DNA of 64,000 bases from positions 1,240,001 to 1,304,000 of the forward strand of contig NZ_JAEMNW010000002.1 in NCBI RefSeq assembly GCF_016481275.1. The letters are read 5' to 3'. Below, one piece after another: positions 1-64,000 of the stretch. Under the pieces are notes generated by a model. The model saw only the letters and a program-made list of their open reading frames with translations. It was not told where the DNA came from and did not search any database. Position numbers and translations under genes: made by a program. How positions within the stretch are numbered: position 1 is the stretch's first letter; each line of letters starts with the position of its first letter. This stretch comes from Antrihabitans auranticaus (GTDB taxonomy: Bacteria > Actinomycetota > Actinomycetes > Mycobacteriales > Mycobacteriaceae).

Positions 1-1106
1 ACGGGCGGCGAGGCCAGCGGATTGCCCGCGTGTCCGGCAACACCGGCTACTCGGCCGAGCAGACCCTCGACTCCCCCGAAGGTGCCGCCGAGCGGTGTTC
101 CGGTGAGGAAGTTCGAGTCCAGCCGCGCACCCGTGAGGTCGAGCATCATCATCAGGTTGGCGTAGTCGCCCTTCAGCCAGTGATCCATGTTCTTCATGGA
201 GAACGGGAAGGTCAGCAGCAACGTCAGCACGTCCGTCAGGTGGTTGCCCGTGTTCGCAAGAGACTCGAGGACCGGAACCAGGCTGCGCAGGTTGGCCTTC
301 AGGTCATCGCCGCTTTCATCGATGATGCGGTTTGCGACGTCACTGAGCCGGCCCAGCGACACGAGGGCGTCGGTCAGGTTGCCGCTCTGCGCATTGAGCA
401 CCTCCAGTGCCGGCGGCACGCCCTCGAGCGCTCGCGCCAACGTGTCCTTCTCGCGGGCGAAGGTGACGCTCACGCGGTCCAGTCCGTCCAGCGCCGAAAC
501 GATGTCTCCCCGCTGTTCGTCAAGACTCGTCGTCAACTCGTTCAGCCGGGGCAGGAGGTCGTGCGCGTCGGTTTCCCGGCCGTCGAGGGCCGCGTTGAGT
601 TCGCGTGTGACGTCCTGCAATTGGGCGAACCCGCCGCCGTTGAGAACCACCGACAGCGATGACAGCGTCTGCTCGGTGGTCGGGTATGCGCCCGCACGGT
701 CGAGCGGAATCGTGTCGCCGCCCTGCAGTCGCCCCTCGGCGGGCTGATCGATCGGCGCAGCAAGCTCGACGTGGTTGGACCCCAGCAGGCTCGTCTGACC
801 GATCTTCGCGGTTGCATTGGCGGGCAGGACGACCGCGTCCTCGATCGACACCGTCACCAACGCGTGCCAGTCCTGTACCTCGATGCCCTGGACCGACCCG
901 ACCGTCACGTCGTTCACGCGGACCGGCGAATTCTGGGTCAGCGTAGTCACGTTCGGCATCTGGATGTAGACCGTGTACGAGTCCGGTCCGGTGCCTTCCG
1001 CGCCGGGCAGGCGCACAGAGTTCAGGCCGCTCCAAGCGCAGCCGCTCGTCGATACGACGATGGCCACAGGCACAGCGGCAAACCGCCACCGTCGCTTTGC
1101 GCTCAT
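1..1106 (-). CDS. mceE: Mce-family lipoprotein MceE (LprK-like), 3' end beyond window
   Basis: This is the fifth Mce subunit of the import system and the lipid-anchored one. The ATG at 1104-1106 overlaps the mceD stop (ATGA), which fixes the start. The N-terminus has basic residues, a short hydrophobic stretch and a lipobox-like STSGC with Cys23. It continues as AWSGLNSVRLPG, the usual LprK signature after the lipidated cysteine. A MlaD/Mce domain follows (VYIQMPNVTTLTQNSPVRVNDVTVGSVQGIEV), then a long helical segment expected to build the periplasmic tunnel. The frame stays open to base 1, so only about 368 codons are seen and mceF should lie just outside. Family knowledge: Mce proteins form hexameric shuttles passing hydrophobic substrates to the YrbE permease. 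Confidence 0.93.
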   Translation of the reverse strand, partial: MSAKRRWRFAAVPVAIVVSTSGCAWSGLNSVRLPGAEGTGPDSYTVYIQMPNVTTLTQNSPVRVNDVTVGSVQGIEVQDWHALVTVSIEDAVVLPANATAKIGQTSLLGSNHVELAAPIDQPAEGRLQGGDTIPLDRAGAYPTTEQTLSSLSVVLNGGGFAQLQDVTRELNAALDGRETDAHDLLPRLNELTTSLDEQRGDIVSALDGLDRVSVTFAREKDTLARALEGVPPALEVLNAQSGNLTDALVSLGRLSDVANRIIDESGDDLKANLRSLVPVLESLANTGNHLTDVLTLLLTFPFSMKNMDHWLKGDYANLMMMLDLTGARLDSNFLTGTPLGGTFGGVEGLLGRVAGVAGHAGNPLASPP

Positions 1107-2353
1107 CGTCCACCTCCCGGCAGCAACAACGAGAGCAGATCCTGCGGCGGCTGCGCAACCGGCACCGCCTGCGGCATCTCCGCTCGCAATTCATCAGGGC
1201 TGTACTGAATCTGGTCGGGGAACGCGGCGACACCGCTCGCCGGGTTGGTCATGATCGGCGGATAGTTGACGACCAACGAGTTGAAGACAGGCGCCAGGAA
1301 CTGCCGGCACAGGTCGGCCGACCGCTGCGAGTCGTTCGCCTCCATGCCCTCGATGGATCCGCAGAGGAAGGTCAACGGACTTGCTACTTCGTTCAGGCCG
1401 ACCACGCCTGTCAGCGAACCTTGTGCGGGCTTGTAGATCTGATAGAAGTTCGCGAGCGCGTTCGGAGCGATGTGCAGCACCTGCTCGAGCTCAGCACGCT
1501 TGTCGACGAGGACCTGCGTCGCTTCGGCAAGTCCGGAGACGCCTTCGACGAGGACAGGTCGATTGTCGGTGACGAAGCGCCCGACGTCGCTCAGCGCGAC
1601 GTCCAGATCGATAAGCCCCTGGCCGAGCTCGTCGGAGCTGTCCCCCAGGACCTCGGATACCGACGCGAGCCTGTTCCCGAACTGCACGATCTGTGTGTTG
1701 CTGTTGCTCAGCGCCGACACGAACGCCTGCAGGTTCCGGATCGTCGCGAAGAGATCGGTGCGGCCGTCGGACAAGATCTCGAGCGTGTGCGACAACTCGT
1801 GCAGCGTCGACTTCAGGGCGTCGCCGTTCCCGTCGAGGTTCTCGGCTGCGGTATTGACGAAGCGCCCGAAGCTGCCTTGCGAATCGTCCTCGAGCGGACC
1901 GAGCGCAGTCGACAACTTAGTCAGTTCCCGCTTGATGTCGTCCCATTCGACGGGGACAGCGGTTCGCTGGACCGGGATCTCGGCATTCTCCTCGAGCGAC
2001 GGCCCACCGTCGTACACCGGCGTCAGTTGGACGAACCGTCCGGACACCAGCGATTGCGCGATGATGACTGCTCTCGCATCCTCGGGGATGGCGACGTCCG
2101 AGTTGACCGACAACTCGACCTTCACGGCTTCGGGCTGCGGTTCGACACTGTCCACCTTGCCGACTTTCACGCCGAGGACCCGCACGTCGTCACCGGGATA
2201 GAGACCGGTCGCCGACGTGAAGTACGCGGTGAACCTATGCGTCGTGATCCGCGTATAGGCAAGGTAGGCAACAATTCCCACGACCAGCGCGATCACGCAG
2301 GCGAGAGCTACGAAAATCCATTTGCGGTTGCGCCCCAGCGTTCCGGTCGTCAT
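1103..2353 (-). CDS. mceD: Mce-family protein MceD
   Basis: A 416-aa Mce subunit. It has one N-terminal membrane anchor (about residues 12-33, WIFVALACVIALVVGIVAYLA) and a MlaD-type beta-barrel domain (about 38-115, with TSATGLYPGDDVRVLGVKVGKV). A long helical tunnel region follows, then a disordered Pro/Gln-rich tail ending LLLPGGGR. Position in the operon (fourth mce gene) and length fit MceD. Start and stop overlap the neighbours by 4 nt, showing translational coupling. Substrate cannot be read from the sequence. The KstR-type box upstream of the operon suggests a sterol- or lipid-related load, which is inference. Confidence 0.93.
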   Translation of the reverse strand: MTTGTLGRNRKWIFVALACVIALVVGIVAYLAYTRITTHRFTAYFTSATGLYPGDDVRVLGVKVGKVDSVEPQPEAVKVELSVNSDVAIPEDARAVIIAQSLVSGRFVQLTPVYDGGPSLEENAEIPVQRTAVPVEWDDIKRELTKLSTALGPLEDDSQGSFGRFVNTAAENLDGNGDALKSTLHELSHTLEILSDGRTDLFATIRNLQAFVSALSNSNTQIVQFGNRLASVSEVLGDSSDELGQGLIDLDVALSDVGRFVTDNRPVLVEGVSGLAEATQVLVDKRAELEQVLHIAPNALANFYQIYKPAQGSLTGVVGLNEVASPLTFLCGSIEGMEANDSQRSADLCRQFLAPVFNSLVVNYPPIMTNPASGVAAFPDQIQYSPDELRAEMPQAVPVAQPPQDLLSLLLPGGGR

Positions 2354-3408
2354 CGCGGCTCCCTCAGCTCGATCGACGGCGGCGGATTCAGCAGATAGTT
2401 GTACAGGTCGGCGGGCAGGTGTTGGGGATCGACGAATGCGTCGACCAACGTCTGGATCATCTTGCTCGAACCGTAGTTCTGCACGAAGGCCTGGAAGTAG
2501 GGACCGCTCGCAACAGCCTCGCCGAGCGCCGTCGCGTACGGACCCAATCCGTCGAGCGCGCGGGCGAGGTTGTCCCGGTTCCGGATGAGCAGCGCCGTAA
2601 CGCTGTTGAGCTTCTCGAACGCGGGTCCGATCTGTTCTTCGTTGTCGTGCACCAACCCGGACAGTTGCTGGGAGACAGCAGAAATGTTGGCGATCAGCTC
2701 GGAGATAGAGTCGCGGCGAAGTTCGAGGGCACCCAGGAGGTCGTTGCCATCGAGCAGCAGCGCGTTGATCTGTTCGCCGCGATCGGCAAGCACCTTGGTC
2801 ACGCCCTGGGCTTTCACCAGCAGGTCGCGCAGGTTGTTGTCCCGCTCGTTCAGGGCGCGAGACAGCCGGCTGACACCGTCCAGCGTCTCGCGCAGCGGGG
2901 CGGGTGTGTCCTTCAACGCCTGGCTCAGCACGTCGAGTGTTTCGTTCACCTGAACTGTGTCGAGGTCGTGGACCGTATTGCTGAGATCGCCGAGCGCGTC
3001 GTTCAGCGAATACGGCGAGGTCGTACGGTCGACCGGAATTGTGTCGCCCTTGTCCAGGGTGCCGGGTCCGGCCGGGGTGATCGCGAGCGACCGGCGCCCG
3101 AGCACGGTGTTCGTCTTGATCGCGGCAGAGGTGTCGTCGCCAAGTTGGATGCCTTCCTTGACGGTGAACGTCACCAGAACCTGCTGACCGTCGAGCTGGA
3201 CGTCCTCGACGTTGCCGACGTCGATTCCGGCGACCTGCACTCGGTCACCGGAGACCAAACCGCCTGCATCGGCGAAGTTCGCCGTGTATTCGATGCCGTC
3301 CCGGAGGAACGGCAATTTGTCGTAGTTGAGTGTTGCGACAACGAGCGCACCGGCGACCACGAGCCCCACGATGCCGGTTTTGATGCGTCGATCGTTCGTC
3401 TCTGTCAT
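2350..3408 (-). CDS. mceC: Mce-family protein MceC
   Basis: A 352-aa Mce subunit. I chose the ATG at 3406-3408 (MTETNDRRIKTG) because it overlaps the mceB stop as ATGA; an in-frame ATG at 3420 lies inside mceB and is less likely. The N-terminus has a single membrane helix (IVGLVVAGALVVATL). The Mce domain follows (ANFADAGGLVSGDRVQVAGIDVGNVEDV), then helical repeats with regularly spaced NxLL and DLL heptad-like motifs. The C-terminus is short and Pro-rich (LLNPPPSIELREPR). It should sit in the hexameric Mce needle between the YrbE permease and the outer envelope. Confidence 0.92.
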   Translation of the reverse strand: MTETNDRRIKTGIVGLVVAGALVVATLNYDKLPFLRDGIEYTANFADAGGLVSGDRVQVAGIDVGNVEDVQLDGQQVLVTFTVKEGIQLGDDTSAAIKTNTVLGRRSLAITPAGPGTLDKGDTIPVDRTTSPYSLNDALGDLSNTVHDLDTVQVNETLDVLSQALKDTPAPLRETLDGVSRLSRALNERDNNLRDLLVKAQGVTKVLADRGEQINALLLDGNDLLGALELRRDSISELIANISAVSQQLSGLVHDNEEQIGPAFEKLNSVTALLIRNRDNLARALDGLGPYATALGEAVASGPYFQAFVQNYGSSKMIQTLVDAFVDPQHLPADLYNYLLNPPPSIELREPR

Positions 3409-4433
3409 GACGGCGCACACCTCCCGGTCAGCTGCGGCGCCGGGAGTTGCAGCACGATTTCCCTGCCGTCGGGTCCGCTGAACTTGGCCTTGGTGTTGCA
3501 GACATAGAACTGGAAGAACGAACCGTACCCACCGAGGCGGATCAGTCGCCGGAACGTCTCCGGCAACTTTGCGAGCACGTCCTCGAGGGATGCACTCCCC
3601 GCATCGAGATTCGTTGCGAGGCGGCCGGTCTGCTCGATCGTGCCCGCGATGTCGGGGCGTGTCGCAGACAGCAACTCTTCCAGCTGCGACGTCGCACGAG
3701 CGATCCGTGGAATCGAATCTGCGATCGGATCGCGATTCACCGCGAGCGCGCTGATCAATTGCTGCAACTGGTCGACGGTTGTAGAGAACTGGTCGCCGCG
3801 GTCATCGATCGTCTTCAGTACCGTGTTGAGATTGTCGATGACGCTGCCGATCATCTCGTCGCGATCGGCAAGCGTTTTCGAGAACGACCCAGTGCTGTTC
3901 AGCAACGACACCAACGTTTCGCCCTGGCCCTGGAACACCTGCACGAGCGCTTCGGTGAGGTCGTTGATCTGCGTCGGATCGAGCCCCTGCAGAAGCGGTT
4001 TGAAACCGCCGAGCAACTGATCGAGGTCGAGTGCGGGCTGGGTCTGTTCCACCGGAATGGTGCCGCCCTCCCCTAACGGTTCTTGGATCGAGCCGGGACT
4101 GTCGAGCAGTTCCACGTAGCGGTCGCCGACGAGGTTCTCGTAGCGAATGGTCGCTCTCGTGCTTTTCAGCAGTTCGTACTTGGATTCCACGTCGAAATCT
4201 ATGTGCGCGAGGTTGTCTCGGCCCACCTCCACACCGGTGACCGAACCGACCGGAACACCCGCGATACGAACCTTGTTGCCCTCCCGCAAGCCGGACGAAC
4301 TCACGAAGGTCGCATGGTAGTCACTGGTGCTCGCGAATCGCGCTTGGCTGAAGACGATGACGAGACCAGCGAAGATCACGGCCATTATCAGCGCGAAGAT
4401 GGTGAGCTTGACGGTGGTCGCAGTATTTTTCAC
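3405..4433 (-). CDS. mceB: Mce-family protein MceB
   Basis: A 342-aa Mce subunit with an N-terminal membrane helix (about residues 9-30, VKLTIFALIMAVIFAGLVIVFS). The Mce/MlaD domain carries the typical VSSSGLREGNKVRIAGVPVGSVTGVEV. The DUF3407-like helical part contains the conserved (V)GDRYVELL and the tandem LLNSTGSFSKTLADRD segment, normal for MceB. It ends in LPAPQLTGRCAPS. Two cysteines occur near the C-terminus (YVCN and GRCAPS), which could pair in the oxidising envelope. It overlaps both flanking genes by 4 nt. Confidence 0.92.
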   Translation of the reverse strand: MKNTATTVKLTIFALIMAVIFAGLVIVFSQARFASTSDYHATFVSSSGLREGNKVRIAGVPVGSVTGVEVGRDNLAHIDFDVESKYELLKSTRATIRYENLVGDRYVELLDSPGSIQEPLGEGGTIPVEQTQPALDLDQLLGGFKPLLQGLDPTQINDLTEALVQVFQGQGETLVSLLNSTGSFSKTLADRDEMIGSVIDNLNTVLKTIDDRGDQFSTTVDQLQQLISALAVNRDPIADSIPRIARATSQLEELLSATRPDIAGTIEQTGRLATNLDAGSASLEDVLAKLPETFRRLIRLGGYGSFFQFYVCNTKAKFSGPDGREIVLQLPAPQLTGRCAPS

Positions 4434-5617
4434 GGCTGCGCCAATCCGGCGTACAGATCCCCGAGCAGGATCTGGAATACCTTGGGCGCGTTGAACTTCA
4501 GCTGGGTATTCGGCACGTACGGCACAGTCGCAGTGTCAGTCACGATGAACGGCGCATGCGGGTCGTTCGGCACACGGTCCGGCAGACCGACGCAGTTCGG
4601 TCCACCGGTGGCGTTGACCTTCGGCAAGCTGTTCGGATAGGTATACGGATCCTGGCTGTAGGTGAAGCCTGCGTTCAGCGCAATGCCCTCCTGCAACCCG
4701 CCTTCGACCGCTTCGGCGATCGGACGCGCCTTGTCGAGGCCGAGGATCAGGCAGCTCAGCACTGGGGAGTACCGGTCGAGCAGTCCGGTGGTCGGACGCA
4801 GGAGGTCCAGCGCGGTGTCGAGGTTCTGCTCGTTCTCGGCAAGCACGGTTTCACCGGTGTTCGACAGCCCGATCACGCTCAGCAGCAGCGCGTCGAGGTT
4901 GACCTGCTCGTCGACAATCGTCCCGCTCACAGCGGTCGCGTCGTCGACGAGTTGGAGTAGGTCGGGTGAAACGTCGGCGTACAGGTTCGTGACGCCCGCG
5001 GCAGCCTGAAAGTCGCGTTGCAGTGTGGGCAAGCTGGGATTGATGTCGGCGAGGTAGTCGTCGGCAGCCGTCAGCAACTCGCCAACCTGCTCTCCGCGCC
5101 CGCGCAGAGCGGTCGACAGCGCGCCCAGGGTCGCGTTGATCTTTTCCGGCTCGAGTTTCTGCAGCACGTCGGACAGGTGCTGGAACAGCGTGTTGAACTC
5201 GACGGTGACGGCATCGGCGGCAACCGTGGAGCCTGCGGTGAGATGCTCGGGTGATGGGTCGGACGGGTAGACGAAGTTGACGTACTTCGCGCCGAAAACG
5301 GTCGTCGACTTGATGTCGACCTTCGCGTTCGCCGGAATGTACTTCAGCATGTTCGGCTGCATGTCCAGCGTGAGCGTGGCACCTTCCGGCGTCTCCTCGA
5401 TCGACTTGACCCGACCGACTTCGACACCGCGCATCTTCACCTTCGCATCGGGATCCATTACGAGACCCGAGCGCGGCGCAGTCACTGTCACCGGCACCTT
5501 CTCGACGAATCCGCCCGCGAACATCGTCAACGCGACGACGACGATCGCGACGAGGCCGCCGACAAGGCCGAGTGCCGCCAGCTTCTTTACCCATCCTGGT
5601 TCAGTCAACCGACTCAC
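4430..5617 (-). CDS. mceA: Mce-family protein MceA
   Basis: A 395-aa Mce subunit, first of the mce genes. The start is the GTG at 5615-5617 (MSRLTEPGWVKK), which abuts the yrbE-B stop. The protein has one N-terminal membrane helix (about residues 12-36). The Mce domain contains APRSGLVMDPDAKVKMRGVEVGRV and KVDIKSTTVFGAKYVNF. The helical C-terminal half contains a conserved PVLSCLILGLDKA and a PNCVGLPD Cys motif. It is translationally coupled to mceB. In characterised Mce systems this subunit joins the heteromeric ring seated on the YrbE permease. Confidence 0.93.
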   Translation of the reverse strand: MSRLTEPGWVKKLAALGLVGGLVAIVVVALTMFAGGFVEKVPVTVTAPRSGLVMDPDAKVKMRGVEVGRVKSIEETPEGATLTLDMQPNMLKYIPANAKVDIKSTTVFGAKYVNFVYPSDPSPEHLTAGSTVAADAVTVEFNTLFQHLSDVLQKLEPEKINATLGALSTALRGRGEQVGELLTAADDYLADINPSLPTLQRDFQAAAGVTNLYADVSPDLLQLVDDATAVSGTIVDEQVNLDALLLSVIGLSNTGETVLAENEQNLDTALDLLRPTTGLLDRYSPVLSCLILGLDKARPIAEAVEGGLQEGIALNAGFTYSQDPYTYPNSLPKVNATGGPNCVGLPDRVPNDPHAPFIVTDTATVPYVPNTQLKFNAPKVFQILLGDLYAGLAQP

Positions 5618-6472
5618 CTAACCCGACAGATTGAAGTTGCCGGACGATCCGTAGATCGCGAGTGAGATGAGGAGTGTGACAGTGACGACGGCGATGAGGG
5701 AGGTCCGCACTGCGTTGCCGACCGCGACGCCGACGCCGACGGGGCCGCCCGTCGCGGTATAGCCGTAATAGGTGTGAATCATCATCACAGCAATTGCCAT
5801 GACAATTGCTTGCACGAAAGACCACAGGATGTCGGTCGGTATGAGGAACGTCGAGAAGTAATGGTCGTACAGCCCGGGTGACTGGCCGTAGATCAGCACG
5901 GTCGCGAATCGGCTTGCGATGAAGGACGCAATCACGGCAATTGCGTAGAGCGGAATGATCGAGATCATTCCTGCGACAACTCGGGTGCTGACCAGATAGG
6001 GCACCGAGGAAATCGCCATGACCTCGAGGGCGTCGATTTCTTCGGAGACCCGCATTGCGCCGAGCTGGGCCGTGGAACCCGCGCCGATGGTCGCCGCGAG
6101 TCCGATACCCGCGATTACCGGAGCGGCGATGCGGACGTTGATGAACGCCGCGAAGAATCCGGTCAGAGATTCGACGCCGATATTGCCGAGCGAGCTGTAA
6201 CCCTGCACCGCGATCGTGCCGCCAGTGAAGAGAGTCAGGAATCCGACGATGACAACCGTGCCGCCGATAACTGCGAGTGCACCGGTACCCATGCTGATTT
6301 CGGCGACCAGTCGAATGGTTTCCCGCCGATAGTGAAACAGCGCTTTCGGGATGTAGCCGATGGCCCGCGCGTAGAAGATGGCGTGGTCGCCGACCGAGTC
6401 GATTGCCCCGAGAGTGCGCTTGTAGCGCAGCTTGGTACGCGGAAACCGTTGCGTGAGGACGACTTTGTTCAT
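5618..6472 (-). CDS. yrbEB: YrbE/MlaE-family ABC permease B
   Basis: A 284-aa integral membrane protein of the MlaE family and second permease subunit of the Mce transporter. It shows the conserved AAPVIAGIGLAATIGAGSTAQLGAMRVSEEIDALEVM segment, whose EEIDALEVM is the cytoplasmic coupling helix for the shared Mkl ATPase. Several hydrophobic spans follow, the last near the C-terminus (TSLIAVVTVTLLISLAIYG). It starts 4 nt after the yrbE-A stop. No ATPase gene is present here, as is normal because Mce operons share a distant mkl. Confidence 0.94.
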   Translation of the reverse strand: MNKVVLTQRFPRTKLRYKRTLGAIDSVGDHAIFYARAIGYIPKALFHYRRETIRLVAEISMGTGALAVIGGTVVIVGFLTLFTGGTIAVQGYSSLGNIGVESLTGFFAAFINVRIAAPVIAGIGLAATIGAGSTAQLGAMRVSEEIDALEVMAISSVPYLVSTRVVAGMISIIPLYAIAVIASFIASRFATVLIYGQSPGLYDHYFSTFLIPTDILWSFVQAIVMAIAVMMIHTYYGYTATGGPVGVGVAVGNAVRTSLIAVVTVTLLISLAIYGSSGNFNLSG

Positions 6473-6476
6473 CGCT

Positions 6477-7241
6477 TCACCGCGCCGTCAGCTTGATTCC
6501 GACGGCGGTGACCACGACGTTGACGACGAACAACGCCATGAACGCAAAGACGACCGTCTGATTCACCGCGTCGCCCACGCTCTTGGGGCCGCCCTTGACG
6601 TTGAGCCCGAGATAGCACGCCATCAAGCCGGCGATCATCCCGAACAACCCGGCTTTCACTTGCGAAATCATCAATTCGCCGAAACCGGTCAGAAGGGTGA
6701 TTCCGTTGACGAAGGCGCCGGGATTGACATCCTGCAGGAACACCGAGAACAAGAATCCGCCGAGTATGCCGATCGTGCAGACGAGACCGTTGAGCAGAAG
6801 GGCGACAACTGTCGAGGCAAGAACGCGGGGCACAACGAGTCGCTGAATCGGATCGATGCCGAGAACACGCATGGCGTCGATTTCTTCCCGAATTGTGCGT
6901 GCAGCGAGATCGGCACAAATCGCGGTCGCACCTGCGCCCGCAACGATGAGCACAGTGACGATCGGCCCGACCTGAGTGATCGAACCGAGTGCCGCACCGG
7001 CACCGCTCAAATCGGCAGCACCGATTTCCCGGAGCAGGATATTGATCGTGAAACTGACGAGCACCGTGAACGGAATTGCGACGAGGATCGTCGGGACGAT
7101 CGAAACCCGCGCGATGAACCAGGCCTGGTCGATGAATTCTCTGCGCTGAAACGGCCGCCGCAGCGATGCGCGGGCGGTGTCGGCGACGAGGTCGAAGTAC
7201 CCGCCAACGGCCCGCAACGGGACCGCCACGAGATCGTTCAT
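6477..7241 (-). CDS. yrbEA: YrbE/MlaE-family ABC permease A
   Basis: A 254-aa MlaE-family permease and first gene of the mce operon. The ATG at 7241 follows a strong AGGAGG Shine-Dalgarno. The coupling-helix motif AGAGATAICADLAARTIREEIDAMRVLGIDPIQRLVVPR is intact. Later come the helices NGLVCTIGILGGFLFSVFLQDV and AFMALFVVNVVVTAVGI. With YrbE-B it should make the inner-membrane channel that accepts substrate from the Mce hexamer. The promoter region upstream is shared with the divergent aldehyde dehydrogenase operon and carries a KstR-type box 45 bp upstream of this start. Confidence 0.95.
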   Translation of the reverse strand: MNDLVAVPLRAVGGYFDLVADTARASLRRPFQRREFIDQAWFIARVSIVPTILVAIPFTVLVSFTINILLREIGAADLSGAGAALGSITQVGPIVTVLIVAGAGATAICADLAARTIREEIDAMRVLGIDPIQRLVVPRVLASTVVALLLNGLVCTIGILGGFLFSVFLQDVNPGAFVNGITLLTGFGELMISQVKAGLFGMIAGLMACYLGLNVKGGPKSVGDAVNQTVVFAFMALFVVNVVVTAVGIKLTAR

Positions 7242-7285
7242 TCCACCTCCTGTGGCGCACGAACTTCGACCGGCGTCATCGTAAC

Positions 7286-7299
7286 TAGAACACGTTCAC
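7286..7299. promoter_or_regulatory. KstR-type operator box upstream of yrbE-A
   Basis: TAGAACACGTTCAC matches the KstR consensus TNNAACNNGTTNNA at all but the last base. It lies 45 bp upstream of the yrbE-A start codon, where a TetR-family repressor could block the mce promoter. KstR controls sterol and lipid catabolic genes in rhodococci and mycobacteria; assigning this box to KstR itself is inference. Confidence 0.6.
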
Positions 7300-7698
7300 T
7301 AGTCAAAATCATCTTTGACCTCGACCGAAGGCCTAGCGGTCAGAACGACCTCGGCGCCCGCATGTGCGCCGGATCCGCTGTCGTACATACGGTTCGGACC
7401 CAGGAAAGTGCGCAGCCGGACCCTTCCCAGCTTCACCCCGACGTGCGTTTCCGCGAGCAGAGCCCCGGAAAAACTAGAACACGTACTCTCCATCGGAATC
7501 CTAAAGCACTCCTTCGCAGCGCCGCCCCAGGGCCGGGTCGATGATCTGCGCACTGCTTCACCTTCCATCATCATGAACCAATCCCCACGAAATGTGGCTG
7601 ATTCGCACAACTGACTTCAAGGTCGGCCGCCTGCGCACGGTCGGACCCGGACCCGGCGGATCCGCTGTACAGACGTAGCGTTTGCACGCGTCGTGAGG

Positions 7699-7712
7699 TA
7701 GAACGTGTTACA
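7699..7712. promoter_or_regulatory. KstR-type operator box upstream of aldehyde dehydrogenase operon
   Basis: TAGAACGTGTTACA is a full match to TNNAACNNGTTNNA. It lies about 104 bp upstream of the aldehyde dehydrogenase start. It may serve either divergent transcript. Confidence 0.6.
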
Positions 7713-7780
7713 GATTGACGCAGCAGCACTCACCGTTGTCCAGTACAGATCATTGCGCCGGAGCATAGACCGAACTATAG

Positions 7781-7797
7781 TCCAGACACATGTCCAG
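7781..7797. promoter_or_regulatory. Shared 17-bp palindromic operator, copy 1
   Basis: TCCAGACACATGTCCAG, a near-palindrome centred on ACACATGT. It lies 19 bp upstream of the aldehyde dehydrogenase ATG. Closely related sequences overlap the tetR start (12846-12862) and precede the FAAL gene (20695-20711). This is the distribution expected for the operator of the TetR protein encoded at 12842. Confidence 0.65.
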
Positions 7798-7815
7798 CAA
7801 ATCAGGGAGTAGTGC

Positions 7816-9291
7816 ATGAACAACCTGCGACCGGCGGAGTCGGAAGCGTCACTCCTGCTGATCGACGGCAAATTGGTGCCTGGTTCGGGTGGTGTCTTCG
7901 CTACGCACAATCCGGCAACCGAAGCTGTCCTCGGCTACGCCGCCAATGCCACAGCAGCAGACATGGACGGCGCGATTACAGCCGCACGCCGAGCGTTCGA
8001 CGAATCCGACTGGTCCCGTGACCACGGCTTCCGCGCGCGCTGCATTCGGCAACTGCGCGACGCCCTCGTCGCCCACACCGACGAGCTTCGGGAAATCACG
8101 ATTGCCGAGGTCGGCGCGCCGGCAATGCTGACGGGCGGCCCGCAACTCGAGGGCCCGATCGCGGACCTGGGATTTGCGGCCGACCTCGCCGAAACATACT
8201 CGTGGGAAACCGATCTCGGCGTCGCCGAACCCATGGGGATCCGCACACGGCGCACGTTGCGACGAGAAGCCGTCGGCGTGGTCGGCGCGATCACACCGTG
8301 GAACTTCCCGCACCAGATCAATCTCGCCAAGCTCGGTCCCGCTCTGGCCGCGGGAAACACGGTCGTCCTGAAACCTGCCCCCGATACGCCCTGGTGCGCG
8401 GCGCTCGTCGGCAAGGTCATTGCCGAAGAGACCGACATTCCACCCGGTGTCGTCAACATCGTCACCTCAGACGATCATCGGCTCGGTGCCCAGCTCGCCG
8501 AAGATCCACGAGTCGATCTGGTGTCGTTCACGGGGTCCACCCCAACCGGAAAAGCTGTCATGGTCGCCGCCGCAGCAAGCCTCAAGAAGGTCTTCCTGGA
8601 ACTCGGCGGCAAATCCGCGTTCATCGTCCTCGACGACGCAGACGTCGCGAGTGCGTGCAGCGTCGCCGCCTTCTCCGTCTGCGTGCACGCGGGCCAAGGT
8701 TGTGCACTCTCGACGCGTCTGCTGGTACCGCGATCCCGATACGACGAAGCCCTCGAAGCGACCGCACGCACTTTGCGAAGCATCCGCGCGGGTGATCCGA
8801 GCAAACCGGGAACCGTGTGTGGACCGGTCATCTCGAAGAAGCAGCGCGACCGCGTCGAGCGATATGTCGGGCTGGCGCGGGCTGAGGGCGGGACCATCGT
8901 GTGCGGTGGCGGTCGACCGGCCGGCCTCGAGCAGGGCCACTTCTTCGAGCCGACGCTCATCACCGACGTCTCCAACAGTTCGACTGTGGCACAGGAAGAA
9001 ATCTTCGGCCCGGTCCTCGTTCTACTCCCCTACGAAGACGACGCCGACGCGATTGCAATTGCCAACGACTCACCGTACGGACTCTCCGGTTCCGTATGGG
9101 GTTCCGATCCACAACGCGTGAAGAAGGTCGTCGACGGAGTCCGGACCGGAACGCTGAGCGTCAACGGCGGTGTCTGGTACTCGGCCGACGTCCCCTTCGG
9201 CGGATACAAGCAATCCGGCATCGGCCGGGAAATGGGAGTCGCCGGATTCGAGGAGTACCTCGAGACGAAGCTCATCGCTTCGGCCGGCTAA
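7816..9291 (+). CDS. Aldehyde dehydrogenase (NAD(P)-dependent)
   Basis: A 491-aa ALDH-superfamily enzyme oxidising an aldehyde to a carboxylate. Visible catalytic residues are Asn163 (TPWNFPH), Glu262 (LELGGKSA) and the nucleophile Cys296 (HAGQGCALST). The cofactor motif FTGSTPTGK is at about 238-246, and the C-terminal PFGGYKQSGIGREMG is intact. Length is normal. The ATG follows AGGGAG. It heads an operon with SDR, beta-hydroxyacid dehydrogenase, CMD-like and flavoprotein genes, so it probably handles an aldehyde from lipid or alicyclic side-chain oxidation. The exact substrate is unknown. Confidence 0.92.
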   Translation: MNNLRPAESEASLLLIDGKLVPGSGGVFATHNPATEAVLGYAANATAADMDGAITAARRAFDESDWSRDHGFRARCIRQLRDALVAHTDELREITIAEVGAPAMLTGGPQLEGPIADLGFAADLAETYSWETDLGVAEPMGIRTRRTLRREAVGVVGAITPWNFPHQINLAKLGPALAAGNTVVLKPAPDTPWCAALVGKVIAEETDIPPGVVNIVTSDDHRLGAQLAEDPRVDLVSFTGSTPTGKAVMVAAAASLKKVFLELGGKSAFIVLDDADVASACSVAAFSVCVHAGQGCALSTRLLVPRSRYDEALEATARTLRSIRAGDPSKPGTVCGPVISKKQRDRVERYVGLARAEGGTIVCGGGRPAGLEQGHFFEPTLITDVSNSSTVAQEEIFGPVLVLLPYEDDADAIAIANDSPYGLSGSVWGSDPQRVKKVVDGVRTGTLSVNGGVWYSADVPFGGYKQSGIGREMGVAGFEEYLETKLIASAG

Positions 9292-9330
9292 CAGGCATCC
9301 ACCGAACAGCACTCGCAAGGAGCACATCGA

Positions 9331-10083
9331 ATGTCGCGATTCACAGGTAAGACTGCCATCGTCACCGGTGCGGCACAGGGTATCGGCGCGGTCTACGCCG
9401 CAGCCCTGGCAAAGGAAGGCGCCAACGTCGTCGTCGCCGACTTGAATGTCGAGGGCGGCAAGGAAACCGCGAAACAGATCAATGCGGACGGCGGCACCGC
9501 GGTCTTCCAGGAGGTCGACGTAGCCGACGTCGACTCTGCCGCCGCGCTCGCGGAATTCACGGTCGCCGAGTTCGGCGGGATCAACCACCTGGTCAACAAC
9601 GCCGCGATCTATGGCGGCATGAAGCTGGACCTCCTGCTGACCGTGCCCTGGGACTACTACAAGAAGTTCATGAGCGTGAACATGGACGGTGCCCTGAACG
9701 TGACGCGGGCCGTCTACAAGCCGATGCGCAAGAGCGGCGGCGGATCGATCGTCAATCAGTCCTCGACTGCAGCATGGGTCTATTCGGGCTTCTACGGCCT
9801 TGCGAAGGTCGGGATCAATGGACTCACACAGCAACTCGCACTGGAGCTCGGTGGTTCGAACATCCGGATCAACGCGATCGCGCCGGGCCCCATCGACACC
9901 GAGGCCACTCGAACAGTCACACCGGGAACCATCGTCGAGGACATGGTGAAGAAGCTGCCGCTGCACCGAATCGGCACGCCGGAGGACCTTGTCGGCGCCT
10001 GCCTGTATCTGCTGTCCGATGATGCCGCCTGGGTAACCGGTCACATTCTCAACGTCGACGGCGGACAGATCTTCCGGTCATGA
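9331..10083 (+). CDS. Short-chain dehydrogenase/reductase
   Basis: A 250-aa classical SDR. It has the NAD(P)-binding TGAAQGIG near residues 12-19, an NNAAIYGG segment, a catalytic Ser in NQSSTAAW, and YGLAK as the YxxxK pair. The ending DGGQIFRS is typical. The acidic residue after the second beta strand (VVADLN) favours NAD(H) over NADP(H). The ATG is preceded by AAGGAG. It overlaps the next gene by 4 nt (ATGA). The likely role is oxidation of an alcohol to a ketone, or the reverse, in the same pathway as the adjacent aldehyde dehydrogenase; substrate unknown. Confidence 0.9.
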   Translation: MSRFTGKTAIVTGAAQGIGAVYAAALAKEGANVVVADLNVEGGKETAKQINADGGTAVFQEVDVADVDSAAALAEFTVAEFGGINHLVNNAAIYGGMKLDLLLTVPWDYYKKFMSVNMDGALNVTRAVYKPMRKSGGGSIVNQSSTAAWVYSGFYGLAKVGINGLTQQLALELGGSNIRINAIAPGPIDTEATRTVTPGTIVEDMVKKLPLHRIGTPEDLVGACLYLLSDDAAWVTGHILNVDGGQIFRS

Positions 10084-10967
10084 CCGAAAGCACTGTGCGC
10101 GAACCAGTCGGGTTCATCGGGTTGGGCAACATGGGTGCGCCGATGGCCACACGGCTCGTCGACTGGCCCGGCGGTCTCGTCGTGTGCGACATGCGGCCGG
10201 ATGCGACCGAGCCGTTCCGCGAAGCCGGTGCGACCGTTGCACATTCGAGCAAGGATGTCGCGGCCACCGCAAAGGTCATCTCGATAACGGTCCTCGATGA
10301 CGCCCAGGTGCGAGATGTCATCACCGGACCCGACGGAATCCTGCAGGCGGCCGCACCGGGCACGGTCATTGCCGTACATTCCACGATCAGCGATCAGACA
10401 GCGGTCGAACTCGGTGCCGAATGCGCAAAGAGCGGAATCGAATTCGTCGATGCGCCCGTCAGTGGTGGCGCTCCCGGTGCCGCCAAAGGCGCGCTCGCGG
10501 TGATGGTGGGCGGTAGCACCGGTGCGTACGAGGCGGTCCGCGAACCGTTCGGCTACTGGGCCGATCTGGTGATCCACGCCGGCGAAGTCGGCGCGGGCAC
10601 ACGAATGAAGCTGGCCCGCAACCTGCTTCATTTCGTCTCCTTCACCGCGGCAGCGGAAGCGCAACGCCTCGCGGAAGCCGCCGGGCTGGACATCACTGCG
10701 CTCGGCAAGGTCGTCCGGCATTCCGATCGCATCACCGGCGGACCAGGTTCGATCATGCTGCGCGACAATACCTCCGACATCGCAGCCGACGACTTCTGGC
10801 ATCCGATCATGACTCACGTCCGCAACCTCGGCGAGAAGGATCTCGCCCTTGCCCTCGGCCTCGGGGACAGACTGGGAGTCGATCTGCCGCTCGCTCGAAT
10901 CGCACTCGATGGACTGGGCGCCGGCTTGGGGGTCGGGTCAACGAAAACCGAAGGGGAGCACACATGA
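10080..10967 (+). CDS. 3-hydroxyisobutyrate dehydrogenase-family NAD(P)-binding oxidoreductase
   Basis: A 295-aa beta-hydroxyacid dehydrogenase. The N-terminal Rossmann signature GFIGLGNMGAPMATRL is complete. The substrate-binding DAPVSGGAPGAAKGALAVMVGG follows. The catalytic lysine lies in GAGTRMKLARN, matching the family GxGxxxKxxxN pattern. Length is standard. ATGA overlaps on both sides place it inside a translationally coupled operon. The family oxidises beta-hydroxyacids to semialdehydes or reduces short aldehydes. Next to an aldehyde dehydrogenase it could make the semialdehyde that enzyme consumes (inference). Confidence 0.88.
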   Translation: MTESTVREPVGFIGLGNMGAPMATRLVDWPGGLVVCDMRPDATEPFREAGATVAHSSKDVAATAKVISITVLDDAQVRDVITGPDGILQAAAPGTVIAVHSTISDQTAVELGAECAKSGIEFVDAPVSGGAPGAAKGALAVMVGGSTGAYEAVREPFGYWADLVIHAGEVGAGTRMKLARNLLHFVSFTAAAEAQRLAEAAGLDITALGKVVRHSDRITGGPGSIMLRDNTSDIAADDFWHPIMTHVRNLGEKDLALALGLGDRLGVDLPLARIALDGLGAGLGVGSTKTEGEHT

Positions 10968-11341
10968 CGGACGAGGTTCGGCAACGCGGCTTGGACATGA
11001 TGAAGAAGGTCTACGGGTGGGATCTGCCCGCCGACGTACCCGGTGACTTCTTCGCCGTCACCATCGACCATCTGTTCGCCGAAATCTGGGCTCGCCCCGC
11101 GTTGACGATACGTGAACGACGCCTCCTGCTGTTGGGCGCGGTCACGGCGCAGGGGAATATGGACATCGCCAAGATCCAACTCGGTGCGGCGCTGCGCAAC
11201 GACGAGTTCGATGCCGACCAACTCCGCGAAATAGCGTTGTTCCTTACCCATTACGTCGGCTGGCCCACTGGCACCAAGCTCGACCAGACCGTCAATGCAG
11301 TCCTTGCCGAAGCCAAGAAGAAGCGAGCAGCCGATGACTGA
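10964..11341 (+). CDS. Carboxymuconolactone decarboxylase-family protein
   Basis: A 125-aa small helical protein of the CMD/AhpD-like fold. It has the characteristic LTIRERRLLLLGAVTAQGN segment and a C-terminal EIALFLTHYVGWPTGTKL. The CxxC of AhpD peroxidases is absent, so a redox role is unlikely and a decarboxylase or isomerase-like role is more plausible. It overlaps the preceding gene by ATGA and the following flavoprotein gene by 8 nt. CMD-like proteins often occur in alicyclic and steroid-side-chain operons as genes of unknown chemistry. The name describes fold only. Confidence 0.8.
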   Translation: MTDEVRQRGLDMMKKVYGWDLPADVPGDFFAVTIDHLFAEIWARPALTIRERRLLLLGAVTAQGNMDIAKIQLGAALRNDEFDADQLREIALFLTHYVGWPTGTKLDQTVNAVLAEAKKKRAADD

Positions 11342-12827
11342 CCTATCGAACGTGACTCCGGTCGACGCGGAGGATATCTCCGAATGGGACATGACCGCGG
11401 ACGTGGTCGTCGCGGGGTACGGCATCGCGGGCGTGTCCGCGGCCATCGAGGCGGCGAACGGAGGCGCACGTGTTCTCGTACTCGAGCGCACGAGCGGCTG
11501 GGGCGGTGCGGCGTCGCTGGCGGGCGGGTTCATCTATCTCGGCGGCGGTACGGCGCTGCAGAAGGCCCTCGGGTTCGACGACTCCGCCGACAACATGGCG
11601 CGCTTTCTCGAAGCCGCTGTCGGACCCGGAGCCGACAAAGCCAAGATCAAGGACTACTGCGACGGTTCGGTCGCCCATTACGACTGGCTCGTCTCCTGTG
11701 GCGTCCCGTTCCGTGAAGCCTTCTGGGGCGAACCGGGCTGGGAGCCGCCGCACGACGAGGGACTCATGTACTCGGGCGGCGAAAACGCGGCGCCGTTCAA
11801 CGAGATCGCACAGCCCGCGCCACGCGGGCACGTTCCACAAATGGCGAACAAGCGCACTGGGCAGAAGGGGGGCGGCTACATGTTGATGAAGCCGCTCATC
11901 GACACTGCCGAAAAGCTCGGTGTCCGAACCGAATACGACATCCGAATCGAAAGGCTGATCGTCGACCACGAGCACCGCGTCGTCGGAGTGCTTGCGAAGC
12001 GGTACGGCAAAGAGATCGCGATCAAAGCCAAGCGCGGAGTCGTTCTCGCCACCGGCAGCTTCGCGTACAACCAGCAGATGATCGAGGCGTATGCGCCGCG
12101 CCTCATCGGCCGCCCGGGTGCCGCGATCGAGGAACACGACGGGCGCGCCATCCGCGTCGCGCAGGCCCTCGGCGCCGACCTCGTCCACATGGACGCCACC
12201 GAGGTCGCGTTCTTCGGCGATCCGCAGTTGCTGGCCAGAGGAATTCTGGTCAACGGCAGAGGTCAGCGATACGTACCCGAAGACACCTACCCCGGCCGGA
12301 TCGGCCAGATGACCCTGCTGCAACAGGACAATCAGGCCTTCCTGGTGATCGACGAGGAATCCTACGAAGCGGCGCTGGAGACAGAGACCTCGACCAGCTT
12401 CTTCCGGACGACGCCGAAGTGGGTCGCCGAATCGGTGGCGGAGCTGGAGGCGGAAATGGGCCTCCCGGAGTCCGCTCTGCAGTCGACGATCGCCACGTAC
12501 AACTTGCACGCTGCGCAGGGGAAGGACCCCCTGCTCGGCAAGAAGCCGGAGTGGGTCAAGCCGATCGGTACACCGATCGCCGCGTTCGACCACCGCGGGC
12601 ACACAGCGGGATTCACGTTGGGCGGCTTGCGGACCGACCTCGACGGCAGAGTCGTCCACGTGTCGGGCGAGCCGATCGCCGGCCTGTTCGCTGCCGGTCG
12701 GTGCACCTCCGGTCTGTGCGCGGGCGGTTACGTGAGCGGTGCATCGCTCGGTGACGGCAGCTTCTACGGACGGCGCGCGGGAGCCGCAGCAGCGAAAGAC
12801 GGAGTTCGCACCGGAGTTGTTCACTAG
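11334..12827 (+). CDS. FAD-dependent oxidoreductase, fumarate reductase/3-ketosteroid dehydrogenase-like
   Basis: A 497-aa FAD_binding_2 flavoprotein. I chose the ATG at 11334 (MTDLSNVTPVD), which overlaps the preceding stop; an upstream in-frame ATG at 11295 sits inside the previous gene. The dinucleotide motif VVVAGYGIAGVSAAIEAA is followed by an acidic residue (VLVLER). The SGWGGAASLAGG segment and the C-terminal FAAGRCTSGLCAGGYVSGASLGDGSFYGRRAG complete the FAD site. The architecture resembles 3-ketosteroid dehydrogenases and fumarate-reductase flavoproteins, which act on alpha,beta positions of ketones or acids. The substrate cannot be determined. It is last in the operon, just before tetR. 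Confidence 0.85.
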   Translation: MTDLSNVTPVDAEDISEWDMTADVVVAGYGIAGVSAAIEAANGGARVLVLERTSGWGGAASLAGGFIYLGGGTALQKALGFDDSADNMARFLEAAVGPGADKAKIKDYCDGSVAHYDWLVSCGVPFREAFWGEPGWEPPHDEGLMYSGGENAAPFNEIAQPAPRGHVPQMANKRTGQKGGGYMLMKPLIDTAEKLGVRTEYDIRIERLIVDHEHRVVGVLAKRYGKEIAIKAKRGVVLATGSFAYNQQMIEAYAPRLIGRPGAAIEEHDGRAIRVAQALGADLVHMDATEVAFFGDPQLLARGILVNGRGQRYVPEDTYPGRIGQMTLLQQDNQAFLVIDEESYEAALETETSTSFFRTTPKWVAESVAELEAEMGLPESALQSTIATYNLHAAQGKDPLLGKKPEWVKPIGTPIAAFDHRGHTAGFTLGGLRTDLDGRVVHVSGEPIAGLFAAGRCTSGLCAGGYVSGASLGDGSFYGRRAGAAAAKDGVRTGVVH

Positions 12828-12841
12828 GTGGTGTTGCAGTA

Positions 12842-13426
12842 ATGTCTGGACACGTGTCTGAACCCGTGATTCTCGAAGCAACTCGGCGACGGCTCACCGA
12901 AAAGCAAGCCGATACCGTCGACCGCCTGACCAAGGCAGCGGTCGACGTACTCCGCCGTGAAGGCTTTGCGGGACTGACCGTTCGGATGGTCGCCGCCGAA
13001 GCCGGGGTCGGAGCGGCGACTGCTTACACGTACTTTTCGTCGAAAGAACACCTCTTCGCGGAGATATTCTGGCGGCGCTTGTCTGCGACACCACCGCCGT
13101 CGAACGACGATCCCGTGCGCAAGAACCGAATCGTCGCGGTGCTGCGTCACATCGCACTGCTCGTTGCCGACGAACCCGAACTTGCAGGCGCTGTGACCAG
13201 CGCACTACTCGGACGCGACCCGGATGTCGAGCATCTGCGACTGCGCATCGGCGTGGAAATTCGCAGTCGACTGGTCGCCGCGTTGGGTCCCGACACCGAT
13301 CCGGACTTGATCGAACTGCTCGAGGCGCTCTACGCAGGCGCGCTGGTGCGGGCCGGGATGGGATATGCGTCGTACTCCGAAATCGCCGATCGACTCGAGA
13401 AGTCCGCGCATCTGTTGATCGACTGA
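12842..13426 (+). CDS. TetR-family transcriptional regulator
   Basis: A 194-aa TetR-type repressor. The N-terminal helix-turn-helix is clear (GFAGLTVRMVAAEAGVGAATAYTYFSSKEHLFAEIF, about residues 40-75), followed by a variable ligand-binding domain. It begins 14 nt after the flavoprotein stop. The ATG at 12842 is embedded in a copy of the 17-bp operator, and in-frame GTG codons at 12854 and 12866 are alternative starts. Autoregulation and control of the upstream operon and the FAAL operon are inferred from the three operator copies. The ligand is probably an acyl-CoA or related lipid intermediate (guess). Confidence 0.9.
   Translation: MSGHVSEPVILEATRRRLTEKQADTVDRLTKAAVDVLRREGFAGLTVRMVAAEAGVGAATAYTYFSSKEHLFAEIFWRRLSATPPPSNDDPVRKNRIVAVLRHIALLVADEPELAGAVTSALLGRDPDVEHLRLRIGVEIRSRLVAALGPDTDPDLIELLEALYAGALVRAGMGYASYSEIADRLEKSAHLLID
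12846..12862. promoter_or_regulatory. Shared 17-bp palindromic operator, copy 2, over the tetR start
   Basis: CTGGACACGTGTCTGAA; its reverse complement TTCAGACACGTGTCCAG aligns with copies 1 and 3. The core GGACACGTGTC is an almost perfect palindrome. It lies within the first codons of tetR if the ATG at 12842 is used, or just upstream if the GTG at 12866 is used. Confidence 0.65.
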
Positions 13427-13452
13427 CTTCGTGCCGGTCCAAGCACGCCCCG

Positions 13453-14091
13453 TCAATCGAACGAAGCAACGACCGGCGCGATCGACGGCAGTCCCGCAAC
13501 GAGCACCATCGTCGCCTTCGCCTCAGCGGTGACCAGGGCGCCGTGCCGGATCTCCGCCGACGCGAACACTTTTCGACCGTCGACCGAATCGACTCGCGCC
13601 GTCACGTCGAGCGGTACGTGCAACGGGGTGCCCTTGCGATAGTCGACGGTCAGCGACGCCGTGACCGCAGCCGCGATGGTCCACGCCACGTTGCGACCGA
13701 GCGCGTGGTCGAGCACCGCCGCCACCAGCCCGCCGTGGACGCGGCCCGGCGGCCCCTCGTGAGCCGTGGGAAACACCACCCGCGCGTGGGTGACGCCGTC
13801 GATGTACCTCAAGTCGGTCAGCGGTGGCGCCACGGGGTTGCACGGACCCTCCACGGCATTGTTGATACTGACTCCGCCATCACCACGCGCCACCACGAGC
13901 GTGGAGTCCCGGGTGCGGGTGCGCAACAGCGCGGCTGCCTGATCGATCAGCAACGTCGCGGCCCCGAGTTCGGCACTGCTCGCCTGACTGTGCAGGCACG
14001 CGTCGATCAGTTCCCGGATTCGATCCGCCAGAAGTCTCGCATCCTCCGGCACCGTTGCAATCTCGCGAAACGCTGGCGCACCGTTTGTCAT
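13453..14091 (-). CDS. PaaI/4HBT hotdog-fold thioesterase
   Basis: A 212-aa protein whose C-terminal part is a hotdog-fold acyl-CoA thioesterase. The signature GPPGRVHGGLVAAVLDHALG is followed by the strand ASLTVDYRKGTPL. The N-terminal 80 residues are helical extension of the kind seen in actinobacterial PaaI-like proteins. It is the last gene of the six-gene minus operon and overlaps the hydrolase gene by ATGA. Probable role: hydrolysis of an acyl-CoA made by the upstream acyl-CoA synthetases, balancing acyl pools. It converges on tetR with a 26-bp gap. Confidence 0.85.
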   Translation of the reverse strand: MTNGAPAFREIATVPEDARLLADRIRELIDACLHSQASSAELGAATLLIDQAAALLRTRTRDSTLVVARGDGGVSINNAVEGPCNPVAPPLTDLRYIDGVTHARVVFPTAHEGPPGRVHGGLVAAVLDHALGRNVAWTIAAAVTASLTVDYRKGTPLHVPLDVTARVDSVDGRKVFASAEIRHGALVTAEAKATMVLVAGLPSIAPVVASFD

Positions 14092-15212
14092 GACCGAACC
14101 CCTAACTCATTGGAAAGAAATCCGTCGATGAAGGATCGCGCGTCCGACGACATCAGATGCCCGATGTGGCCACCTTCGTGCCAGTGGACATCGCACCGCC
14201 AGCGCTCCTGCAATTGTTGTGCCGCGCGTACCGATGTCACCCTGTCGTTGGATGCGGCAAGCACGACGCGCCGACGGGGTGTCGCGCGCGGCTGGAGGAC
14301 CATCGGATCGACGACCGAACTCGCTCGGCGGACGACGTCGGAACGCAGGAGCGCGGCGAGTCTGCGCCCGCTTGCGCCGCCACGTTCGAGGTGGTGGGCA
14401 AGCGTGCCGTGGAGGTCGAGCATCGGGACGACAACTCCGACTGCATCGATTGCGGGTTCGAGTTGCGAGGCGAGCGCAGCTATCGGCGCCCCCAGCGAAA
14501 GTCCCACCATCGCAATCGATTCGGGCTGTTGATGCGTGACCCACTCGATGACGGACCGCACTTCGTAGACCGCCCGCAGCGTCGTCGCAATGTTCACCAA
14601 CGGATCGAAGCTAGGAAAAAGCTGGCCTTTGCGGCGCCGCAACCCGTGCAGGGGTAACACCGGGAGCGCCACGTTGAGGCCGAGGTCTTCGTGAATGTGG
14701 CGGGCGCGCAGCGAGATCAGGTCGTCCGAGCGCCCCTGCCCTGCACCGTGGATCCAGACGACCCATGGCCGCGGACCGTCGAGGTGGCGCATGGTCCGCA
14801 CGCTCGCGACCTCCCACCCGGCCAGACCCGCCGCGCGCAAGGAGGGCGGGAGGTCCGGAGCACTCACGTAGTCCAGACGCTCGAACTGGGTGGTGCCAAG
14901 CCTGCGTGGCGTCACCTTCACCGTCTGGAGGTTGCCGGGTGCGGGATTACATCCGGCGACACCGAGCGCGACAAGCTCTTCCGTGGCCCTGCCGCACTTC
15001 GCCACCGCTGCCTCGACGGCCGCGGGGTCCGGTACCGCGCGGACGAGAGCACTGGCGGCGACGAAGAACTCGTCGAGCGTGGTCTCGCAGACCTGCCGGG
15101 GACCGAGCCGGAACGGCGGATTCGCGGCACTGCCGGATCGCTTGCTCGCACGAACCGAACTCGCGACAGAGCGCGGAATTACGTTCGCGAGCAACGACAA
15201 CCGTTCACGCAT
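14088..15212 (-). CDS. Alpha/beta-hydrolase family protein
   Basis: A 374-aa serine hydrolase candidate. The oxyanion region WIHGAGQG and the nucleophile elbow MVGLSLGAPIAAL (GxSxG) are clear. An Asp in AASNDRVTS and a His in HEGGHIGHL complete a plausible triad. The N-terminal 110 residues are not part of the core fold. It overlaps the WS/DGAT gene by 8 nt and the thioesterase gene by 4 nt. From memory, M. tuberculosis places an esterase (LipO) near a WS/DGAT and FadD12 in a comparable order. Substrate is probably an acyl ester; not certain. Confidence 0.82.
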   Translation of the reverse strand: MRERLSLLANVIPRSVASSVRASKRSGSAANPPFRLGPRQVCETTLDEFFVAASALVRAVPDPAAVEAAVAKCGRATEELVALGVAGCNPAPGNLQTVKVTPRRLGTTQFERLDYVSAPDLPPSLRAAGLAGWEVASVRTMRHLDGPRPWVVWIHGAGQGRSDDLISLRARHIHEDLGLNVALPVLPLHGLRRRKGQLFPSFDPLVNIATTLRAVYEVRSVIEWVTHQQPESIAMVGLSLGAPIAALASQLEPAIDAVGVVVPMLDLHGTLAHHLERGGASGRRLAALLRSDVVRRASSVVDPMVLQPRATPRRRVVLAASNDRVTSVRAAQQLQERWRCDVHWHEGGHIGHLMSSDARSFIDGFLSNELGVRS

Positions 15213-16584
15213 ACGTGTGCCCCCGAACCGCGCTCATGAGTTCGCCGACGGCCGACCCGAGGCGAGCAACGAAACGGGCTGGGTCGGGCATCGACTCGGG
15301 TGTGGCGACGAGGCCGATCGACAGCCTGCCGTCGTAACTGTAGGCAGTCAGATTCACGTCCGCGGGCGCAATCGCCACTGCGAACGAAATCCATTCCACG
15401 ACAGCCACATCGCCGAGCCAGCGTCGATGGTCGGGTCCCGCGACGTTGGCGGTGGTGATGTTGTTGACGATGCGCGGCATTCGGTCAGCGAGAATCGGCC
15501 GCAGGTTCGCCGCAGCGCGGGCAGTGTAGGTCGACAGCCTTTCGGTGCAGTCGAAGCCGAGGCGGCGACGAAACTCGACGGCAGACGAGCAGCTGAGCGC
15601 GGTTGCGAGCAGGCGTTGGCGCGGGTCCGCAGTCTGGGTGTGCAGGTACACGCTGCACGCTGCCACGGCGTTGCCCCAGCGCCGCTTCGACTTCGGGTCC
15701 GCGGAAACACCGAAGGTTGCGACCACTGGCGCAGTCACCGGTTCACCCCTGGTGAGCAGCTCCTCACGCATCGCCCCGGCGACGACTGCGTGCAACACAC
15801 CGTTCAGCGTCGTCCCGCCGGCGCGTGCGATGTGCCGAAGATCGGCCAGGTCGATGGCGTAGCTCGCGCAGACCCGCTCGGCGCCACTGGGCGTGTTGAA
15901 GCTGGTGCGCGCGGCGTTCAGCCGCGGCGGTAGCGCCGACCGCTGCTCGAACGCGCGAGCACGCCCCCGGCTCCGGACAAGTTCGCGACACAGCGCGGCG
16001 GTGCCCCGCAGCATTCGTCCGCTGTCACGAAGAGCTTCCCGTCGCAGTTCGCGAGGATCGGTTGCAATCGGGTCGGCACGCCTGCACCCGTGCGCGACAG
16101 AACCCGGCGTTCCGGACGTCGTCGCAAGGAAGGTATTCAGCGCCGCGAGCCCGTCACAGACGGCGTGGTGCACGCGGACCACGATCGCTTGTTGCCCACC
16201 GGCCAAACCGTGCACGAGAGTCATCGCCCACAGGGGCCGCGACCGGTCGAGCTGAGCTTCTGCAAGGCGGGCGAACGCTGCGTCGAGGGATGTCCGGCTC
16301 GTGTCCGGAATCCTCGATTCATCGAGATGGCAGTCGATATCGAACTCTTCGTCGTCCACCCAGAACGGCCGGCCGCCGAACCCCGGCACCGAAACGACGC
16401 GCTGGGTTGCACGCGGCACCAACCCGAGATACTCCGGGACGACGCGCCGCAGATCGTCGAGCGTGAGGGGCCGACCACGGGCCGCCGTATCGAGGACCGC
16501 AACCTTGAGCGTGTGCATCGGAGTATCGGGGCGCTCCATGTGCCACAGCAGGGACTCCTGGCCCGAGAATCGTTCCACTGTCAT
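15205..16584 (-). CDS. Wax ester synthase/acyl-CoA:diacylglycerol acyltransferase (WS/DGAT)
   Basis: A 459-aa WS/DGAT. The catalytic HHxxxDG motif is HHAVCDG at residues 139-145. The C-terminal domain has the conserved NNITTANVAGPDH and the later LTAYSYDGRLSIGLVATPE segments. The enzyme transfers an acyl group from acyl-CoA to a fatty alcohol or diacylglycerol, usually at the inner membrane or lipid-droplet surface. It overlaps the acyl-CoA synthetase gene by ATGA and so is co-translated with its likely substrate supplier. Length is typical of actinobacterial homologues. Confidence 0.93.
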   Translation of the reverse strand: MTVERFSGQESLLWHMERPDTPMHTLKVAVLDTAARGRPLTLDDLRRVVPEYLGLVPRATQRVVSVPGFGGRPFWVDDEEFDIDCHLDESRIPDTSRTSLDAAFARLAEAQLDRSRPLWAMTLVHGLAGGQQAIVVRVHHAVCDGLAALNTFLATTSGTPGSVAHGCRRADPIATDPRELRREALRDSGRMLRGTAALCRELVRSRGRARAFEQRSALPPRLNAARTSFNTPSGAERVCASYAIDLADLRHIARAGGTTLNGVLHAVVAGAMREELLTRGEPVTAPVVATFGVSADPKSKRRWGNAVAACSVYLHTQTADPRQRLLATALSCSSAVEFRRRLGFDCTERLSTYTARAAANLRPILADRMPRIVNNITTANVAGPDHRRWLGDVAVVEWISFAVAIAPADVNLTAYSYDGRLSIGLVATPESMPDPARFVARLGSAVGELMSAVRGHTYA

Positions 16585-18161
16585 ACCGGCCTGACGTCGT
16601 ACGATGTCCCGCGACCTGCGCGCATCCAGATCGTGTCGGAAGTATTTGTGCCTTCGTCGATCAGGACACGCTTCAAGATCTTGTTCGTCGCGGTCGCGGG
16701 AAGCGTGTCGACGATACGAACGAAACGCGGCCAGGCCTTCGGCGAAAGGTCCTGCTGCACCCGGAGAAAGCGTTCGAACTCCGCAGGTGAGAGTCCGCTC
16801 TCCTGCCCGAGCACGACGGCAGCCATCAGCTGGTCACCCACGTTCGGATCGGGAATCCCGTACACGGCAACCTGATTGACCGCCGGATGGCGTAACACGA
16901 TGCGTTCGATCGGCACCGCTGCCAGGTTCTCGCCGTCGACTCGCAACCAGACCCCCGACCGACCGGCAAGATATACGAAGCCGTTCTCGTCGCGGTAACC
17001 GAGATCGCCGGACCAGTAGATTCCACCGCTGAGCCGCTGTTCGGTCGCTTCGGGGTCGTTGTAGTAGCCACGGAAGTCCCCCGCACCGTGCAGGTTCACC
17101 AACTCACCGACCGCCTCTGCAAGGTTGACGACCCGGCCCGCCGCGTCGAAGCGGGCTGTCGGGCACTCGGTGTTCGTATCGCGATCGAACACGGCCACTT
17201 CCGGGGGCGGCTGACCGATCGATCCGGGCGGAGTGCCTGGCACCCGCCGAATCACGATCGCCATTTCGGTCGAACCGAAACCGTCGCGAACTTCGCAGCC
17301 GAACCGCTCACGGAACTCGACGACATCCCGTTCGGACGCCTCGTTGCCGAACGCATACCGCAAGGGGTTGTCGGCGTCGTCGGGCATCCGCGGGGTCGCA
17401 AGAATGTAGGCAAGGGGTTTGCCCACATAGTTCATATAGGTCGCGCCGTACCGGCGAATGTCTCGCAGGAAGGAACTCGCGCTGAACCGCCGGGCCAGCG
17501 CCATCGTCGCGCCGCTGGACAGTGCGACAGCAAAACCGCTCATCACCGCATTGGAGTGGAACAAGGGCATCGAGACGTAGCACACGTCGTCCGACGTAAG
17601 CGAAAATCGTTGTGCCAGTGACTCCCCCGCCGCGACAACGGTCGCGTCCGTGACCATGACGGCTTTGGGGCTGCCGCTGGTGCCGGAAGTGAAGATGAGC
17701 ATGAAGACGTCCGTCGCTTCCGGTGCGACCAACGGCGCAGCCTCGCGCCGGCGCTCCACCTCCGCCTGCCATGAGTCACTGTCCGTGTTGATGACACGAA
17801 TGCCGTCGAGCTCCAGATTCTTCAGCAGCCCACTGCATTTCGCGTCGGTGAGGACTACTTGGCAGTCTGCCTTGCGAATATCGGCGGACAGCGCCGTGCC
17901 GCGTCGGGTCGTATTGATACCGACGGTGACGTAGCCGCCGAGCGCGCCCGCGGCAAGGCCCAGCACCATTTCCGGTGTGTTCTCGAGCAGCAGTCCCACG
18001 TGCCGCGGTGCCTGCGGGTCCAGCATGTTCCGTAGTGCGTGTGCGCGAGCCGTGCTCGCCGCGACGTACTCGCGCCACGACCACGTCCGGTCCTCGAACG
18101 CCAAGGCGGTCGAGTCCTGCTCGCTGCGCGAAAGTAGCAGCTGCGCAACAGTCAGCGGCAT
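16581..18161 (-). CDS. Acyl-CoA synthetase, FadD17-like
   Basis: A 526-aa ANL-superfamily ligase. The phosphate-binding loop is FTSGTSGSPKAVMV. The A5-like DGFGSTEMAIVIRR, the hinge region YWSGDLGYRDENGFVYLAGRSGVWLRVDGENLA and a C-terminal Lys (TATNKILKR) are all present. Overall pattern (NTTRRGTALSADIRKADCQVVLT, RYGATYMNYVGKPLAYILATP) matches mycobacterial FadD17-type enzymes, which are linked to sterol side-chain metabolism. It overlaps the upstream FadD gene by 10 nt. It should activate a carboxylic acid via acyl-AMP to acyl-CoA. Confidence 0.9.
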   Translation of the reverse strand: MPLTVAQLLLSRSEQDSTALAFEDRTWSWREYVAASTARAHALRNMLDPQAPRHVGLLLENTPEMVLGLAAGALGGYVTVGINTTRRGTALSADIRKADCQVVLTDAKCSGLLKNLELDGIRVINTDSDSWQAEVERRREAAPLVAPEATDVFMLIFTSGTSGSPKAVMVTDATVVAAGESLAQRFSLTSDDVCYVSMPLFHSNAVMSGFAVALSSGATMALARRFSASSFLRDIRRYGATYMNYVGKPLAYILATPRMPDDADNPLRYAFGNEASERDVVEFRERFGCEVRDGFGSTEMAIVIRRVPGTPPGSIGQPPPEVAVFDRDTNTECPTARFDAAGRVVNLAEAVGELVNLHGAGDFRGYYNDPEATEQRLSGGIYWSGDLGYRDENGFVYLAGRSGVWLRVDGENLAAVPIERIVLRHPAVNQVAVYGIPDPNVGDQLMAAVVLGQESGLSPAEFERFLRVQQDLSPKAWPRFVRIVDTLPATATNKILKRVLIDEGTNTSDTIWMRAGRGTSYDVRPV

Positions 18162-19810
18162 CGGTCCCCCAACTGCCGTTTGACGATCTTGCCCGACGCA
18201 TTGCGCGGGAGCTCGTCCAAGAACGCAAATTCACGCGGAACCTTGTAGCCTGCGAGCTCGGTTTTGACGTGCACCGCAAGGGCGTCGGCCGTCGCTTCGG
18301 CACCGGGCGCCAAGACGACATACGCGGCAAGTCGCTGACCGAACCGGCTGTCGCTCACACCGACCACCGCGGCCTCCTGCACAGCCGGGTGGGCGTGCAG
18401 AGCCTCTTCGACCTCGAGCGGATAGATGTTCTCGCCGCCCGACACGATCATCTCGTCGTCCCGGCCGACGACGTACAGGCGACCGGCGTCGTCGAACCGG
18501 CCGATATCGCCCGAGATCATGTATTCGCCGTGAAACGCCCGCGACTCCCCCGACGTGTATCCCTCGAACTGAGACTTGCTCGCAACAGCGATCTTTCCGA
18601 CCTTGCCGCGCGCCACCGGACGGTATTCGTCGTCGAGAATCCGTACGTCGGTACCTGTGAGCGGACGCCCCGCCGTATCGGGAGCAAGGCGCAGGTCGGC
18701 GGGAGTGGCGGTAGCGATCAGGCCCGCCTCGGTCGCGTTGTAGTTGTTGTAGACGATATCGCCGTAGCGATTCATGAAGGCCGTTACTGCGTCCGAGCGC
18801 ATTCGCGATCCGCTCGCAGTGACGAAGCGAAGCGTCCGCAGGGTGTACCTGTCGAGAGTTTCGGTCGGCAGACTCATGATCCGCTCGAGCATCACCGGTA
18901 CCAGCGCCAGTCCGCGGGCTCGATAGTCATCGACCATGGCCAGCGTCGCTTCGGGGTCGAATCTGCGCCGCAGCACGACAGTGCAGCCCAGTGTGGCCGA
19001 GATCGCCAGCTGGCCGAATCCCCACGCATGAAACAAAGGAGCTGCCACTACGGTCGGTTCTTCGGCTCGCCACGGAATGCGCTCGAACATGGCGGCCAGC
19101 GCACCCGCACCACCGCTACCGGATCGCCGGGCACCCTTGGGGCTACCGGTCGTACCCGACGTGAGGAGGGTGACCCGGCCGGTTCTACGAGGTTTGTGCG
19201 GTCGCGCGCCGATGTTCAGGTCGATCAAGCGGTCGACGGTGCGCGGGGTGCGGGCGTTGTCGGTCCAACCTGTCACGAGAACCAGGTCGTCGATTCGCGC
19301 CCGTGCATGCTCGACGAGGTCCGCGAACTCGTCGTCGAAAATCAATATCTCTGCGCGCTCGCGGGAAAGGACGTCGGTGAGCTGGGCAGCTCCGAATCCC
19401 GTATTCAGAAGCAGTGCGTCCGCGCCGAGCCGAGTCGACGCCCCCAGTGCCTCGACAAGGCCGCGGTGGTTGCGACACAGGATGCCGACGGTGCGCGGGA
19501 CACCGATACCCAGGCGCGACAGACCGACTGCCAACGCGTCACTACGTTGCGCCAGGGCAAGCCAAGTGAGGCTGCCGCGTTCGTCGATCAAGGCCGTGCC
19601 GCCGGGATTGCGCGCGGCCGACAGGCTGATCCCGGCCAACGGAGTGACGCCGTCCCGGCGGATCGCCGCGATCATGCGTACGTATTTGTCGGGCCGCAGG
19701 GGTGCGAGCATCCCGCTGCGAGCGAGGACGCGAACCGTCCAGACGAGCCGGCCGAGCCGACTGAACATCTCTTTCACAGGGCTTCCTCGGAAGGTCGGGA
19801 GGATGGGCAT
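18152..19810 (-). CDS. Long-chain acyl-CoA synthetase, FadD2/FadD12-like
   Basis: A 552-aa acyl-CoA ligase. The ATG at 19808-19810 (MPILPTFRG) is preferred, lying 4 nt after the acyltransferase stop; an upstream in-frame extension would sit inside that gene. Motifs are LLTSGTTGSPKGARR (P-loop), YNNYNATEAGLIATA (A5), MISGDIGRFDDAGRLYVVGRDDEMIVSGGENIYPLEVE (A7/A8 hinge) and the C-terminal catalytic Lys in RNASGKIVKRQL. This is a complete adenylating enzyme. Context with a PlsC-like acyltransferase, a second FadD and WS/DGAT indicates acyl-CoA supply for lipid assembly. Confidence 0.92.
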   Translation of the reverse strand: MPILPTFRGSPVKEMFSRLGRLVWTVRVLARSGMLAPLRPDKYVRMIAAIRRDGVTPLAGISLSAARNPGGTALIDERGSLTWLALAQRSDALAVGLSRLGIGVPRTVGILCRNHRGLVEALGASTRLGADALLLNTGFGAAQLTDVLSRERAEILIFDDEFADLVEHARARIDDLVLVTGWTDNARTPRTVDRLIDLNIGARPHKPRRTGRVTLLTSGTTGSPKGARRSGSGGAGALAAMFERIPWRAEEPTVVAAPLFHAWGFGQLAISATLGCTVVLRRRFDPEATLAMVDDYRARGLALVPVMLERIMSLPTETLDRYTLRTLRFVTASGSRMRSDAVTAFMNRYGDIVYNNYNATEAGLIATATPADLRLAPDTAGRPLTGTDVRILDDEYRPVARGKVGKIAVASKSQFEGYTSGESRAFHGEYMISGDIGRFDDAGRLYVVGRDDEMIVSGGENIYPLEVEEALHAHPAVQEAAVVGVSDSRFGQRLAAYVVLAPGAEATADALAVHVKTELAGYKVPREFAFLDELPRNASGKIVKRQLGDRCR

Positions 19811-19814
19811 CGGG

Positions 19815-20612
19815 TCAGCCGAGCACGGGAAACCGTCGTTCCCGCGCCATCTGGTCGAGGCTCTGCTGCATTCGCGACCGCACAACACGGTCGACCTCTG
19901 CAATGTCGGGGTCCGCACCGAACTCCGCCCGAATGTCGATGGGCGCCAATACCTTTGTTCGAATCTTCGCCGGGAGAGGCAGGTTCGGTGGGATTCCCAG
20001 CGAAAAGCCGAAAGGAAAGCCGAACGATAGCGGCGCCAGCTTCGAGCGCATCCGTTCGTTCAAGTTCAAGAACTTTGCGAGCGCCTCGCCTCGGCTCAGG
20101 AACAATTGGGCTTCCTGACCGCCGCTGCTGACGACCGGCACAATCGGCACCCCGGACTCGATCGCGGTGCGAACGTAACCGGTCCGGCCGGCGAAATCGA
20201 TGCGGTTCGCATCCGCCGTCGGGCGGAATGCGTCGTAGTCACCACCGGGGAAGACGATCGTCGCCGCTCCCGACCGCAAAATGTGCTCGGCATTGTCTCG
20301 ATTGGCGGGCACGAATCCGGCACGCGACATCAGTTGTTTCGCGATGCCGGTGAAGAGGAGATCGTGCGACAAGACGTAGAGGGGGCGGGCGGTCCCGAAC
20401 TGATCGAAGAACGCGAGCGCGATCACCGGTACGTCCATGGCGAACAGTCCGCCCGAGTGGTTGGACACCAGAAGCGCGCCACCGTCCGGCACATTCGCCA
20501 TCCCCGAAACCTCGGACCTGAACCAGCCTTTGACCGCCACACGCAATATCGGCAGCAAGCGGGCGACATAGGCCTCGCTGCGAACGTCGAGGTCGGCAAT
20601 CTGCACGGACAT
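19815..20612 (-). CDS. PlsC-like lysophospholipid acyltransferase-family protein
   Basis: A 265-aa acyltransferase and first gene of the six-gene minus operon. The acceptor-binding motif is LLVSNHSGGLFAMD near residues 49-60, a spaced variant of NHX4D seen in actinobacterial members. The second block VFPGGDYDAFRPTADANRIDFAGRTGYVRTAIE and the PIVPVVSSGGQE block are both intact. It has no clear signal or multiple membrane spans and is probably peripheral at the inner leaflet. It should transfer an acyl chain from acyl-CoA to a glycerophospholipid or similar hydroxyl acceptor. A perfect KstR-type palindrome lies 34 bp upstream. Confidence 0.88.
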   Translation of the reverse strand: MSVQIADLDVRSEAYVARLLPILRVAVKGWFRSEVSGMANVPDGGALLVSNHSGGLFAMDVPVIALAFFDQFGTARPLYVLSHDLLFTGIAKQLMSRAGFVPANRDNAEHILRSGAATIVFPGGDYDAFRPTADANRIDFAGRTGYVRTAIESGVPIVPVVSSGGQEAQLFLSRGEALAKFLNLNERMRSKLAPLSFGFPFGFSLGIPPNLPLPAKIRTKVLAPIDIRAEFGADPDIAEVDRVVRSRMQQSLDQMARERRFPVLG

Positions 20613-20645
20613 CGCGAACCTCCTGTTCTGGATTGTGGCCCATAC

Positions 20646-20659
20646 TAGAACACGTTCTA
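20646..20659. promoter_or_regulatory. Perfect KstR-type palindrome in the acyltransferase/FAAL divergent promoter
   Basis: TAGAACACGTTCTA is a full match to TNNAACNNGTTNNA with symmetric TAGAAC/GTTCTA arms. It lies 34 bp upstream of the acyltransferase start and about 210 bp upstream of the FAAL start. This is the best KstR-like box in the window. Confidence 0.72.
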
Positions 20660-20694
20660 CTTTGTGGTCGACCTCGATTGTAGGTGGACACTAG

Positions 20695-20711
20695 TCCAGA
20701 CACAAGTTCGG
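20695..20711. promoter_or_regulatory. Shared 17-bp palindromic operator, copy 3
   Basis: TCCAGACACAAGTTCGG, the most degenerate of the three copies (right arm AGTTCGG instead of TGTCCAG). It lies between the KstR-type box and the FAAL gene. It links the FAAL/PKS operon to the TetR gene at 12842. Confidence 0.55.
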
Positions 20712-20735
20712 CTCGTGCGGACCGAACTCTCCGCT

Positions 20736-20792
20736 CACCCCGCAGTGGGGTGCTTCCGCTCGCCCCAGGGTGGGGACTTCTCCCCATGGGGT
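20736..20792 (+). promoter_or_regulatory. Three consecutive G/C hairpins in the FAAL leader
   Basis: Three inverted repeats follow one another: CACCCC/GGGGTG (20736-20752), CCCC/GGGG (20763-20775) and CCCC/GGGG around AT (20782-20791). They sit 75-130 bp upstream of the GTG start in what should be the 5' leader. They could be alternative structures (attenuator-like) or protein sites. No run of T follows, so a simple terminator is not supported. Confidence 0.4.
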
Positions 20793-20867
20793 GCCTATAT
20801 CCCCAGCGCCGATTCGGCGAGCATTTACCTCACTGGCCGCACGAGCGGCGAAAAAGGAGAGCTGACA

Positions 20868-22619
20868 GTGTCTACCGATTTCGTTTCCCATATCCGCGCT
20901 CAGGTCGCAGCGCACGGTGACAACCGCTCCTACACCTACAACCGGCAGGTCGGCCGCGAGCTCGTCGAAGAGACCTACACCTACCGCGACCTGGACCGTG
21001 GCGCCCGAGCGATGGCAGCGTGGCTCACGACCCAGCCGGGAGCGGGGCACCCCGTGATGCTCCTGCACGTCGATGGAATCGATTTCCTCCAAGCATTCTT
21101 CGGCTGCCTGTACGCCGGCGTCGTAGCGATTCCCGCTCCGGTCCCCCATGACGCACGCAGTATGCAGCGCGTGGGCACCATGTTCGCCGACGCCGACGTC
21201 CGCCTGGTGCTCACCACTGCCGAGGTGGCAGGTCCACTCAGCGCCTGGGCGACCGCGTCCGGCCTCGAGGTCGACATCATCGCCACCGACACGATCGAAT
21301 TGGGCTACCCGGACACCTGGACCATGCCGGCTATCGACCAGACCTCACTTGCCTTTCTGCAATACACCTCGGGTTCGACCAGCGAGCCCAAGGGCGTCAT
21401 GGTGACGCACGGAAATCTGCTCCACAACTGCGAGACGATGCGCGCCGTCAGTGGCGCCGACGAATCTCTCATCGGCGTCGGCTGGTTGCCGCACTTCCAT
21501 GACATGGGCCTCATCGGGATGCTCCTGGTCCCGCTCTACACGGGCGGCAACTTGCACTTCATGTCGCCGATGGCCTTTCTCAAACGTCCGGTTCGCTGGT
21601 TGCAGCTCATCTCCCGCCACCGCGCGAACATGACCATTGCGCCGAACTTCGCCTACGACCTCGTCGCGCGGCGCATCCCTGACGAACAACTCGACGGCCT
21701 GGACCTCTCGTCGCTGCACGTCGCGCTCACCGGCGCCGAGCCGATCCGCCCGCGCACACTCGAGGCGACGATCGACAAACTCGGACCGCACGGCTTCCGC
21801 GCCGACGCCTTCTTCACCGCGTACGGAATGGCCGAAATGACCCTGCTCGCGACGGCGAGCACGCCCGGCACAGCGCCCGTTTACCTCGAGGTCGACCCAG
21901 CTGCACTGGAGCGCAACGAGCTCGTGCCGTCGAATGGCGGACTACGACTCGTGAGCAGCGGCAAAGCAGCCGGCTGCGAAATAGCGATGGTCGACCCGAA
22001 CACCGGACGGGCGGTGCAGGACGGCCGGGTCGGCGAAATCTGGATTCGCGGTGGCAGCGTCACCGCCGGTTATTGGAACCGCCCCGAAGAAACTGTGGAG
22101 AAGTTCCAAGCGACGCTCGATGGCGAAGGCACCTTTCTTCGCACCGGCGACCTCGGCGTTCGCCACGACGGCGAAATCTACATAACCGGCCGATTGAAGG
22201 ATTTGCTCATCGTCAACGGCCGCAACCTTTATCCGCAAGACATCGAAGAATCCGTGCGCGAACTGCATCCGGCGCTCAACGGTGCCGCCGGTGTCGTGCT
22301 CACGGTCGACACCGGTCAGCACGAACGATTGCTCGTGATCCACGAGGTGAAAACGGCGCTCGTCGATATGGCCTACCCCGACCTCGCCCGGCAGATCAAG
22401 CATGCGGTAGCGCGCGCCTTCGACGTGCAGGCACCGAGCGTCGTCCTCGTCGACAAGCACGGCGTGCACCGCACCACCAGTGGCAAAGTCCAGCGCCGGT
22501 CCATGCACGCGTCGTTCCTCGCGGACCGCGTCGACGCCGTATTGCACGAAGAAATCGATCCCGTGGTCGCTCGAATGCGCGGCACCGTCCGCGGCGACAA
22601 CCTCACGACCGCCGCCTGA
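20868..22619 (+). CDS. Fatty acyl-AMP ligase (FAAL)
   Basis: A 583-aa FAAL that activates a fatty acid as acyl-AMP and hands it to a carrier protein instead of CoA. I chose the GTG at 20868 (MSTDFVSHIRAQ) because AAGGAGA lies 8 bp upstream and the length then fits FAALs; upstream codons are leader. Family marks are the P-loop YTSGSTSEPKGVMVTHGN (166-183), GWLPHFHDMGLIGMLLVPLYTGG, FFTAYGMAEMTL and RTGDLGVRHDGEIYITGRLKDLLIVNGRNLYPQDIE. The next genes encode an ACP and a PKS, the usual FAAL partners. Confidence 0.93.
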   Translation: MSTDFVSHIRAQVAAHGDNRSYTYNRQVGRELVEETYTYRDLDRGARAMAAWLTTQPGAGHPVMLLHVDGIDFLQAFFGCLYAGVVAIPAPVPHDARSMQRVGTMFADADVRLVLTTAEVAGPLSAWATASGLEVDIIATDTIELGYPDTWTMPAIDQTSLAFLQYTSGSTSEPKGVMVTHGNLLHNCETMRAVSGADESLIGVGWLPHFHDMGLIGMLLVPLYTGGNLHFMSPMAFLKRPVRWLQLISRHRANMTIAPNFAYDLVARRIPDEQLDGLDLSSLHVALTGAEPIRPRTLEATIDKLGPHGFRADAFFTAYGMAEMTLLATASTPGTAPVYLEVDPAALERNELVPSNGGLRLVSSGKAAGCEIAMVDPNTGRAVQDGRVGEIWIRGGSVTAGYWNRPEETVEKFQATLDGEGTFLRTGDLGVRHDGEIYITGRLKDLLIVNGRNLYPQDIEESVRELHPALNGAAGVVLTVDTGQHERLLVIHEVKTALVDMAYPDLARQIKHAVARAFDVQAPSVVLVDKHGVHRTTSGKVQRRSMHASFLADRVDAVLHEEIDPVVARMRGTVRGDNLTTAA

Positions 22620-22650
22620 TCGACCACTTACTTTCTGCAGGGAGAAATCG

Positions 22651-22923
22651 ATGAATTCCAACGTGCGCGAAATTGCCCCGATTATCGACTGGCTGATCGG
22701 AAGAGTGGCATTCTATATCGAGCAGCCAGTGCGAAATGTCAGCCCGGATATCGCACTGGCCGAGCTCGGAATCGAATCGGTGTCTGCGGTGAGCCTATGC
22801 GGTGAGATCGAAGACAAGTGGGAACTCGAACTCGACCCCACTGTTGTTTTCGACTATCCGACGATCGCGGCCATGGCGTCCTTTATCGCGGAAGAAACAG
22901 TACTCTCGTACCAGAAGGTGTGA
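22651..22923 (+). CDS. Acyl carrier protein
   Basis: A 90-aa free-standing ACP. The phosphopantetheine site is Ser43 in ELGIESVSAVSLC. The helical frame (IIDWLIGRVAFYIE and FDYPTIAAMASFIAEE) is complete. The ATG at 22651 follows GGGAG. The stop overlaps the PKS start (TGATG), so ACP and synthase are translationally coupled. The inferred role is to receive the acyl chain from the FAAL and present it to the KS. No phosphopantetheinyl transferase is encoded in the window, so activation must come from elsewhere. Confidence 0.92.
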   Translation: MNSNVREIAPIIDWLIGRVAFYIEQPVRNVSPDIALAELGIESVSAVSLCGEIEDKWELELDPTVVFDYPTIAAMASFIAEETVLSYQKV

Positions 22924-25900
22924 TGAGCGACATCGCCATCGTCGGCCTCGATTGCCGATTCCCACAGGCACCGGATGCGCGCACACTGTGGGAACTCCTG
23001 ATGGCGAGCGGTGACGGAATCGCCGATGTGCCAAGCGAGCGCTGGCACGCTGATCGCTTCTACGACGCCGACGGCGGCCCGGGAACGGTCAACAACAGAA
23101 CCGGAGGCTTCATCGCCGACGCCGACGCCTTCGACTACGAGTTCTTCGGCATTGCCCCACGGGAGGCCGAGGCGCTGGACCCGCAGCAGCGCTTACTGCT
23201 GCAGGCAGCGTGGCGCGCATTCGAGGACGCAACACTTGATCCGAAAGCGCAAGCAGGGTCGAACACCGGTGTATTCGTCGGCGTGATGGCCAACGAGTGG
23301 AGCTCGCAAATGAGCGACCTCACCGCCATCACGCCGCAACTCGGAAGCGGCAACGGCTACTTCATGACCGCGAACCGCGTCTCCTACACGCTGGACCTGA
23401 AGGGACCGAGTCTCGCGATCGACACGGCATGCTCGTCGTCCCTGGTGGCCTTACACATGGCGTGCTCGGCTCTGCGGACCGCCGAGTGCGATCAAGCGCT
23501 GGCCGGCGGGGTCAACATCGCCATCACACCGACCCTCAACGTCTTCTACACCCAGGCCGGGCTGTCTGCTCCCGACGGACGTTGTAAACCGTTCAGCAGC
23601 AAGGCGAACGGGATCGGACGCGGCGAGGGCGTCGCCATGCTGGTGCTGCGCAGGCTCGACGACGCGCTGGCAGCGGGTCTCCCGATCTATGCGGTGATCA
23701 AGGCAAGCGCCGTCAACAACGACGGCCGCAGCAACGGGATCACCGCACCCAGCCGCTGGGCCCAGCAACAGGTCGTCGGCGATACCTACCGGCGCGCCGG
23801 TGTGACCGCCGATCGGGTGTCGTTCGTCGAAGCGCACGGTACGGGGACCGTGCTCGGCGACATGATCGAGGTGAAGGCGCTCGGCCATCATCACGCGGTC
23901 ACCCGGTCGCAGCCCTGCGCGATCGGTTCCATCAAAGGAAATCTCGGTCATACCGAAGGTGCAGCAGGCGTTGCCGGCGTGATCAAAGCCGCACTCGCAC
24001 TTTACAATCGCGTGGTTCCGCCGAGCCGATTCGCGAGCGACGAAAATCCGCGACTCAAACTTGCAGGCAACGGACTCAGGCTGCTCGACGAGCCCCTGCC
24101 ACTACCCGACGGCGAAGTGTTCGGAGCCGTCAGCAGCTTCGGTCTCGGTGGAACGAACGCACACATGCTGCTCGGCAGCCCGCCGCCGACCGTTCCAGCG
24201 CCCGCGAGTCTCGGTCGCGGCGTGCTGACGTTGTCGTCCAACAATCGGGAAGGGCTGCACCGCAACGCGATACGCCTCGCACAGGACATCGAACGAAACC
24301 CCGCCATCGACATCGGACAGCTGTGCTGGTCGACGAACTCAGTGAAAGCGGCGGGGCGCCAACGGCTTGCTTTCCCGGTCGCCGACCGGAATCAGGCTCT
24401 CACCGCGCTGCGCGACCCCGTACTGCTCGACACATCGACAGGGGTCTCACAGGGTCTGAGTATCGGCTGGCTCTGCACTGGCCAAGGCTCTCAGTACCCC
24501 GGCATGGCCCAGAAACTGCACAACCGGCACAGCATCTTCCGGCACGCCCTTGCAGCGGTCGACGACTGTTTGGCGGCCTACATCGGCGGGTCGATCGCCG
24601 CCGTGAGTTTCGATTCCGGCTCTGAGGTCGATCGCACGGAGTGGGCGCAACCCGGCATTTTTGCCGTCGAATATGCACTTGCGCAGACACTTTCCACGCT
24701 GGGGATCGCGCCGTCCTGGCTTCTCGGGCACAGCGTCGGCGAATACGCCGCGGCGACGCATGCGGGAGTCCTGAGCCTCGACGACGCGTGCCGACTGATC
24801 GCGGCTCGTGGCCGCCTCATGCAGAGCCTCCCAGAGGCAGGGGCCATGCTCGCGGTCCGCGCCGGCTCCGCAGAGATCGAGGGCATGATCGCGTCCGAAC
24901 CGCAGGTCGCCCTTGCAGCCGTGAACGGTCCGCGCGATGTCGTCCTGTCAGGCGCCGCAGGCGCGCTCGCACGGTTCGGCACAGCGCTCGCGGCGGCGGG
25001 ATTCACGACACGGCCACTGACCGTCTCGCATGCGTTCCACTCCCCTCTCATGGATCCGATGCTGCCCGAGTTTGCGGACGTCGCGGCGAGCTGCACTTAT
25101 CAACTCCCCCGCGTTCCGATCTATTCGACACTGCGCGGCCGCCTACTCGGTCCTGACGAGACGATGGACGCCACTTACTGGACCGAGCACATCCGGGAAC
25201 CTGTTCGTTTCGCCGACGCCGCGACGGCCGCTCTGGTCACCGAGCCGACCCATCTCTTGGAGGTCGGACCCAGACGAATCCTGACGCCCCTCGTGGCCCG
25301 GCTGCAGCCCGACCTTGCCGCCGCCCGCCTCGCGCCCTGCCCGGGGCCCGGCGCCACCGGCGACGAACTCGCCGCCACGGTTTCGGTGCTCTACCGAGAC
25401 GGCCTGAATCCCACGTGGGATGGCCTGTACGAGCCCGAATCCCGAGTGTGCCTACGCCTGAGCGGATACGAATTCGCCACCACGAATCGCTTCTGGATGA
25501 AGCCGAGCCCACCAGCGCCGAGCGCCGTCGCACAACCGAGCCCGAGCTCACCCGACCGCACACCATCCGATGGCAAGGCATCCGAACAGGAAGAAACCAC
25601 GATGGACCAGCTCATTGCGCTCTTCCGCGAACAGGCCGCCGTCCTCGCCGCCGTCGCGCAAAGCGGCAGTCCGGCAACGCTTTCCCTACCACCGCGAGCC
25701 ACCGTGCCCGACGACGCGATCGCGGCGTCGGTGCGGGCGGCCGCCGCGCGGGTCAGCGGGTTTCCGGCCGCGGCGCTGAACACCGGCAAACCGGTCATGG
25801 ACGAACTCGGCTTCGATTCGATCATGGTCGCCGACCTCCTCGGTGGGCTACGCCGGACCTACCCGGCACTGGTCATCGACCCGAGTTGGTTCACGCCCAC

Positions 25901-27212
25901 ACGCACGCTCGACGATGTGACCGCCTATGTATCGCAACAACTTCAGCCCGGACAGCCGATTTCCGTGTCCACCGAAGTGCCGCCCGCGCCGGAACGAAAG
26001 GTCGCCCCAGAAACGTCGATCGCCGAGTTCGGCGAGGTCAAGGCGCTGGCCGAAAGACTGCAACTCGGCGAGGCGCTGGGTGTCACGAATCCGTACTTCC
26101 TGATCAACGACGGCGTCACCCGCGACACGTCGATCGTCGACGGTTCGGAGGTCGTCAACTTCTCCAGCTACAACTACATCGGCATGTCCGGTCACCCAGC
26201 CGTGGTGGAGGCGGTCCAAGACGCCGTCGCGCGCTACGGCAGCTCCGTTTCGGCGAGCCGGCTCCTGTCCGGCGAGAAGCCCGTCCACCGTGAACTCGAG
26301 AAGGCGCTCGCCGGCCTCCTAGGCACGGAGGATGCGATCGCGCTCGTGAGCGGACACGCCACGAACGTCACGGTGATCGGGCACATTGTCGGACCGGACG
26401 ACCTCGTCATCCACGACGCACTAGCCCACGACAGCATCCTGCAAGGCTGCAAACTGTCGGGCGCGACGCGGCGACCTTTCCCGCACAACGACATCGACGC
26501 ACTCGATGCAATGCTGACAGCGATTCGACCGCACTATCGACGTGTGCTGATCCTCATCGAGGGGATCTACAGCCAAGACGGCGACATCCCGGACCTGCCT
26601 GCGTTCATCGCGGTGAAGAAGAAGCACGGCGCGCTGCTGATGATCGACGAAGCGCACAGCATCGGGGTGCTCGGGCCCACGGGCGGCGGAATCGGCGAGC
26701 ACTTCGACGTCGACCGCTCCGACGTCGAACTGTGGTCCGGAACGATGTCGAAAGCACTGGCGGGCTGCGGAGGCTACGTCGGTGGCAGCACCGAGATGGT
26801 TCGATTCCTGAAGTACACGACACCGGGCTTCGTGTACAGCGTCGGAATGACGCCGATGAACGCCGCAGCATCACTCGCGGCCATCGAGCAACTCCGCGCC
26901 GATCCCGACGTGCTGACTGTGCTGCGGCGCAATTCCACACTGTTCTTGCGACTGGCCAAGGACGCCGGCTTGAACACCGGCGACACGTTGGACACGCCGG
27001 TCATCCCGTGCATTGTCGGCGACTCGCTGAAAACGTTGCGCCTCTCGAATCGCCTGTTGCAGCGTGGAATCAACGTGAACCCGATTCTCTATCCGGCGGT
27101 ACCGGAGGATCTGGCCAGACTGCGCTTCTTCGTGACGTCCTGCCACACCGAGGATCAGATCAGGTACAGCGTAAAAGCGCTGGTCGAGGAGCTGGAAGCG
27201 CTGACAGAGTGA
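22923..27212 (+). CDS. PKS-AOS megasynthase: KS-AT-ACP-alpha-oxoamine synthase
   Basis: A 1429-aa hybrid. The KS (1-420) has Cys170 (DTACSSSL), His304 (VEAHGTGT) and His343 (KGNLGHTEG). The AT (about 515-800) has Ser604 (GHSVGEYAA) and HAFH at 703-706, the malonyl-specific signature. The ACP (about 930-1005) carries Ser966 (LGFDSI). The C-terminal alpha-oxoamine synthase (about 1035-1429) is a fold-I PLP domain with Asp1242/His1245 (MIDEAHSIGV) and Schiff-base Lys1277 (GTMSKALAGCGGY). There is no KR, DH, ER or thioesterase. Predicted chemistry: acyl chain from the FAAL/ACP, one malonyl extension, then decarboxylative condensation with an amino acid that releases a 2-amino-3,5-diketone. Start overlaps the ACP stop. 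Confidence 0.92.
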   Translation: MSDIAIVGLDCRFPQAPDARTLWELLMASGDGIADVPSERWHADRFYDADGGPGTVNNRTGGFIADADAFDYEFFGIAPREAEALDPQQRLLLQAAWRAFEDATLDPKAQAGSNTGVFVGVMANEWSSQMSDLTAITPQLGSGNGYFMTANRVSYTLDLKGPSLAIDTACSSSLVALHMACSALRTAECDQALAGGVNIAITPTLNVFYTQAGLSAPDGRCKPFSSKANGIGRGEGVAMLVLRRLDDALAAGLPIYAVIKASAVNNDGRSNGITAPSRWAQQQVVGDTYRRAGVTADRVSFVEAHGTGTVLGDMIEVKALGHHHAVTRSQPCAIGSIKGNLGHTEGAAGVAGVIKAALALYNRVVPPSRFASDENPRLKLAGNGLRLLDEPLPLPDGEVFGAVSSFGLGGTNAHMLLGSPPPTVPAPASLGRGVLTLSSNNREGLHRNAIRLAQDIERNPAIDIGQLCWSTNSVKAAGRQRLAFPVADRNQALTALRDPVLLDTSTGVSQGLSIGWLCTGQGSQYPGMAQKLHNRHSIFRHALAAVDDCLAAYIGGSIAAVSFDSGSEVDRTEWAQPGIFAVEYALAQTLSTLGIAPSWLLGHSVGEYAAATHAGVLSLDDACRLIAARGRLMQSLPEAGAMLAVRAGSAEIEGMIASEPQVALAAVNGPRDVVLSGAAGALARFGTALAAAGFTTRPLTVSHAFHSPLMDPMLPEFADVAASCTYQLPRVPIYSTLRGRLLGPDETMDATYWTEHIREPVRFADAATAALVTEPTHLLEVGPRRILTPLVARLQPDLAAARLAPCPGPGATGDELAATVSVLYRDGLNPTWDGLYEPESRVCLRLSGYEFATTNRFWMKPSPPAPSAVAQPSPSSPDRTPSDGKASEQEETTMDQLIALFREQAAVLAAVAQSGSPATLSLPPRATVPDDAIAASVRAAAARVSGFPAAALNTGKPVMDELGFDSIMVADLLGGLRRTYPALVIDPSWFTPTRTLDDVTAYVSQQLQPGQPISVSTEVPPAPERKVAPETSIAEFGEVKALAERLQLGEALGVTNPYFLINDGVTRDTSIVDGSEVVNFSSYNYIGMSGHPAVVEAVQDAVARYGSSVSASRLLSGEKPVHRELEKALAGLLGTEDAIALVSGHATNVTVIGHIVGPDDLVIHDALAHDSILQGCKLSGATRRPFPHNDIDALDAMLTAIRPHYRRVLILIEGIYSQDGDIPDLPAFIAVKKKHGALLMIDEAHSIGVLGPTGGGIGEHFDVDRSDVELWSGTMSKALAGCGGYVGGSTEMVRFLKYTTPGFVYSVGMTPMNAAASLAAIEQLRADPDVLTVLRRNSTLFLRLAKDAGLNTGDTLDTPVIPCIVGDSLKTLRLSNRLLQRGINVNPILYPAVPEDLARLRFFVTSCHTEDQIRYSVKALVEELEALTE

Positions 27213-27288
27213 CTGTTGGGCAGCGTAGTGACGCCGCCGGGCGAAAATCGGTGGAGCGCTCTGCGCTGGTCACCTAGCGTTCTCCGCT

Positions 27289-28398
27289 ATGGCGAGTGTT
27301 CTTGTTGTCGGAGCGAGCATCGCGGGGCCTGCGCTGGCCTTCTGGCTGCAGCGGGCAGGGTTCGACACAACGGTGGTCGAACGGGCACCTGCCCTGCGCC
27401 CGGGTGGGCAAGCGGTCGACTTGCGCGGGGTCGCAAGGCAAGTGGCTGTGCTGATGGGTCTGGACGACGAGATCCGCGCAGCGCGGACGGCGACGGCCGG
27501 GTTCTCTGTCGTCGACCGGGACGGCATCGTGCTGTCGTCGATGCGACCGGAAGACTTCGCCGGCGACGGTCAGATCGCCGAGATCGAGATCCTGCGCGGC
27601 GATCTGTCGCGACTGCTCTACGAGGCGACGAGCGACAGCATCGAGTACATCTTCGGCGAACGAATCACCGTGGTCGACGAGCAGGCCGACGGCGTGACCG
27701 TCGAGTTTGCGAACGGGTCCAACCGGCAGTTCGACGTCGTCATCGGTGCCGACGGCCTGCACTCCGCGGTCCGCGCGGCGATCTTCGGCGACGAGTCGAA
27801 GTTCTTGCACGACATGGGCACCTGCATCGGATTGTGGTCGGTGCCCAACCATCTCGGCCTCGAAAACTGGGCATTGGCCTACAACGAATCGGGTTGCTCG
27901 GCAGGCATCCGGCCTGTCCACCAGAATCGCGAAGCCATCGTCTACGTGAGTTTCCCGTCCGATGAAATTCGTTTCGACTATCGCGACGTTGCCGCACAGA
28001 AGCAACTCGTACGGCAGCGAACAGCCGGAATGGGCTGGGAAGTGCCGCTATTGGTGGCGCAAATCGACGAGGCGCCGGACTTCTACTTCGATACCTGCAG
28101 TCAGGTGTTGCTGGATTCGTGGAGTCGCGGGCGGATCGGGCTGGTCGGTGACGCTGCGTTCTGCCCCTCCCCGCTTACCGGGCAGGGCACAAGCCTGGCG
28201 TTCGTCGCCGCGTACGTTCTCGCGGGTGAACTCGCATCTGCCGGAGGCGATTACAGCGCGGGACTCGCCGCGTACGAGCGTCGAATGCGCGAGTGGGTTC
28301 TCGATACCCAACTCATGGGGCGCGAAGGCAACGCCGACTCCCGACTCGGGGCTGTCGCCAATGCCTTCGCACTACCCCACTACAGCAGTATGTTCTGA
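27289..28398 (+). CDS. FAD-dependent monooxygenase (group A)
   Basis: A 369-aa single-component flavin hydroxylase. The N-terminal FAD motif is VLVVGASIAGPALAFWLQRAGFDTTVVERAP. The central DGLHSAVR and the second FAD motif GLVGDAAFCPSPLTGQGTSLAF are both intact. Sequence style resembles TetX/PHBH-like enzymes acting on diffusible substrates. It lies 76 bp after the megasynthase, with a weak Shine-Dalgarno, so it may be in the same or a separate transcript. It could tailor the aminoketone product or an unrelated aromatic; this is not decidable here. Confidence 0.87.
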   Translation: MASVLVVGASIAGPALAFWLQRAGFDTTVVERAPALRPGGQAVDLRGVARQVAVLMGLDDEIRAARTATAGFSVVDRDGIVLSSMRPEDFAGDGQIAEIEILRGDLSRLLYEATSDSIEYIFGERITVVDEQADGVTVEFANGSNRQFDVVIGADGLHSAVRAAIFGDESKFLHDMGTCIGLWSVPNHLGLENWALAYNESGCSAGIRPVHQNREAIVYVSFPSDEIRFDYRDVAAQKQLVRQRTAGMGWEVPLLVAQIDEAPDFYFDTCSQVLLDSWSRGRIGLVGDAAFCPSPLTGQGTSLAFVAAYVLAGELASAGGDYSAGLAAYERRMREWVLDTQLMGREGNADSRLGAVANAFALPHYSSMF

Positions 28399-28400
28399 CG

Positions 28401-29708
28401 GTGACGAAACGAGCGGATTCCGCACTGCGTGGCCGCATTCCACGCTGGACCCTTGCCGGCGACGGCCGGTCGATCGCCCCCGGAGCAGTGGTCGCTCCGC
28501 ACGAGCGGCTCAGCTGGCCACGCACCGTCGGCATCGGCATGCAACACGTGATCGCGATGTTCGGCGCGACACTGCTGGTGCCGACCATCACCGGCTTTCC
28601 GGTGACCACCACACTGCTGTTCTCCGGCATCGGGACGATCCTCTTCCTCGTCCTCACCAAAGGCCGGATTCCGAGCTACCTCGGCTCCTCGTTCGCGTTC
28701 ATCGCACCGTTGACCGCTTCGGCTTCCGATGGACCTGCCGCCCAACTCGGCGCGGTCCTGGCGGTGGGCGTCGTCCTGACCGCAGTCGGTGCGGTCGTGC
28801 ACACCGTCGGCGCCAAGGCACTCGACGTGGTGATGCCGCCTGTGGTCACCGGCGCGATCGTCGCCCTGATCGGCCTCAACCTCGCACCGGCCGCTACCGG
28901 ATCGTTCGAGATGCAGCCGCTCATCGCCGTCGTGACGCTGGCCGTAATCCTCCTCGTCACCGTCGTCGGACCAGGCCTGCTCGGCAGGCTGAGCATTCTT
29001 GTCGGCTCTGTCGCCGGCTGGCTCTTTGCATGGGCGATCGGCGACCTCGCCGCCGAACGGGTCGACGCCCTGCGCGACGCCGCGTGGTTGGGTCTGCCGG
29101 AGTTCCGCGGTCCGACGTTCGACCTTTCGGTGATTCTGCTTGCGTTGCCAGTGGTCGTGGTCCTTGTCGCCGAAAACGTCGGCCACGTCAAGGCAGTTGC
29201 GACGATGACCGGCAAGTCGCTCGACGACCTCGCCGGAACCGCCCTGATCGCCGACGGGATCGCGACCACGTTCGCGGGTGCAGGCGGCGGCTCGGGCACC
29301 ACCACCTATGCCGAAAACATCGGTGTCATGGCGGCAACGAAGGTCTATTCGACCGCGGCCTACTGGGTCGCCGCGGCAACCGCGATCGTGCTGTCCTTCT
29401 CGCCCAAGTTCGGCGCGCTGGTGTTCACGATCCCGGACGGAGTCATCGGCGGCGCGACGCTGGTGCTGTACGGCCTGATCGGCCTTCTCGGCGTGCGCAT
29501 CTGGATGGAGGCGCGCGTAGATTTCAACGACCCGGTCAACCTGACGGTCGCAGCGGCCGCACTCGTCGCGGGTATCGGAAACCTCACGCTCACAATCGGA
29601 AGCGTGGAACTCGGCGGCATCGCGTGGGGCTCGATCGGCATACTCGTCGGGTATCCGATCGCGCGCGCCCTCGCCAACCGCCGGACGGTACGCGGACGGG
29701 CGCGATAG
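28401..29708 (+). CDS. NCS2-family nucleobase/xanthine-uracil permease
   Basis: A 435-aa polytopic membrane protein of the nucleobase-cation symporter 2 family. The GTG at 28401 begins 2 nt after the monooxygenase stop. Signature segments are TVGIGMQHVIAMFGATLLVP, SYLGSSFAFIAPL, VVTGAIVALIGLNLAP, a conserved AENVGHVKAV and the GGGSGTTTYAENIGVMAATKVYS loop, in which Glu and Asn line the NCS2 substrate site. About 12-14 spans are expected. It imports uracil, xanthine or a similar heterocycle. The tight spacing to a flavin monooxygenase suggests they may act on the same heterocyclic compound. Confidence 0.9.
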   Translation: MTKRADSALRGRIPRWTLAGDGRSIAPGAVVAPHERLSWPRTVGIGMQHVIAMFGATLLVPTITGFPVTTTLLFSGIGTILFLVLTKGRIPSYLGSSFAFIAPLTASASDGPAAQLGAVLAVGVVLTAVGAVVHTVGAKALDVVMPPVVTGAIVALIGLNLAPAATGSFEMQPLIAVVTLAVILLVTVVGPGLLGRLSILVGSVAGWLFAWAIGDLAAERVDALRDAAWLGLPEFRGPTFDLSVILLALPVVVVLVAENVGHVKAVATMTGKSLDDLAGTALIADGIATTFAGAGGGSGTTTYAENIGVMAATKVYSTAAYWVAAATAIVLSFSPKFGALVFTIPDGVIGGATLVLYGLIGLLGVRIWMEARVDFNDPVNLTVAAAALVAGIGNLTLTIGSVELGGIAWGSIGILVGYPIARALANRRTVRGRAR

Positions 29709-31088
29709 GTGGCGGCGACGCAGGGCGAGCCGGCTCATCCCAAACTGATCGTCGCGGCGATCTCGACCGCTCTGTTCTGTGTCCAGCTCGACTACTTCGC
29801 AATGAATCTCGCCGTGCCGAGGATCGCCGAAGACCTCGACGCCTCCGCGCCCGACCTGCAGTGGGTCATCAGTGCCTACATGCTTGCCCTCGGCGCATTC
29901 ATGGTGCCGGGCGGCCGAATCGGCGACATGTACGGGCGGCGGCGCGCCCTGCTCGGGGGGATTGCACTGTTCGGGCTGTCGTCCGTCGGCTGCGCGCTTG
30001 CGCCGTCAGCCGAGATGCTGATCGGCGCGCGCGTGGTCCAAGGCATCGGCGCCGCGCTGATCTTCCCGGTTTCGGTGAGTGTGCTCACGAACGCATTTCC
30101 CGCGGTTCGCGCCGGCCGGGCCATCGGATTGTGTTATGGCATAGCCGGTCTCGGCAACGCAGCGGGACCGCTGGTCGGCGGTTTACTGACCGAGGAGCTC
30201 AGCTGGCGCGCGATCTTCTGGCTGAACGTCCCGCTCACTATCGCCGCCCTTGTGCTCGGTGTACTGACCATCACCGAATCGTCCGACGAGTCGGCGCCAC
30301 GGCGACTCGACATCGCGGGCTTGGCGCTCATCACGGTCGGAATCGGCGTCTTCACCCTCGCGTTCGACCGCGCGCCGACGTGGGGTTGGCTGTCCGCGGC
30401 GACAATTGGCGCCTTCGCGCTGGCGATCGCCGTCCTGGTGGGATTCGTTCTCGTAGAGACGCGGGTTCCTACGCCCCTGGTGGACCTCACCCTGTTGCGA
30501 CAATCGCGGTTCACAGTGCTCATGATCGCGGGAACGATCGCCAACATCGCATACGCTGTAACAATTTTCGGCTCCACGCTCTATTTGCAGCAGGGGCGCG
30601 GCCTCAGCCCGCTCGCAGCGGGCATCGTGTTCCTGGGCCCTTCGGCCGGCGCTGCCCTGGGCGGTCCGCTGTCGGGACGCCTTGCCGCGCGGCACAATCC
30701 GGTACAGGTCATGGGGATTGCTTGCATCTCGGCCGCTGTGGCACTCGGAGCGCTGACAACGGTTACGAGTTGGCCGCTGTATGTCCCGGTGCTCACCGCC
30801 TGCGGATTCACGATGGGCCTCGTCTACGCGTTCACCACTGTCGCAACCCAATCGGTCGTACGGCCCGAAAGAGCCGGCGAAGCTGCGGGCGTCACGCTGA
30901 CCTCGCTCGTCACCCTGGCAGGCGTGGGCGTCGCCGTCAGCGCTTCGGCCCTCGAGATGATGCAGGCACACGGCGCGTCTATCGCGGGAGCTCTCGACCG
31001 GGTATTTCTCGTACTCGCAGCCGGTCTTTTCGCCGCGGGCGCGGCAGTGCTCGCAACCCGGGGGCGGCGACAGCGAACCGGCCTATAG
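29709..31088 (+). CDS. MFS drug/metabolite exporter (DHA2, EmrB/QacA type)
   Basis: A 459-aa major facilitator transporter with about 14 hydrophobic spans. Motif A appears as GGRIGDMYGRRRALLGG, and the motif C-like region as GIGAALIFPVSVSVL and GIAGLGNAAGPLVGGLL. The first span contains LDYFAMNLAVPRIAEDL, typical of DHA2 (usually LDxTIVNVALP). The GTG start directly follows the permease stop. It may export the lipid aminoketone or confer solvent/drug tolerance; substrate is unknown. Its stop overlaps a possible start of the next gene. Confidence 0.9.
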   Translation: MAATQGEPAHPKLIVAAISTALFCVQLDYFAMNLAVPRIAEDLDASAPDLQWVISAYMLALGAFMVPGGRIGDMYGRRRALLGGIALFGLSSVGCALAPSAEMLIGARVVQGIGAALIFPVSVSVLTNAFPAVRAGRAIGLCYGIAGLGNAAGPLVGGLLTEELSWRAIFWLNVPLTIAALVLGVLTITESSDESAPRRLDIAGLALITVGIGVFTLAFDRAPTWGWLSAATIGAFALAIAVLVGFVLVETRVPTPLVDLTLLRQSRFTVLMIAGTIANIAYAVTIFGSTLYLQQGRGLSPLAAGIVFLGPSAGAALGGPLSGRLAARHNPVQVMGIACISAAVALGALTTVTSWPLYVPVLTACGFTMGLVYAFTTVATQSVVRPERAGEAAGVTLTSLVTLAGVGVAVSASALEMMQAHGASIAGALDRVFLVLAAGLFAAGAAVLATRGRRQRTGL

Positions 31089-31096
31089 TGAACCGC

Positions 31097-31420
31097 GTGA
31101 TATTCATCGTCGTGAAGTTCCCGGTCAAGACCGACTACGTCGACGAGTGGCTCAGCCGAGTCGACAGTTTCACGCAGGCAACCCGCAACGAGCCGGGCAA
31201 CCTGTGGTTCGAGTGGTCACGCAGTATCGACGACCCGACCACATTCGTGCTAGTCGAGGCTTTTCAAGACGACGCCGCGGCAGCACACGTCGGTTCGGAC
31301 CACTTCAAGAAGGCGTTGATCGACATGCGCCCCCTCATCCGCAGAACGCCGGACATCGTGAGCACCACGATCGAGGGCGCGACGGGATGGTCGAAAATGG
31401 GTGAACTTTCCCTCGACTGA
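31097..31420 (+). CDS. Antibiotic biosynthesis monooxygenase (ABM)-domain protein
   Basis: A 107-aa ferredoxin-like alpha/beta-barrel protein of the ABM family. The start is the GTG at 31097 (MIFIVVKFPVKTDYVDEWL), which opens directly on the first beta strand; a GTG at 31088 overlapping the MFS stop is an alternative. The family pattern ATRNEPGNLWFEWSRSIDDPTTFVLVEAFQDDAAAAHVGSDHFKKAL is clear. Members are cofactor-less quinone-forming monooxygenases or simple dimeric folds of unknown function. It is co-directional and tightly packed with the MFS gene. Confidence 0.8.
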   Translation: MIFIVVKFPVKTDYVDEWLSRVDSFTQATRNEPGNLWFEWSRSIDDPTTFVLVEAFQDDAAAAHVGSDHFKKALIDMRPLIRRTPDIVSTTIEGATGWSKMGELSLD

Positions 31421-31432
31421 CAGGAGACGAGT

Positions 31433-32161
31433 GTGGCCGACGCACTCCCGTTTCGCGTTGGGTCGGCACTGCCGGATCCACCGTTCGAGTTGTACGAAAA
31501 CGATTCGCGCTCGACAGACAGCGCAACCGGTTTCGACATCGAGTTGACCAAGGCTATTGCGCACGCGCTCGGTCGCTCGTGGGAGCTCGTTCCCTACCGC
31601 GGCAGCGATTTCAACGGAATCTTCGACATGCTCGAGGACGACGCAGTCGATTGCATTGCGTCCGGGACGACCGTCACGCCGGAGCGAGCGGCGCGAGCTG
31701 ACTTCTGTGCTGCGTATTACGTGTCCGGGCAGTCCCTCGCGACCGACACGAAACGCCTGCCGAACGTGCACGGCATCGATGATCTAGCCGGCCTCACAAT
31801 CGGTGTTCAGCAAGGCAACACCAGCCAACCGATCGCAAACGAGCTGGTAGCGCGGGGTCGCGCAGGTGCAGTGCGCGTGTACGACTATCACGACATCGGC
31901 AAAGCACTCGACGACCTCTCGAACGGCGGCTGCGACGCCGTCATGAAGCTTGCCCCAGTGCTCACCTGGTTGGTTCGCGATCGACCGACGCTCGACGTCG
32001 TGCAACGCGGTATCTCCCGCGAGGAGATCGCGATCGCCGTTCGGAAGGGAAACGCCGAACTGCGTGGGCAGATCGACACCGCACAGCAGAGCCTCACGGC
32101 CGACGGTACCCTCGGCCGCCTGGTTGCGACGTGGCTGGAGGCGACCCACGCCGCACGCTGA
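31433..32161 (+). CDS. Periplasmic-binding-fold protein (amino-acid type, SBP_bac_3) without signal peptide
   Basis: A 242-aa protein with the type II solute-binding fold. Marks are FRVGSALPDPPFELYE at the N-terminus, GFDIELTKAIAHALG, DCIASGTTVTPERAARADFCAAYYVSGQS, and GVQQGNTSQPIANEL. The GTG start follows CAGGAGACGA. No signal peptide or lipobox is present, and there is no room for one because the ABM gene ends 12 bp upstream. No ABC permease or ATPase is adjacent. It could be a cytoplasmic ligand-binding or enzyme-like protein (cyclohexadienyl dehydratase-like relatives exist); function unassigned. Confidence 0.78.
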   Translation: MADALPFRVGSALPDPPFELYENDSRSTDSATGFDIELTKAIAHALGRSWELVPYRGSDFNGIFDMLEDDAVDCIASGTTVTPERAARADFCAAYYVSGQSLATDTKRLPNVHGIDDLAGLTIGVQQGNTSQPIANELVARGRAGAVRVYDYHDIGKALDDLSNGGCDAVMKLAPVLTWLVRDRPTLDVVQRGISREEIAIAVRKGNAELRGQIDTAQQSLTADGTLGRLVATWLEATHAAR

Positions 32162-32343
32162 CCGCGGGCCACGCGACGACACGGTCTGCGTAGTCGGCGC
32201 TCAGCCACCTGTCCCAGAAGAACCCTCGCCGCGGGGCACCATATAGGCAACGGACCGGGTCGTCGGACCATGCGACTGACATGTCGCGAAGTTACTGGTG
32301 CCGCTCTCGTTTGGCGCTGCATTCGGGCGGGTACAGCGAGTGC

Positions 32344-32493
32344 GTGCAGCAACCTCGGTCCGACGCAGACCTGAAACCGTCAAGCGATGAAAAGGGCGAC
32401 ACCGACGGCGGGACGGACTTCATTTCACCCGACCCGGAAGACACCGAGGACGACTCGGAGTCTCGGGCATCAGGCGCCGACGCCGACCCGTGA
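32344..32493 (+). CDS. Hypothetical short acidic protein
   Basis: A possible 49-aa frame beginning at the GTG 32344; an in-frame ATG at 32281 would add 21 residues of unlike composition. The sequence is very rich in Asp, Glu and Ser (SSDEKGDTDGGTDFISPDPEDTEDDSES) with no fold-like hydrophobic pattern, as in small intrinsically disordered proteins of actinobacteria. No convincing Shine-Dalgarno. It may be noncoding. Confidence 0.3.
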   Translation: MQQPRSDADLKPSSDEKGDTDGGTDFISPDPEDTEDDSESRASGADADP

Positions 32494-32533
32494 CCTGACA
32501 GGAGTCATCTTCATCACATCGATACACGAGCAC

Positions 32534-32558
32534 GTGTAACTCGAGCAGCCGGGGGTAT
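32534..32558 (+). promoter_or_regulatory. SigB/SigF-like promoter upstream of the anti-sigma-type ATPase
   Basis: GTGT (32534-32537), a 15-bp spacer, then GGGTAT (32553-32558). This resembles the actinobacterial general-stress promoter GTTT-N14-16-GGGTAT, with one mismatch in the -35. It ends 9 bp before the GTG start, so the transcript would be nearly leaderless. Confidence 0.5.
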
Positions 32559-32567
32559 CCGAAGATT

Positions 32568-33041
32568 GTGACGAATATCGACAGCAGGGAGCGGATAGCC
32601 GCGCGACCCTTGACCATGACGGTGCACTCGGCCGACGCACGCGAGATCGCTACTGTGCGACGCGAATTGGTCGAGTGGCTTGCAGGCACACCGCTCTCGG
32701 ACGAGCGCGCGAGCGACGTCGCACTAGCCTGCTACGAGGCGATGGCGAACGTCGTCGAGCACGCGTACGCCTCAGGCATGGCGCGGTCGTTCGAGCTGTC
32801 CGCCGCGCATCATCGACTTGCCGGCCGAATCGCTGTCACGATCACCGATCATGGCACCTGGCGCACACCCGATTCCGATCCAGGGTTTCGCGGTCACGGT
32901 ATGACGCTCCTCGCGGCACTGAGTGATCACGCGGACGTCCTGACCGACAAGAACGGTACGGTCGTCCACCTGAGCTGGGAGTTGCGGTCGCCGCACAACG
33001 CAGGCGCTCGATGTACGGGCAGCCTGCACTCGGTGCGCTGA
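32568..33041 (+). CDS. RsbW-like ATP-binding anti-sigma regulatory protein
   Basis: A 157-aa GHKL (HATPase_c) protein of the serine-kinase/anti-sigma type. The N box is ALACYEAMANVVEHAYASG. The G1 box is ITDHGTWRTP and the G2-like box is GFRGHGMTLLAALSD. Family members bind ATP and sequester a SigB/SigF-type sigma factor or phosphorylate an anti-anti-sigma protein. No sigma factor or STAS partner is adjacent, so it is an orphan. The GTG at 32568 lies just downstream of a SigB/SigF-like promoter, consistent with stress-regulon feedback. Confidence 0.85.
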   Translation: MTNIDSRERIAARPLTMTVHSADAREIATVRRELVEWLAGTPLSDERASDVALACYEAMANVVEHAYASGMARSFELSAAHHRLAGRIAVTITDHGTWRTPDSDPGFRGHGMTLLAALSDHADVLTDKNGTVVHLSWELRSPHNAGARCTGSLHSVR

Positions 33042-33046
33042 ACAGC

Positions 33047-33463
33047 CTAATAATTCTCGTGCAGGTCCTCTTCCAGATCGTCCTGCTCTTCGACCGTCCG
33101 GTCCTCCGCATCGATGACTTCGTCACGCGCGTCGCTCGTAGCGTGAATGAGCTCGTCCAGCTTCAGCAGAACGGCATTCGTCTGCTGATTCGTCGTGTGC
33201 TGAATCAGAAAGAGCATGAGCAGGCTGACGATTGCGCCCAGCGAATGAACCAGCACCTGCCAGCTGTGGGGAAACCGGAACACGGCACCCACTAGCAGAA
33301 TCAAGAAGACTACGAGTGCCACCGCTGCGCTCGCGTATATCGATCCCGCCCAGTTCGTCACGGCATGCACCGCGTTCGACGTGACTTTGTGCATTGGGCC
33401 TGGCGAGTCGCCATCCGAGTCCGCAGAGGATCCGTCTTCGCGCGTGTGAGTTTTTGCTGACAT
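33047..33463 (-). CDS. Low-affinity iron permease-like membrane protein
   Basis: A 138-aa protein starting at the ATG 33463 (MSAKTHTREDG). After an acidic, Ser/Asp-rich N-terminus come two membrane helices: SIYASAAVALVVFLILLVGAVF and WQVLVHSLGAIVSLLMLFLIQH. The second runs into FLIQHTTNQQTNAVLLKLDELI, the hallmark of the low-affinity iron permease family. The C-terminus is strongly acidic (DAEDRTVEEQDDLEEDLHENY). True iron transport is unproven in bacterial members. It lies downstream of csbD on the same strand, with a 156-bp gap. Confidence 0.78.
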   Translation of the reverse strand: MSAKTHTREDGSSADSDGDSPGPMHKVTSNAVHAVTNWAGSIYASAAVALVVFLILLVGAVFRFPHSWQVLVHSLGAIVSLLMLFLIQHTTNQQTNAVLLKLDELIHATSDARDEVIDAEDRTVEEQDDLEEDLHENY

Positions 33464-33619
33464 ATCGACCGATCCTGAATCGTGCAAATCGTGCAGGGTG
33501 CACACCGGATACCCAGCAGGTCTGCATTTCAAGCACGCATCGCAACAGGCGGAGTCGACATCGACTCCGCCCGTTGCTGGAGGACTATGCAGTTGTATTT
33601 AGATCTCGATTACTTGCGA

Positions 33620-33793
33620 TCAGCTGCGAAACGCGTCCTTCACCTTTTCGCCGGCATCTTTCAGGTTCGCCTTGGTCTGATCGGTCTTGCCTTCGTTCTC
33701 CTGCTGGCGGTCGCCGGTTACCTGCCCCAGCTTTTCCTTCGCCTGGCCGAGAAGATCGTCTGCTTTGTTCTTCGCCTTGTCGGTACCACTCAC
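33620..33793 (-). CDS. CsbD-family general stress protein
   Basis: A 57-aa CsbD-like protein (MSGTDKAKNKADDLLGQAKEKLGQVTG...), Lys/Asp/Gly rich, with the repeated KADDLLGQAKEKLGQVTGD helix. The GTG at 33791-33793 is preceded by GGAGGACCACC. Members accumulate under SigB control in other bacteria; the biochemical role is unknown. A good SigB/SigF-like promoter lies upstream at 33844-33869. It is separated from the next minus-strand gene by 156 bp. Confidence 0.88.
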   Translation of the reverse strand: MSGTDKAKNKADDLLGQAKEKLGQVTGDRQQENEGKTDQTKANLKDAGEKVKDAFRS

Positions 33794-33843
33794 CGGTGGT
33801 CCTCCTCGTCGTCGATCGGTCCCCATGGGGGCTTGTCCAGTGG

Positions 33844-33869
33844 TTACCCGATGGGCCGAGTCGGCAAAC
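33844..33869 (-). promoter_or_regulatory. SigB/SigF-like promoter for csbD
   Basis: On the minus strand GTTT (33869-33866), a 16-bp spacer and GGGTAA (33849-33844). This is a close match to the actinobacterial SigB/SigF consensus GTTT-N14-16-GGGTA(A/T). The csbD start is about 50 bp downstream. Confidence 0.62.
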
Positions 33870-33931
33870 ACCGTTTCGACAGGGCACGGTTCGCAGGCAT
33901 GATCGTCCTCGCACATGGGTATTCGCTGGCC

Positions 33932-34600
33932 ATGATGAACACGGCGCCGCGCGAGATGCTTGTGGTGGTACCCGCCCATAACGAAGAGCGACTACTGCCC
34001 GGGTGCCTCGCATCGATCGACCGAGCGCGTCGCGCCGTACCGGTACCGGTGACCGTGACCGTCGTACTCGATGCCTGCACGGACGATTCCGCCGCATACA
34101 CCGGGCTCGCAGACAACGTCGTGGTCATCCATTCCGCGAATGTCGGCGCCGCGCGAGCGGCCGGGTTCGCCCGTGCACGAACGGATTCCGAGTCCTGGTT
34201 CGTGTGCACGGACGCGGACAGTATCGTCACCGATTCCTGGCTATTGCAACAATGGCAGCACGCAGCGCGCGGCGCTCGCGTGCTGTGCGGCACCGTGGCT
34301 GTCGACGACTGGGCGCACCTCGGCGCCGCCGCACGCGAACGGCACGAATCGGGATACTCGCACCGCGCCGACCACGGCCACATTCACGGTGCGAATATCG
34401 GTTTTCGGTCCGAGGACTATTGGGCGGTAGGCGGATTCGCTGCGTTGGAAACGGGCGAAGACGTCGATCTGGTGCGCAGATTCGTCGCACACGACATCCC
34501 AGTGACGTGGGCCGGGAACAATCCGGTCACGACGTCGAGTCGACTGATCGGCCGCGCACGCGGCGGTTTTGCCGACCACCTGCGGGAGCTCGCGTCGTGA
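33932..34600 (+). CDS. Family 2 glycosyltransferase
   Basis: A 222-aa GT-A fold glycosyltransferase. The start is ATG 33932 or the adjacent ATG 33935. It opens on EMLVVVPAHNEERLLPGCLASI. The metal/nucleotide motif is WFVCTDADSIVTDSWL (DAD). The acceptor-side region HIHGANIGFRSEDYWAVGGFAALETGEDVDLVRRF contains the ED catalytic-base motif. No membrane span was seen. It overlaps the next gene by GTGA and heads a four-gene cassette with acyl-CoA dehydrogenase-like, PIG-L deacetylase and methyltransferase genes. Together these suggest glycan or glycolipid synthesis of unknown product. Confidence 0.85.
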   Translation: MMNTAPREMLVVVPAHNEERLLPGCLASIDRARRAVPVPVTVTVVLDACTDDSAAYTGLADNVVVIHSANVGAARAAGFARARTDSESWFVCTDADSIVTDSWLLQQWQHAARGARVLCGTVAVDDWAHLGAAARERHESGYSHRADHGHIHGANIGFRSEDYWAVGGFAALETGEDVDLVRRFVAHDIPVTWAGNNPVTTSSRLIGRARGGFADHLRELAS

Positions 34601-35550
34601 AATCGATGGCAGATCGGCTGCGCGCACTTGTGCAGTCCGGGGGCTTGAACCTACCCCTACCCGGCGCTGGTGATACGCGGGCACGTTGGCACGCGCTCAG
34701 CGAGATCAGCAGGAGCAACGCGGTCTTGGGCCGGCTCGCCGAGGCGCATTGCGATGCACTGGCCATCCTGGACGAACTGGGTGGTCCCGCAAGCCAACCC
34801 GGTCGCATCTGGGGTGTTTGGGCAGCGGAGCCGCCGGTGCCCGTTGTGGATGCCACCGAGACGTCGGAGGGCTGGGTATTGAACGGTGTCAAGCCGTGGT
34901 GCTCGGGGGCGTCCAGCTGCACCGACGCGCTGATCACCGCGCGAACTCCGGTTGGCAGGGCCTTGTTTGCAGTCGACCTCGGGAAGCCGTGGGCGAAACC
35001 GCTCGCCAACACCTGGCACGCCGTCGGCATGGCCGAAAGCGACTCCGGCGCTGTCGAATTCACCGACGCGGATGCGACGCTCGTCGGCTCGCCCGGCGCC
35101 TATATCGATCGCCCTGGATTCTGGCACGGCGCGATCGGCGTTGCCGCATGCTGGTTCGGCGGCGCCTGCGGGGTGGCTGACATCCTCCACCGGCACGTTC
35201 GGGCGGGCCGTGGCGACGAACACACTGCCGCGCATCTTGGGGCCGTAGCAGCCCTGCTCCATACGGCGCGCGCAAGCCTCGACACCGCCGCGGACGCGAT
35301 CGATGCAGATCCGGCCGACCGGCTCGGCACGAGCCGAATCCGGGCTCGCTCGGTTCGTGCGGTCGTCGAGATGTCGGCCACCGGCGTTCTCGATCGAGTG
35401 GGTCGAGCACTGGGTGCGGCACCGCTGTGCAGCGATCCCGCCCACGCGCAGCGCGTCGCCGATCTGACCGTCTACCTGCGCCAGAGCCATGCCGAGCGCG
35501 ATCTTGCCGAACTCGGCCACGACCTCGAAGGATCGGAGCACCCGTGGTAA
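34597..35550 (+). CDS. Acyl-CoA dehydrogenase-like flavoprotein, short form
   Basis: A 317-aa protein related to acyl-CoA dehydrogenases but shorter than the usual 380-400 aa. The GTG at 34597 overlaps the glycosyltransferase stop (GTGA). It has the middle-domain pattern ETSEGWVLNGVKPWCSGASSCTDALITAR and AVGMAESDSGAVEFTDADATLVG. The helical C-terminal domain is IGVAACWFGGACGVADILHRHVR through GRALGAAPLCSDPAHAQRVADLTVYLRQSHAERDLAELG. The N-terminal helical domain looks truncated. It may oxidise a sugar-linked or acyl substrate made by the cassette; the reaction is unknown. Confidence 0.78.
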   Translation: MKSMADRLRALVQSGGLNLPLPGAGDTRARWHALSEISRSNAVLGRLAEAHCDALAILDELGGPASQPGRIWGVWAAEPPVPVVDATETSEGWVLNGVKPWCSGASSCTDALITARTPVGRALFAVDLGKPWAKPLANTWHAVGMAESDSGAVEFTDADATLVGSPGAYIDRPGFWHGAIGVAACWFGGACGVADILHRHVRAGRGDEHTAAHLGAVAALLHTARASLDTAADAIDADPADRLGTSRIRARSVRAVVEMSATGVLDRVGRALGAAPLCSDPAHAQRVADLTVYLRQSHAERDLAELGHDLEGSEHPW

Positions 35551-36302
35551 TCCAGCCTCTCGCAGAAACACCTGTGGCGGCTCCCGGAACACCGGAAGCA
35601 GCGTGGCAACGCTGGGGCGTCACATTCCCGACGTTTTCACTGCTCGGCTGCCGGCGGCTCGTCGTCGTCGCGCCCCATCCCGACGACGAGATCCTCGGCC
35701 TGGGCGGCACGATGGCGATCGCGGCGGCGTCGGGAATACGGGTCGATGTAGTTGCCGTGACGGACGGAGAAGCGTCACACGGCGGTTCGACGACTGTCAC
35801 ACCGGCGGACCTCGCGACGCGACGGCCGGCCGAATCTCTTGCAGCGCTAGCGGAATTGGGCGTGCCACCCCGTATCACGCGGCTTGGCATCCACGACGGA
35901 GCGGTCGCCGACCACGAGCCCGAACTTGCCTCGCAGCTCGCCGAGATCATTGCTGACGATCCCGCAGGGACGTGGTGCGCCGCCCCGTGGCGAAACGACG
36001 GCCATCCCGATCACGACGCCACCGGCAGAGCGTGCGCCCTCGCCTTACGGGATACACGTGTGCGCCTCGTGGAGTATCCGGTCTGGATGTGGCACTGGGC
36101 CGCACCCGGTGACGCGAGCGTGCCGTGGTCGGCCGCACGATCGGTCCGGCTGCCGAACGGGATCGCGCGGGCGAAGCGCGATGCCGTCGCCCGGTTTGCA
36201 AGTCAACTCGCGGCTCCCGACACTGAGCCGGATTTCGCGCCCATTCTGCCTCAGCACGTCCTGGCCCGACTGCTGCGCGCGACCGAGACCGTATTCGTAT
36301 GA
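35544..36302 (+). CDS. PIG-L/LmbE-family deacetylase
   Basis: A 252-aa zinc-dependent N-deacetylase. The GTG at 35544 overlaps the preceding stop by 7 nt. Metal-binding motifs are VVVAPHPDDEILGLGG (HPDDE) and NDGHPDHDATG (HPDH). Family members remove acetyl from N-acetylglucosamine derivatives such as GlcNAc-inositol in mycothiol synthesis. Here the neighbours (GT2, acyl-CoA dehydrogenase-like, methyltransferase) differ from the mshB locus, so another amino-sugar is likely. It overlaps the methyltransferase gene by ATGA. Confidence 0.88.
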   Translation: MVIQPLAETPVAAPGTPEAAWQRWGVTFPTFSLLGCRRLVVVAPHPDDEILGLGGTMAIAAASGIRVDVVAVTDGEASHGGSTTVTPADLATRRPAESLAALAELGVPPRITRLGIHDGAVADHEPELASQLAEIIADDPAGTWCAAPWRNDGHPDHDATGRACALALRDTRVRLVEYPVWMWHWAAPGDASVPWSAARSVRLPNGIARAKRDAVARFASQLAAPDTEPDFAPILPQHVLARLLRATETVFV

Positions 36303-36964
36303 GCCCAGAATCCTTGCCACCCGGTTACTTCGAGAAGCTCTACGCCGACAATTCCGATCCGTGGCAGTTCGAAACGCGCTGGTACGAACAACGCAAGTAC
36401 GCACTGACGTTGGCTGCGTTACCGCGACGACAGTACCGCCGAGCGTTGGAACCGGGCTGCTCCAACGGCGTACTGTCCCAGCAACTCGCCGGCAGGTGCG
36501 ATCGCCTCGTTGCAACAGACGTCGTCGAGTCCGCGCTGGCCCGGGCTCGCGAACGAGTTGCCGGCACCGGAGTCGAATGCCGAAATTGGGCGCTCGGATC
36601 CGAATGGACGCTGGGCACGTTCGATCTGATCGTGCTCAGTGAGGTCTGCTACTACCTCGATGCCGAATCCCTGGTGCGGGCTATGCAGGCCGTCACTGCC
36701 AATCTCGCGGACGGCGGCACCCTGCTCAGCGTCCACTGGCGCCACCCTGTCGCGGAATATCCGCTGTCCGGGGACGCAGTCCACGCAATCCTCTGCGCCA
36801 CCCCGGGCCTCACCAGGGTCGGCGGTTACATCGACCCCGACATGCGTATCGACGTGCACACCACGATCGGTAGCTGGGCGTCTGTCGCAGCAGAGGAAGG
36901 ACTGGACGGTGCCGATGTCAGCGCCGACGGAGCTTCCCGCGACGACCAGCTGCGCAACCGCTAA
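36299..36964 (+). CDS. NodS-like SAM-dependent methyltransferase
   Basis: A 221-aa class I methyltransferase resembling NodS. The N-terminal YFEKLYADNSDPWQFETRWYEQRKYALTLAALP is the family signature. Motif I is ALEPGCSNGVLSQQLA, followed by ATDVVESALARARERV. NodS N-methylates a de-N-acetylated chito-oligosaccharide, a good chemical match to the PIG-L deacetylase next door. The pair plausibly deacetylates then N-methylates an amino-sugar (inference). It ends 4 bp into the convergent SHOCT gene. Confidence 0.86.
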   Translation: MSPESLPPGYFEKLYADNSDPWQFETRWYEQRKYALTLAALPRRQYRRALEPGCSNGVLSQQLAGRCDRLVATDVVESALARARERVAGTGVECRNWALGSEWTLGTFDLIVLSEVCYYLDAESLVRAMQAVTANLADGGTLLSVHWRHPVAEYPLSGDAVHAILCATPGLTRVGGYIDPDMRIDVHTTIGSWASVAAEEGLDGADVSADGASRDDQLRNR

Positions 36965-37704
36965 AGCCTCGAGAGCAGTTCGGCTTTCTTTGTCGAGTAC
37001 TCCTCGTCGGTCAGTATGCCGCGGGCGTGCAGACCTGCGAGCGCCTCGATCGCGGTGACGATCGACTCGGACGAATCCGAATGCGATCCACCGCCCTCCC
37101 TCGTTGTTTGCGCCGGGGCAGGGGCTGGTGCGGGGGGCGGGGACGGTTGATTCGCCTGCGTGAGCTCACGTAGGTCGGCGACGCCGAACGTGCCCGCCTG
37201 GCTGGAGAACCGAAGACTTGCGGCTCCGCTGCCCTGCTGTTGCGACACCCCGCCGATAGCGTGGTCGAGCGTGTCGTACACATGCACCTCACCGTCGGCC
37301 ATCACGGCGAGACGCCGGACATGTGGGAAGTATGCGTATCGAGTGTCGTTCTGGCCGCCACTCGAGCTGGGCGCGCCGAGCTCCGGCGGCCACCAGGCGC
37401 GCCCGGATCCCTGTGCTCCAGTCCTCGAAGCCTGCGGGACCGTTTCCCAAAGCTGCGACAGTTCACGGCACAGCGCGTCGACCCGCGCCTTCAGTGCATG
37501 ATCGAACATGTTGCCGACCATCGTCATTCCGCCGAGCATCCACTGCCCGCTGCCCCCGAGTTCGGCGATCGAGAACTGGGCCATCCGGCCGCCGCCGCGC
37601 GCGACCGCCGCGAAAAGCTCGTCGACCGCGCCGCGTGACAGGGCGAATCGTGCCGCCGCAGCATCGAGGGCGGTGTCGATCTCCGGAGTGAATCGCTCGT
37701 CCAC
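36961..37704 (-). CDS. Hypothetical protein with C-terminal SHOCT domain
   Basis: A 247-aa protein. I prefer the GTG at 37704 because AAGGAGA lies at proper distance; the GTG at 37713 abuts that Shine-Dalgarno. The N-terminal 170 residues include a Gly/Met-rich GGSGQWMLGGMTMVGNMFDHALKARVDALC and a beta-rich segment (RYAYFPHVRRLAVMADGEVHVYDTLDHAIGGVSQQ). After a Pro/Ala-rich linker comes a SHOCT motif, IEALAGLHARGILTDEEYSTKKAELLSRL. SHOCT is a short oligomerisation-type domain often at protein ends. Function unknown. Confidence 0.75.
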   Translation of the reverse strand: MDERFTPEIDTALDAAAARFALSRGAVDELFAAVARGGGRMAQFSIAELGGSGQWMLGGMTMVGNMFDHALKARVDALCRELSQLWETVPQASRTGAQGSGRAWWPPELGAPSSSGGQNDTRYAYFPHVRRLAVMADGEVHVYDTLDHAIGGVSQQQGSGAASLRFSSQAGTFGVADLRELTQANQPSPPPAPAPAPAQTTREGGGSHSDSSESIVTAIEALAGLHARGILTDEEYSTKKAELLSRL

Positions 37705-37894
37705 GGAAAGCACTCTCCTTGATATCGTTTGCCCGGCCAGTTGCTCTGGGGCCGTTCGGTATTACCCCAGCATGCCCGGAATTACACCTGCCGTCGACGC
37801 GGCCGAGGGTTCCCAATAGTTGATCATCGATCTACCATCGAGAGATCCTCTCAGCGCATCTGAGCGACCGCATTTCCCGAACCGAGGACCGATT

Positions 37895-38095
37895 ATGTCC
37901 AGGTACACGAAAACGATCACCGCCCTTGTCTTCACCGCGTCCCTGTGCGGGCTAGGTACAGCGACCGCAGGGGCCGACCCGGAATGGCTTCCGGAGCCGA
38001 CCCCTGTCATCAATGTCGGGTCCTCGAACATCGGGTTGTGTGCCTACATACCGATCTGGCCGTGGCCCGTCACGACTATCTCGGTCTGCATTTGA
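37895..38095 (+). CDS. Small secreted protein
   Basis: A 66-aa protein with a Sec signal peptide (MSRYTKTITALVFTASLCGLGTATAGA, probable cleavage after AGA). The mature part is about 40 residues (DPEWLPEPTPVINVGSSN...) with two cysteines that could form a disulfide. The ATG at 37895 follows GAGGA. No family was recognised. Short secreted Pro/Trp-containing proteins of this type are common in Rhodococcus and Nocardia. It is monocistronic. Confidence 0.6.
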   Translation: MSRYTKTITALVFTASLCGLGTATAGADPEWLPEPTPVINVGSSNIGLCAYIPIWPWPVTTISVCI

Positions 38096-38116
38096 CGCCC
38101 ATCGGCCGTCTGACGC

Positions 38117-39049
38117 TCATCGGGCAAATTGCTTCGTCAGAAATCGCGTGATCGCGTCTCGCAGTTCGACGCTTCGCGGCACCGCACCCGACATCCAGTA
38201 GACGCCGTGGACCAGGCCGTCGAACCGGATCGCTTCGGTCTCGACGCCCCCTGCCGCCAGCTTCGTCGCATACGCTTCGGCTTCGTCGCGGCTCACTTCG
38301 TACTGGGTGGAGAGCACCAGTGCAGGGGGAAGACCGGAGAGCGTTTTGGCCCTGGCCGGCACGGCCAATGAATTATCGAGATCGGCGGGGCCGGTCAGGT
38401 ACTGGTCCCAGAACCAGTCCAGCGCAGCTGCAGTGATGATGTAGCCCGAGCCGCACTCGATGCGCGACGGTAGCTTCGCGGTCGGGTCCACAACCGGATA
38501 CACCAGGACTTGGGCAACAAGGTCAGGACCGCCCTCATCGCGAGCACGCTGGGCCGTGACGGCGGCGAGACCGCCGCCTGCACTGTCACCCATGACGGCA
38601 ATCCGGGCGGGGTCGCCCCCGAAGTCGGCAGCATGTGCCGCAACCCATTTCAATGCCGCAAAGGTGTCATCGGTTGCGGCGGGAAACTTGTGCTCCGGTG
38701 CGAGCCGGTAACTCACAGCGACAACGATCGCTCCCACATCGTTGGCCAGCGCCCGTACCGGTTCGTCGGCCACAGCGAGACCACCACCGACAAACCCGCC
38801 ACCGTGGAAATACACGACCACGGGAAGAGGTGCATCTGCATCAGGGACGTAGATCCGCAATTGTTGCGGCCCAGCGGGTCCCGGGTATGCGCTTTCGATC
38901 ACCTTCGCTACCTCGCGCGGCGGCATCTGCAGTCCGGTGAAGGTCTCGACGATCGCTCGCGTTGCATCAACCCCCACGAGTTCGAAGGACTGCATGCCCT
39001 GCGCGCCCAAGCCGGCCAAGAGGGACTGGACATCTGTATCCAAAGACAT
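38117..39049 (-). CDS. Alpha/beta-hydrolase esterase, HSL family
   Basis: A 310-aa esterase of the hormone-sensitive-lipase family (NlhH/LipH-like). The oxyanion motif is YFHGGGFVGGG. The nucleophile is in GDSAGGGLAAV (GDSAG). The C-terminal His lies in FDGLVHGVYWM, and an Asp in SRDEAEAYA completes a plausible triad. It sits 10 bp downstream of a Baeyer-Villiger-type monooxygenase gene on the same strand. The pair would convert a ketone to an ester and then to acid plus alcohol. Acyl chains preferred by the family are short. Confidence 0.88.
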   Translation of the reverse strand: MSLDTDVQSLLAGLGAQGMQSFELVGVDATRAIVETFTGLQMPPREVAKVIESAYPGPAGPQQLRIYVPDADAPLPVVVYFHGGGFVGGGLAVADEPVRALANDVGAIVVAVSYRLAPEHKFPAATDDTFAALKWVAAHAADFGGDPARIAVMGDSAGGGLAAVTAQRARDEGGPDLVAQVLVYPVVDPTAKLPSRIECGSGYIITAAALDWFWDQYLTGPADLDNSLAVPARAKTLSGLPPALVLSTQYEVSRDEAEAYATKLAAGGVETEAIRFDGLVHGVYWMSGAVPRSVELRDAITRFLTKQFAR

Positions 39050-39059
39050 TTCGGTTTCC

Positions 39060-40715
39060 TCAGATCGCTGGAACGGTTGCCGGCGTCAGGACGAAGCCGT
39101 CGTATCCATTGGCGACGACGTCGTCACAGATCGCCCGATACGCCGGTGCACCACCGAGATACAACATGCATATGCGTGGCTTGCCCGGAACATTGGCTCC
39201 CATGTACCAGGAATCGGTGCCGGGAAGCAGTGTCTGCGAGGAGATTTCGAGTGCTCCCTCGACCCAAGCGTCTTCCGCTTCAAGGGTTGGCTCGATGATA
39301 TCGAGGTCACCGTCGCGTAGGTATGCGATTGCGTCGCCGATGAAGTCGACGTGGTCCTCGATCGCAAGCGGCATGTTGTAGAGCACCGACGGGCTCTGCG
39401 GACCGGTCACGATGAACAGGTTCGGGAACCCGTTCACGGTGAGGCCCAGATAGGTGCGAGGTCCGTACGCCCACTTGTCCGACAGCTTCAGTCCGCCACG
39501 ACCGACGATGCCGAGCTTGAGCAGCGGACCGGTCATGGCGTCGAAGCCGGTGGCAAGGATGATGACGTCGAACTCGTACTCCGCGTCGGCGGTACGCACG
39601 CCGGTCTCGGTGATCGCTTCGATCGGTGCCTTCTTGATGTCGACCAGACTGACGTTGTCCCGATTGAACGCCTCGTAGTAGTCCGTCTCGAGCGGTGGCC
39701 GCTTGGTGCCGTACGGATAGTCCTTGGGCGCAAGCAGTTCCGCGACGGCCGGATCGCTGACGCGCTCGTGAATCCGCTCGCGGATGTAGCAGGCGATCGT
39801 GTCGTTCGCCTGCTTGTCGAACAGGATGTCCTGGAAGCTGTCGATGAACAGCCGGAATCCACCCGCGTTCCAGCGCGCGTCGAACGTTGCCCTGCGCTCC
39901 TCGGCAGAAACGGCGAGAGCGGAGGGCTGCACCTGTGAGTACGGGACGCCGAGAAAGTGATTGCGGGAGGCATCGCGGACCGCGCTGTAGTCGGCCTTCA
40001 CGGCCGCGACCTCGTCGGCATCGGCAGGGCCGTTGCCGATCGGCGTCGCGTAGTTCGGAGTCCGTTGGAAGACCGTCAGCTGACCTGCGGTCTTGGCGAC
40101 TTCGGAGATCGCTTGGATGCCGCTGGAACCGGTGCCGATGACGGCGACCCGTTTGCCCGAGAAGTCGACGTTCTCCTCGCGCCAATTCCCGGTCAGGAAG
40201 ACCTTGCCCCTGAACGAATCGACGCCGTCGAACTCCGGTGTCTTCGGGACCGAAAGGTTGCCGGCGCCGGAGATGACGTACTTGGCGGTGACCGTCTCCC
40301 CCGCTTCGGTGCCAACCCGCCACATGCTGTCGGCGTCGTCCCAGACCATCGAGTCGACCCTGGTGTCGAACTGGATGTCGCGGCGCAGGTCGAAGCGGTC
40401 GGCCACGTGTTCGAGGTAGCGCAGGATTTCCGGTTGGGCGGCGAAACGCTCACTCCAGACCCATTCTTGCTGCAGCTGGTCGTCGAAAGAGTACGAGTAG
40501 TGCACGCTCTCGATATCGCAGCGCGCGCCCGGGTAGCGATTCCAATACCAGGTACCGCCGACGCCGTCAGCGGCCTCGAAGACGCGGACCGACATTCCCA
40601 TCCGGTCGCGGAACTTGTGCAACGCATACAGGCCGGCGAATCCGGCGCCGATCACAACGGCGTCGTAGTCGGTGACGGCTGTCGAGGTGCTTGGCTGTTC
40701 GATGGTGGCAGTCAT
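39060..40715 (-). CDS. Baeyer-Villiger-type flavin monooxygenase (cyclohexanone monooxygenase family)
   Basis: A 551-aa class B flavoprotein. The ATG at 40713-40715 (MTATIEQPS) has GGAAGGACC before it. FAD motif GAGFAGLYAL, the BVMO-typical GGTWYWNRYPGARCDIES and the NADPH motif GTGSSGIQAI are intact. The BVMO fingerprint FxGxxxHxxxW(P/D) is altered: FRGKVFLTGNWRE (168-180) has Leu174 where His is expected and Arg after the Trp. It may be a BVMO with changed properties or another class B oxidase. The adjacent esterase supports ketone degradation. Confidence 0.86.
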   Translation of the reverse strand: MTATIEQPSTSTAVTDYDAVVIGAGFAGLYALHKFRDRMGMSVRVFEAADGVGGTWYWNRYPGARCDIESVHYSYSFDDQLQQEWVWSERFAAQPEILRYLEHVADRFDLRRDIQFDTRVDSMVWDDADSMWRVGTEAGETVTAKYVISGAGNLSVPKTPEFDGVDSFRGKVFLTGNWREENVDFSGKRVAVIGTGSSGIQAISEVAKTAGQLTVFQRTPNYATPIGNGPADADEVAAVKADYSAVRDASRNHFLGVPYSQVQPSALAVSAEERRATFDARWNAGGFRLFIDSFQDILFDKQANDTIACYIRERIHERVSDPAVAELLAPKDYPYGTKRPPLETDYYEAFNRDNVSLVDIKKAPIEAITETGVRTADAEYEFDVIILATGFDAMTGPLLKLGIVGRGGLKLSDKWAYGPRTYLGLTVNGFPNLFIVTGPQSPSVLYNMPLAIEDHVDFIGDAIAYLRDGDLDIIEPTLEAEDAWVEGALEISSQTLLPGTDSWYMGANVPGKPRICMLYLGGAPAYRAICDDVVANGYDGFVLTPATVPAI

Positions 40716-40777
40716 GTGCGGTCCTTCCGAGGCGGGGGCATCTGGTGCTGCCATCAAGACTCTGTGTTTCCGCTCCG

Positions 40778-40801
40778 AAAAAAGTGGGGCAGATCACCCC
40801 A
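40778..40801 (-). terminator. Hairpin plus T-run between LAL regulator and monooxygenase
   Basis: On the minus strand TGGGG-TGATCTG-CCCCA (40801-40785) is followed by C and six T residues (40783-40778). This has the form of an intrinsic terminator, with a short 5-bp stem. It lies just after the LAL stop and 63 bp before the monooxygenase start, and would separate their transcripts. Confidence 0.5.
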
Positions 40802-40816
40802 TCGGGTACCCCATTT

Positions 40817-43126
40817 TCAGGAGCGGGAAGGATTCCCAGCGATCCACGAGGCGATTTGCGTACGCGAAGTGAAGTCGAGCTTTGCCAGCACGCGCTCCAC
40901 GTGGCCGTCGACGGTCCGCGGTGAGATCACGAGCGCCTCGGCGACTGCCCTGTTGCTCATGCCCTTGGCGATCAGTTCCGCAATCTCCTGTTCGCGCTTC
41001 GTCAGAACCGGCCTGGCATCCGGGCGTGCGGCAGCTGCGTGGACGTCCAGGGCGAGGTCTAGGGCCGCGTCCTTCGTCAGGTCGGCGTGCTTCGCGATAG
41101 TGTCGTCGACCCGCTTGCGGCCCAAAGCTTTTACGACAAGTGCTGCGGATGCCGACGAGTCACGGTGGATGTCGGGACCGAACGCTTCGACAGTGGTACC
41201 CAGACCGGTCCAGACTGCCTGCGCGGCGCCGTACAGGTCGGCTGCACGATCGAAATTCCGGCTCGCCTCGATCCACGAGAGGAGCTCGATGGTCAGCGCA
41301 ACGCAGATGCTGTCCTTGAAGGACCGTTGCACAGCAAGGGCGGCTCGGGCATCTTTTTCTGCGCCCGCGGCATCCGCGAGGTGCCACCGGGCGACGCCGC
41401 TGATCCACAGCGTGTACGCGTACGCCCAGAGTTCACCGTCCTTCTGGCTCAGCGCAAGCGCGCTTCGACACGTGCCCAGGGCGTCGTCATGGCGTCCGTT
41501 GTAGGTCTGGGCCATCGCAAGCTGAAACGCGGTCGTGAGTTCGGAAGCCCTGTCGCCCACGCTGACGAAGCCCGCGATCGCCTGCTCGAACGAGACGATC
41601 GCGGCCGCGGTGTCACCCGAAAACAGGTGATGGATGGCGATCCATTGGGCGGAGTGCGACGCCAATCGGCCGTCGCCGCGAGCGCGCGCGAAATCGCTAC
41701 ACTCGACCAGCCAGTGCTGGGCCGGATCGCGGTCGCCCTGAATGAGCGCTACCCATGCCGCGACCCACAACGCCTCACCACGGTGCGGTCCAGGTTCGCG
41801 TAACGCATCGAGAACCTGTTCGAGCACGCGCCGCCCGTCGCTCAGGAAGCCGCCGGCGATCCAGTGGTAGCGCAGGTCAACCGCAAGTTCAGCACCCGCG
41901 CCCAACTCCCCGGGGGTGGTAACAGACCACTCCAGGGCCGACATGAGATTCGGATGATCGCGCTTCATCGCGGCAAGAGCAGTCGCCTGCCCGCGTCCAC
42001 ACCACTGTGCGACCATCTGCTTCGCGTTGTTGCGATAGTGGTCGCGATGACGCGTCCGCACTGTCGACCGCTCTCCCGATTCCGCCAGCAATTCGGCCCC
42101 GTACTCACGGACCGTCATCAGTTGGCGAAAACGCACGGTTTCGCCGTCGCGATCGATCACGAGAATCGACTTCGCGACGAGCCTGTCCAGCACATCGATC
42201 ACGTCGTCCCGGTTCAGCTCCCCGAATCCACAGACCTGCTCGGCCGCATCGAGATCGAGGCTGCCGGTGAACACCGAAAGCCTTGCCCACAACAGTTTCT
42301 CGGCATCTGTGCAGAGCTCGTAACTCCAGTCGATCAGCGCTCGCAACGTCTGCTGCCGGGGTAACGCGACCCGGTTGCCGCCGGTCAAAAGCTGGAACCG
42401 GCGGTCGAGGCGGGCAACGATCTGGGTGACCGACAGTGCGCGCAGCCGAGTCGTCGCCAGTTCGATGGCGAGCGGGATGCCGTCGAGCCGATTGCACAGC
42501 TGTACAACGGCAACCGAATTCTCTTGCGTCACAGCAAAGTCCGGCGTGATGTCGCGGGCACGATCGATAAAAAGCCGAACTGCTTCGAATCTGTCGATGC
42601 TTTCGGGGCTGTGCACGATATCGGGCGGAGGAGTCGTCAACGGCGGGACTGTGCACGAGTGCTCACCTGCGATCCCGAGCGGTTCACGGCTGGTCGCAAG
42701 GATTCGCAGCCCAGGTGCGTGCGCGAGCAACTCGTCTACGAGTGCCGCGACCGGCGCGAGCATGTGTTCACAATTGTCGAGAACTATGAGCAGCTGGCGT
42801 TCGCGCAAGTAGTCCGTGAGCTTTCGGATCGGTGCACGGTTGGACTGATCGGGCACGGCAAGCGTCGACACCACAGCCGAGGTCAGGCTGGATTCGTCCT
42901 CGACACTTGCCAATTCGACGATCCACGTGCCGTCGCGAAATGCCCGCCGCGCCCGTTCGGCAAGTTCGTAGGCAAGCCGCGTCTTGCCTACTCCGCCCGG
43001 ACCGGTCAGCGTGACCAGGCGAGACTCCCCCATCGCACTCTTGGCGTCAGCGAGTTCGCGGCGGCGGCCCACGAAGCTCGTGATCACCGCATGCCGCCTC
43101 GGGCGGTCCGGATCGCTTTCGGCCAT
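40817..43126 (-). CDS. LAL-type LuxR transcriptional regulator with NTPase domain
   Basis: A 769-aa regulator. The N-terminal AAA/NB-ARC-like module has Walker A TGPGGVGKTRLAYELAE (about 40-56) and Walker B LLIVLDNCEHML. The sensor-like region is LDGIPLAIELATTRLRALS. A helical TPR-like middle follows. The C-terminal LuxR HTH is LTKREQEIAELIAKGMSNRAVAEALVISPRTVDGHVERVLAKLDF. It lies upstream of the monooxygenase-esterase pair on the same strand and is the probable activator. Inducer unknown. Confidence 0.9.
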   Translation of the reverse strand: MAESDPDRPRRHAVITSFVGRRRELADAKSAMGESRLVTLTGPGGVGKTRLAYELAERARRAFRDGTWIVELASVEDESSLTSAVVSTLAVPDQSNRAPIRKLTDYLRERQLLIVLDNCEHMLAPVAALVDELLAHAPGLRILATSREPLGIAGEHSCTVPPLTTPPPDIVHSPESIDRFEAVRLFIDRARDITPDFAVTQENSVAVVQLCNRLDGIPLAIELATTRLRALSVTQIVARLDRRFQLLTGGNRVALPRQQTLRALIDWSYELCTDAEKLLWARLSVFTGSLDLDAAEQVCGFGELNRDDVIDVLDRLVAKSILVIDRDGETVRFRQLMTVREYGAELLAESGERSTVRTRHRDHYRNNAKQMVAQWCGRGQATALAAMKRDHPNLMSALEWSVTTPGELGAGAELAVDLRYHWIAGGFLSDGRRVLEQVLDALREPGPHRGEALWVAAWVALIQGDRDPAQHWLVECSDFARARGDGRLASHSAQWIAIHHLFSGDTAAAIVSFEQAIAGFVSVGDRASELTTAFQLAMAQTYNGRHDDALGTCRSALALSQKDGELWAYAYTLWISGVARWHLADAAGAEKDARAALAVQRSFKDSICVALTIELLSWIEASRNFDRAADLYGAAQAVWTGLGTTVEAFGPDIHRDSSASAALVVKALGRKRVDDTIAKHADLTKDAALDLALDVHAAAARPDARPVLTKREQEIAELIAKGMSNRAVAEALVISPRTVDGHVERVLAKLDFTSRTQIASWIAGNPSRS

Positions 43127-43162
43127 GTGGCCTCTCGACGTGGTGCGTTCGGTCTTTTCGGT

Positions 43163-44224
43163 TCACTCTCCCACGTCAGCGCCGTGCAGGGCACCGAGAA
43201 GGATCTTGCGAAGTCGGTCGTCGGTAACTGTCCGCTGACCCGGATATGCACCGGCCGATACCTGGCCGATGACGTCGTTCAGGTCGCCTTCTCGGAGTCC
43301 GAGTTGCGCCAGCGATCGGGGCACACCGAGTCGCCGTGCGAGCGCGGCGAAACCATGTGCGGGAGGTGCTCCGAGTGCGCGTTCCAACGCCGCGGCCGCC
43401 TCGGGCTCCGTCTCGAGCATGAAGGCCGCGACATGCGGTAACACGACGGCGTGCGTCGCTGCGTGCGGAAGATCGAAGGTGCCCCCCAAGACGTGACACA
43501 GCTTGTGGTGCAGTCCCATCGTGGTGGCGCCGAGACAGGCACCGCAGAGCCATGCGCCACGGAGTGCGGCTGCGCGGGCGGCAATATCGCCTGGGTTCGA
43601 GACGACCCGGGGCAGAGCTTGCGCGAGAGAGCGCACACCTTCTTCCGCCATGAGCGAAGTGATCGGCGAGCGGTCCGGCGCGTAGAGCGCTTCCATCGCA
43701 TGTGCCATTGCGTTGAGGCCGCTCGTCGCGGAAACCTCCTGCGACAGGCCGATCGTCAGCTCTGGGTCGTAGACAACGCTGTGCGGCAGCACTTTCCGGT
43801 CACGACCCGTCGTCTTGCGACCGTCTGCTGTCATTCCCCAGACCGGTGTCATTTCCGAACCGGCGTAAGTCGTAGGCACTGCGACGATCGGCAGACCAGT
43901 TTCCAGGGCGATGGCTTTGCCGAGCCCGATCGTCGATCCGCCACCGATCGCGACACAACTGTCGGCGCCGGCATCGGTGGCTGCCTGCGTTGCCGCGCGC
44001 GCAGTGGCAGCGGGCACATGCATTTTCGCGCCGCTGAACACTCCCACCGATCGTGAACCCAGGAGGTCAGCAGCACGGTCACCGAGCCCACGATGTCCCG
44101 GTGTGCTCAGTACGAGCACTTTGCCGAGACCGAGGTGCTCGAGTTCGTCGGCGAGTCGTCCGATTGCGCCCACCTCGAACACGACCCGCATGGGCAGTGC
44201 CTCGTAGGTGAACTTTTCGGTCAC
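43163..44224 (-). CDS. Maleylacetate reductase
   Basis: A 353-aa iron-containing-alcohol-dehydrogenase-family enzyme reducing maleylacetate to 3-oxoadipate with NAD(P)H. The start is the GTG at 44222-44224 (MTEKFTYEALPMRVVFEVGA), overlapping the dioxygenase stop. The family pattern CVAIGGGSTIGLGKAIA, VPTTYAGSEMTPVWGMT and the His-rich TTMGLHHKLCHVLGGTFDLPHAATHAVVLPH are present. It consumes the product of the adjacent hydroxyquinol dioxygenase and delivers 3-oxoadipate to the CoA-transferase encoded upstream in the same operon. Confidence 0.93.
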   Translation of the reverse strand: MTEKFTYEALPMRVVFEVGAIGRLADELEHLGLGKVLVLSTPGHRGLGDRAADLLGSRSVGVFSGAKMHVPAATARAATQAATDAGADSCVAIGGGSTIGLGKAIALETGLPIVAVPTTYAGSEMTPVWGMTADGRKTTGRDRKVLPHSVVYDPELTIGLSQEVSATSGLNAMAHAMEALYAPDRSPITSLMAEEGVRSLAQALPRVVSNPGDIAARAAALRGAWLCGACLGATTMGLHHKLCHVLGGTFDLPHAATHAVVLPHVAAFMLETEPEAAAALERALGAPPAHGFAALARRLGVPRSLAQLGLREGDLNDVIGQVSAGAYPGQRTVTDDRLRKILLGALHGADVGE

Positions 44225-45048
44225 TGATCGACCTTGGCCAGGACGATGTCGAACTCCGCGTGCCTGCGGTCGCCGTCCGCCACGAACTCGGTGATCAGGC
44301 TTTTCTTCACCGCGAAGACGGCGTCGCTGTCGATGTACGGGCTGTCCGCGACGAACACGTGAGTGGTCACCGGCTCGTAGCCCTCCGCCTGCGCGATGAA
44401 GTGAATGTGGGCGGGCCGGTACGGGTGCCGGTTCGTCGCATTCAACAGTCGGCCGACCGGTCCGTCGGTCGGTATCGGGTAGTGGCTGGGCACCACCGTG
44501 CGGAAGTGGAATCGTCCATTCTCGTCGGTGCGGAAGACTCCGCGACCGTTGCCCGCAGGTTGCGTATCGGGCTGCTGCACGTCGTAGAAACCGTCTTCGT
44601 TGCATTGCCAGACATCGACTTCCGCGTCTCGCAACGGGACACCGTCGAGGCCCGTGACCGTTCCGGAGACGGTACAGGGCGTGCCGGTGCCGATCTCGTC
44701 GATGGTTTCGCCGAGCGCGCGACTCGGCGATTCGGTCATGTGAAATGGGCCGAGCACGGTCGCTTCGGTTCCGCCCACTTCGGTGCCGTTGATGGTCTCC
44801 ACGAGCATCGATACACCGAGCACGTCGGACAGCAGGACGAATTCCTGCCGCGTGTCGTCGCAGGTGTGGCCGACCTCGGTGAGGAACTCGATGGCGTGCT
44901 CCCACTCTTGGCGGCTCGGCTTCGTCTCTTTGACGAATGCGTGCAGATGCGTGGTCAGGCTCGTAAGTATTTCGCGCAGGCGCGGATCGGGCGTCGCGTC
45001 GAAGCTGGCAACTACCGCGGCGGTGGCACTTTCCTCGGTGAAGTCCAT
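44221..45048 (-). CDS. Hydroxyquinol 1,2-dioxygenase (intradiol)
   Basis: A 275-aa non-heme Fe(III) intradiol dioxygenase that opens hydroxyquinol (1,2,4-trihydroxybenzene) to maleylacetate. The iron ligands are Tyr155 (EDGFYDVQ), Tyr190 (PSHYPIPTDG), His214 and His216 (RPAHIHFI). The substrate is inferred from the linked maleylacetate reductase gene and from sequence features (QCNEDGFYDVQQPDTQP) that differ from catechol dioxygenases. The ATG lies 26 bp after the CoA-transferase B stop. A separate catechol 1,2-dioxygenase is at 61233. Confidence 0.93.
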   Translation of the reverse strand: MDFTEESATAAVVASFDATPDPRLREILTSLTTHLHAFVKETKPSRQEWEHAIEFLTEVGHTCDDTRQEFVLLSDVLGVSMLVETINGTEVGGTEATVLGPFHMTESPSRALGETIDEIGTGTPCTVSGTVTGLDGVPLRDAEVDVWQCNEDGFYDVQQPDTQPAGNGRGVFRTDENGRFHFRTVVPSHYPIPTDGPVGRLLNATNRHPYRPAHIHFIAQAEGYEPVTTHVFVADSPYIDSDAVFAVKKSLITEFVADGDRRHAEFDIVLAKVDQ

Positions 45049-45074
45049 GATCCCTCCCTTTGTATCAGCGCTAC

Positions 45075-45722
45075 CTACGCGGCACGGACAGCGACCTCGA
45101 TGATCGGCGCACCAGTTGCGGCACGAACCTCATCGACGGAAATTCCGGGCGCCGTTTCGACGAGTCGCAGCCCATCGGGGGTTACGTCGAGGACCGCCAT
45201 GTCGGTGATGATCCTTTGCACGCAGCCCAATCCGGTCAGCGGCAGGGTGCACTCGGCGAGAATCTTCGGCTCACCCTTCTTCGACACGTGTTCCATCATC
45301 ACGATGACGCGACGGGCGCCGTGGACGAGGTCCATCGCGCCGCCCATGCCCTTGACCATATGGCCGGGAATCATCCAGTTCGCGAGATCGCCACGGGCGC
45401 TCACCTGCATTGCGCCGAGCACCGCGACGTCGACGTGGCCGCCACGAATCATCCCGAAAGACTGTGCGGAATCGAAGTACGACGCACCCGGCAGGACTGT
45501 GATGGTCTCCTTGCCGGCGTTGATCAACTCGGGATCCAATTCGTCTTCGGTGGGATAGGGCCCGACCCCGAGCACCCCGTTCTCCGAGTGCAACACAACG
45601 GTGATGTCCGGCGAGAGATAGTTCGGTACGAGCGTGGGCATCCCGATGCCGAGGTTGACGTACTGGCCGTCTTCGAGTTCCTGTGCGACGCGCGCCGCCA
45701 TCAGTTCGCGGGTGAGTTTCAT
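45075..45722 (-). CDS. pcaJ: 3-oxoadipate CoA-transferase, subunit B
   Basis: A 215-aa class I CoA-transferase beta subunit. The motifs [14 protein letters not shown] and [10 protein letters not shown] are complete; the Glu of SENG is the catalytic residue forming the glutamyl-CoA intermediate. It overlaps subunit A by ATGA. The pair moves CoA from succinyl-CoA to 3-oxoadipate, giving 3-oxoadipyl-CoA for the thiolase at 48172. Association with hydroxyquinol genes supports 3-oxoadipate over acetoacetate as substrate. Confidence 0.92.
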
Positions 45723-46468
45723 GCCCTGACCGTCCTCTTCTCGATGCCGACTGCCACCTTGCCGACGTGGACCACGCGCTGCACATGGATGCCCGGGATG
45801 TGCACCTCGTCCGGGTCGATCTCGCCGGGCTCGACGAGGTGCTCGACCTGCGCGATCGTGATACGTCCCGCGGTGGCGGCAGGCGGATTGAAATTCTTGG
45901 CACTGCGGCGGAAGACGAGGTTGCCGTGCCGGTCACCCTTCCACGCATGGACGAGCGCGTAGTCGGTGACGATGCCGCGCTCCATGACATACGTGACGCC
46001 GTCGAACTGTCGCGTTTCCTTGGGCGCGGTCGCCACGGCGATGCCGCCCTGACCGTCGTAGCGCAGCGGCAGCCCGCCGTCGGCAACCTGGGTGCCGACG
46101 CCCGCCGGTGTGAAGAAGGCCGGGATGCCGGCACCGCCGGCCCGCATGCGCTCTGCGAGGGTGCCCTGCGGGGTGAGTTCGACCTCGAGTTCGCCGGAAA
46201 GATACTGCCTCGCGAACTCTTTGTTCTCCCCGACGTACGAGCTGACCGTGCGCCGGATCCGGCGTGCCGCCAGCAGGACGCCCAGGCCGAAACCTGCTGT
46301 CCCGCAGTTATTACTGACAACTTCGAGATCGGTCGCGCCCTGCTCGAGGAGCGCGCCGATCAGAACCTCGGGAACGCCGACCAGGCCGAAGCCGCCGACA
46401 GCGAGCGACGCGCCGTCGGGGATGTCGGCGACCGCCTCGGCTGCGGAAGAAATGACCTTGTCCATCAT
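45719..46468 (-). CDS. pcaI: 3-oxoadipate CoA-transferase, subunit A
   Basis: A 249-aa class I CoA-transferase alpha subunit. The CoA-binding motif is [62 protein letters not shown] is typical. The start is ATG 46466-46468 ([13 protein letters not shown]); ATG 46480 is an alternative. Further upstream codons are not coding. It is first in the minus-strand operon pcaI-pcaJ-hydroxyquinol dioxygenase-maleylacetate reductase. The divergent promoter region (46469-46609) contains GTTCG repeats probably bound by the IclR regulator at 47383. Confidence 0.92.
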
Positions 46469-46509
46469 GTCGACCAGCATAGCGCGGGGCGTGCGTATTG
46501 TGAACCCAC

Positions 46510-46595
46510 GTTCGTATCGCGAACATTCTTCTTGATTGGGTGAGCGAGCTGTGGCTATGATGTTCGCATTGCGGAAGCATGTCCATATGACGAAC
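46510..46595. promoter_or_regulatory. Candidate IclR/PcaR operator cluster in the pcaI-pcaD divergent promoter
   Basis: Three related 15-bp elements: GTTCGTATCGCGAAC (46510-46524, palindromic arms GTTCG/CGAAC), GTTCGCATTGCGGAA (46562-46576), and on the opposite strand GTTCGTCATATGGAC (46595-46581). They lie between the divergent CoA-transferase and enol-lactonase genes, where an IclR protein controlling both transcripts should bind. IclR proteins of the pca group are known to use GTTCG-type repeats. Confidence 0.6.
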
Positions 46596-46609
46596 ATGGG
46601 GTCGAGATA

Positions 46610-47386
46610 GTGGTTGAGCTCGCTTACCAATTGACGGGTCCGCGGCCGGATGCGCCCACGGTCGTCCTGCTCGGCTCGCTGGGTTCGGACCGGTCGATGT
46701 GGGATCCACAGGTCAGCACACTTGCCGCCGCGTACAACGTGCTGGCCGTCGACGTCCGCGGACACGGCGAATCACCGGTCCCTACAGGCAGTTACACAGT
46801 TTCAGCGCTCGCCGGCGATGTGCTCGAACTGCTGGACCGGCTAGGCCTGGAAGCGGTGCACGTTGTAGGACTGTCACTCGGTGGAGCGATCGCACAGCAC
46901 CTGGCCGCATCGGCTCCGCATCGCGTCCGGACACTTACCCTCCTGTGCACCGCGGCGAAGTTCGGCGAACCCGCGGGCTGGCTCGAACGGGCCGCCTTCG
47001 TGCGCGAGCAGGGCACGGCCGCCCTCGCCGGAGCGGTCGTCGCACGGTGGTTCAGCCCGGCGTTTGCCGATGAGGACGTCGTCGCACGGTCGCTTGCCAT
47101 GGTCGCCGGAACACCGGACGAGGGCTACGCACGTTGCTGCGAAGCGCTCGCGAGCTGGGACGGACGGGAGGCCCTCGGGCGCATCGCCGCACCCACTCTG
47201 GTGATAGCCGGCGCCCAGGATCCCGCGACCCCGCCTGCCACTCTCGCCGCGATTGCCGACGGCGTGGCCGGTGCCACGCTGCACGTTCTCGATCCCGGGG
47301 CCCACCTTGTGAACGTCGAACAGCAGGATGTGGTGTCGAAGCTGATTGCCGAGCACATCAGTGCCGAAAACATCGAGGGGCCATGA
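46610..47386 (+). CDS. pcaD: 3-oxoadipate enol-lactonase
   Basis: A 258-aa alpha/beta-hydrolase that opens 3-oxoadipate enol-lactone to 3-oxoadipate. The nucleophile is in HVVGLSLGGAIAQHLAA. The Asp is in VIAGAQDPATPP and the His in DPGAHLVNVEQ. The start is GTG 46610 (MVELAYQLTGP). Its stop overlaps the IclR gene by ATGA. It closes the catechol branch: CatC at 63196 produces its substrate. Length and motifs fit stand-alone PcaD, not the PcaL fusion seen in some rhodococci. Confidence 0.9.
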   Translation: MVELAYQLTGPRPDAPTVVLLGSLGSDRSMWDPQVSTLAAAYNVLAVDVRGHGESPVPTGSYTVSALAGDVLELLDRLGLEAVHVVGLSLGGAIAQHLAASAPHRVRTLTLLCTAAKFGEPAGWLERAAFVREQGTAALAGAVVARWFSPAFADEDVVARSLAMVAGTPDEGYARCCEALASWDGREALGRIAAPTLVIAGAQDPATPPATLAAIADGVAGATLHVLDPGAHLVNVEQQDVVSKLIAEHISAENIEGP

Positions 47387-48162
47387 CAGAACCGACACCC
47401 GATTACGTCCAGTCACTTGCTCGCGGGCTCGCAGTGATAAGGGCGTTCGACGCCGAACATCCCCGCCAAACGTTGAGCGATGTCGCCAAAGCGACAGACC
47501 TCACGCGCGCGACAGCTCGGCGATTTCTGTTGACGCTGACCGAACTCGGCTACGTCCGTGCGGATGGCACCATGTTCTCGTTGACGCCGCGCGTCCTCGA
47601 ACTCGGCTACAGCTACCTCTCCAGCCTGAGCTTGCCCGAGGTGGCTGGTCCGCATCTGGAAGCGTTGGCCAAGCAGGTCCACGAGTCGGCTTCGGTGTCG
47701 ATCCTGGACGGCACCGACATCGTTTACGTCGCACGCGTCCCGGTCAGCCGGATCATGACCGTTTCCATAACGATCGGCACCCGGTTCCCGGCATTCGCGA
47801 CATCGATGGGACGAGTACTGCTCGCCGGCCTCTCCCCTGCCGACCTCGACGACTACCTGGCGAAGGTCGAGCTCAAACCCTTGACCGGCAGGACTATTGC
47901 GAGCGTCGATGCTCTCCGCGAGGAACTTGCCCGCGTCCGGAACAGCGGGTTCTGCGTCGTCGATTCGGAGCTCGAAGAGGGCCTTCGATCGCTCGCCGCG
48001 CCGGTTCGTGATCAGACCGGCGCAGTCGTCGCCGCAGCGAATATCTCCACCCAGTCCGCGCGCTACACCGCCGCGGCAATTCGGAAGGAGCTGCTCCCCG
48101 CGCTCCTGGCGACCGCCGAGGCGATCCGCCTCGACCTCGCACGTGTCAACACCCAACCCTGA
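47383..48162 (+). CDS. pcaR: IclR-family regulator of the 3-oxoadipate genes (PcaR-like)
   Basis: A 259-aa IclR-type regulator. The N-terminal winged HTH is SLARGLAVIRAFDAEHPRQTLSDVAKATDLTRATARRFLLTLTELGYV. The effector domain includes LDGTDIVYVARVPVSRIMTVSITIGTRFPAFATSMGRVLLAGL. It is 9 bp from the thiolase gene and overlaps pcaD. Gene order pcaI-J (minus) / pcaD-R-F (plus) agrees with pca regulation. The likely effector is 3-oxoadipate or protocatechuate-type metabolites. Paralogue of the CatR protein encoded at 60324 (the two share the [34 protein letters not shown] pattern). Confidence 0.9.
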   Translation: MTEPTPDYVQSLARGLAVIRAFDAEHPRQTLSDVAKATDLTRATARRFLLTLTELGYVRADGTMFSLTPRVLELGYSYLSSLSLPEVAGPHLEALAKQVHESASVSILDGTDIVYVARVPVSRIMTVSITIGTRFPAFATSMGRVLLAGLSPADLDDYLAKVELKPLTGRTIASVDALREELARVRNSGFCVVDSELEEGLRSLAAPVRDQTGAVVAAANISTQSARYTAAAIRKELLPALLATAEAIRLDLARVNTQP

Positions 48163-48171
48163 GGAAAATCC

Positions 48172-49380
48172 ATGCCCGACGCCGTCATCTGCGAACCGCT
48201 ACGAACGCCCGTCGGGCGGTTCGGAGGTGTGTTCAAGGACGTTCCCGCCGACGTTCTTGTCGCAACTGTTATCACGGAGCTGGTGTCCCGCACCGGAATC
48301 GACGGTTCGCTGATCGACGACGTCATCCTCGGCCAGGGCTCACCGAACGGGGAGGCTCCTGCGATCGGCCGGGTCGCGGCGCTGAATGCCGGCCTGGGCG
48401 TCTCGGTTCCGGGGATGCAGGTCGATCGACGATGTGGTGCCGGCCTGCAAGCAGTGGTGCAGGCGTGCATGCAGGTCGCGACCGGAGCCAGCGATCTCGT
48501 GCTGGCCGGCGGGGTCGAGTCCATGAGTCAGGTCGAGTTCTATGCGACCGGAATGCGGTGGGGCGTAAAGGGCGAAGGGGTGTCCTTGATGGACCGCCTC
48601 GCGCGAGCACGCGCCACCGCCGGCGGTCGTGACTTCCCGGTGCCCGGCGGGATGATCGAGACCGCCGAGAATCTGCGAGCCGAGTTCTCGATAAGTCGCG
48701 CGGACCAGGATGCATTGGCTGTCCAATCCCATAAGCGCGCGGTTGCAGCGCAGCGGTCGGGAGTGTTTGCCGAGGAGATCGTGGGAGTCCCCGTTCCCCA
48801 GCGCAAATCGGCTCCCGTCGTCGTCGATACAGACGAACATCCGCGGGCCGATACGACTTTGGAGTCTTTGGCCAAGCTGCGGGCTGTGCGGTCGTCGATC
48901 GATCCGGAATCCACTGTCACCGCGGGCAATGCGAGTGGCCAGAACGACGGTGCGGCGGTGTGCATCGTGACAACACCCGAGAAGGCCCGCGCGTTGGGCC
49001 TGCGTCCGCTGGCTCGACTGGCGTCCTGGGCCGTCGCGGGGGTGCCGCCCCGGACCATGGGGATCGGTCCGGTGCCGGCCTGCGAGCGTGCCCTCGCCCG
49101 CCTAGACCTGAAACTCGACGACATGGACGTCATCGAACTGAACGAAGCTTTCGCAGCGCAAACGCTTGCGGTGCTTCGCACCTGGGGCATCGAACCGGAC
49201 GACCCGCGCTTGAACCCGCACGGCTCCGGAATTTCCCTGGGCCATCCGGTCGGCGCCACCGGTGCCCGGATGCTCGCCACGTTGCTGCGCGAACTGGACC
49301 GTCGCGAAGGTCGGTACGGGCTCGAAACCATGTGCATCGGTGGGGGCCAGGGCCTGGCCGCGGTTTTCGAGCGGGTGTAA
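48172..49380 (+). CDS. pcaF: Beta-ketoadipyl-CoA thiolase
   Basis: A 402-aa thiolase cleaving 3-oxoadipyl-CoA to succinyl-CoA and acetyl-CoA. The acyl-enzyme Cys is in MQVDRRCGAGLQAVVQA. The active-site His is in NPHGSGISLGHPVGATGAR. The second Cys is in ETMCIGGGQGLAAVFE. The ATG follows GAGGAAA. It is the last gene before a 121-bp tandem-repeat zone. The beta-ketoadipyl assignment depends on the pca neighbours; the family is otherwise similar to acetoacetyl-CoA thiolases. Confidence 0.92.
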   Translation: MPDAVICEPLRTPVGRFGGVFKDVPADVLVATVITELVSRTGIDGSLIDDVILGQGSPNGEAPAIGRVAALNAGLGVSVPGMQVDRRCGAGLQAVVQACMQVATGASDLVLAGGVESMSQVEFYATGMRWGVKGEGVSLMDRLARARATAGGRDFPVPGGMIETAENLRAEFSISRADQDALAVQSHKRAVAAQRSGVFAEEIVGVPVPQRKSAPVVVDTDEHPRADTTLESLAKLRAVRSSIDPESTVTAGNASGQNDGAAVCIVTTPEKARALGLRPLARLASWAVAGVPPRTMGIGPVPACERALARLDLKLDDMDVIELNEAFAAQTLAVLRTWGIEPDDPRLNPHGSGISLGHPVGATGARMLATLLRELDRREGRYGLETMCIGGGQGLAAVFERV

Positions 49381-49383
49381 GGG

Positions 49384-49680
49384 TCGGCGTGTCGGGTTGG
49401 CGCGTCGCCGAAACCCGCCCAGCCGCACCCCTTTTCGGGACTCGCACCTGATTTAGGGCCCAAAACTCGGTGCGGATCCCTAAAGTCGCTGCAACTGAGC
49501 AGGTTCGGCGTGTCGGCGTCGGCGCGTCGCCGAAACCCGCCCAGCCGCACCCCTTTTCGGGACCCGCACCTGATTTAGGGCCCAAAACCCGGTGCGGATC
49601 CCTAAAGTCGGTGCGACTGAGCGGATTCGGCGTGTCCGGTCGGCGCGTCGCCGATACCCGCCCAGCCACACATCGCTGGA
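49384..49680. repeat. Intergenic 121-bp tandem repeat, about 2.4 copies
   Basis: Units anchored on CGCGTCGCCGA begin at 49401, 49523 and 49644, a period of 121-122 bp; the third is partial. Each full unit contains an inverted repeat TTTAGGG ... CCCTAAA (49452-49458/49478-49484 and 49574-49580/49600-49606) that could form a hairpin and act as bidirectional terminator. It fills the gap between the convergent thiolase and phenol-hydroxylase genes; no gene is present here. Confidence 0.85.
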
Positions 49681-49729
49681 CCGGAACCGCACATTCGCGC
49701 GGCCCCGGCCCAGTTGCCCGATCAGCGGA

Positions 49730-51304
49730 TCAGCGGTTCTTGAAGTACGAGACGTCGTCGTTGCCGATGAGGTCGGGGACCGTCCAGCCGTCGAGGTCGT
49801 ACTCGGACAGGCACTGTTCGGCCAGCCCCTTCATCTGCGACACTCCGCCCCGAGCCTGCGCGGCGAACAGCAGTTCCGCCTTGACGTTCTCGTGGTTGCC
49901 CGAGTAATTGCGCTCGTACAGCTCGTGCCGGCCACCGAACTCGGAGCCGACCGAATCCCACAGTGCCTTCATGATTTTCACGCGTTCGACTGCCGGCATG
50001 CCGTCGGACCCACGAACGTACTTGTCGAGGTACGGCCGGACCTCGGCGCTCTTGAAATCCAAAGAGCTGGAAGGCAGATAGATCAGTCCGGACGCCACGT
50101 CCTGCTCGATGATCTCCTTGACGCGCGGGTAGCCCTGAATCATGAACATGCGGTAGGTCAGGCCGTATTCGAGCTTCGGGATGACGGTGTCGCCGATCCA
50201 CGGCTCGGGGTCGCGCGCCATGGATTCCGACAGCGACCAGAACAGGTTGCGCCAGCCGATGACCTCGCCGACCCGTGTCTGCACACCCCGGAACCCGCCG
50301 GACCCGGTTGCGTCCAACGCCTTCATAAGCAGGCCCGCGATGAAGTCGAGCTTGACCGCCAACCGCGTGCAGCCCTGGAAGGTGAAGCGCGGCAGGAAGC
50401 CTGACTGCGGGAAGAATGCGTTGATCTTCTCGACGTCGCCGTACATGAAGACGTTTTCCCACGGCACCAGCACTTTGTCGAAGACGAAGATCGTGTCGTT
50501 CTCGTCCATCCGCGACGACAGCGGGTAGTCGAACGGGCTACCCATCACTGCAGCGTTCTGCGTGAACGACGAACGGCAGATGAGCTTCACGCCTGGTGCA
50601 TCCATCGGCACCGTGCAAATGAGCGCGAATTCCTTCTTCTTGATCGGCAGACCGTAGTGCGCGATGAAGTTGTAGTTCGTGATCGCCGACCCCGTCGCAA
50701 CCACTTTGGCGCCCGACACGATCAGGCCGGCGTCGGTCTCCTTCTCCACCTTCATGAACACGTCGCCGACCTCGTCGGGCGGCAGATTCCGGTCGACCGG
50801 CGGGTTGATGATCGCGTGGTTCCAGTACAGAACCTTCTCCTGCGACTCGCGATACCAGCGCTCAGCGTTGTCTTGGAACGGCGAGTAGAGCTCCTTGTTC
50901 GCATGCAGCGTTCCGAGGAACGACGCCTTGTAGTCGGGGCTGCGGCCCATCCAGCCGTACGTCATCCGCGCCCACGTGGCGATGGCGTCGCGCTCCTTCA
51001 GCAGGTCGTCGGCAGAGTGCGGTGCCTTGAAGAACGGCATCGTGACGCCGCCGTTGCCGGTGTCGGTCGGGCTGGTGACCTTGTCTACGTGCTCACCGGT
51101 GTGCATCGAGTCGTACAACCGCGCGGTCATACGAATCGGGTTCCGGAACGCCGGATGTGTCGTGACGTCCTTGACGCGCTCGCCGTGCAACCAGATCTCG
51201 CGGTCGTCTTTGAGGGACTCGATGTACTCGTTGCCGGTCATCGGCCGCGTTGCGTAGTTCTTCGGACCGGGAGCCGCGGTGGGAGCGTCTTCGATGATTG
51301 TCAT
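49730..51304 (-). CDS. pheA1: Two-component flavin monooxygenase, oxygenase component (phenol/4-nitrophenol hydroxylase type)
   Basis: A 524-aa FADH2-dependent oxygenase of the HpaB/HadA family. The ATG at 51302-51304 ([27 protein letters not shown]) follows AAAGGAA. Family regions are [40 protein letters not shown]-like, [35 protein letters not shown] and [15 protein letters not shown]. With the flavin reductase just upstream and a divergent AraC gene, the layout matches rhodococcal pheA1A2R and nphA1A2R. Catechol genes nearby favour phenol ortho-hydroxylation; hydroxyquinol genes make a 4-nitrophenol or resorcinol role possible. Confidence 0.88.
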
Positions 51305-51323
51305 GTCGTTCCTTTCGAGTGAA

Positions 51324-51902
51324 TCAAACGGTCTGATGGAGATGCATCGGGGTGAACGAGGTCGTGGCGCCGAACCAGCCGACCTCCGGGTCGTCGCACG
51401 ACCCGTTCCATGGGACGTGCGCAGATGGCACACCCAGTTCGTGGAATGTGCTGCGGTAGAAGATCAACGGCGGTTTGCCGCTCGAGACGGCATCGACGAT
51501 TTCGCCGATGAAGATGATGTGGTCGCCGCCGTCGTACTCGGCCCACGGAACACACGAGAACGTTGCGGCAGAACCGCAGATGACGGGCGAGGTCGGTCCG
51601 TCTGCCCACAGCGGTTCGGGGACCGACGGCCGCCCGGCGAAATGCATTGCCGTATCGACCTGGTCGGCCGCGAGCACGTTGACCGCGAACGGCGCGCCGC
51701 TGAGGTACTTGCACGCCTTCGACTTCTTCGTCATCGTGATCTGGCAGAGTCGCGGTTCCATGGAAATCGCGGTGAACGCCGTGACTGTGGCACCGTGCGA
51801 GTTTCCGTCGCCGTTGCGGCACGTGATGACGGTGACGCCGCTGGCGAACTGACCGAAGACGTTCCTGAGTTCGCTGCTTCTCGAGTCGCGCTGACCGGCC
51901 AT
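51324..51902 (-). CDS. pheA2: Flavin reductase component of the monooxygenase
   Basis: A 192-aa flavin:NAD(P)H reductase of the HpaC/ActVB family that supplies reduced FAD to the oxygenase. Key regions are [54 protein letters not shown] and the C-terminal [22 protein letters not shown]. The ATG at 51902 has GGGAGG upstream. It lies 19 bp before the oxygenase gene and is first in this two-gene operon, which diverges from the AraC gene. Confidence 0.9.
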
Positions 51903-52063
51903 TGCGGGCCTCCCTTCGATAACTGGTGTTGACGAAGGTAGAACCGGCGTACACGTGCGTCGATCCGCTGAACGCGGAGTCGATCCACATTGCGCGGCGG
52001 GTTGCGACGCCGGTCACATTGGCACTTGGCAGCTGCGGTAGTTCACACTTGAATGGAGGAACA

Positions 52064-52999
52064 GTGAACAACGAACCGCGTGCGAAGCCGACCGTCACCG
52101 ATCCACGGGATTGGGACGAAGCTTCGCATGCCGTTTCCGATGCTTATTTCCCCCACGAACTGCATCCCCTCACCCATTCGACTGCGTCGAATGTCGAAGT
52201 CGACAGCATGGCGATCGGGCCGGTTCGCATCGCGCACATAGGGTGGGGTGCCCCGGTCACTGTCGATACTGCCCATCCGGGCGGGTATGCCGTGAACGTT
52301 CCCCTTTCGGGACACCTCGAGTCCGTCATCGGGCACAGGGAGTTCGTTGCGACGCCCGATTCCGCGACCATCTATCCCCCGGACACACCGACGTCCATCC
52401 GGCGCTGGTCCGAGTCGTGCCGGATCATCGGAGTCCGGTTCGAGCGCGACTACCTGCACCGCGAGATGAACAAGATCCTCGCCGGCAACTCGGTCCCGGT
52501 ACCCGACCAAGTCGACCTCAGAGGTCCGGCGGGTGCCGGCTGGTTACGGTTGGTGCAGTCGCTGGCCGACCGGTCGACGGGTCCGCAGCACCCGCTTGTG
52601 ACCGAGCAGCTGTCCGGAGCGCTGACGACGGCATTCGTGCTCGCCGCCGTTCCTGACGAGCCCGGCGCAGCGCGGCCACGCCCCAGAATCGTCAAACGTG
52701 TGCTCGACGAAATGCACGACGACCCGGCGCGACCGTGGACCGCTGCCGACATGGCGGAAGTTGCCGGCGTCAGCGTTCGGCGTCTGCAAGAGGGGTTCCG
52801 CGAGTACATGGGCGTGAGCCCACGCGACTGCCTTGTCGACATCCGGCTCAGGCGCGTACACGAGGACCTCGTTCGCGGCGACGGGATCTTCACCGTCGCC
52901 GACATCGCGATGCGCTGGGGCTTCACGCACACCGGCCGATTCGCAGCCGCCTATCGCCAGAAGTACGGCGAAGCACCCTCGGAAACGTTGCGCGGGTAG
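52064..52999 (+). CDS. pheR: AraC-family regulator of the phenol-hydroxylase operon
   Basis: A 311-aa AraC/XylS-type activator. The C-terminal DNA-binding domain has two HTHs: PWTAADMAEVAGVSVRRLQEGFREYMGVSPRDCLVDIRLRRVHEDL and FTVADIAMRWGFTHTGRFAAAYRQKYGEAPSETLRG. The N-terminal part is a cupin-like sensor (VNVPLSGHLESVIGHREFVATPDSATIYPPDTP). The GTG at 52064 follows GGAGGA. It diverges from the monooxygenase operon across 161 bp, which contains CACATTG twice (51986 and 52015), possible half-sites. Confidence 0.88.
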   Translation: MNNEPRAKPTVTDPRDWDEASHAVSDAYFPHELHPLTHSTASNVEVDSMAIGPVRIAHIGWGAPVTVDTAHPGGYAVNVPLSGHLESVIGHREFVATPDSATIYPPDTPTSIRRWSESCRIIGVRFERDYLHREMNKILAGNSVPVPDQVDLRGPAGAGWLRLVQSLADRSTGPQHPLVTEQLSGALTTAFVLAAVPDEPGAARPRPRIVKRVLDEMHDDPARPWTAADMAEVAGVSVRRLQEGFREYMGVSPRDCLVDIRLRRVHEDLVRGDGIFTVADIAMRWGFTHTGRFAAAYRQKYGEAPSETLRG

Positions 53000-53108
53000 C
53001 GGACTCACGGTGGTGGTAGCACGACCACCGTTTCGGTTGCCCGCTCGACTGACATACCGTCGACGGTGCGGTGAACTGGGTCGGTTCACACACTCGGAGG
53101 GGGATTCG

Positions 53109-53906
53109 GTGCAGGTATCGGGCAGGGTCGGTGTCGGACCACGTCGCGCGATTGCATTTCTCGTTGCGGCAGCAGTGCTTCTGAGCATCGGATTCGTCGT
53201 TGCGCCAGCACCATTCGCAGGGGGTGGCTACGGCACCTTCTACGACAACAGCCCCCTGGTGGATTCCCTCGGTGTGAACTTCGCTGACTATCGGCGCGCA
53301 GGTACGGGCATCCCGAGCCCGGGCCTACAGGACATCATCGACTACTGGTCGCGCTATCACGTCGTCAAAGCCCTGCTGGCGACCCTGTTGCTCGGTGTCC
53401 TCATTGCGCTGGGAATCCAGCTGTGGGGAAAGTTTCGCGATGCCCGCACAACGACGTCGCTCGTTGCCGGCGGGGTGGCTGTCACCATCCTCGCGGTGGT
53501 CGCATTGATCTTGGTGATCGCGAACATTCAGGGTGCGCTCGCACCGTTCGCGTCGCTGTTGCCTCTGGTGCCCGCGGTACAACTCGACGAGGTTGGACGC
53601 GCCTTCGCAGACGCCGGCGCCAGCAGCCACGACCCGGTTCTGGCGGCGATCGAAAGCGATTTCGTCCGCTATCACGCGATCCTGGCTGGGATTGCCGCCG
53701 TAGCGACAGTCGCGCTGATTGCGGCAAATGTGTTGTTCTGGAGGCTGTTTGCCAACGCCGCGGACAGCCGTATCAGACGCGCATCCGCGGCATTCGGTAT
53801 TTCGGGCGCCCTCCTCGCCTTGGGTCTGCTCGTCGTGATTGCGGCAAACGTGAGCACAGCAATGGCGCCGTCGGAACCGCTACGGAACTTCTTCGGTGTC
53901 ACCTAA
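53109..53906 (+). CDS. Hypothetical integral membrane protein
   Basis: A 265-aa protein starting at GTG 53109 with GGAGGGGG upstream. It has four clear hydrophobic helices: about 13-35 (IAFLVAAAVLLSIGFVVAPAPF), 87-105 (LLATLLLGVLIALGIQLW), 118-140 (LVAGGVAVTILAVVALILVIANI) and a pair near 190-255. Loops between helices 1 and 2 (FYDNSPLVDSLGVNFADYRRAGTGIPSPG) look extracytoplasmic. No family was recognised. It lies between the AraC gene and the convergent LAL regulator with a 4-bp overlap, and could be a local sensor or permease accessory. Confidence 0.7.
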   Translation: MQVSGRVGVGPRRAIAFLVAAAVLLSIGFVVAPAPFAGGGYGTFYDNSPLVDSLGVNFADYRRAGTGIPSPGLQDIIDYWSRYHVVKALLATLLLGVLIALGIQLWGKFRDARTTTSLVAGGVAVTILAVVALILVIANIQGALAPFASLLPLVPAVQLDEVGRAFADAGASSHDPVLAAIESDFVRYHAILAGIAAVATVALIAANVLFWRLFANAADSRIRRASAAFGISGALLALGLLVVIAANVSTAMAPSEPLRNFFGVT

Positions 53907-56542
53907 TCGGTGTCGGACAGTGAGAGCGCCAGCTCGCTACGCGAGCGCACGCCGAGCTTCGCGTACACACGCGTGAGGTGGTACTGGACCGTCTTCACCG
54001 AGAGGAACAACTCTTCCGCTGCCTCTTTGTTGCTCGCCCCGCGGGCGACCAGACCGGCGACGGCCTGCTCCTGTGGCGTGAGATCGCCGAACGGATCCTC
54101 GTTGCGTTTGCGATCGATTCCGCCCGCACGAAGTTCACGATCACAGCGCTCGACATACGACGACGCTCCAAGCGTCACATAGCCGTCTCGAGCCGCGTTC
54201 AAGACCGTATCCGCCTCACGGCGTTTGCCCGCTCGCCGCAGGGTCTGGCCATAGGCGAAGTTGATCCGCGCACGGTCGTACGGCAGCGGCAGCGCGGCAA
54301 TGCTTTCCAACGATCGCTCGAACACCGCCCGGGCTCCGGCAATATCGTTGCGAGCGCCTAGAATTCGGCCACGCACGTAGCCCAGTCGAGCACTCGCCGA
54401 CCGGTGCCCCCGCTGCTCGGCTCTCGCCTCGTGCGCAGCAAGGAAGCCGTCCGCAGCATCGACCCGACCGCTCATCACGAGCGCGTTCGCGTACACGTCC
54501 GGCCATGGCCAAAATCCGGGCTCGTCGATCCCGGCACGCGGCTCGACGCGCGTCAACGGCTCCAGCGCGCGGACTACAGCGGCATAGTCCGCCTTCACTT
54601 CGGCACACTGGGCCGTGGCGAGGGCAGCCGGGATGAACATCATCTGGTAGTCGCGGCTGCCTGCGGAGCAGCGCGACAGATGCCGGTCTGCAGTCGGCCA
54701 GTCCCCGCGCAGCGCGGCGATCTGCGCGCCGGTCCAATGCACCAGTGGGCGCAGAAGATCCAGCTCGACGTCGTCGAGCGTCCGCGCCGACCGCTCGACC
54801 GAAGCGTAGGCCTCGTCCCACGCACCCAACGCGAACTGCGTACGCGCGAGCCACGCACCAGCCCACAGCGAGATTCGCGCCGACCCCTTCCGAAATACGG
54901 TCGGAACTGCACTTTCCAACTCGTGGCGAGCCGCGTCGGGATCGTCCAGGGCAAGATCCAGCCAACCCTTGCCCATCTGAAACCGCTGTGTTTGTGCACC
55001 CCGTGTTTGCGCACCCCGCGCGGCGCCGAGCTCGGTGTAGGCGGCGCGCGCTTCGACGGTGCGACCCGAAGCCCCCAGCCCCAGCCCCAGGATCGCGGCC
55101 GACTCGACGGCAGCGGGACTCCCCGGCTCAGCCAACTCGACGGCACGATTCGTCCAGTCCACCAGATCTGGCCCATGCCAACGACCCAACGCGTCCAGCA
55201 CCTTCCGCTGGCAGATCAACGCGGCAGTCTCGGGGTCGGCAGTAGGGTCGCAGTGGCGCCATGCCTCGTCGAGCAATGCGGTGGCTTCGGCAGTCCGACC
55301 AAGTTGGATTGCGAGATACCCCAGCACTGCGTCACGCATCGCACTACGCGGCAAACTTTCCAGTTCTGCGGCGTATTCCTTTGCCTCGGGCAGTCTTCCA
55401 GCGCCGACGAGGGCATCGACCGCACGGATCAGCCGACGCTCGCGGCGGGCAGCGTCGACGCTGACCCGACTGGCCCGGATCAGGGAATCGGCGACCGCCG
55501 CCCATGCGCCGACGCCGGCAAGTTCGGCGGCGTGGCGCTCGAAGCGGTCAGCGAGCACTTCATCGGACACCGGTTCGGCGGCGGCAAGATGGCGCAATTC
55601 AGCGCCCTCGTCCGCGGCGATCTCAGCCGCGCGCAAGTGGAGCTCGCGTGCTCGGCGAGGTCCTAGTGAATTCTGAATTGCGGCTCGCACGAGTGGCTTT
55701 CGAAAACGCACCACACCCAGACCCCGGGTTTCGCCGAGCGCAACCACGTCCCGCAGCTCGTCGAGCACATCGATCGGATCGGCGAGGTCGGCGAGGTCGG
55801 CGAGGTCGGCAACCTGCGCGACCGGCGCATCGTCGCCCAGAACCGCAGCCGCTTCCAGCACGGCTCGCGCGGCCGCGGAACATTCGAGCAGCTGCGCTGC
55901 GACACCCGCCGCGACGGCCTTCGGCACCGGCAGGGTCGATTGCCAATGGTCCCAGGCACTTCGAGGGGTTTCTGCGAAAATACACGCAAGATCGCGTGGA
56001 TTGCCATCCGTGTGGTCCACGAGCGCGCGGGCGGTCGGCGCAGACAATTCGACGCCACTCACAGATCGCGCAAGCTTCTGAACTTCGGCAACACCGTACG
56101 GAGCCAGCCTGATTCGCGTCGTTGCGCCGTCGAGCAGGTCTCGGACAGCAGTCGGCATAGGTGTTTCCGCACTGTACGCGGCAACGACCAACGTCGGGCT
56201 CTCGCCTATCCGCACGACGGAGAACAGCACTTGCAACGACTCCAGGTCCGTCCACTGCGCGTCGTCTACGACGATCGACCGCGGGGCCTCGAATTCCCGT
56301 GCGACCGCATGAGCGGGACCGTGCGGAGTCCGTTTCGTCAGCTGCTCGAGCACACCATATGGCCGCTCGCTTTCCCACTGTGCGGCCACCGCTCCTGCAG
56401 TGCCGGGGTGCGCAGTCAGAAACTCCTCGAGCACAGCTGTTTTGCCCGACCCCGACTCGCCCTCGATGATGACGAACACAGCACTCGACGCGCCGAGCAG
56501 GCGTTCGAGCTCGGCGCGTGCTCTTTCGCGGCCGATCAGCAC
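53903..56542 (-). CDS. LAL-type LuxR transcriptional regulator, linked to benABCD
   Basis: An 879-aa MalT/LAL-type regulator. The start is GTG 56542 (MLIGRERARAELERLLGAS), preceded directly by AGGGGA. Walker A is IEGESGSGKTAVLEEF (near 28-44), with the Walker B-like SIVVDDAQWTDLESLQVLF. A long TPR-like middle follows. The C-terminal LuxR HTH is LTPQEQAVAGLVARGASNKEAAEELFLSVKTVQYHLTRVYAKLGVRSRSEL. It is 18 bp after benD on the same strand, so it may be co-transcribed and activate the ben operon. Effector unknown (benzoate or a metabolite is the natural guess). Confidence 0.88.
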   Translation of the reverse strand: MLIGRERARAELERLLGASSAVFVIIEGESGSGKTAVLEEFLTAHPGTAGAVAAQWESERPYGVLEQLTKRTPHGPAHAVAREFEAPRSIVVDDAQWTDLESLQVLFSVVRIGESPTLVVAAYSAETPMPTAVRDLLDGATTRIRLAPYGVAEVQKLARSVSGVELSAPTARALVDHTDGNPRDLACIFAETPRSAWDHWQSTLPVPKAVAAGVAAQLLECSAAARAVLEAAAVLGDDAPVAQVADLADLADLADPIDVLDELRDVVALGETRGLGVVRFRKPLVRAAIQNSLGPRRARELHLRAAEIAADEGAELRHLAAAEPVSDEVLADRFERHAAELAGVGAWAAVADSLIRASRVSVDAARRERRLIRAVDALVGAGRLPEAKEYAAELESLPRSAMRDAVLGYLAIQLGRTAEATALLDEAWRHCDPTADPETAALICQRKVLDALGRWHGPDLVDWTNRAVELAEPGSPAAVESAAILGLGLGASGRTVEARAAYTELGAARGAQTRGAQTQRFQMGKGWLDLALDDPDAARHELESAVPTVFRKGSARISLWAGAWLARTQFALGAWDEAYASVERSARTLDDVELDLLRPLVHWTGAQIAALRGDWPTADRHLSRCSAGSRDYQMMFIPAALATAQCAEVKADYAAVVRALEPLTRVEPRAGIDEPGFWPWPDVYANALVMSGRVDAADGFLAAHEARAEQRGHRSASARLGYVRGRILGARNDIAGARAVFERSLESIAALPLPYDRARINFAYGQTLRRAGKRREADTVLNAARDGYVTLGASSYVERCDRELRAGGIDRKRNEDPFGDLTPQEQAVAGLVARGASNKEAAEELFLSVKTVQYHLTRVYAKLGVRSRSELALSLSDTD

Positions 56543-56560
56543 TCCCCTACCGTAATCCGC

Positions 56561-57346
56561 TCAGCCAAGATCGCCGCCCGCAACGGGCAATACCGATCCG
56601 GTGATGTAGGAGGCTTCCCGCGAAGCCAGGAAGACGATCGCGGCGGCTTGCTCGTCCAGACTGCCGTACCGATGCAGCAGCGACGACTGCACCGTCTGAT
56701 CGACGATCTCCTGGTACCAGGCCTTCTCCTGTGCACTCTGTGCCGCAGGGCCGCGGACAACCCGGCGCGGAGGGGCATCGGTTCCGCCCGGCGCGGTTGC
56801 GACGACCCGGATTCCGTGCTGAGCGGCTTCCATCGCGAGCGACGCCGTCAAGGCGTTGACCCCACCTTTGGCCGCTGCATAGGGCACTCGATTGACGCCG
56901 CGCGTCGCGACCGACGACACATTCACGATCGTGCCGCTGCCCTGCGCGATCAGGTAGGGAAGGACTGCGCGGCAGGTCCACAGGGTCGGGAACAGTGACC
57001 GCTCGATCTCAGCGCGAATCTGATCGGGCTCGTAGTACTCGTACGGCTTCGCCCAGATGGTTCCGCCGACGTTGTTGATCAGCACGTCGATTCGTCCGTG
57101 CTGCTGGCGGGCCTCGTCGATCGCCGCCTGCGCCGAGTCGTGCTGCTCGAGGTCTGCCGTGATGCTGTAGGCGTCGAATCCGTTCTCACGCAATTGCTTC
57201 GCAGTGTCATGGACAAGCTCGGCACGGTCGATCAACACGACTGCACCGCCTTCGGCTGCGATACGCGTCGCAACGGCACCTCCGATTCCCTGTGCAGCGC
57301 CGGTGACAACGGCGACCGTCTCGTCGAATCTGCCTGGAGAGATCAT
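56561..57346 (-). CDS. benD: Benzoate cis-diol dehydrogenase (BenD)
   Basis: A 261-aa SDR oxidising 1,2-dihydroxycyclohexa-3,5-diene-1-carboxylate with NAD+ to catechol plus CO2. The cofactor motif is VVTGAAQGIGGAVATRIA. The diagnostic INNVGGTIWAKPYEYYEPDQIRAEIERSLFPTLWTCRAVLP is typical of BenD/XylL. The catalytic pair is YAAAKGG (YxxxK) and the Ser is in VSSVATRG. The ATG overlaps the benC stop (ATGA). Last structural gene of benABCD. Confidence 0.93.
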   Translation of the reverse strand: MISPGRFDETVAVVTGAAQGIGGAVATRIAAEGGAVVLIDRAELVHDTAKQLRENGFDAYSITADLEQHDSAQAAIDEARQQHGRIDVLINNVGGTIWAKPYEYYEPDQIRAEIERSLFPTLWTCRAVLPYLIAQGSGTIVNVSSVATRGVNRVPYAAAKGGVNALTASLAMEAAQHGIRVVATAPGGTDAPPRRVVRGPAAQSAQEKAWYQEIVDQTVQSSLLHRYGSLDEQAAAIVFLASREASYITGSVLPVAGGDLG

Positions 57347-58371
57347 GCGACCTGGCTCATTTCGCGCGCCGCCGGGTTGAACTTCTCGAAGTAGAAGTTG
57401 GCGGGAGTCACCCCGGTCGAATGCAGATGCTCACGCACAGCCTCGACCATCGGCGGTGGACCACAGAGATAGACGTCGACATCACCGTCGTTCACATGGC
57501 CGTCCTCGATCAGCCCGGTGACGTAGCCCGTGCGCGGTGCCGCGCTGTCCGGATCGGAGACGCAGTACTCGAACGTGAAGGCCGGCAGGTCCTGCGCGAA
57601 GACGCGCAAGCGGTCCAGTTCGACGAGGTCGGCGTCCGACGAGACGCCGTAGATCAGATGAACCGGCCGGTCGACGGCGTTCTCGCGCAATGTGTCGAGG
57701 ATGGCCATCAGCGGCGCGAGGCCGGTACCACCTGCGAGCAGCAGCATGGGCCGGGCCGGTTCGCGTAGGAAGAAGCTACCCATCGGACCCGTGAATTCGA
57801 GGCGGTCGCCGACCTCTGCACGTTCGCGGAGGTACGTGGACATCGCGCCGCCATCGACGATCTTCACCAGGAACGACAGCGTGCCTGCGTTCGGGCCGGT
57901 GCTGAACGAATACGAGCGCGTGACGTCGGTACCGGGCACAGCAATGTTGACGTACTGGCCGGGCAGGTAGGCGAGCGAACCACGGTCGTCGACCTCGACG
58001 GTGAAGCCGATCGTCGTGTCCGAGTAGCGGCGAACCTCTGTGATTGTCGAAGAGTGCGATGCGGCAGCGGTTTTCGCTACCAGCGATGTCGATGCGATCT
58101 GCAGGACGAGATCGGACTCCGGGACCATCTGGCACGGTAGGCAGTAACCCTCCTCGGCCTCGTCGTCGGTGAGCGCATCCTCGATGTAGTCGCCGCCGTC
58201 GTAACGGCCGGATTCGCAGAACGCTTTACACGTGCCGCAGGCGCCGTCGCGGCAGTCGAGCGGGATATTGATCCGCGCACGGTAGGACGCGTCGGCGACC
58301 GTCTCGTCGGCGTCGCAGTCGACGAACCGGGTCACGCCGTCTTCGAAGCTCAGTGCAACGTGGAAAGTCAT
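57343..58371 (-). CDS. benC: Benzoate dioxygenase reductase (BenC)
   Basis: A 342-aa electron-transfer subunit. The N-terminal chloroplast-type 2Fe-2S domain has NIPLDCRDGACGTCKAFCESG plus the later YCLPCQM cysteine. The central FAD domain has RSYSFSTGPN, and the C-terminal NAD domain has MLLLAGGTGLAPLMAIL and VYLCGPPPMVEAVREHL. It passes electrons from NADH to the Rieske centre of BenAB. It begins 15 bp after benB and overlaps benD. Confidence 0.94.
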   Translation of the reverse strand: MTFHVALSFEDGVTRFVDCDADETVADASYRARINIPLDCRDGACGTCKAFCESGRYDGGDYIEDALTDDEAEEGYCLPCQMVPESDLVLQIASTSLVAKTAAASHSSTITEVRRYSDTTIGFTVEVDDRGSLAYLPGQYVNIAVPGTDVTRSYSFSTGPNAGTLSFLVKIVDGGAMSTYLRERAEVGDRLEFTGPMGSFFLREPARPMLLLAGGTGLAPLMAILDTLRENAVDRPVHLIYGVSSDADLVELDRLRVFAQDLPAFTFEYCVSDPDSAAPRTGYVTGLIEDGHVNDGDVDVYLCGPPPMVEAVREHLHSTGVTPANFYFEKFNPAAREMSQVA

Positions 58372-58386
58372 GTCAGTCAGCTCGAT

Positions 58387-58902
58387 TCAGATGTGGTAGA
58401 TGTCCACGACGTGGTGGATGTAGTCGTTCTTGAGCACGACCTTCTTGCGCCGGATCAGCGGCTGCGGACCGGAGAAGTCGATCGTGTAGTACGAAGTCCC
58501 GAAGTAGGTGTCGACGGTGTTGTAGCGGAAGTACAACGTGAACCAGTTGAACCGCACATCGACGAGATCTGCCTGCTGCGAGACGATTTCGACGTTGGTG
58601 ATGTTGTGCCCCGTGCGCGGTTCGGGCAGGCTGGTTGCGCTCGACCGGTCCGTCTTGATGCGGAACACCCGGTCTTCGATCCCGCCCCGGTTGGCGTAGT
58701 AGATGAGAGAGATCTCGGTCATCGGGTCGGTGGTGAGGTCGCCGTCGTCGGCCCACGCCGGCATCCAAAATTCGGAGTCGGGGTGGTAGCACTCGATCCA
58801 CTTGTCGAATTCGCGGTCGTCGAGATAGCGGGCTTCGCGGTAGAGAAACTCCTGTACGTCGGTGAGCGCGATGGTCGGTTCGGCTACTGCAGTCATCTTC
58901 AC
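58387..58902 (-). CDS. benB: Benzoate 1,2-dioxygenase beta subunit (BenB)
   Basis: A 171-aa small subunit of the Rieske-type ring-hydroxylating dioxygenase, with the NTF2-like fold. Typical segments are [58 protein letters not shown] and [29 protein letters not shown]. It has a structural role in the alpha3beta3 hexamer. The ATG overlaps the benA stop by ATGA. Confidence 0.94.
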
Positions 58903-60245
58903 GCCTCCAATGCGCGAGTGAGGGCACTTACCCAGTAGCCGTGCTGAATTGGGTACAGCCCCTCGTCCTCGGTCTTGATGCCACTCGAAATTGGATTGAT
59001 GCCAATCTTTTTCGCGTCTTCGTCCGGGCCCGCGAGTTGGTGGGTGACGCCGCGGCTCAGGTCGTTGAACGGCGCGCTACCCGCCAGGTACGTCTTCTGG
59101 CACGAGCGGAACTCCTCGAGATCGTCGGGAGTCGCCATGCCGGTGGCGTTGAAGAAGTCCTCGTACTGGCGAATTCGGTGGGCACGGGCAGTCGCGCTCT
59201 CACCCTTCGGCGCGATGCAGTAGATGGTGACCTCTGTCTTGTCCACGGAGATCGGGCGGAAATGCCTGATCTGCGAACCGAATTGGTCCATCAGATAGAC
59301 GTTCGGATAGAGGCACAGATTGCGCGAGACGCCGATCATCCAGTCCGCGCGGTCCTGGCCGTACTGCGCGACGAGCTCGTCTCGCTTCTCACTCAACGGA
59401 CGGTTGGCCGGATCGGCCCACTTCGTCCAGAGCAGGAGGTGGCCGTTGTCGAACGAGTAGTAGCCACCCTGCTGCTTGGACCACTTCCCCGCGTCCATCG
59501 CCTTGGTTTCGTTGGTGGATTCACCGGTGGTACGCCGCGAGGTCGTTGCCGCGTAGTTCCAGTGCGTCGCGGACACGTGGTAGCCGTCAGCGCCGTTCTC
59601 CGCCTGTAGCTTCCAGTTGCCGTCGTAGGTGTAGGTCGACGACCCGCGCAGCACCTCGAGACCGTCGGCCGACTGATCGACGATCATGTCGATGATCTTG
59701 GTCGTGTCACCGAGATGCTCGGCGAGTGGCACGACGTCGGCGTTCAGGCTGCCGAACAGGAAGCCGCGGTAGTTCTCGAACCGGGCGACCTTGGTCAGGT
59801 CGTGCGACCCGTCTTTGTTGAACTGCTCGGGATAGCCGGCGTCGCGAGGATCCTTGACCTTCAGCAACTTGCCGGAGTTGTTGAACGTCCAGCCGTGGAA
59901 GGGGCAGGTGAAGGTGGTCCGGTTGTCGGTTTTGCGACGGCAGAGCATGGCGCCGCGGTGACTGCACGCGTTGATCAGGGCATTGAGCTCGCCGGCCTTG
60001 TTGCGCGAGATCATGATCGGCTGGCGTCCCATGTAGGTCGTGAAGTAGTCGCCGACGTTCGGAATCTGACTCTCGTGGGCGAGGTAGATCCAGTTGCCTT
60101 CGAAGATGTGCTCCATCTCGAGGTCGAACAGCTCCTCGTCGGTGAAGACGCTGCGCCTGACCTGGTAGCGGCCGGTTTCGGGGTCCTCGATGAGGGCGTC
60201 GGAAAGTTTGCGATGTAGGGCTGTCTGGTTCAAAGCGATGGTCAT
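58899..60245 (-). CDS. benA: Benzoate 1,2-dioxygenase alpha subunit (BenA)
   Basis: A 448-aa catalytic subunit converting benzoate to the cis-1,2-diol. The Rieske cluster ligands are Cys94, His96 (ACSHRGA), Cys114 and His117 (CPFHGW). The mononuclear iron site is His223 and His228 in [11 protein letters not shown], with Asp220 bridging to the Rieske centre. Length is close to the usual 450-460 aa. The ATG at 60245 follows GGAGGA, but this Shine-Dalgarno lies inside a 7-bp hairpin arm (60253-60270). First gene of benABCD. Confidence 0.95.
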
Positions 60246-60252
60246 TGGATTC

Positions 60253-60270
60253 CTCCAGCTTGGGCTGGAG
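60253..60270 (-). promoter_or_regulatory. Hairpin sequestering the benA ribosome-binding site
   Basis: In the benA transcript CTCCAGC-CCAA-GCTGGAG forms a 7-bp, 4-nt-loop stem. The 3' arm contains the GGAG of the GGAGGA Shine-Dalgarno, 7 bp before the ATG. It would reduce BenA translation unless opened. It may instead be a DNA palindrome bound by a regulator. Confidence 0.5.
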
Positions 60271-60323
60271 CCAACCTTCGCAGCGTGTGTCCGCAGTCAC
60301 ACTAGGCATTTACCCAGTGCTGA

Positions 60324-63195
<2,872 letters not shown>

Positions 63196-63196
<1 letters not shown>

Positions 63197-63480
63197 TGGC
63201 CCTCTTTCACGTCCGGATGGACGTCGCAATTCCGCACGACCTAGACCCCGGCATACGCGCCGAAACCCTTGCACGAGAGAAGGAGTATTCACAGAACCTG
63301 CAGCGGCAGGGTAAGTGGGTGCACATCTGGCGGGTGGTGGGTCGATACAGCAACATCAGCGTCTTCGACGTCGAGTCCCCCGACGAACTCCACGAGATCC
63401 TCTGGAACCTGCCGCTTTTCGCCTACATGACGATCGACATTCTCCCGTTGGCGGGGCATCCGAGCGCGATTTCGGAGTAG
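63196..63480 (+). CDS. catC: Muconolactone delta-isomerase
   Basis: A 94-aa muconolactone isomerase with the family signature ALFHVRMDVAIPHDLDP, EYSQNLQRQGKWVHIWRVVGRYSNISVFDVESPDELHEILWNLPLFAYMTIDILPLAGHPS. It makes 3-oxoadipate enol-lactone, the substrate of the lactonase encoded at 46610. The usual length is about 92-96 aa. The ATG overlaps the catB stop. Last gene before the right-end repeats. Confidence 0.95.
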
Positions 63481-64000
63481 GTCTCGATCCCGGATTGGAC
63501 TGGACTGGACTGCCGAAGGGGCTTCCCGGCGCGTGATCCTGCCACCCCTCGGCGTCGCGGCTCGGCGTGTCCCGCCCCGCGTGTCCACCCCCGCCCCGCC
63601 GAGAAGGCTCCTACCGGGGACGCCACTCGCCCGACGCCCCAACAACCGCCTGGTCGGCGTCGCGGGTCGGCGTGCCCCGCTCCGCATGTCCACCCCCGCC
63701 CGCCGAGAAGGCTCCTACGGGGGACACCACTCGCCCGACGCCCCAACAACCGCCTGGTCGACGCTTGCGGGTCGGCGCGTCCCGCTCCGCATGTCCACCC
63801 CCTCCCGCCGAGAAGGCTCCTACCGGGGACGCCACTCGCCCGACGCCCCAACAACCGCCTGGTCGACGCTTGCGGGTCGGCGTGCCCCGCCCGGCGTGTC
63901 CACCCCCTCCCGCCGAGAAGGCTCCTACCGGGGACACCACTCGCCCGACGCCCCAACAACCGCCTGCTCGACGCCGCGGGTCGGCCGGTCCCGCCCCGCG
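63481..64000. repeat. Intergenic tandem repeat, period about 105 bp, at least four copies
   Basis: A 520-bp gene-free stretch after catC. The marker GAGAAGGCTCCTAC recurs at 63601, 63705, 63810 and 63915, a period of 104-105 bp, and the array runs off the right edge. Copies differ by a few substitutions (ACGG/CCGG, CCCGCCCG/CCTCCCG). A short GGACT triple repeat precedes it near 63496. Frames across it (for example 63423-63959 minus) encode only repeated Gly/Arg-rich peptides and are not genes. Confidence 0.88.

Follow-up and report, generated by a model that had tools for sequence, protein, structure and literature searches.

Among the closest described systems is RedL, of undecylprodiginine biosynthesis. 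In the available text of two papers, RedL extends a fatty acyl unit with malonyl and joins it to glycine, giving 4-keto-2-undecylpyrroline (PMC11188435, PMC12654105), a compound that is also reported, in the available part of a third, from S. coelicolor cultures (PMC6261592). In Pseudomonas fluorescens, a polyketide synthase (PKS) is paired in SgaAB with a separate α-oxoamine synthase (AOS) that has serine palmitoyltransferase (SPT) activity, and C24–C28 sphinganines are formed (PMC12134224, accessible portion). Described tetronate pathways, as set out in the accessible part of one account, condense an ACP-bound β-ketothioester (PMC4979870).

In AOS enzymes, the position of ThAOS Val79 has a selector role in amino-acid selectivity. 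The residue is Ser in AONS, which uses Ala, and in SPT, which uses Ser; it is Val in KBL and Thr in ALAS. In ThAOS, the V79S variant kept good use of Gly, and V79T accepted L-Ala alone (PMC11906848).

Layout and conservation of the three-gene cassette

The window, a 64,000-nucleotide stretch of Antrihabitans auranticaus DNA analysed as a whole, contains a gene cassette that the sequence-only reading had described as a fatty acyl-AMP ligase (FAAL), a free ACP and a 1429-aa KS-AT-ACP-AOS synthase (Table 1). Domain matches bear this out, and the set is conserved in 37 other loci. The same reading had seen no reductive domain and no thioesterase; a domain search of all 1429 residues likewise matched no KR, DH, ER or TE. 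Its catalytic residues Cys170, His343, Ser604, HAFH, Ser966 and Lys1277 were found as named, but the histidine it placed at 304 is His305. HAFH is taken here to be a malonyl-type motif.

Table 1. Features of the cassette and the adjoining gene (positions in the window)
Feature	Position	Strand	Remarks
FAAL	20868..22619	+	583 aa; GTG start; GGAG ribosome-binding-like site upstream
Free ACP	22651..22923	+	90 aa; motif LGIES; PP-binding E 2.2e-11
KS-AT-ACP-AOS synthase (P0001)	22923..27212	+	1429 aa
KS domain	22923..24197	+	aa 1-425 (domain-model span 2-472); Cys170/His305/His343
AT domain	24468..25292	+	aa 516-790; Ser604; HAFH at 703
Internal ACP	25731..25931	+	aa 937-1003 (PP-binding); Ser966
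C-terminal AOS domain	26010..27209	+	aa 1030-1429; PLP lysine Lys1277
Ser1112 codon	26256..26258	+	aligned with ThAOS Val79, the amino-acid selectivity residue
FAD-binding_3 monooxygenase-like gene	27289..28398	+	possible tailoring gene; unconserved

The GTG start of the ligase gene has AAAAAGGAGAGCTGACA 5' of it. The top NCBIfam matches of the ligase are FAAL models, barring one multidomain synthase model, and all score below their curated cut-offs. The best-matching solved structures are 7r7f (‘Polyketide synthase’, 6.9e-131), 3kxw, FadD23, FadD32 and FadD28. The ligase is accordingly predicted to belong to the FAAL family rather than to the acyl-CoA ligases.

An aminotransferase I/II domain matches the synthase at aa 1076-1420. 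The AlphaFold2 model of the AOS has a mean pLDDT of 90.8; its least confident part is the selector loop, where residues 82-86 fall below 50. Its top fold matches are SPT, KBL and ThAOS, with SPT first (Z 52.7) and the other two within about 2. The PLP lysine, the Asp, the stacking His, the carboxylate Arg and the fold are all present, and the domain is assigned as an AOS whose activity is predicted.

The cassette occurs in Antrihabitans, Nocardia, Aldersonia and two Mycobacterium, and its flanking genes differ; it is thus Antrihabitans/Nocardia-type and not, as first worded, Rhodococcus-type. Within Nocardia it was present in 44 of the 150 genomes searched (about three in ten). The PKS was found in 37 loci besides the window, and in 36 of these it extends to the AOS; one (L067) ends at a contig edge, and another (L163) duplicates L059, with an identical AOS. 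Counting the window, a FAAL lies 5' of the PKS in all 38 rows (identity 53-100%, with unreliable FAAL ends at L043 and L165, where the match ran into the PKS start), as does a free ACP match no more than 600 bases upstream of the PKS. The free ACP and PKS reading frames overlap at stop and start by 1 or 4 bases in 28 of the 38 rows, the overlap in the window being of 1 base; this was counted from the first residue of the query, and the remaining ten rows may have other starts.

The KS Cys/His/His and AT Ser are invariant in all 38 rows, and the internal ACP Ser and the AOS His/Asp/Lys/Arg are kept in the 37 that reach them. For three pairs, dN was 0.19-0.25 against a dS of 0.97-1.39, the latter being near saturation. 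With 37 further loci, conserved catalytic residues and dN below dS, the cassette is not a chance arrangement. HAFH is present in 36 of 38 ATs, and the free ACP motif reads ES in the window, L039 and L162 and DS in most relatives; the two ATs without HAFH and the three ES motifs were counted against the preferred reading given below.

Relationship to RedL-type and tetronate-type synthases

The labels RedL-type and tetronate-type, as used here, were given from domain order and neighbouring genes rather than from a named reference sequence. RedL-type proteins share with the cassette the order acyl activation-ACP-KS-AT-ACP-AOS, and both have one malonyl extension without reduction followed by AOS release, described for RedL and predicted for the cassette. 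The earlier statement that no pathway of this form had been described therefore fails, as this order is found, within a single chain, in RedL-type proteins. A categorically new chemistry was likewise ruled out, because RedL performs a reaction of the same kind. The two nevertheless differ in that RedL-type proteins are one fused chain whereas the cassette comprises three genes, and their domains are 50-52% (AOS) and 45-50% (KS; 42% for L169) identical. In the alignment, the selector position is Thr in 8/8 RedL-type rows and Ser in 37/37 cassette AOSs. RedL-type loci also have a RedN-type AOS gene nearby and an SDR gene next (by Pfam, at L144), together with neighbours read by eye as thioesterase and methyltransferase genes. 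For the Streptomyces genes, RedK, RedJ and RedN are names that we presume from gene order.

Tetronate-type sets (RK-682/agglomerin type) were found at nine loci (L068-L074, L076 and L077) and at a plasmid locus (L184), in Streptomyces, Kitasatospora and Actinokineospora. Like the cassette, they have a FAAL (8/9 loci), a free ACP and a KS-AT-ACP front end. The best local alignments of their PKSs to that of the cassette are 50-52% identical, and the match stops before the AOS. They differ in their extra genes, which comprise, in varying combinations, FabH-like, FkbH-like (a weak Pfam match), second ACP, acyltransferase, hydrolase, PPTase and acyl-CoA dehydrogenase genes. Neighbouring genes were clustered with cut-offs of 38% identity and 60% length coverage; clusters 12 (FkbH-like) and 7 (FabH-like) drew their members from the L068-L077 loci alone and had none beside cassettes. 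From their gene content, the tetronate-type sets presumably make tetronates.

Trees were built from KS and AOS domains. The cassette KS and the tetronate-type KSs of Streptomyces form one clade (support 100/100), and it is by its KS that the front end is placed there; a clade of cassette and RedL KSs was rejected (p-AU 6.18e-09, 47 of 88 rows). Rows of the KS tree were thinned from 106 to 88 and then 47, and the KS trees hold eight of the nine tetronate-type loci, as the gene caller did not pick up the L071 PKS. A different PKS at the L039 locus (L039_1_36) was excluded from later trees. In the AOS tree (94 rows thinned to 49), which gives support values without an AU test and has long branches flagged among its outgroups, the cassette AOS groups with two uncharacterised Streptomyces classes of PKS-AOS (support 97/92), and RedL lies outside. 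These are KS-AT-ACP-AOS (class 1) and KS-...-AOS (class 2); their AOSs are 55-65% identical to that of the cassette, but their KSs are only 34-40% identical and fall in a distant clade. In these trees, which contained no SPT row, the cassette AOS is placed among PKS-embedded AOSs and is separate from the RedN-type, BioF-like and KBL-like rows. The long-branch RedL-type L169 was omitted from both careful trees, and L172 from the AOS tree.

From these sequences the cassette seems to be of separate ancestry from RedL, and its identity with RedL was ruled out by the KS tree, the AOS tree and the selector residue.

Predicted chemistry and its alternatives

The cassette is probably a three-gene line in which a fatty acid is extended by one malonyl unit, released by the AOS and closed to a pyrrol-3-one. 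Gene order, domain content, catalytic residues, phylogeny and the pocket residue were read from the sequence, and every catalytic step is proposed by analogy with known families. The FAAL would convert a fatty acid to acyl-AMP, which would then be loaded onto the free ACP. The KS would take the acyl group and condense it once with malonyl on the internal ACP and, as the synthase has no reductive domain, the product would be a 3-oxoacyl-ACP. The PLP-dependent AOS would then release the chain through a decarboxylative condensation, for which L-alanine is the likeliest amino acid, L-serine the next and glycine possible. With alanine, the resulting 2-amino-3,5-diketone would lose water to give a 5-alkyl-2-methyl-pyrrol-3-one (3-hydroxypyrrole tautomer). 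One unreduced extension, AOS release and possible pyrrol-3-one closure had also been predicted by the sequence-only reading, and in the available text on RedL the chemistry is the same (PMC11188435, PMC12654105).

The preservation of the gene trio, the translational overlap and the intact catalytic residues support this reading, as do the RedL precedent for the whole reaction and the HAFH motif of 36 of the 38 ATs. Unreduced extension is favoured because the closest KSs occur in sets with FkbH-like, FabH-like and ACP genes that need a β-keto thioester, and alanine or serine because the selector is Ser throughout the cassette AOSs, as in AONS and SPT. The selector residue is nevertheless a weak guide to amino-acid choice, since ThAOS V79S kept Gly use and V79T took L-Ala only. 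The amino acid, the single round of extension, the cyclised end product and the chain length are predicted less firmly, and a reductase acting in trans, or iteration, is conceivable.

The cassette could instead be a plain equivalent of RedL, using glycine to form a 5-alkyl-pyrrol-3-one of the same kind as 4-keto-2-undecylpyrroline. The identical domain order, the unreduced extension and the tolerance of a Ser selector for Gly in ThAOS V79S are consistent with this. It is unlikely, however, as the RedL-type selector is Thr, as in ALAS, and neither the KS nor the AOS of the cassette groups with RedL-type domains. No RedK-like reductase was matched at E 1e-25 in the Antrihabitans genome, in a search that did detect the positive control (G069), or at 1e-5 in the 37 cassette loci or the window.

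A second possibility, which agrees with the preferred reading up to release, is that the cassette feeds a bigger pathway in which, for example, the FAD monooxygenase oxidises the pyrrolinone. That gene starts 76 bases after the PKS stop, on the same strand, but it has no match across the 37 other cassette loci. Beyond the trio, each gene family found beside cassettes is limited to ten loci at most (genes in the compared loci having been called by a simple GC-frame script). A shared larger gene cluster was ruled out on this count, and the bigger pathway is improbable.

A sphingoid-type line of the SgaAB kind, likewise a PKS plus an AOS, with FabG-like reduction in trans and release with serine to sphinganine-like bases, would suit the first rank of SPT among the fold matches, the Ser selector shared with SPT and the PKS-derived sphinganines of the accessible account (PMC12134224), but it is very unlikely, given that reductase families do not recur beside cassettes, that the sister KSs appear to serve β-keto chemistry and, as a weak point since the trees contained no SPT row, that the AOS groups with other PKS-embedded AOSs.

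On the preferred reading of a malonyl-extended, AOS-released pyrrol-3-one, a more tentative proposal can be made: the cassette may be an independent RedL-like assembly, of a tetronate-type front end and another AOS lineage, whose end products in Nocardia and its relatives are free pyrrol-3-ones with a 5-alkyl group and a 2-methyl or 2-hydroxymethyl group. We know of no isolated actinobacterial lipid example of such compounds, which would perhaps be redox-active or signalling.

Significance and further observations

What is still new, judged from sequence, is a separate, free-standing and seemingly chimeric cassette, and possibly the use of an amino acid other than glycine. It would be a minimal natural case of swapped release chemistry on one front end, with glycerate condensation presumably leading to tetronates in Streptomyces and AOS release to N-heterocycles in Nocardia. 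The candidate product of a line carried by about three in ten Nocardia genomes narrows to a short mass list, and the cassette offers a small system for the study of AOS amino-acid choice. The [M+H]+ values calculated for the cyclised products are 252.2322, 280.2635 and 308.2948 for alanine with C12, C14 and C16 starters and, for a C12 starter, 268.2271 with serine and 238.2165 with glycine.

The literature searched, mostly outside subscription journals, gave no account or product of the cassette and no Nocardia product or AOS linked with a FAAL. In their available parts, two papers on Nocardia genome mining mention single-module or mono-modular PKSs without naming the cassette, and an orphan cluster among those they describe may be this cassette (PMC4035055, PMC7413640). 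The terms RedL, prodigi- and tetronate do not occur in a FAAL review (PMC11837247).

Plasmid-borne spread was rejected, as none of the 267 matching records of a plasmid collection (E 1e-100) covers 80% of the synthase. The GC content of the cassette does not set it apart, and promoter and terminator scans gave fewer sites than shuffles. A palindrome test returned nothing, although the TAGAACNNGTTCTA match was found.

Gene content, conservation and distribution

The FAAL, free ACP and synthase genes occupy the places claimed for them in the sequence-only reading, as their coordinates bear out (see table). Pfam lists no reductive or thioesterase domain in the synthase. The catalytic residues are intact as had been reported, save that the second KS residue is His305 and not His304; they are invariant in all rows reaching them, and 36 of 38 rows carry HAFH. 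The best solved-structure match of the FAAL is 7r7f, titled 'Polyketide synthase', with FadD23, FadD32 and FadD28 among later matches. For the alpha-oxoamine synthase (AOS) domain, the predicted structure (mean pLDDT 90.8) aligns with serine palmitoyltransferase 3a2b (Z 52.7, rmsd 1.7, 388 aligned residues) as well as ThAOS and KBL; comparison of the predicted fold does not separate these three families.

Features of the cassette, its surroundings and compared loci (window positions unless a locus is named)
Feature	Position	Strand	Remarks
Lipid genes	13453-20612	-	Divergent from cassette; acyltransferase, FadD12-like and FadD1-like ligases, wax ester synthase/DGAT
Acyltransferase gene	19815-20612	-
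Inverted repeat	20646-20659		TAGAAC-AC-GTTCTA, two-base centre
FAAL	20868-22619	+	583 aa; GTG start, purine-rich ribosome-binding-like stretch upstream
Free ACP	22651-22923	+
Synthase	22923-27212	+	Pfam: KS, AT, PP-binding, aminotransferase I/II
FAD monooxygenase gene	27289-28398
Antibiotic biosynthesis monooxygenase (ABM) domain match	~31100-31320		Near end of frame 27962-31420
RedL-type protein	L142:7073-15160		2695 aa
KS-AT-AOS protein	L168:6188-12495		Genome G585, window's family; AOS 56%, then FAAL-like gene (32%)

A scan of genome contigs for synthase relatives gave 51 loci; the relative is full-length in 32 (28 Nocardia, 2 Antrihabitans, 2 Mycobacterium) and interrupted by the contig end in one, from Aldersonia. 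The study set comprised 37 loci and the window, four of the loci being taken from genomes of the order and one of these duplicating a Nocardia locus. Sequence shows the gene content, order and conservation of the cassette, and its ancestry. The cassette is one unit; FAAL and ACP matches lie upstream of the synthase in 38/38 rows, in 28 of which the ACP stop and synthase start share 1 or 4 bases. In three pairs, dN was 0.19-0.25 against a dS, near saturation, of 0.97-1.39. With the window's genome counted, three of the four genomes of the genus Antrihabitans have the cassette, as do 6 of 397 genomes in an even sampling of the order (AOS identity 71% or more); so do 44 of the 150 Nocardia genomes searched (identity 75% or more). 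The A. stalactiti AOS (L040) clusters with two Nocardia (85/86), apart from the window and A. stalagmiti (L039), hinting at transfer.

Proposed chemistry and the RedL precedent

We infer each reaction step from the families named. The FAAL would place a fatty acid onto the free ACP, and the KS would add probably a single malonyl extension to give a 3-oxoacyl-ACP, which the AOS would release with an amino acid; ring closure of the resulting amino-diketone would yield a pyrrol-3-one. This chemistry, as proposed from the sequence, is sound but has a precedent, because RedL extends its substrate and then condenses it with glycine via PLP. According to two reports on undecylprodiginine biosynthesis, RedL converts a dodecanoyl unit to a beta-ketomyristoyl thioester before PLP-dependent condensation with glycine, and the product cyclises to 4-keto-2-undecylpyrroline, which is reduced by RedK (PMC11188435, PMC12654105). 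The cassette occurs widely, is compact and lends itself to direct testing, and its predicted chemistry is of a kind known from RedL.

In Streptomyces-group genomes, where RedL-type proteins occur, 18 of the listed matches have an AOS identity of 49-52%. Eight loci, seven of them found in the Streptomyces-group genomes and L169 in the search of the order, were labelled RedL-type by domain order and neighbours rather than by a named reference sequence; all eight hold a single-protein FAAL-KS-AT-AOS and a nearby RedN-type AOS gene. L144 continues with an SDR gene by Pfam, then thioesterase and methyltransferase genes as read by eye. The post-AOS part of the L142 protein resembles, by eye, the separate, RedK-type SDR of L144.

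At the position of ThAOS Val79, a selectivity residue, KBL also has Val, AONS and SPT have Ser and ALAS has Thr, and Ser there pairs with alanine or serine use in these enzymes (PMC11906848). All 37 cassette rows carry Ser (Ser1112 in the window), as do 8/8 RedN-type rows, and 8/8 RedL-type rows carry Thr. The position is a weak guide, because ThAOS V79S remained good with glycine and V79T was limited to L-alanine (PMC11906848); it tentatively ranks alanine first, serine second and glycine third.

Ancestry of the KS and AOS

A relationship to RedL had been named as a hypothesis ahead of tree building. The careful KS tree, built on 47 rows, groups cassette KSs with those of Streptomyces, Kitasatospora and Actinokineospora (100/100), relatives which align with the KS-AT-ACP part of the synthase only; a cassette and RedL KS clade was rejected (p-AU 6.18e-09). 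At L070, a tetronate-type gene set, the front-end neighbours are FabH-like, ACP, acyltransferase, hydrolase, PPTase and acyl-CoA dehydrogenase genes, with a weak FkbH_N match (19.7 bits vs a cut-off of 27); an annotated plasmid locus of similar make-up holds HAD-IIIC, FabH-like, ACP and PPTase. The careful AOS tree, of 49 rows, unites the cassette rows in a single clade (100/99) next to two Streptomyces PKS-AOS families that are uncharacterised (97/92), and leaves RedL outside; the wider fork containing RedL reaches 81/62 only, with a tool warning of long branches joining among outgroups. Orthology with RedL is rejected for the KS by the tree and AU test, and the AOS tree topology speaks against it for the AOS. 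Since the KS tree places the front with tetronate-type sets and the AOS tree places the AOS elsewhere, the line looks chimeric, a tetronate-type front joined to an AOS from another lineage.

Two PKS-AOS families, both mostly from Streptomyces, were seen: one (L146-L154, L161) is KS-AT-ACP-AOS, with an MMPL transporter gene adjoining in L147, and a shorter one (L155-L160, L166, L167, L175-L178) runs from KS to AOS with the AT match absent, an SDR-type gene adjoining in L155.

Partner and flanking genes

A RedK-type query gave no match at E 1e-25 in the window's genome (G000) or genomes G003, G759 and G009, its own source genome serving as positive control, and none at 1e-5 in the 37 loci or window; genomes G648 and G008 gave 31-34% matches. 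No neighbouring gene family beyond FAAL, ACP and synthase shared by more than 10 loci was found beside the cassettes. A RedJ-like type II thioesterase lies downstream in 5/37 loci, with a Pfam Thioesterase match in L049, a cassette locus. The FAD monooxygenase gene is at most a local addition, because it has no match in the 37 other loci. None of the window's divergent lipid genes clustered with genes flanking other cassettes. The inverted repeat (one match vs 0.05 expected by shuffling) lies just upstream of the acyltransferase gene and 208 bases before the FAAL, and resembles the KstR steroid-catabolism operator motif.
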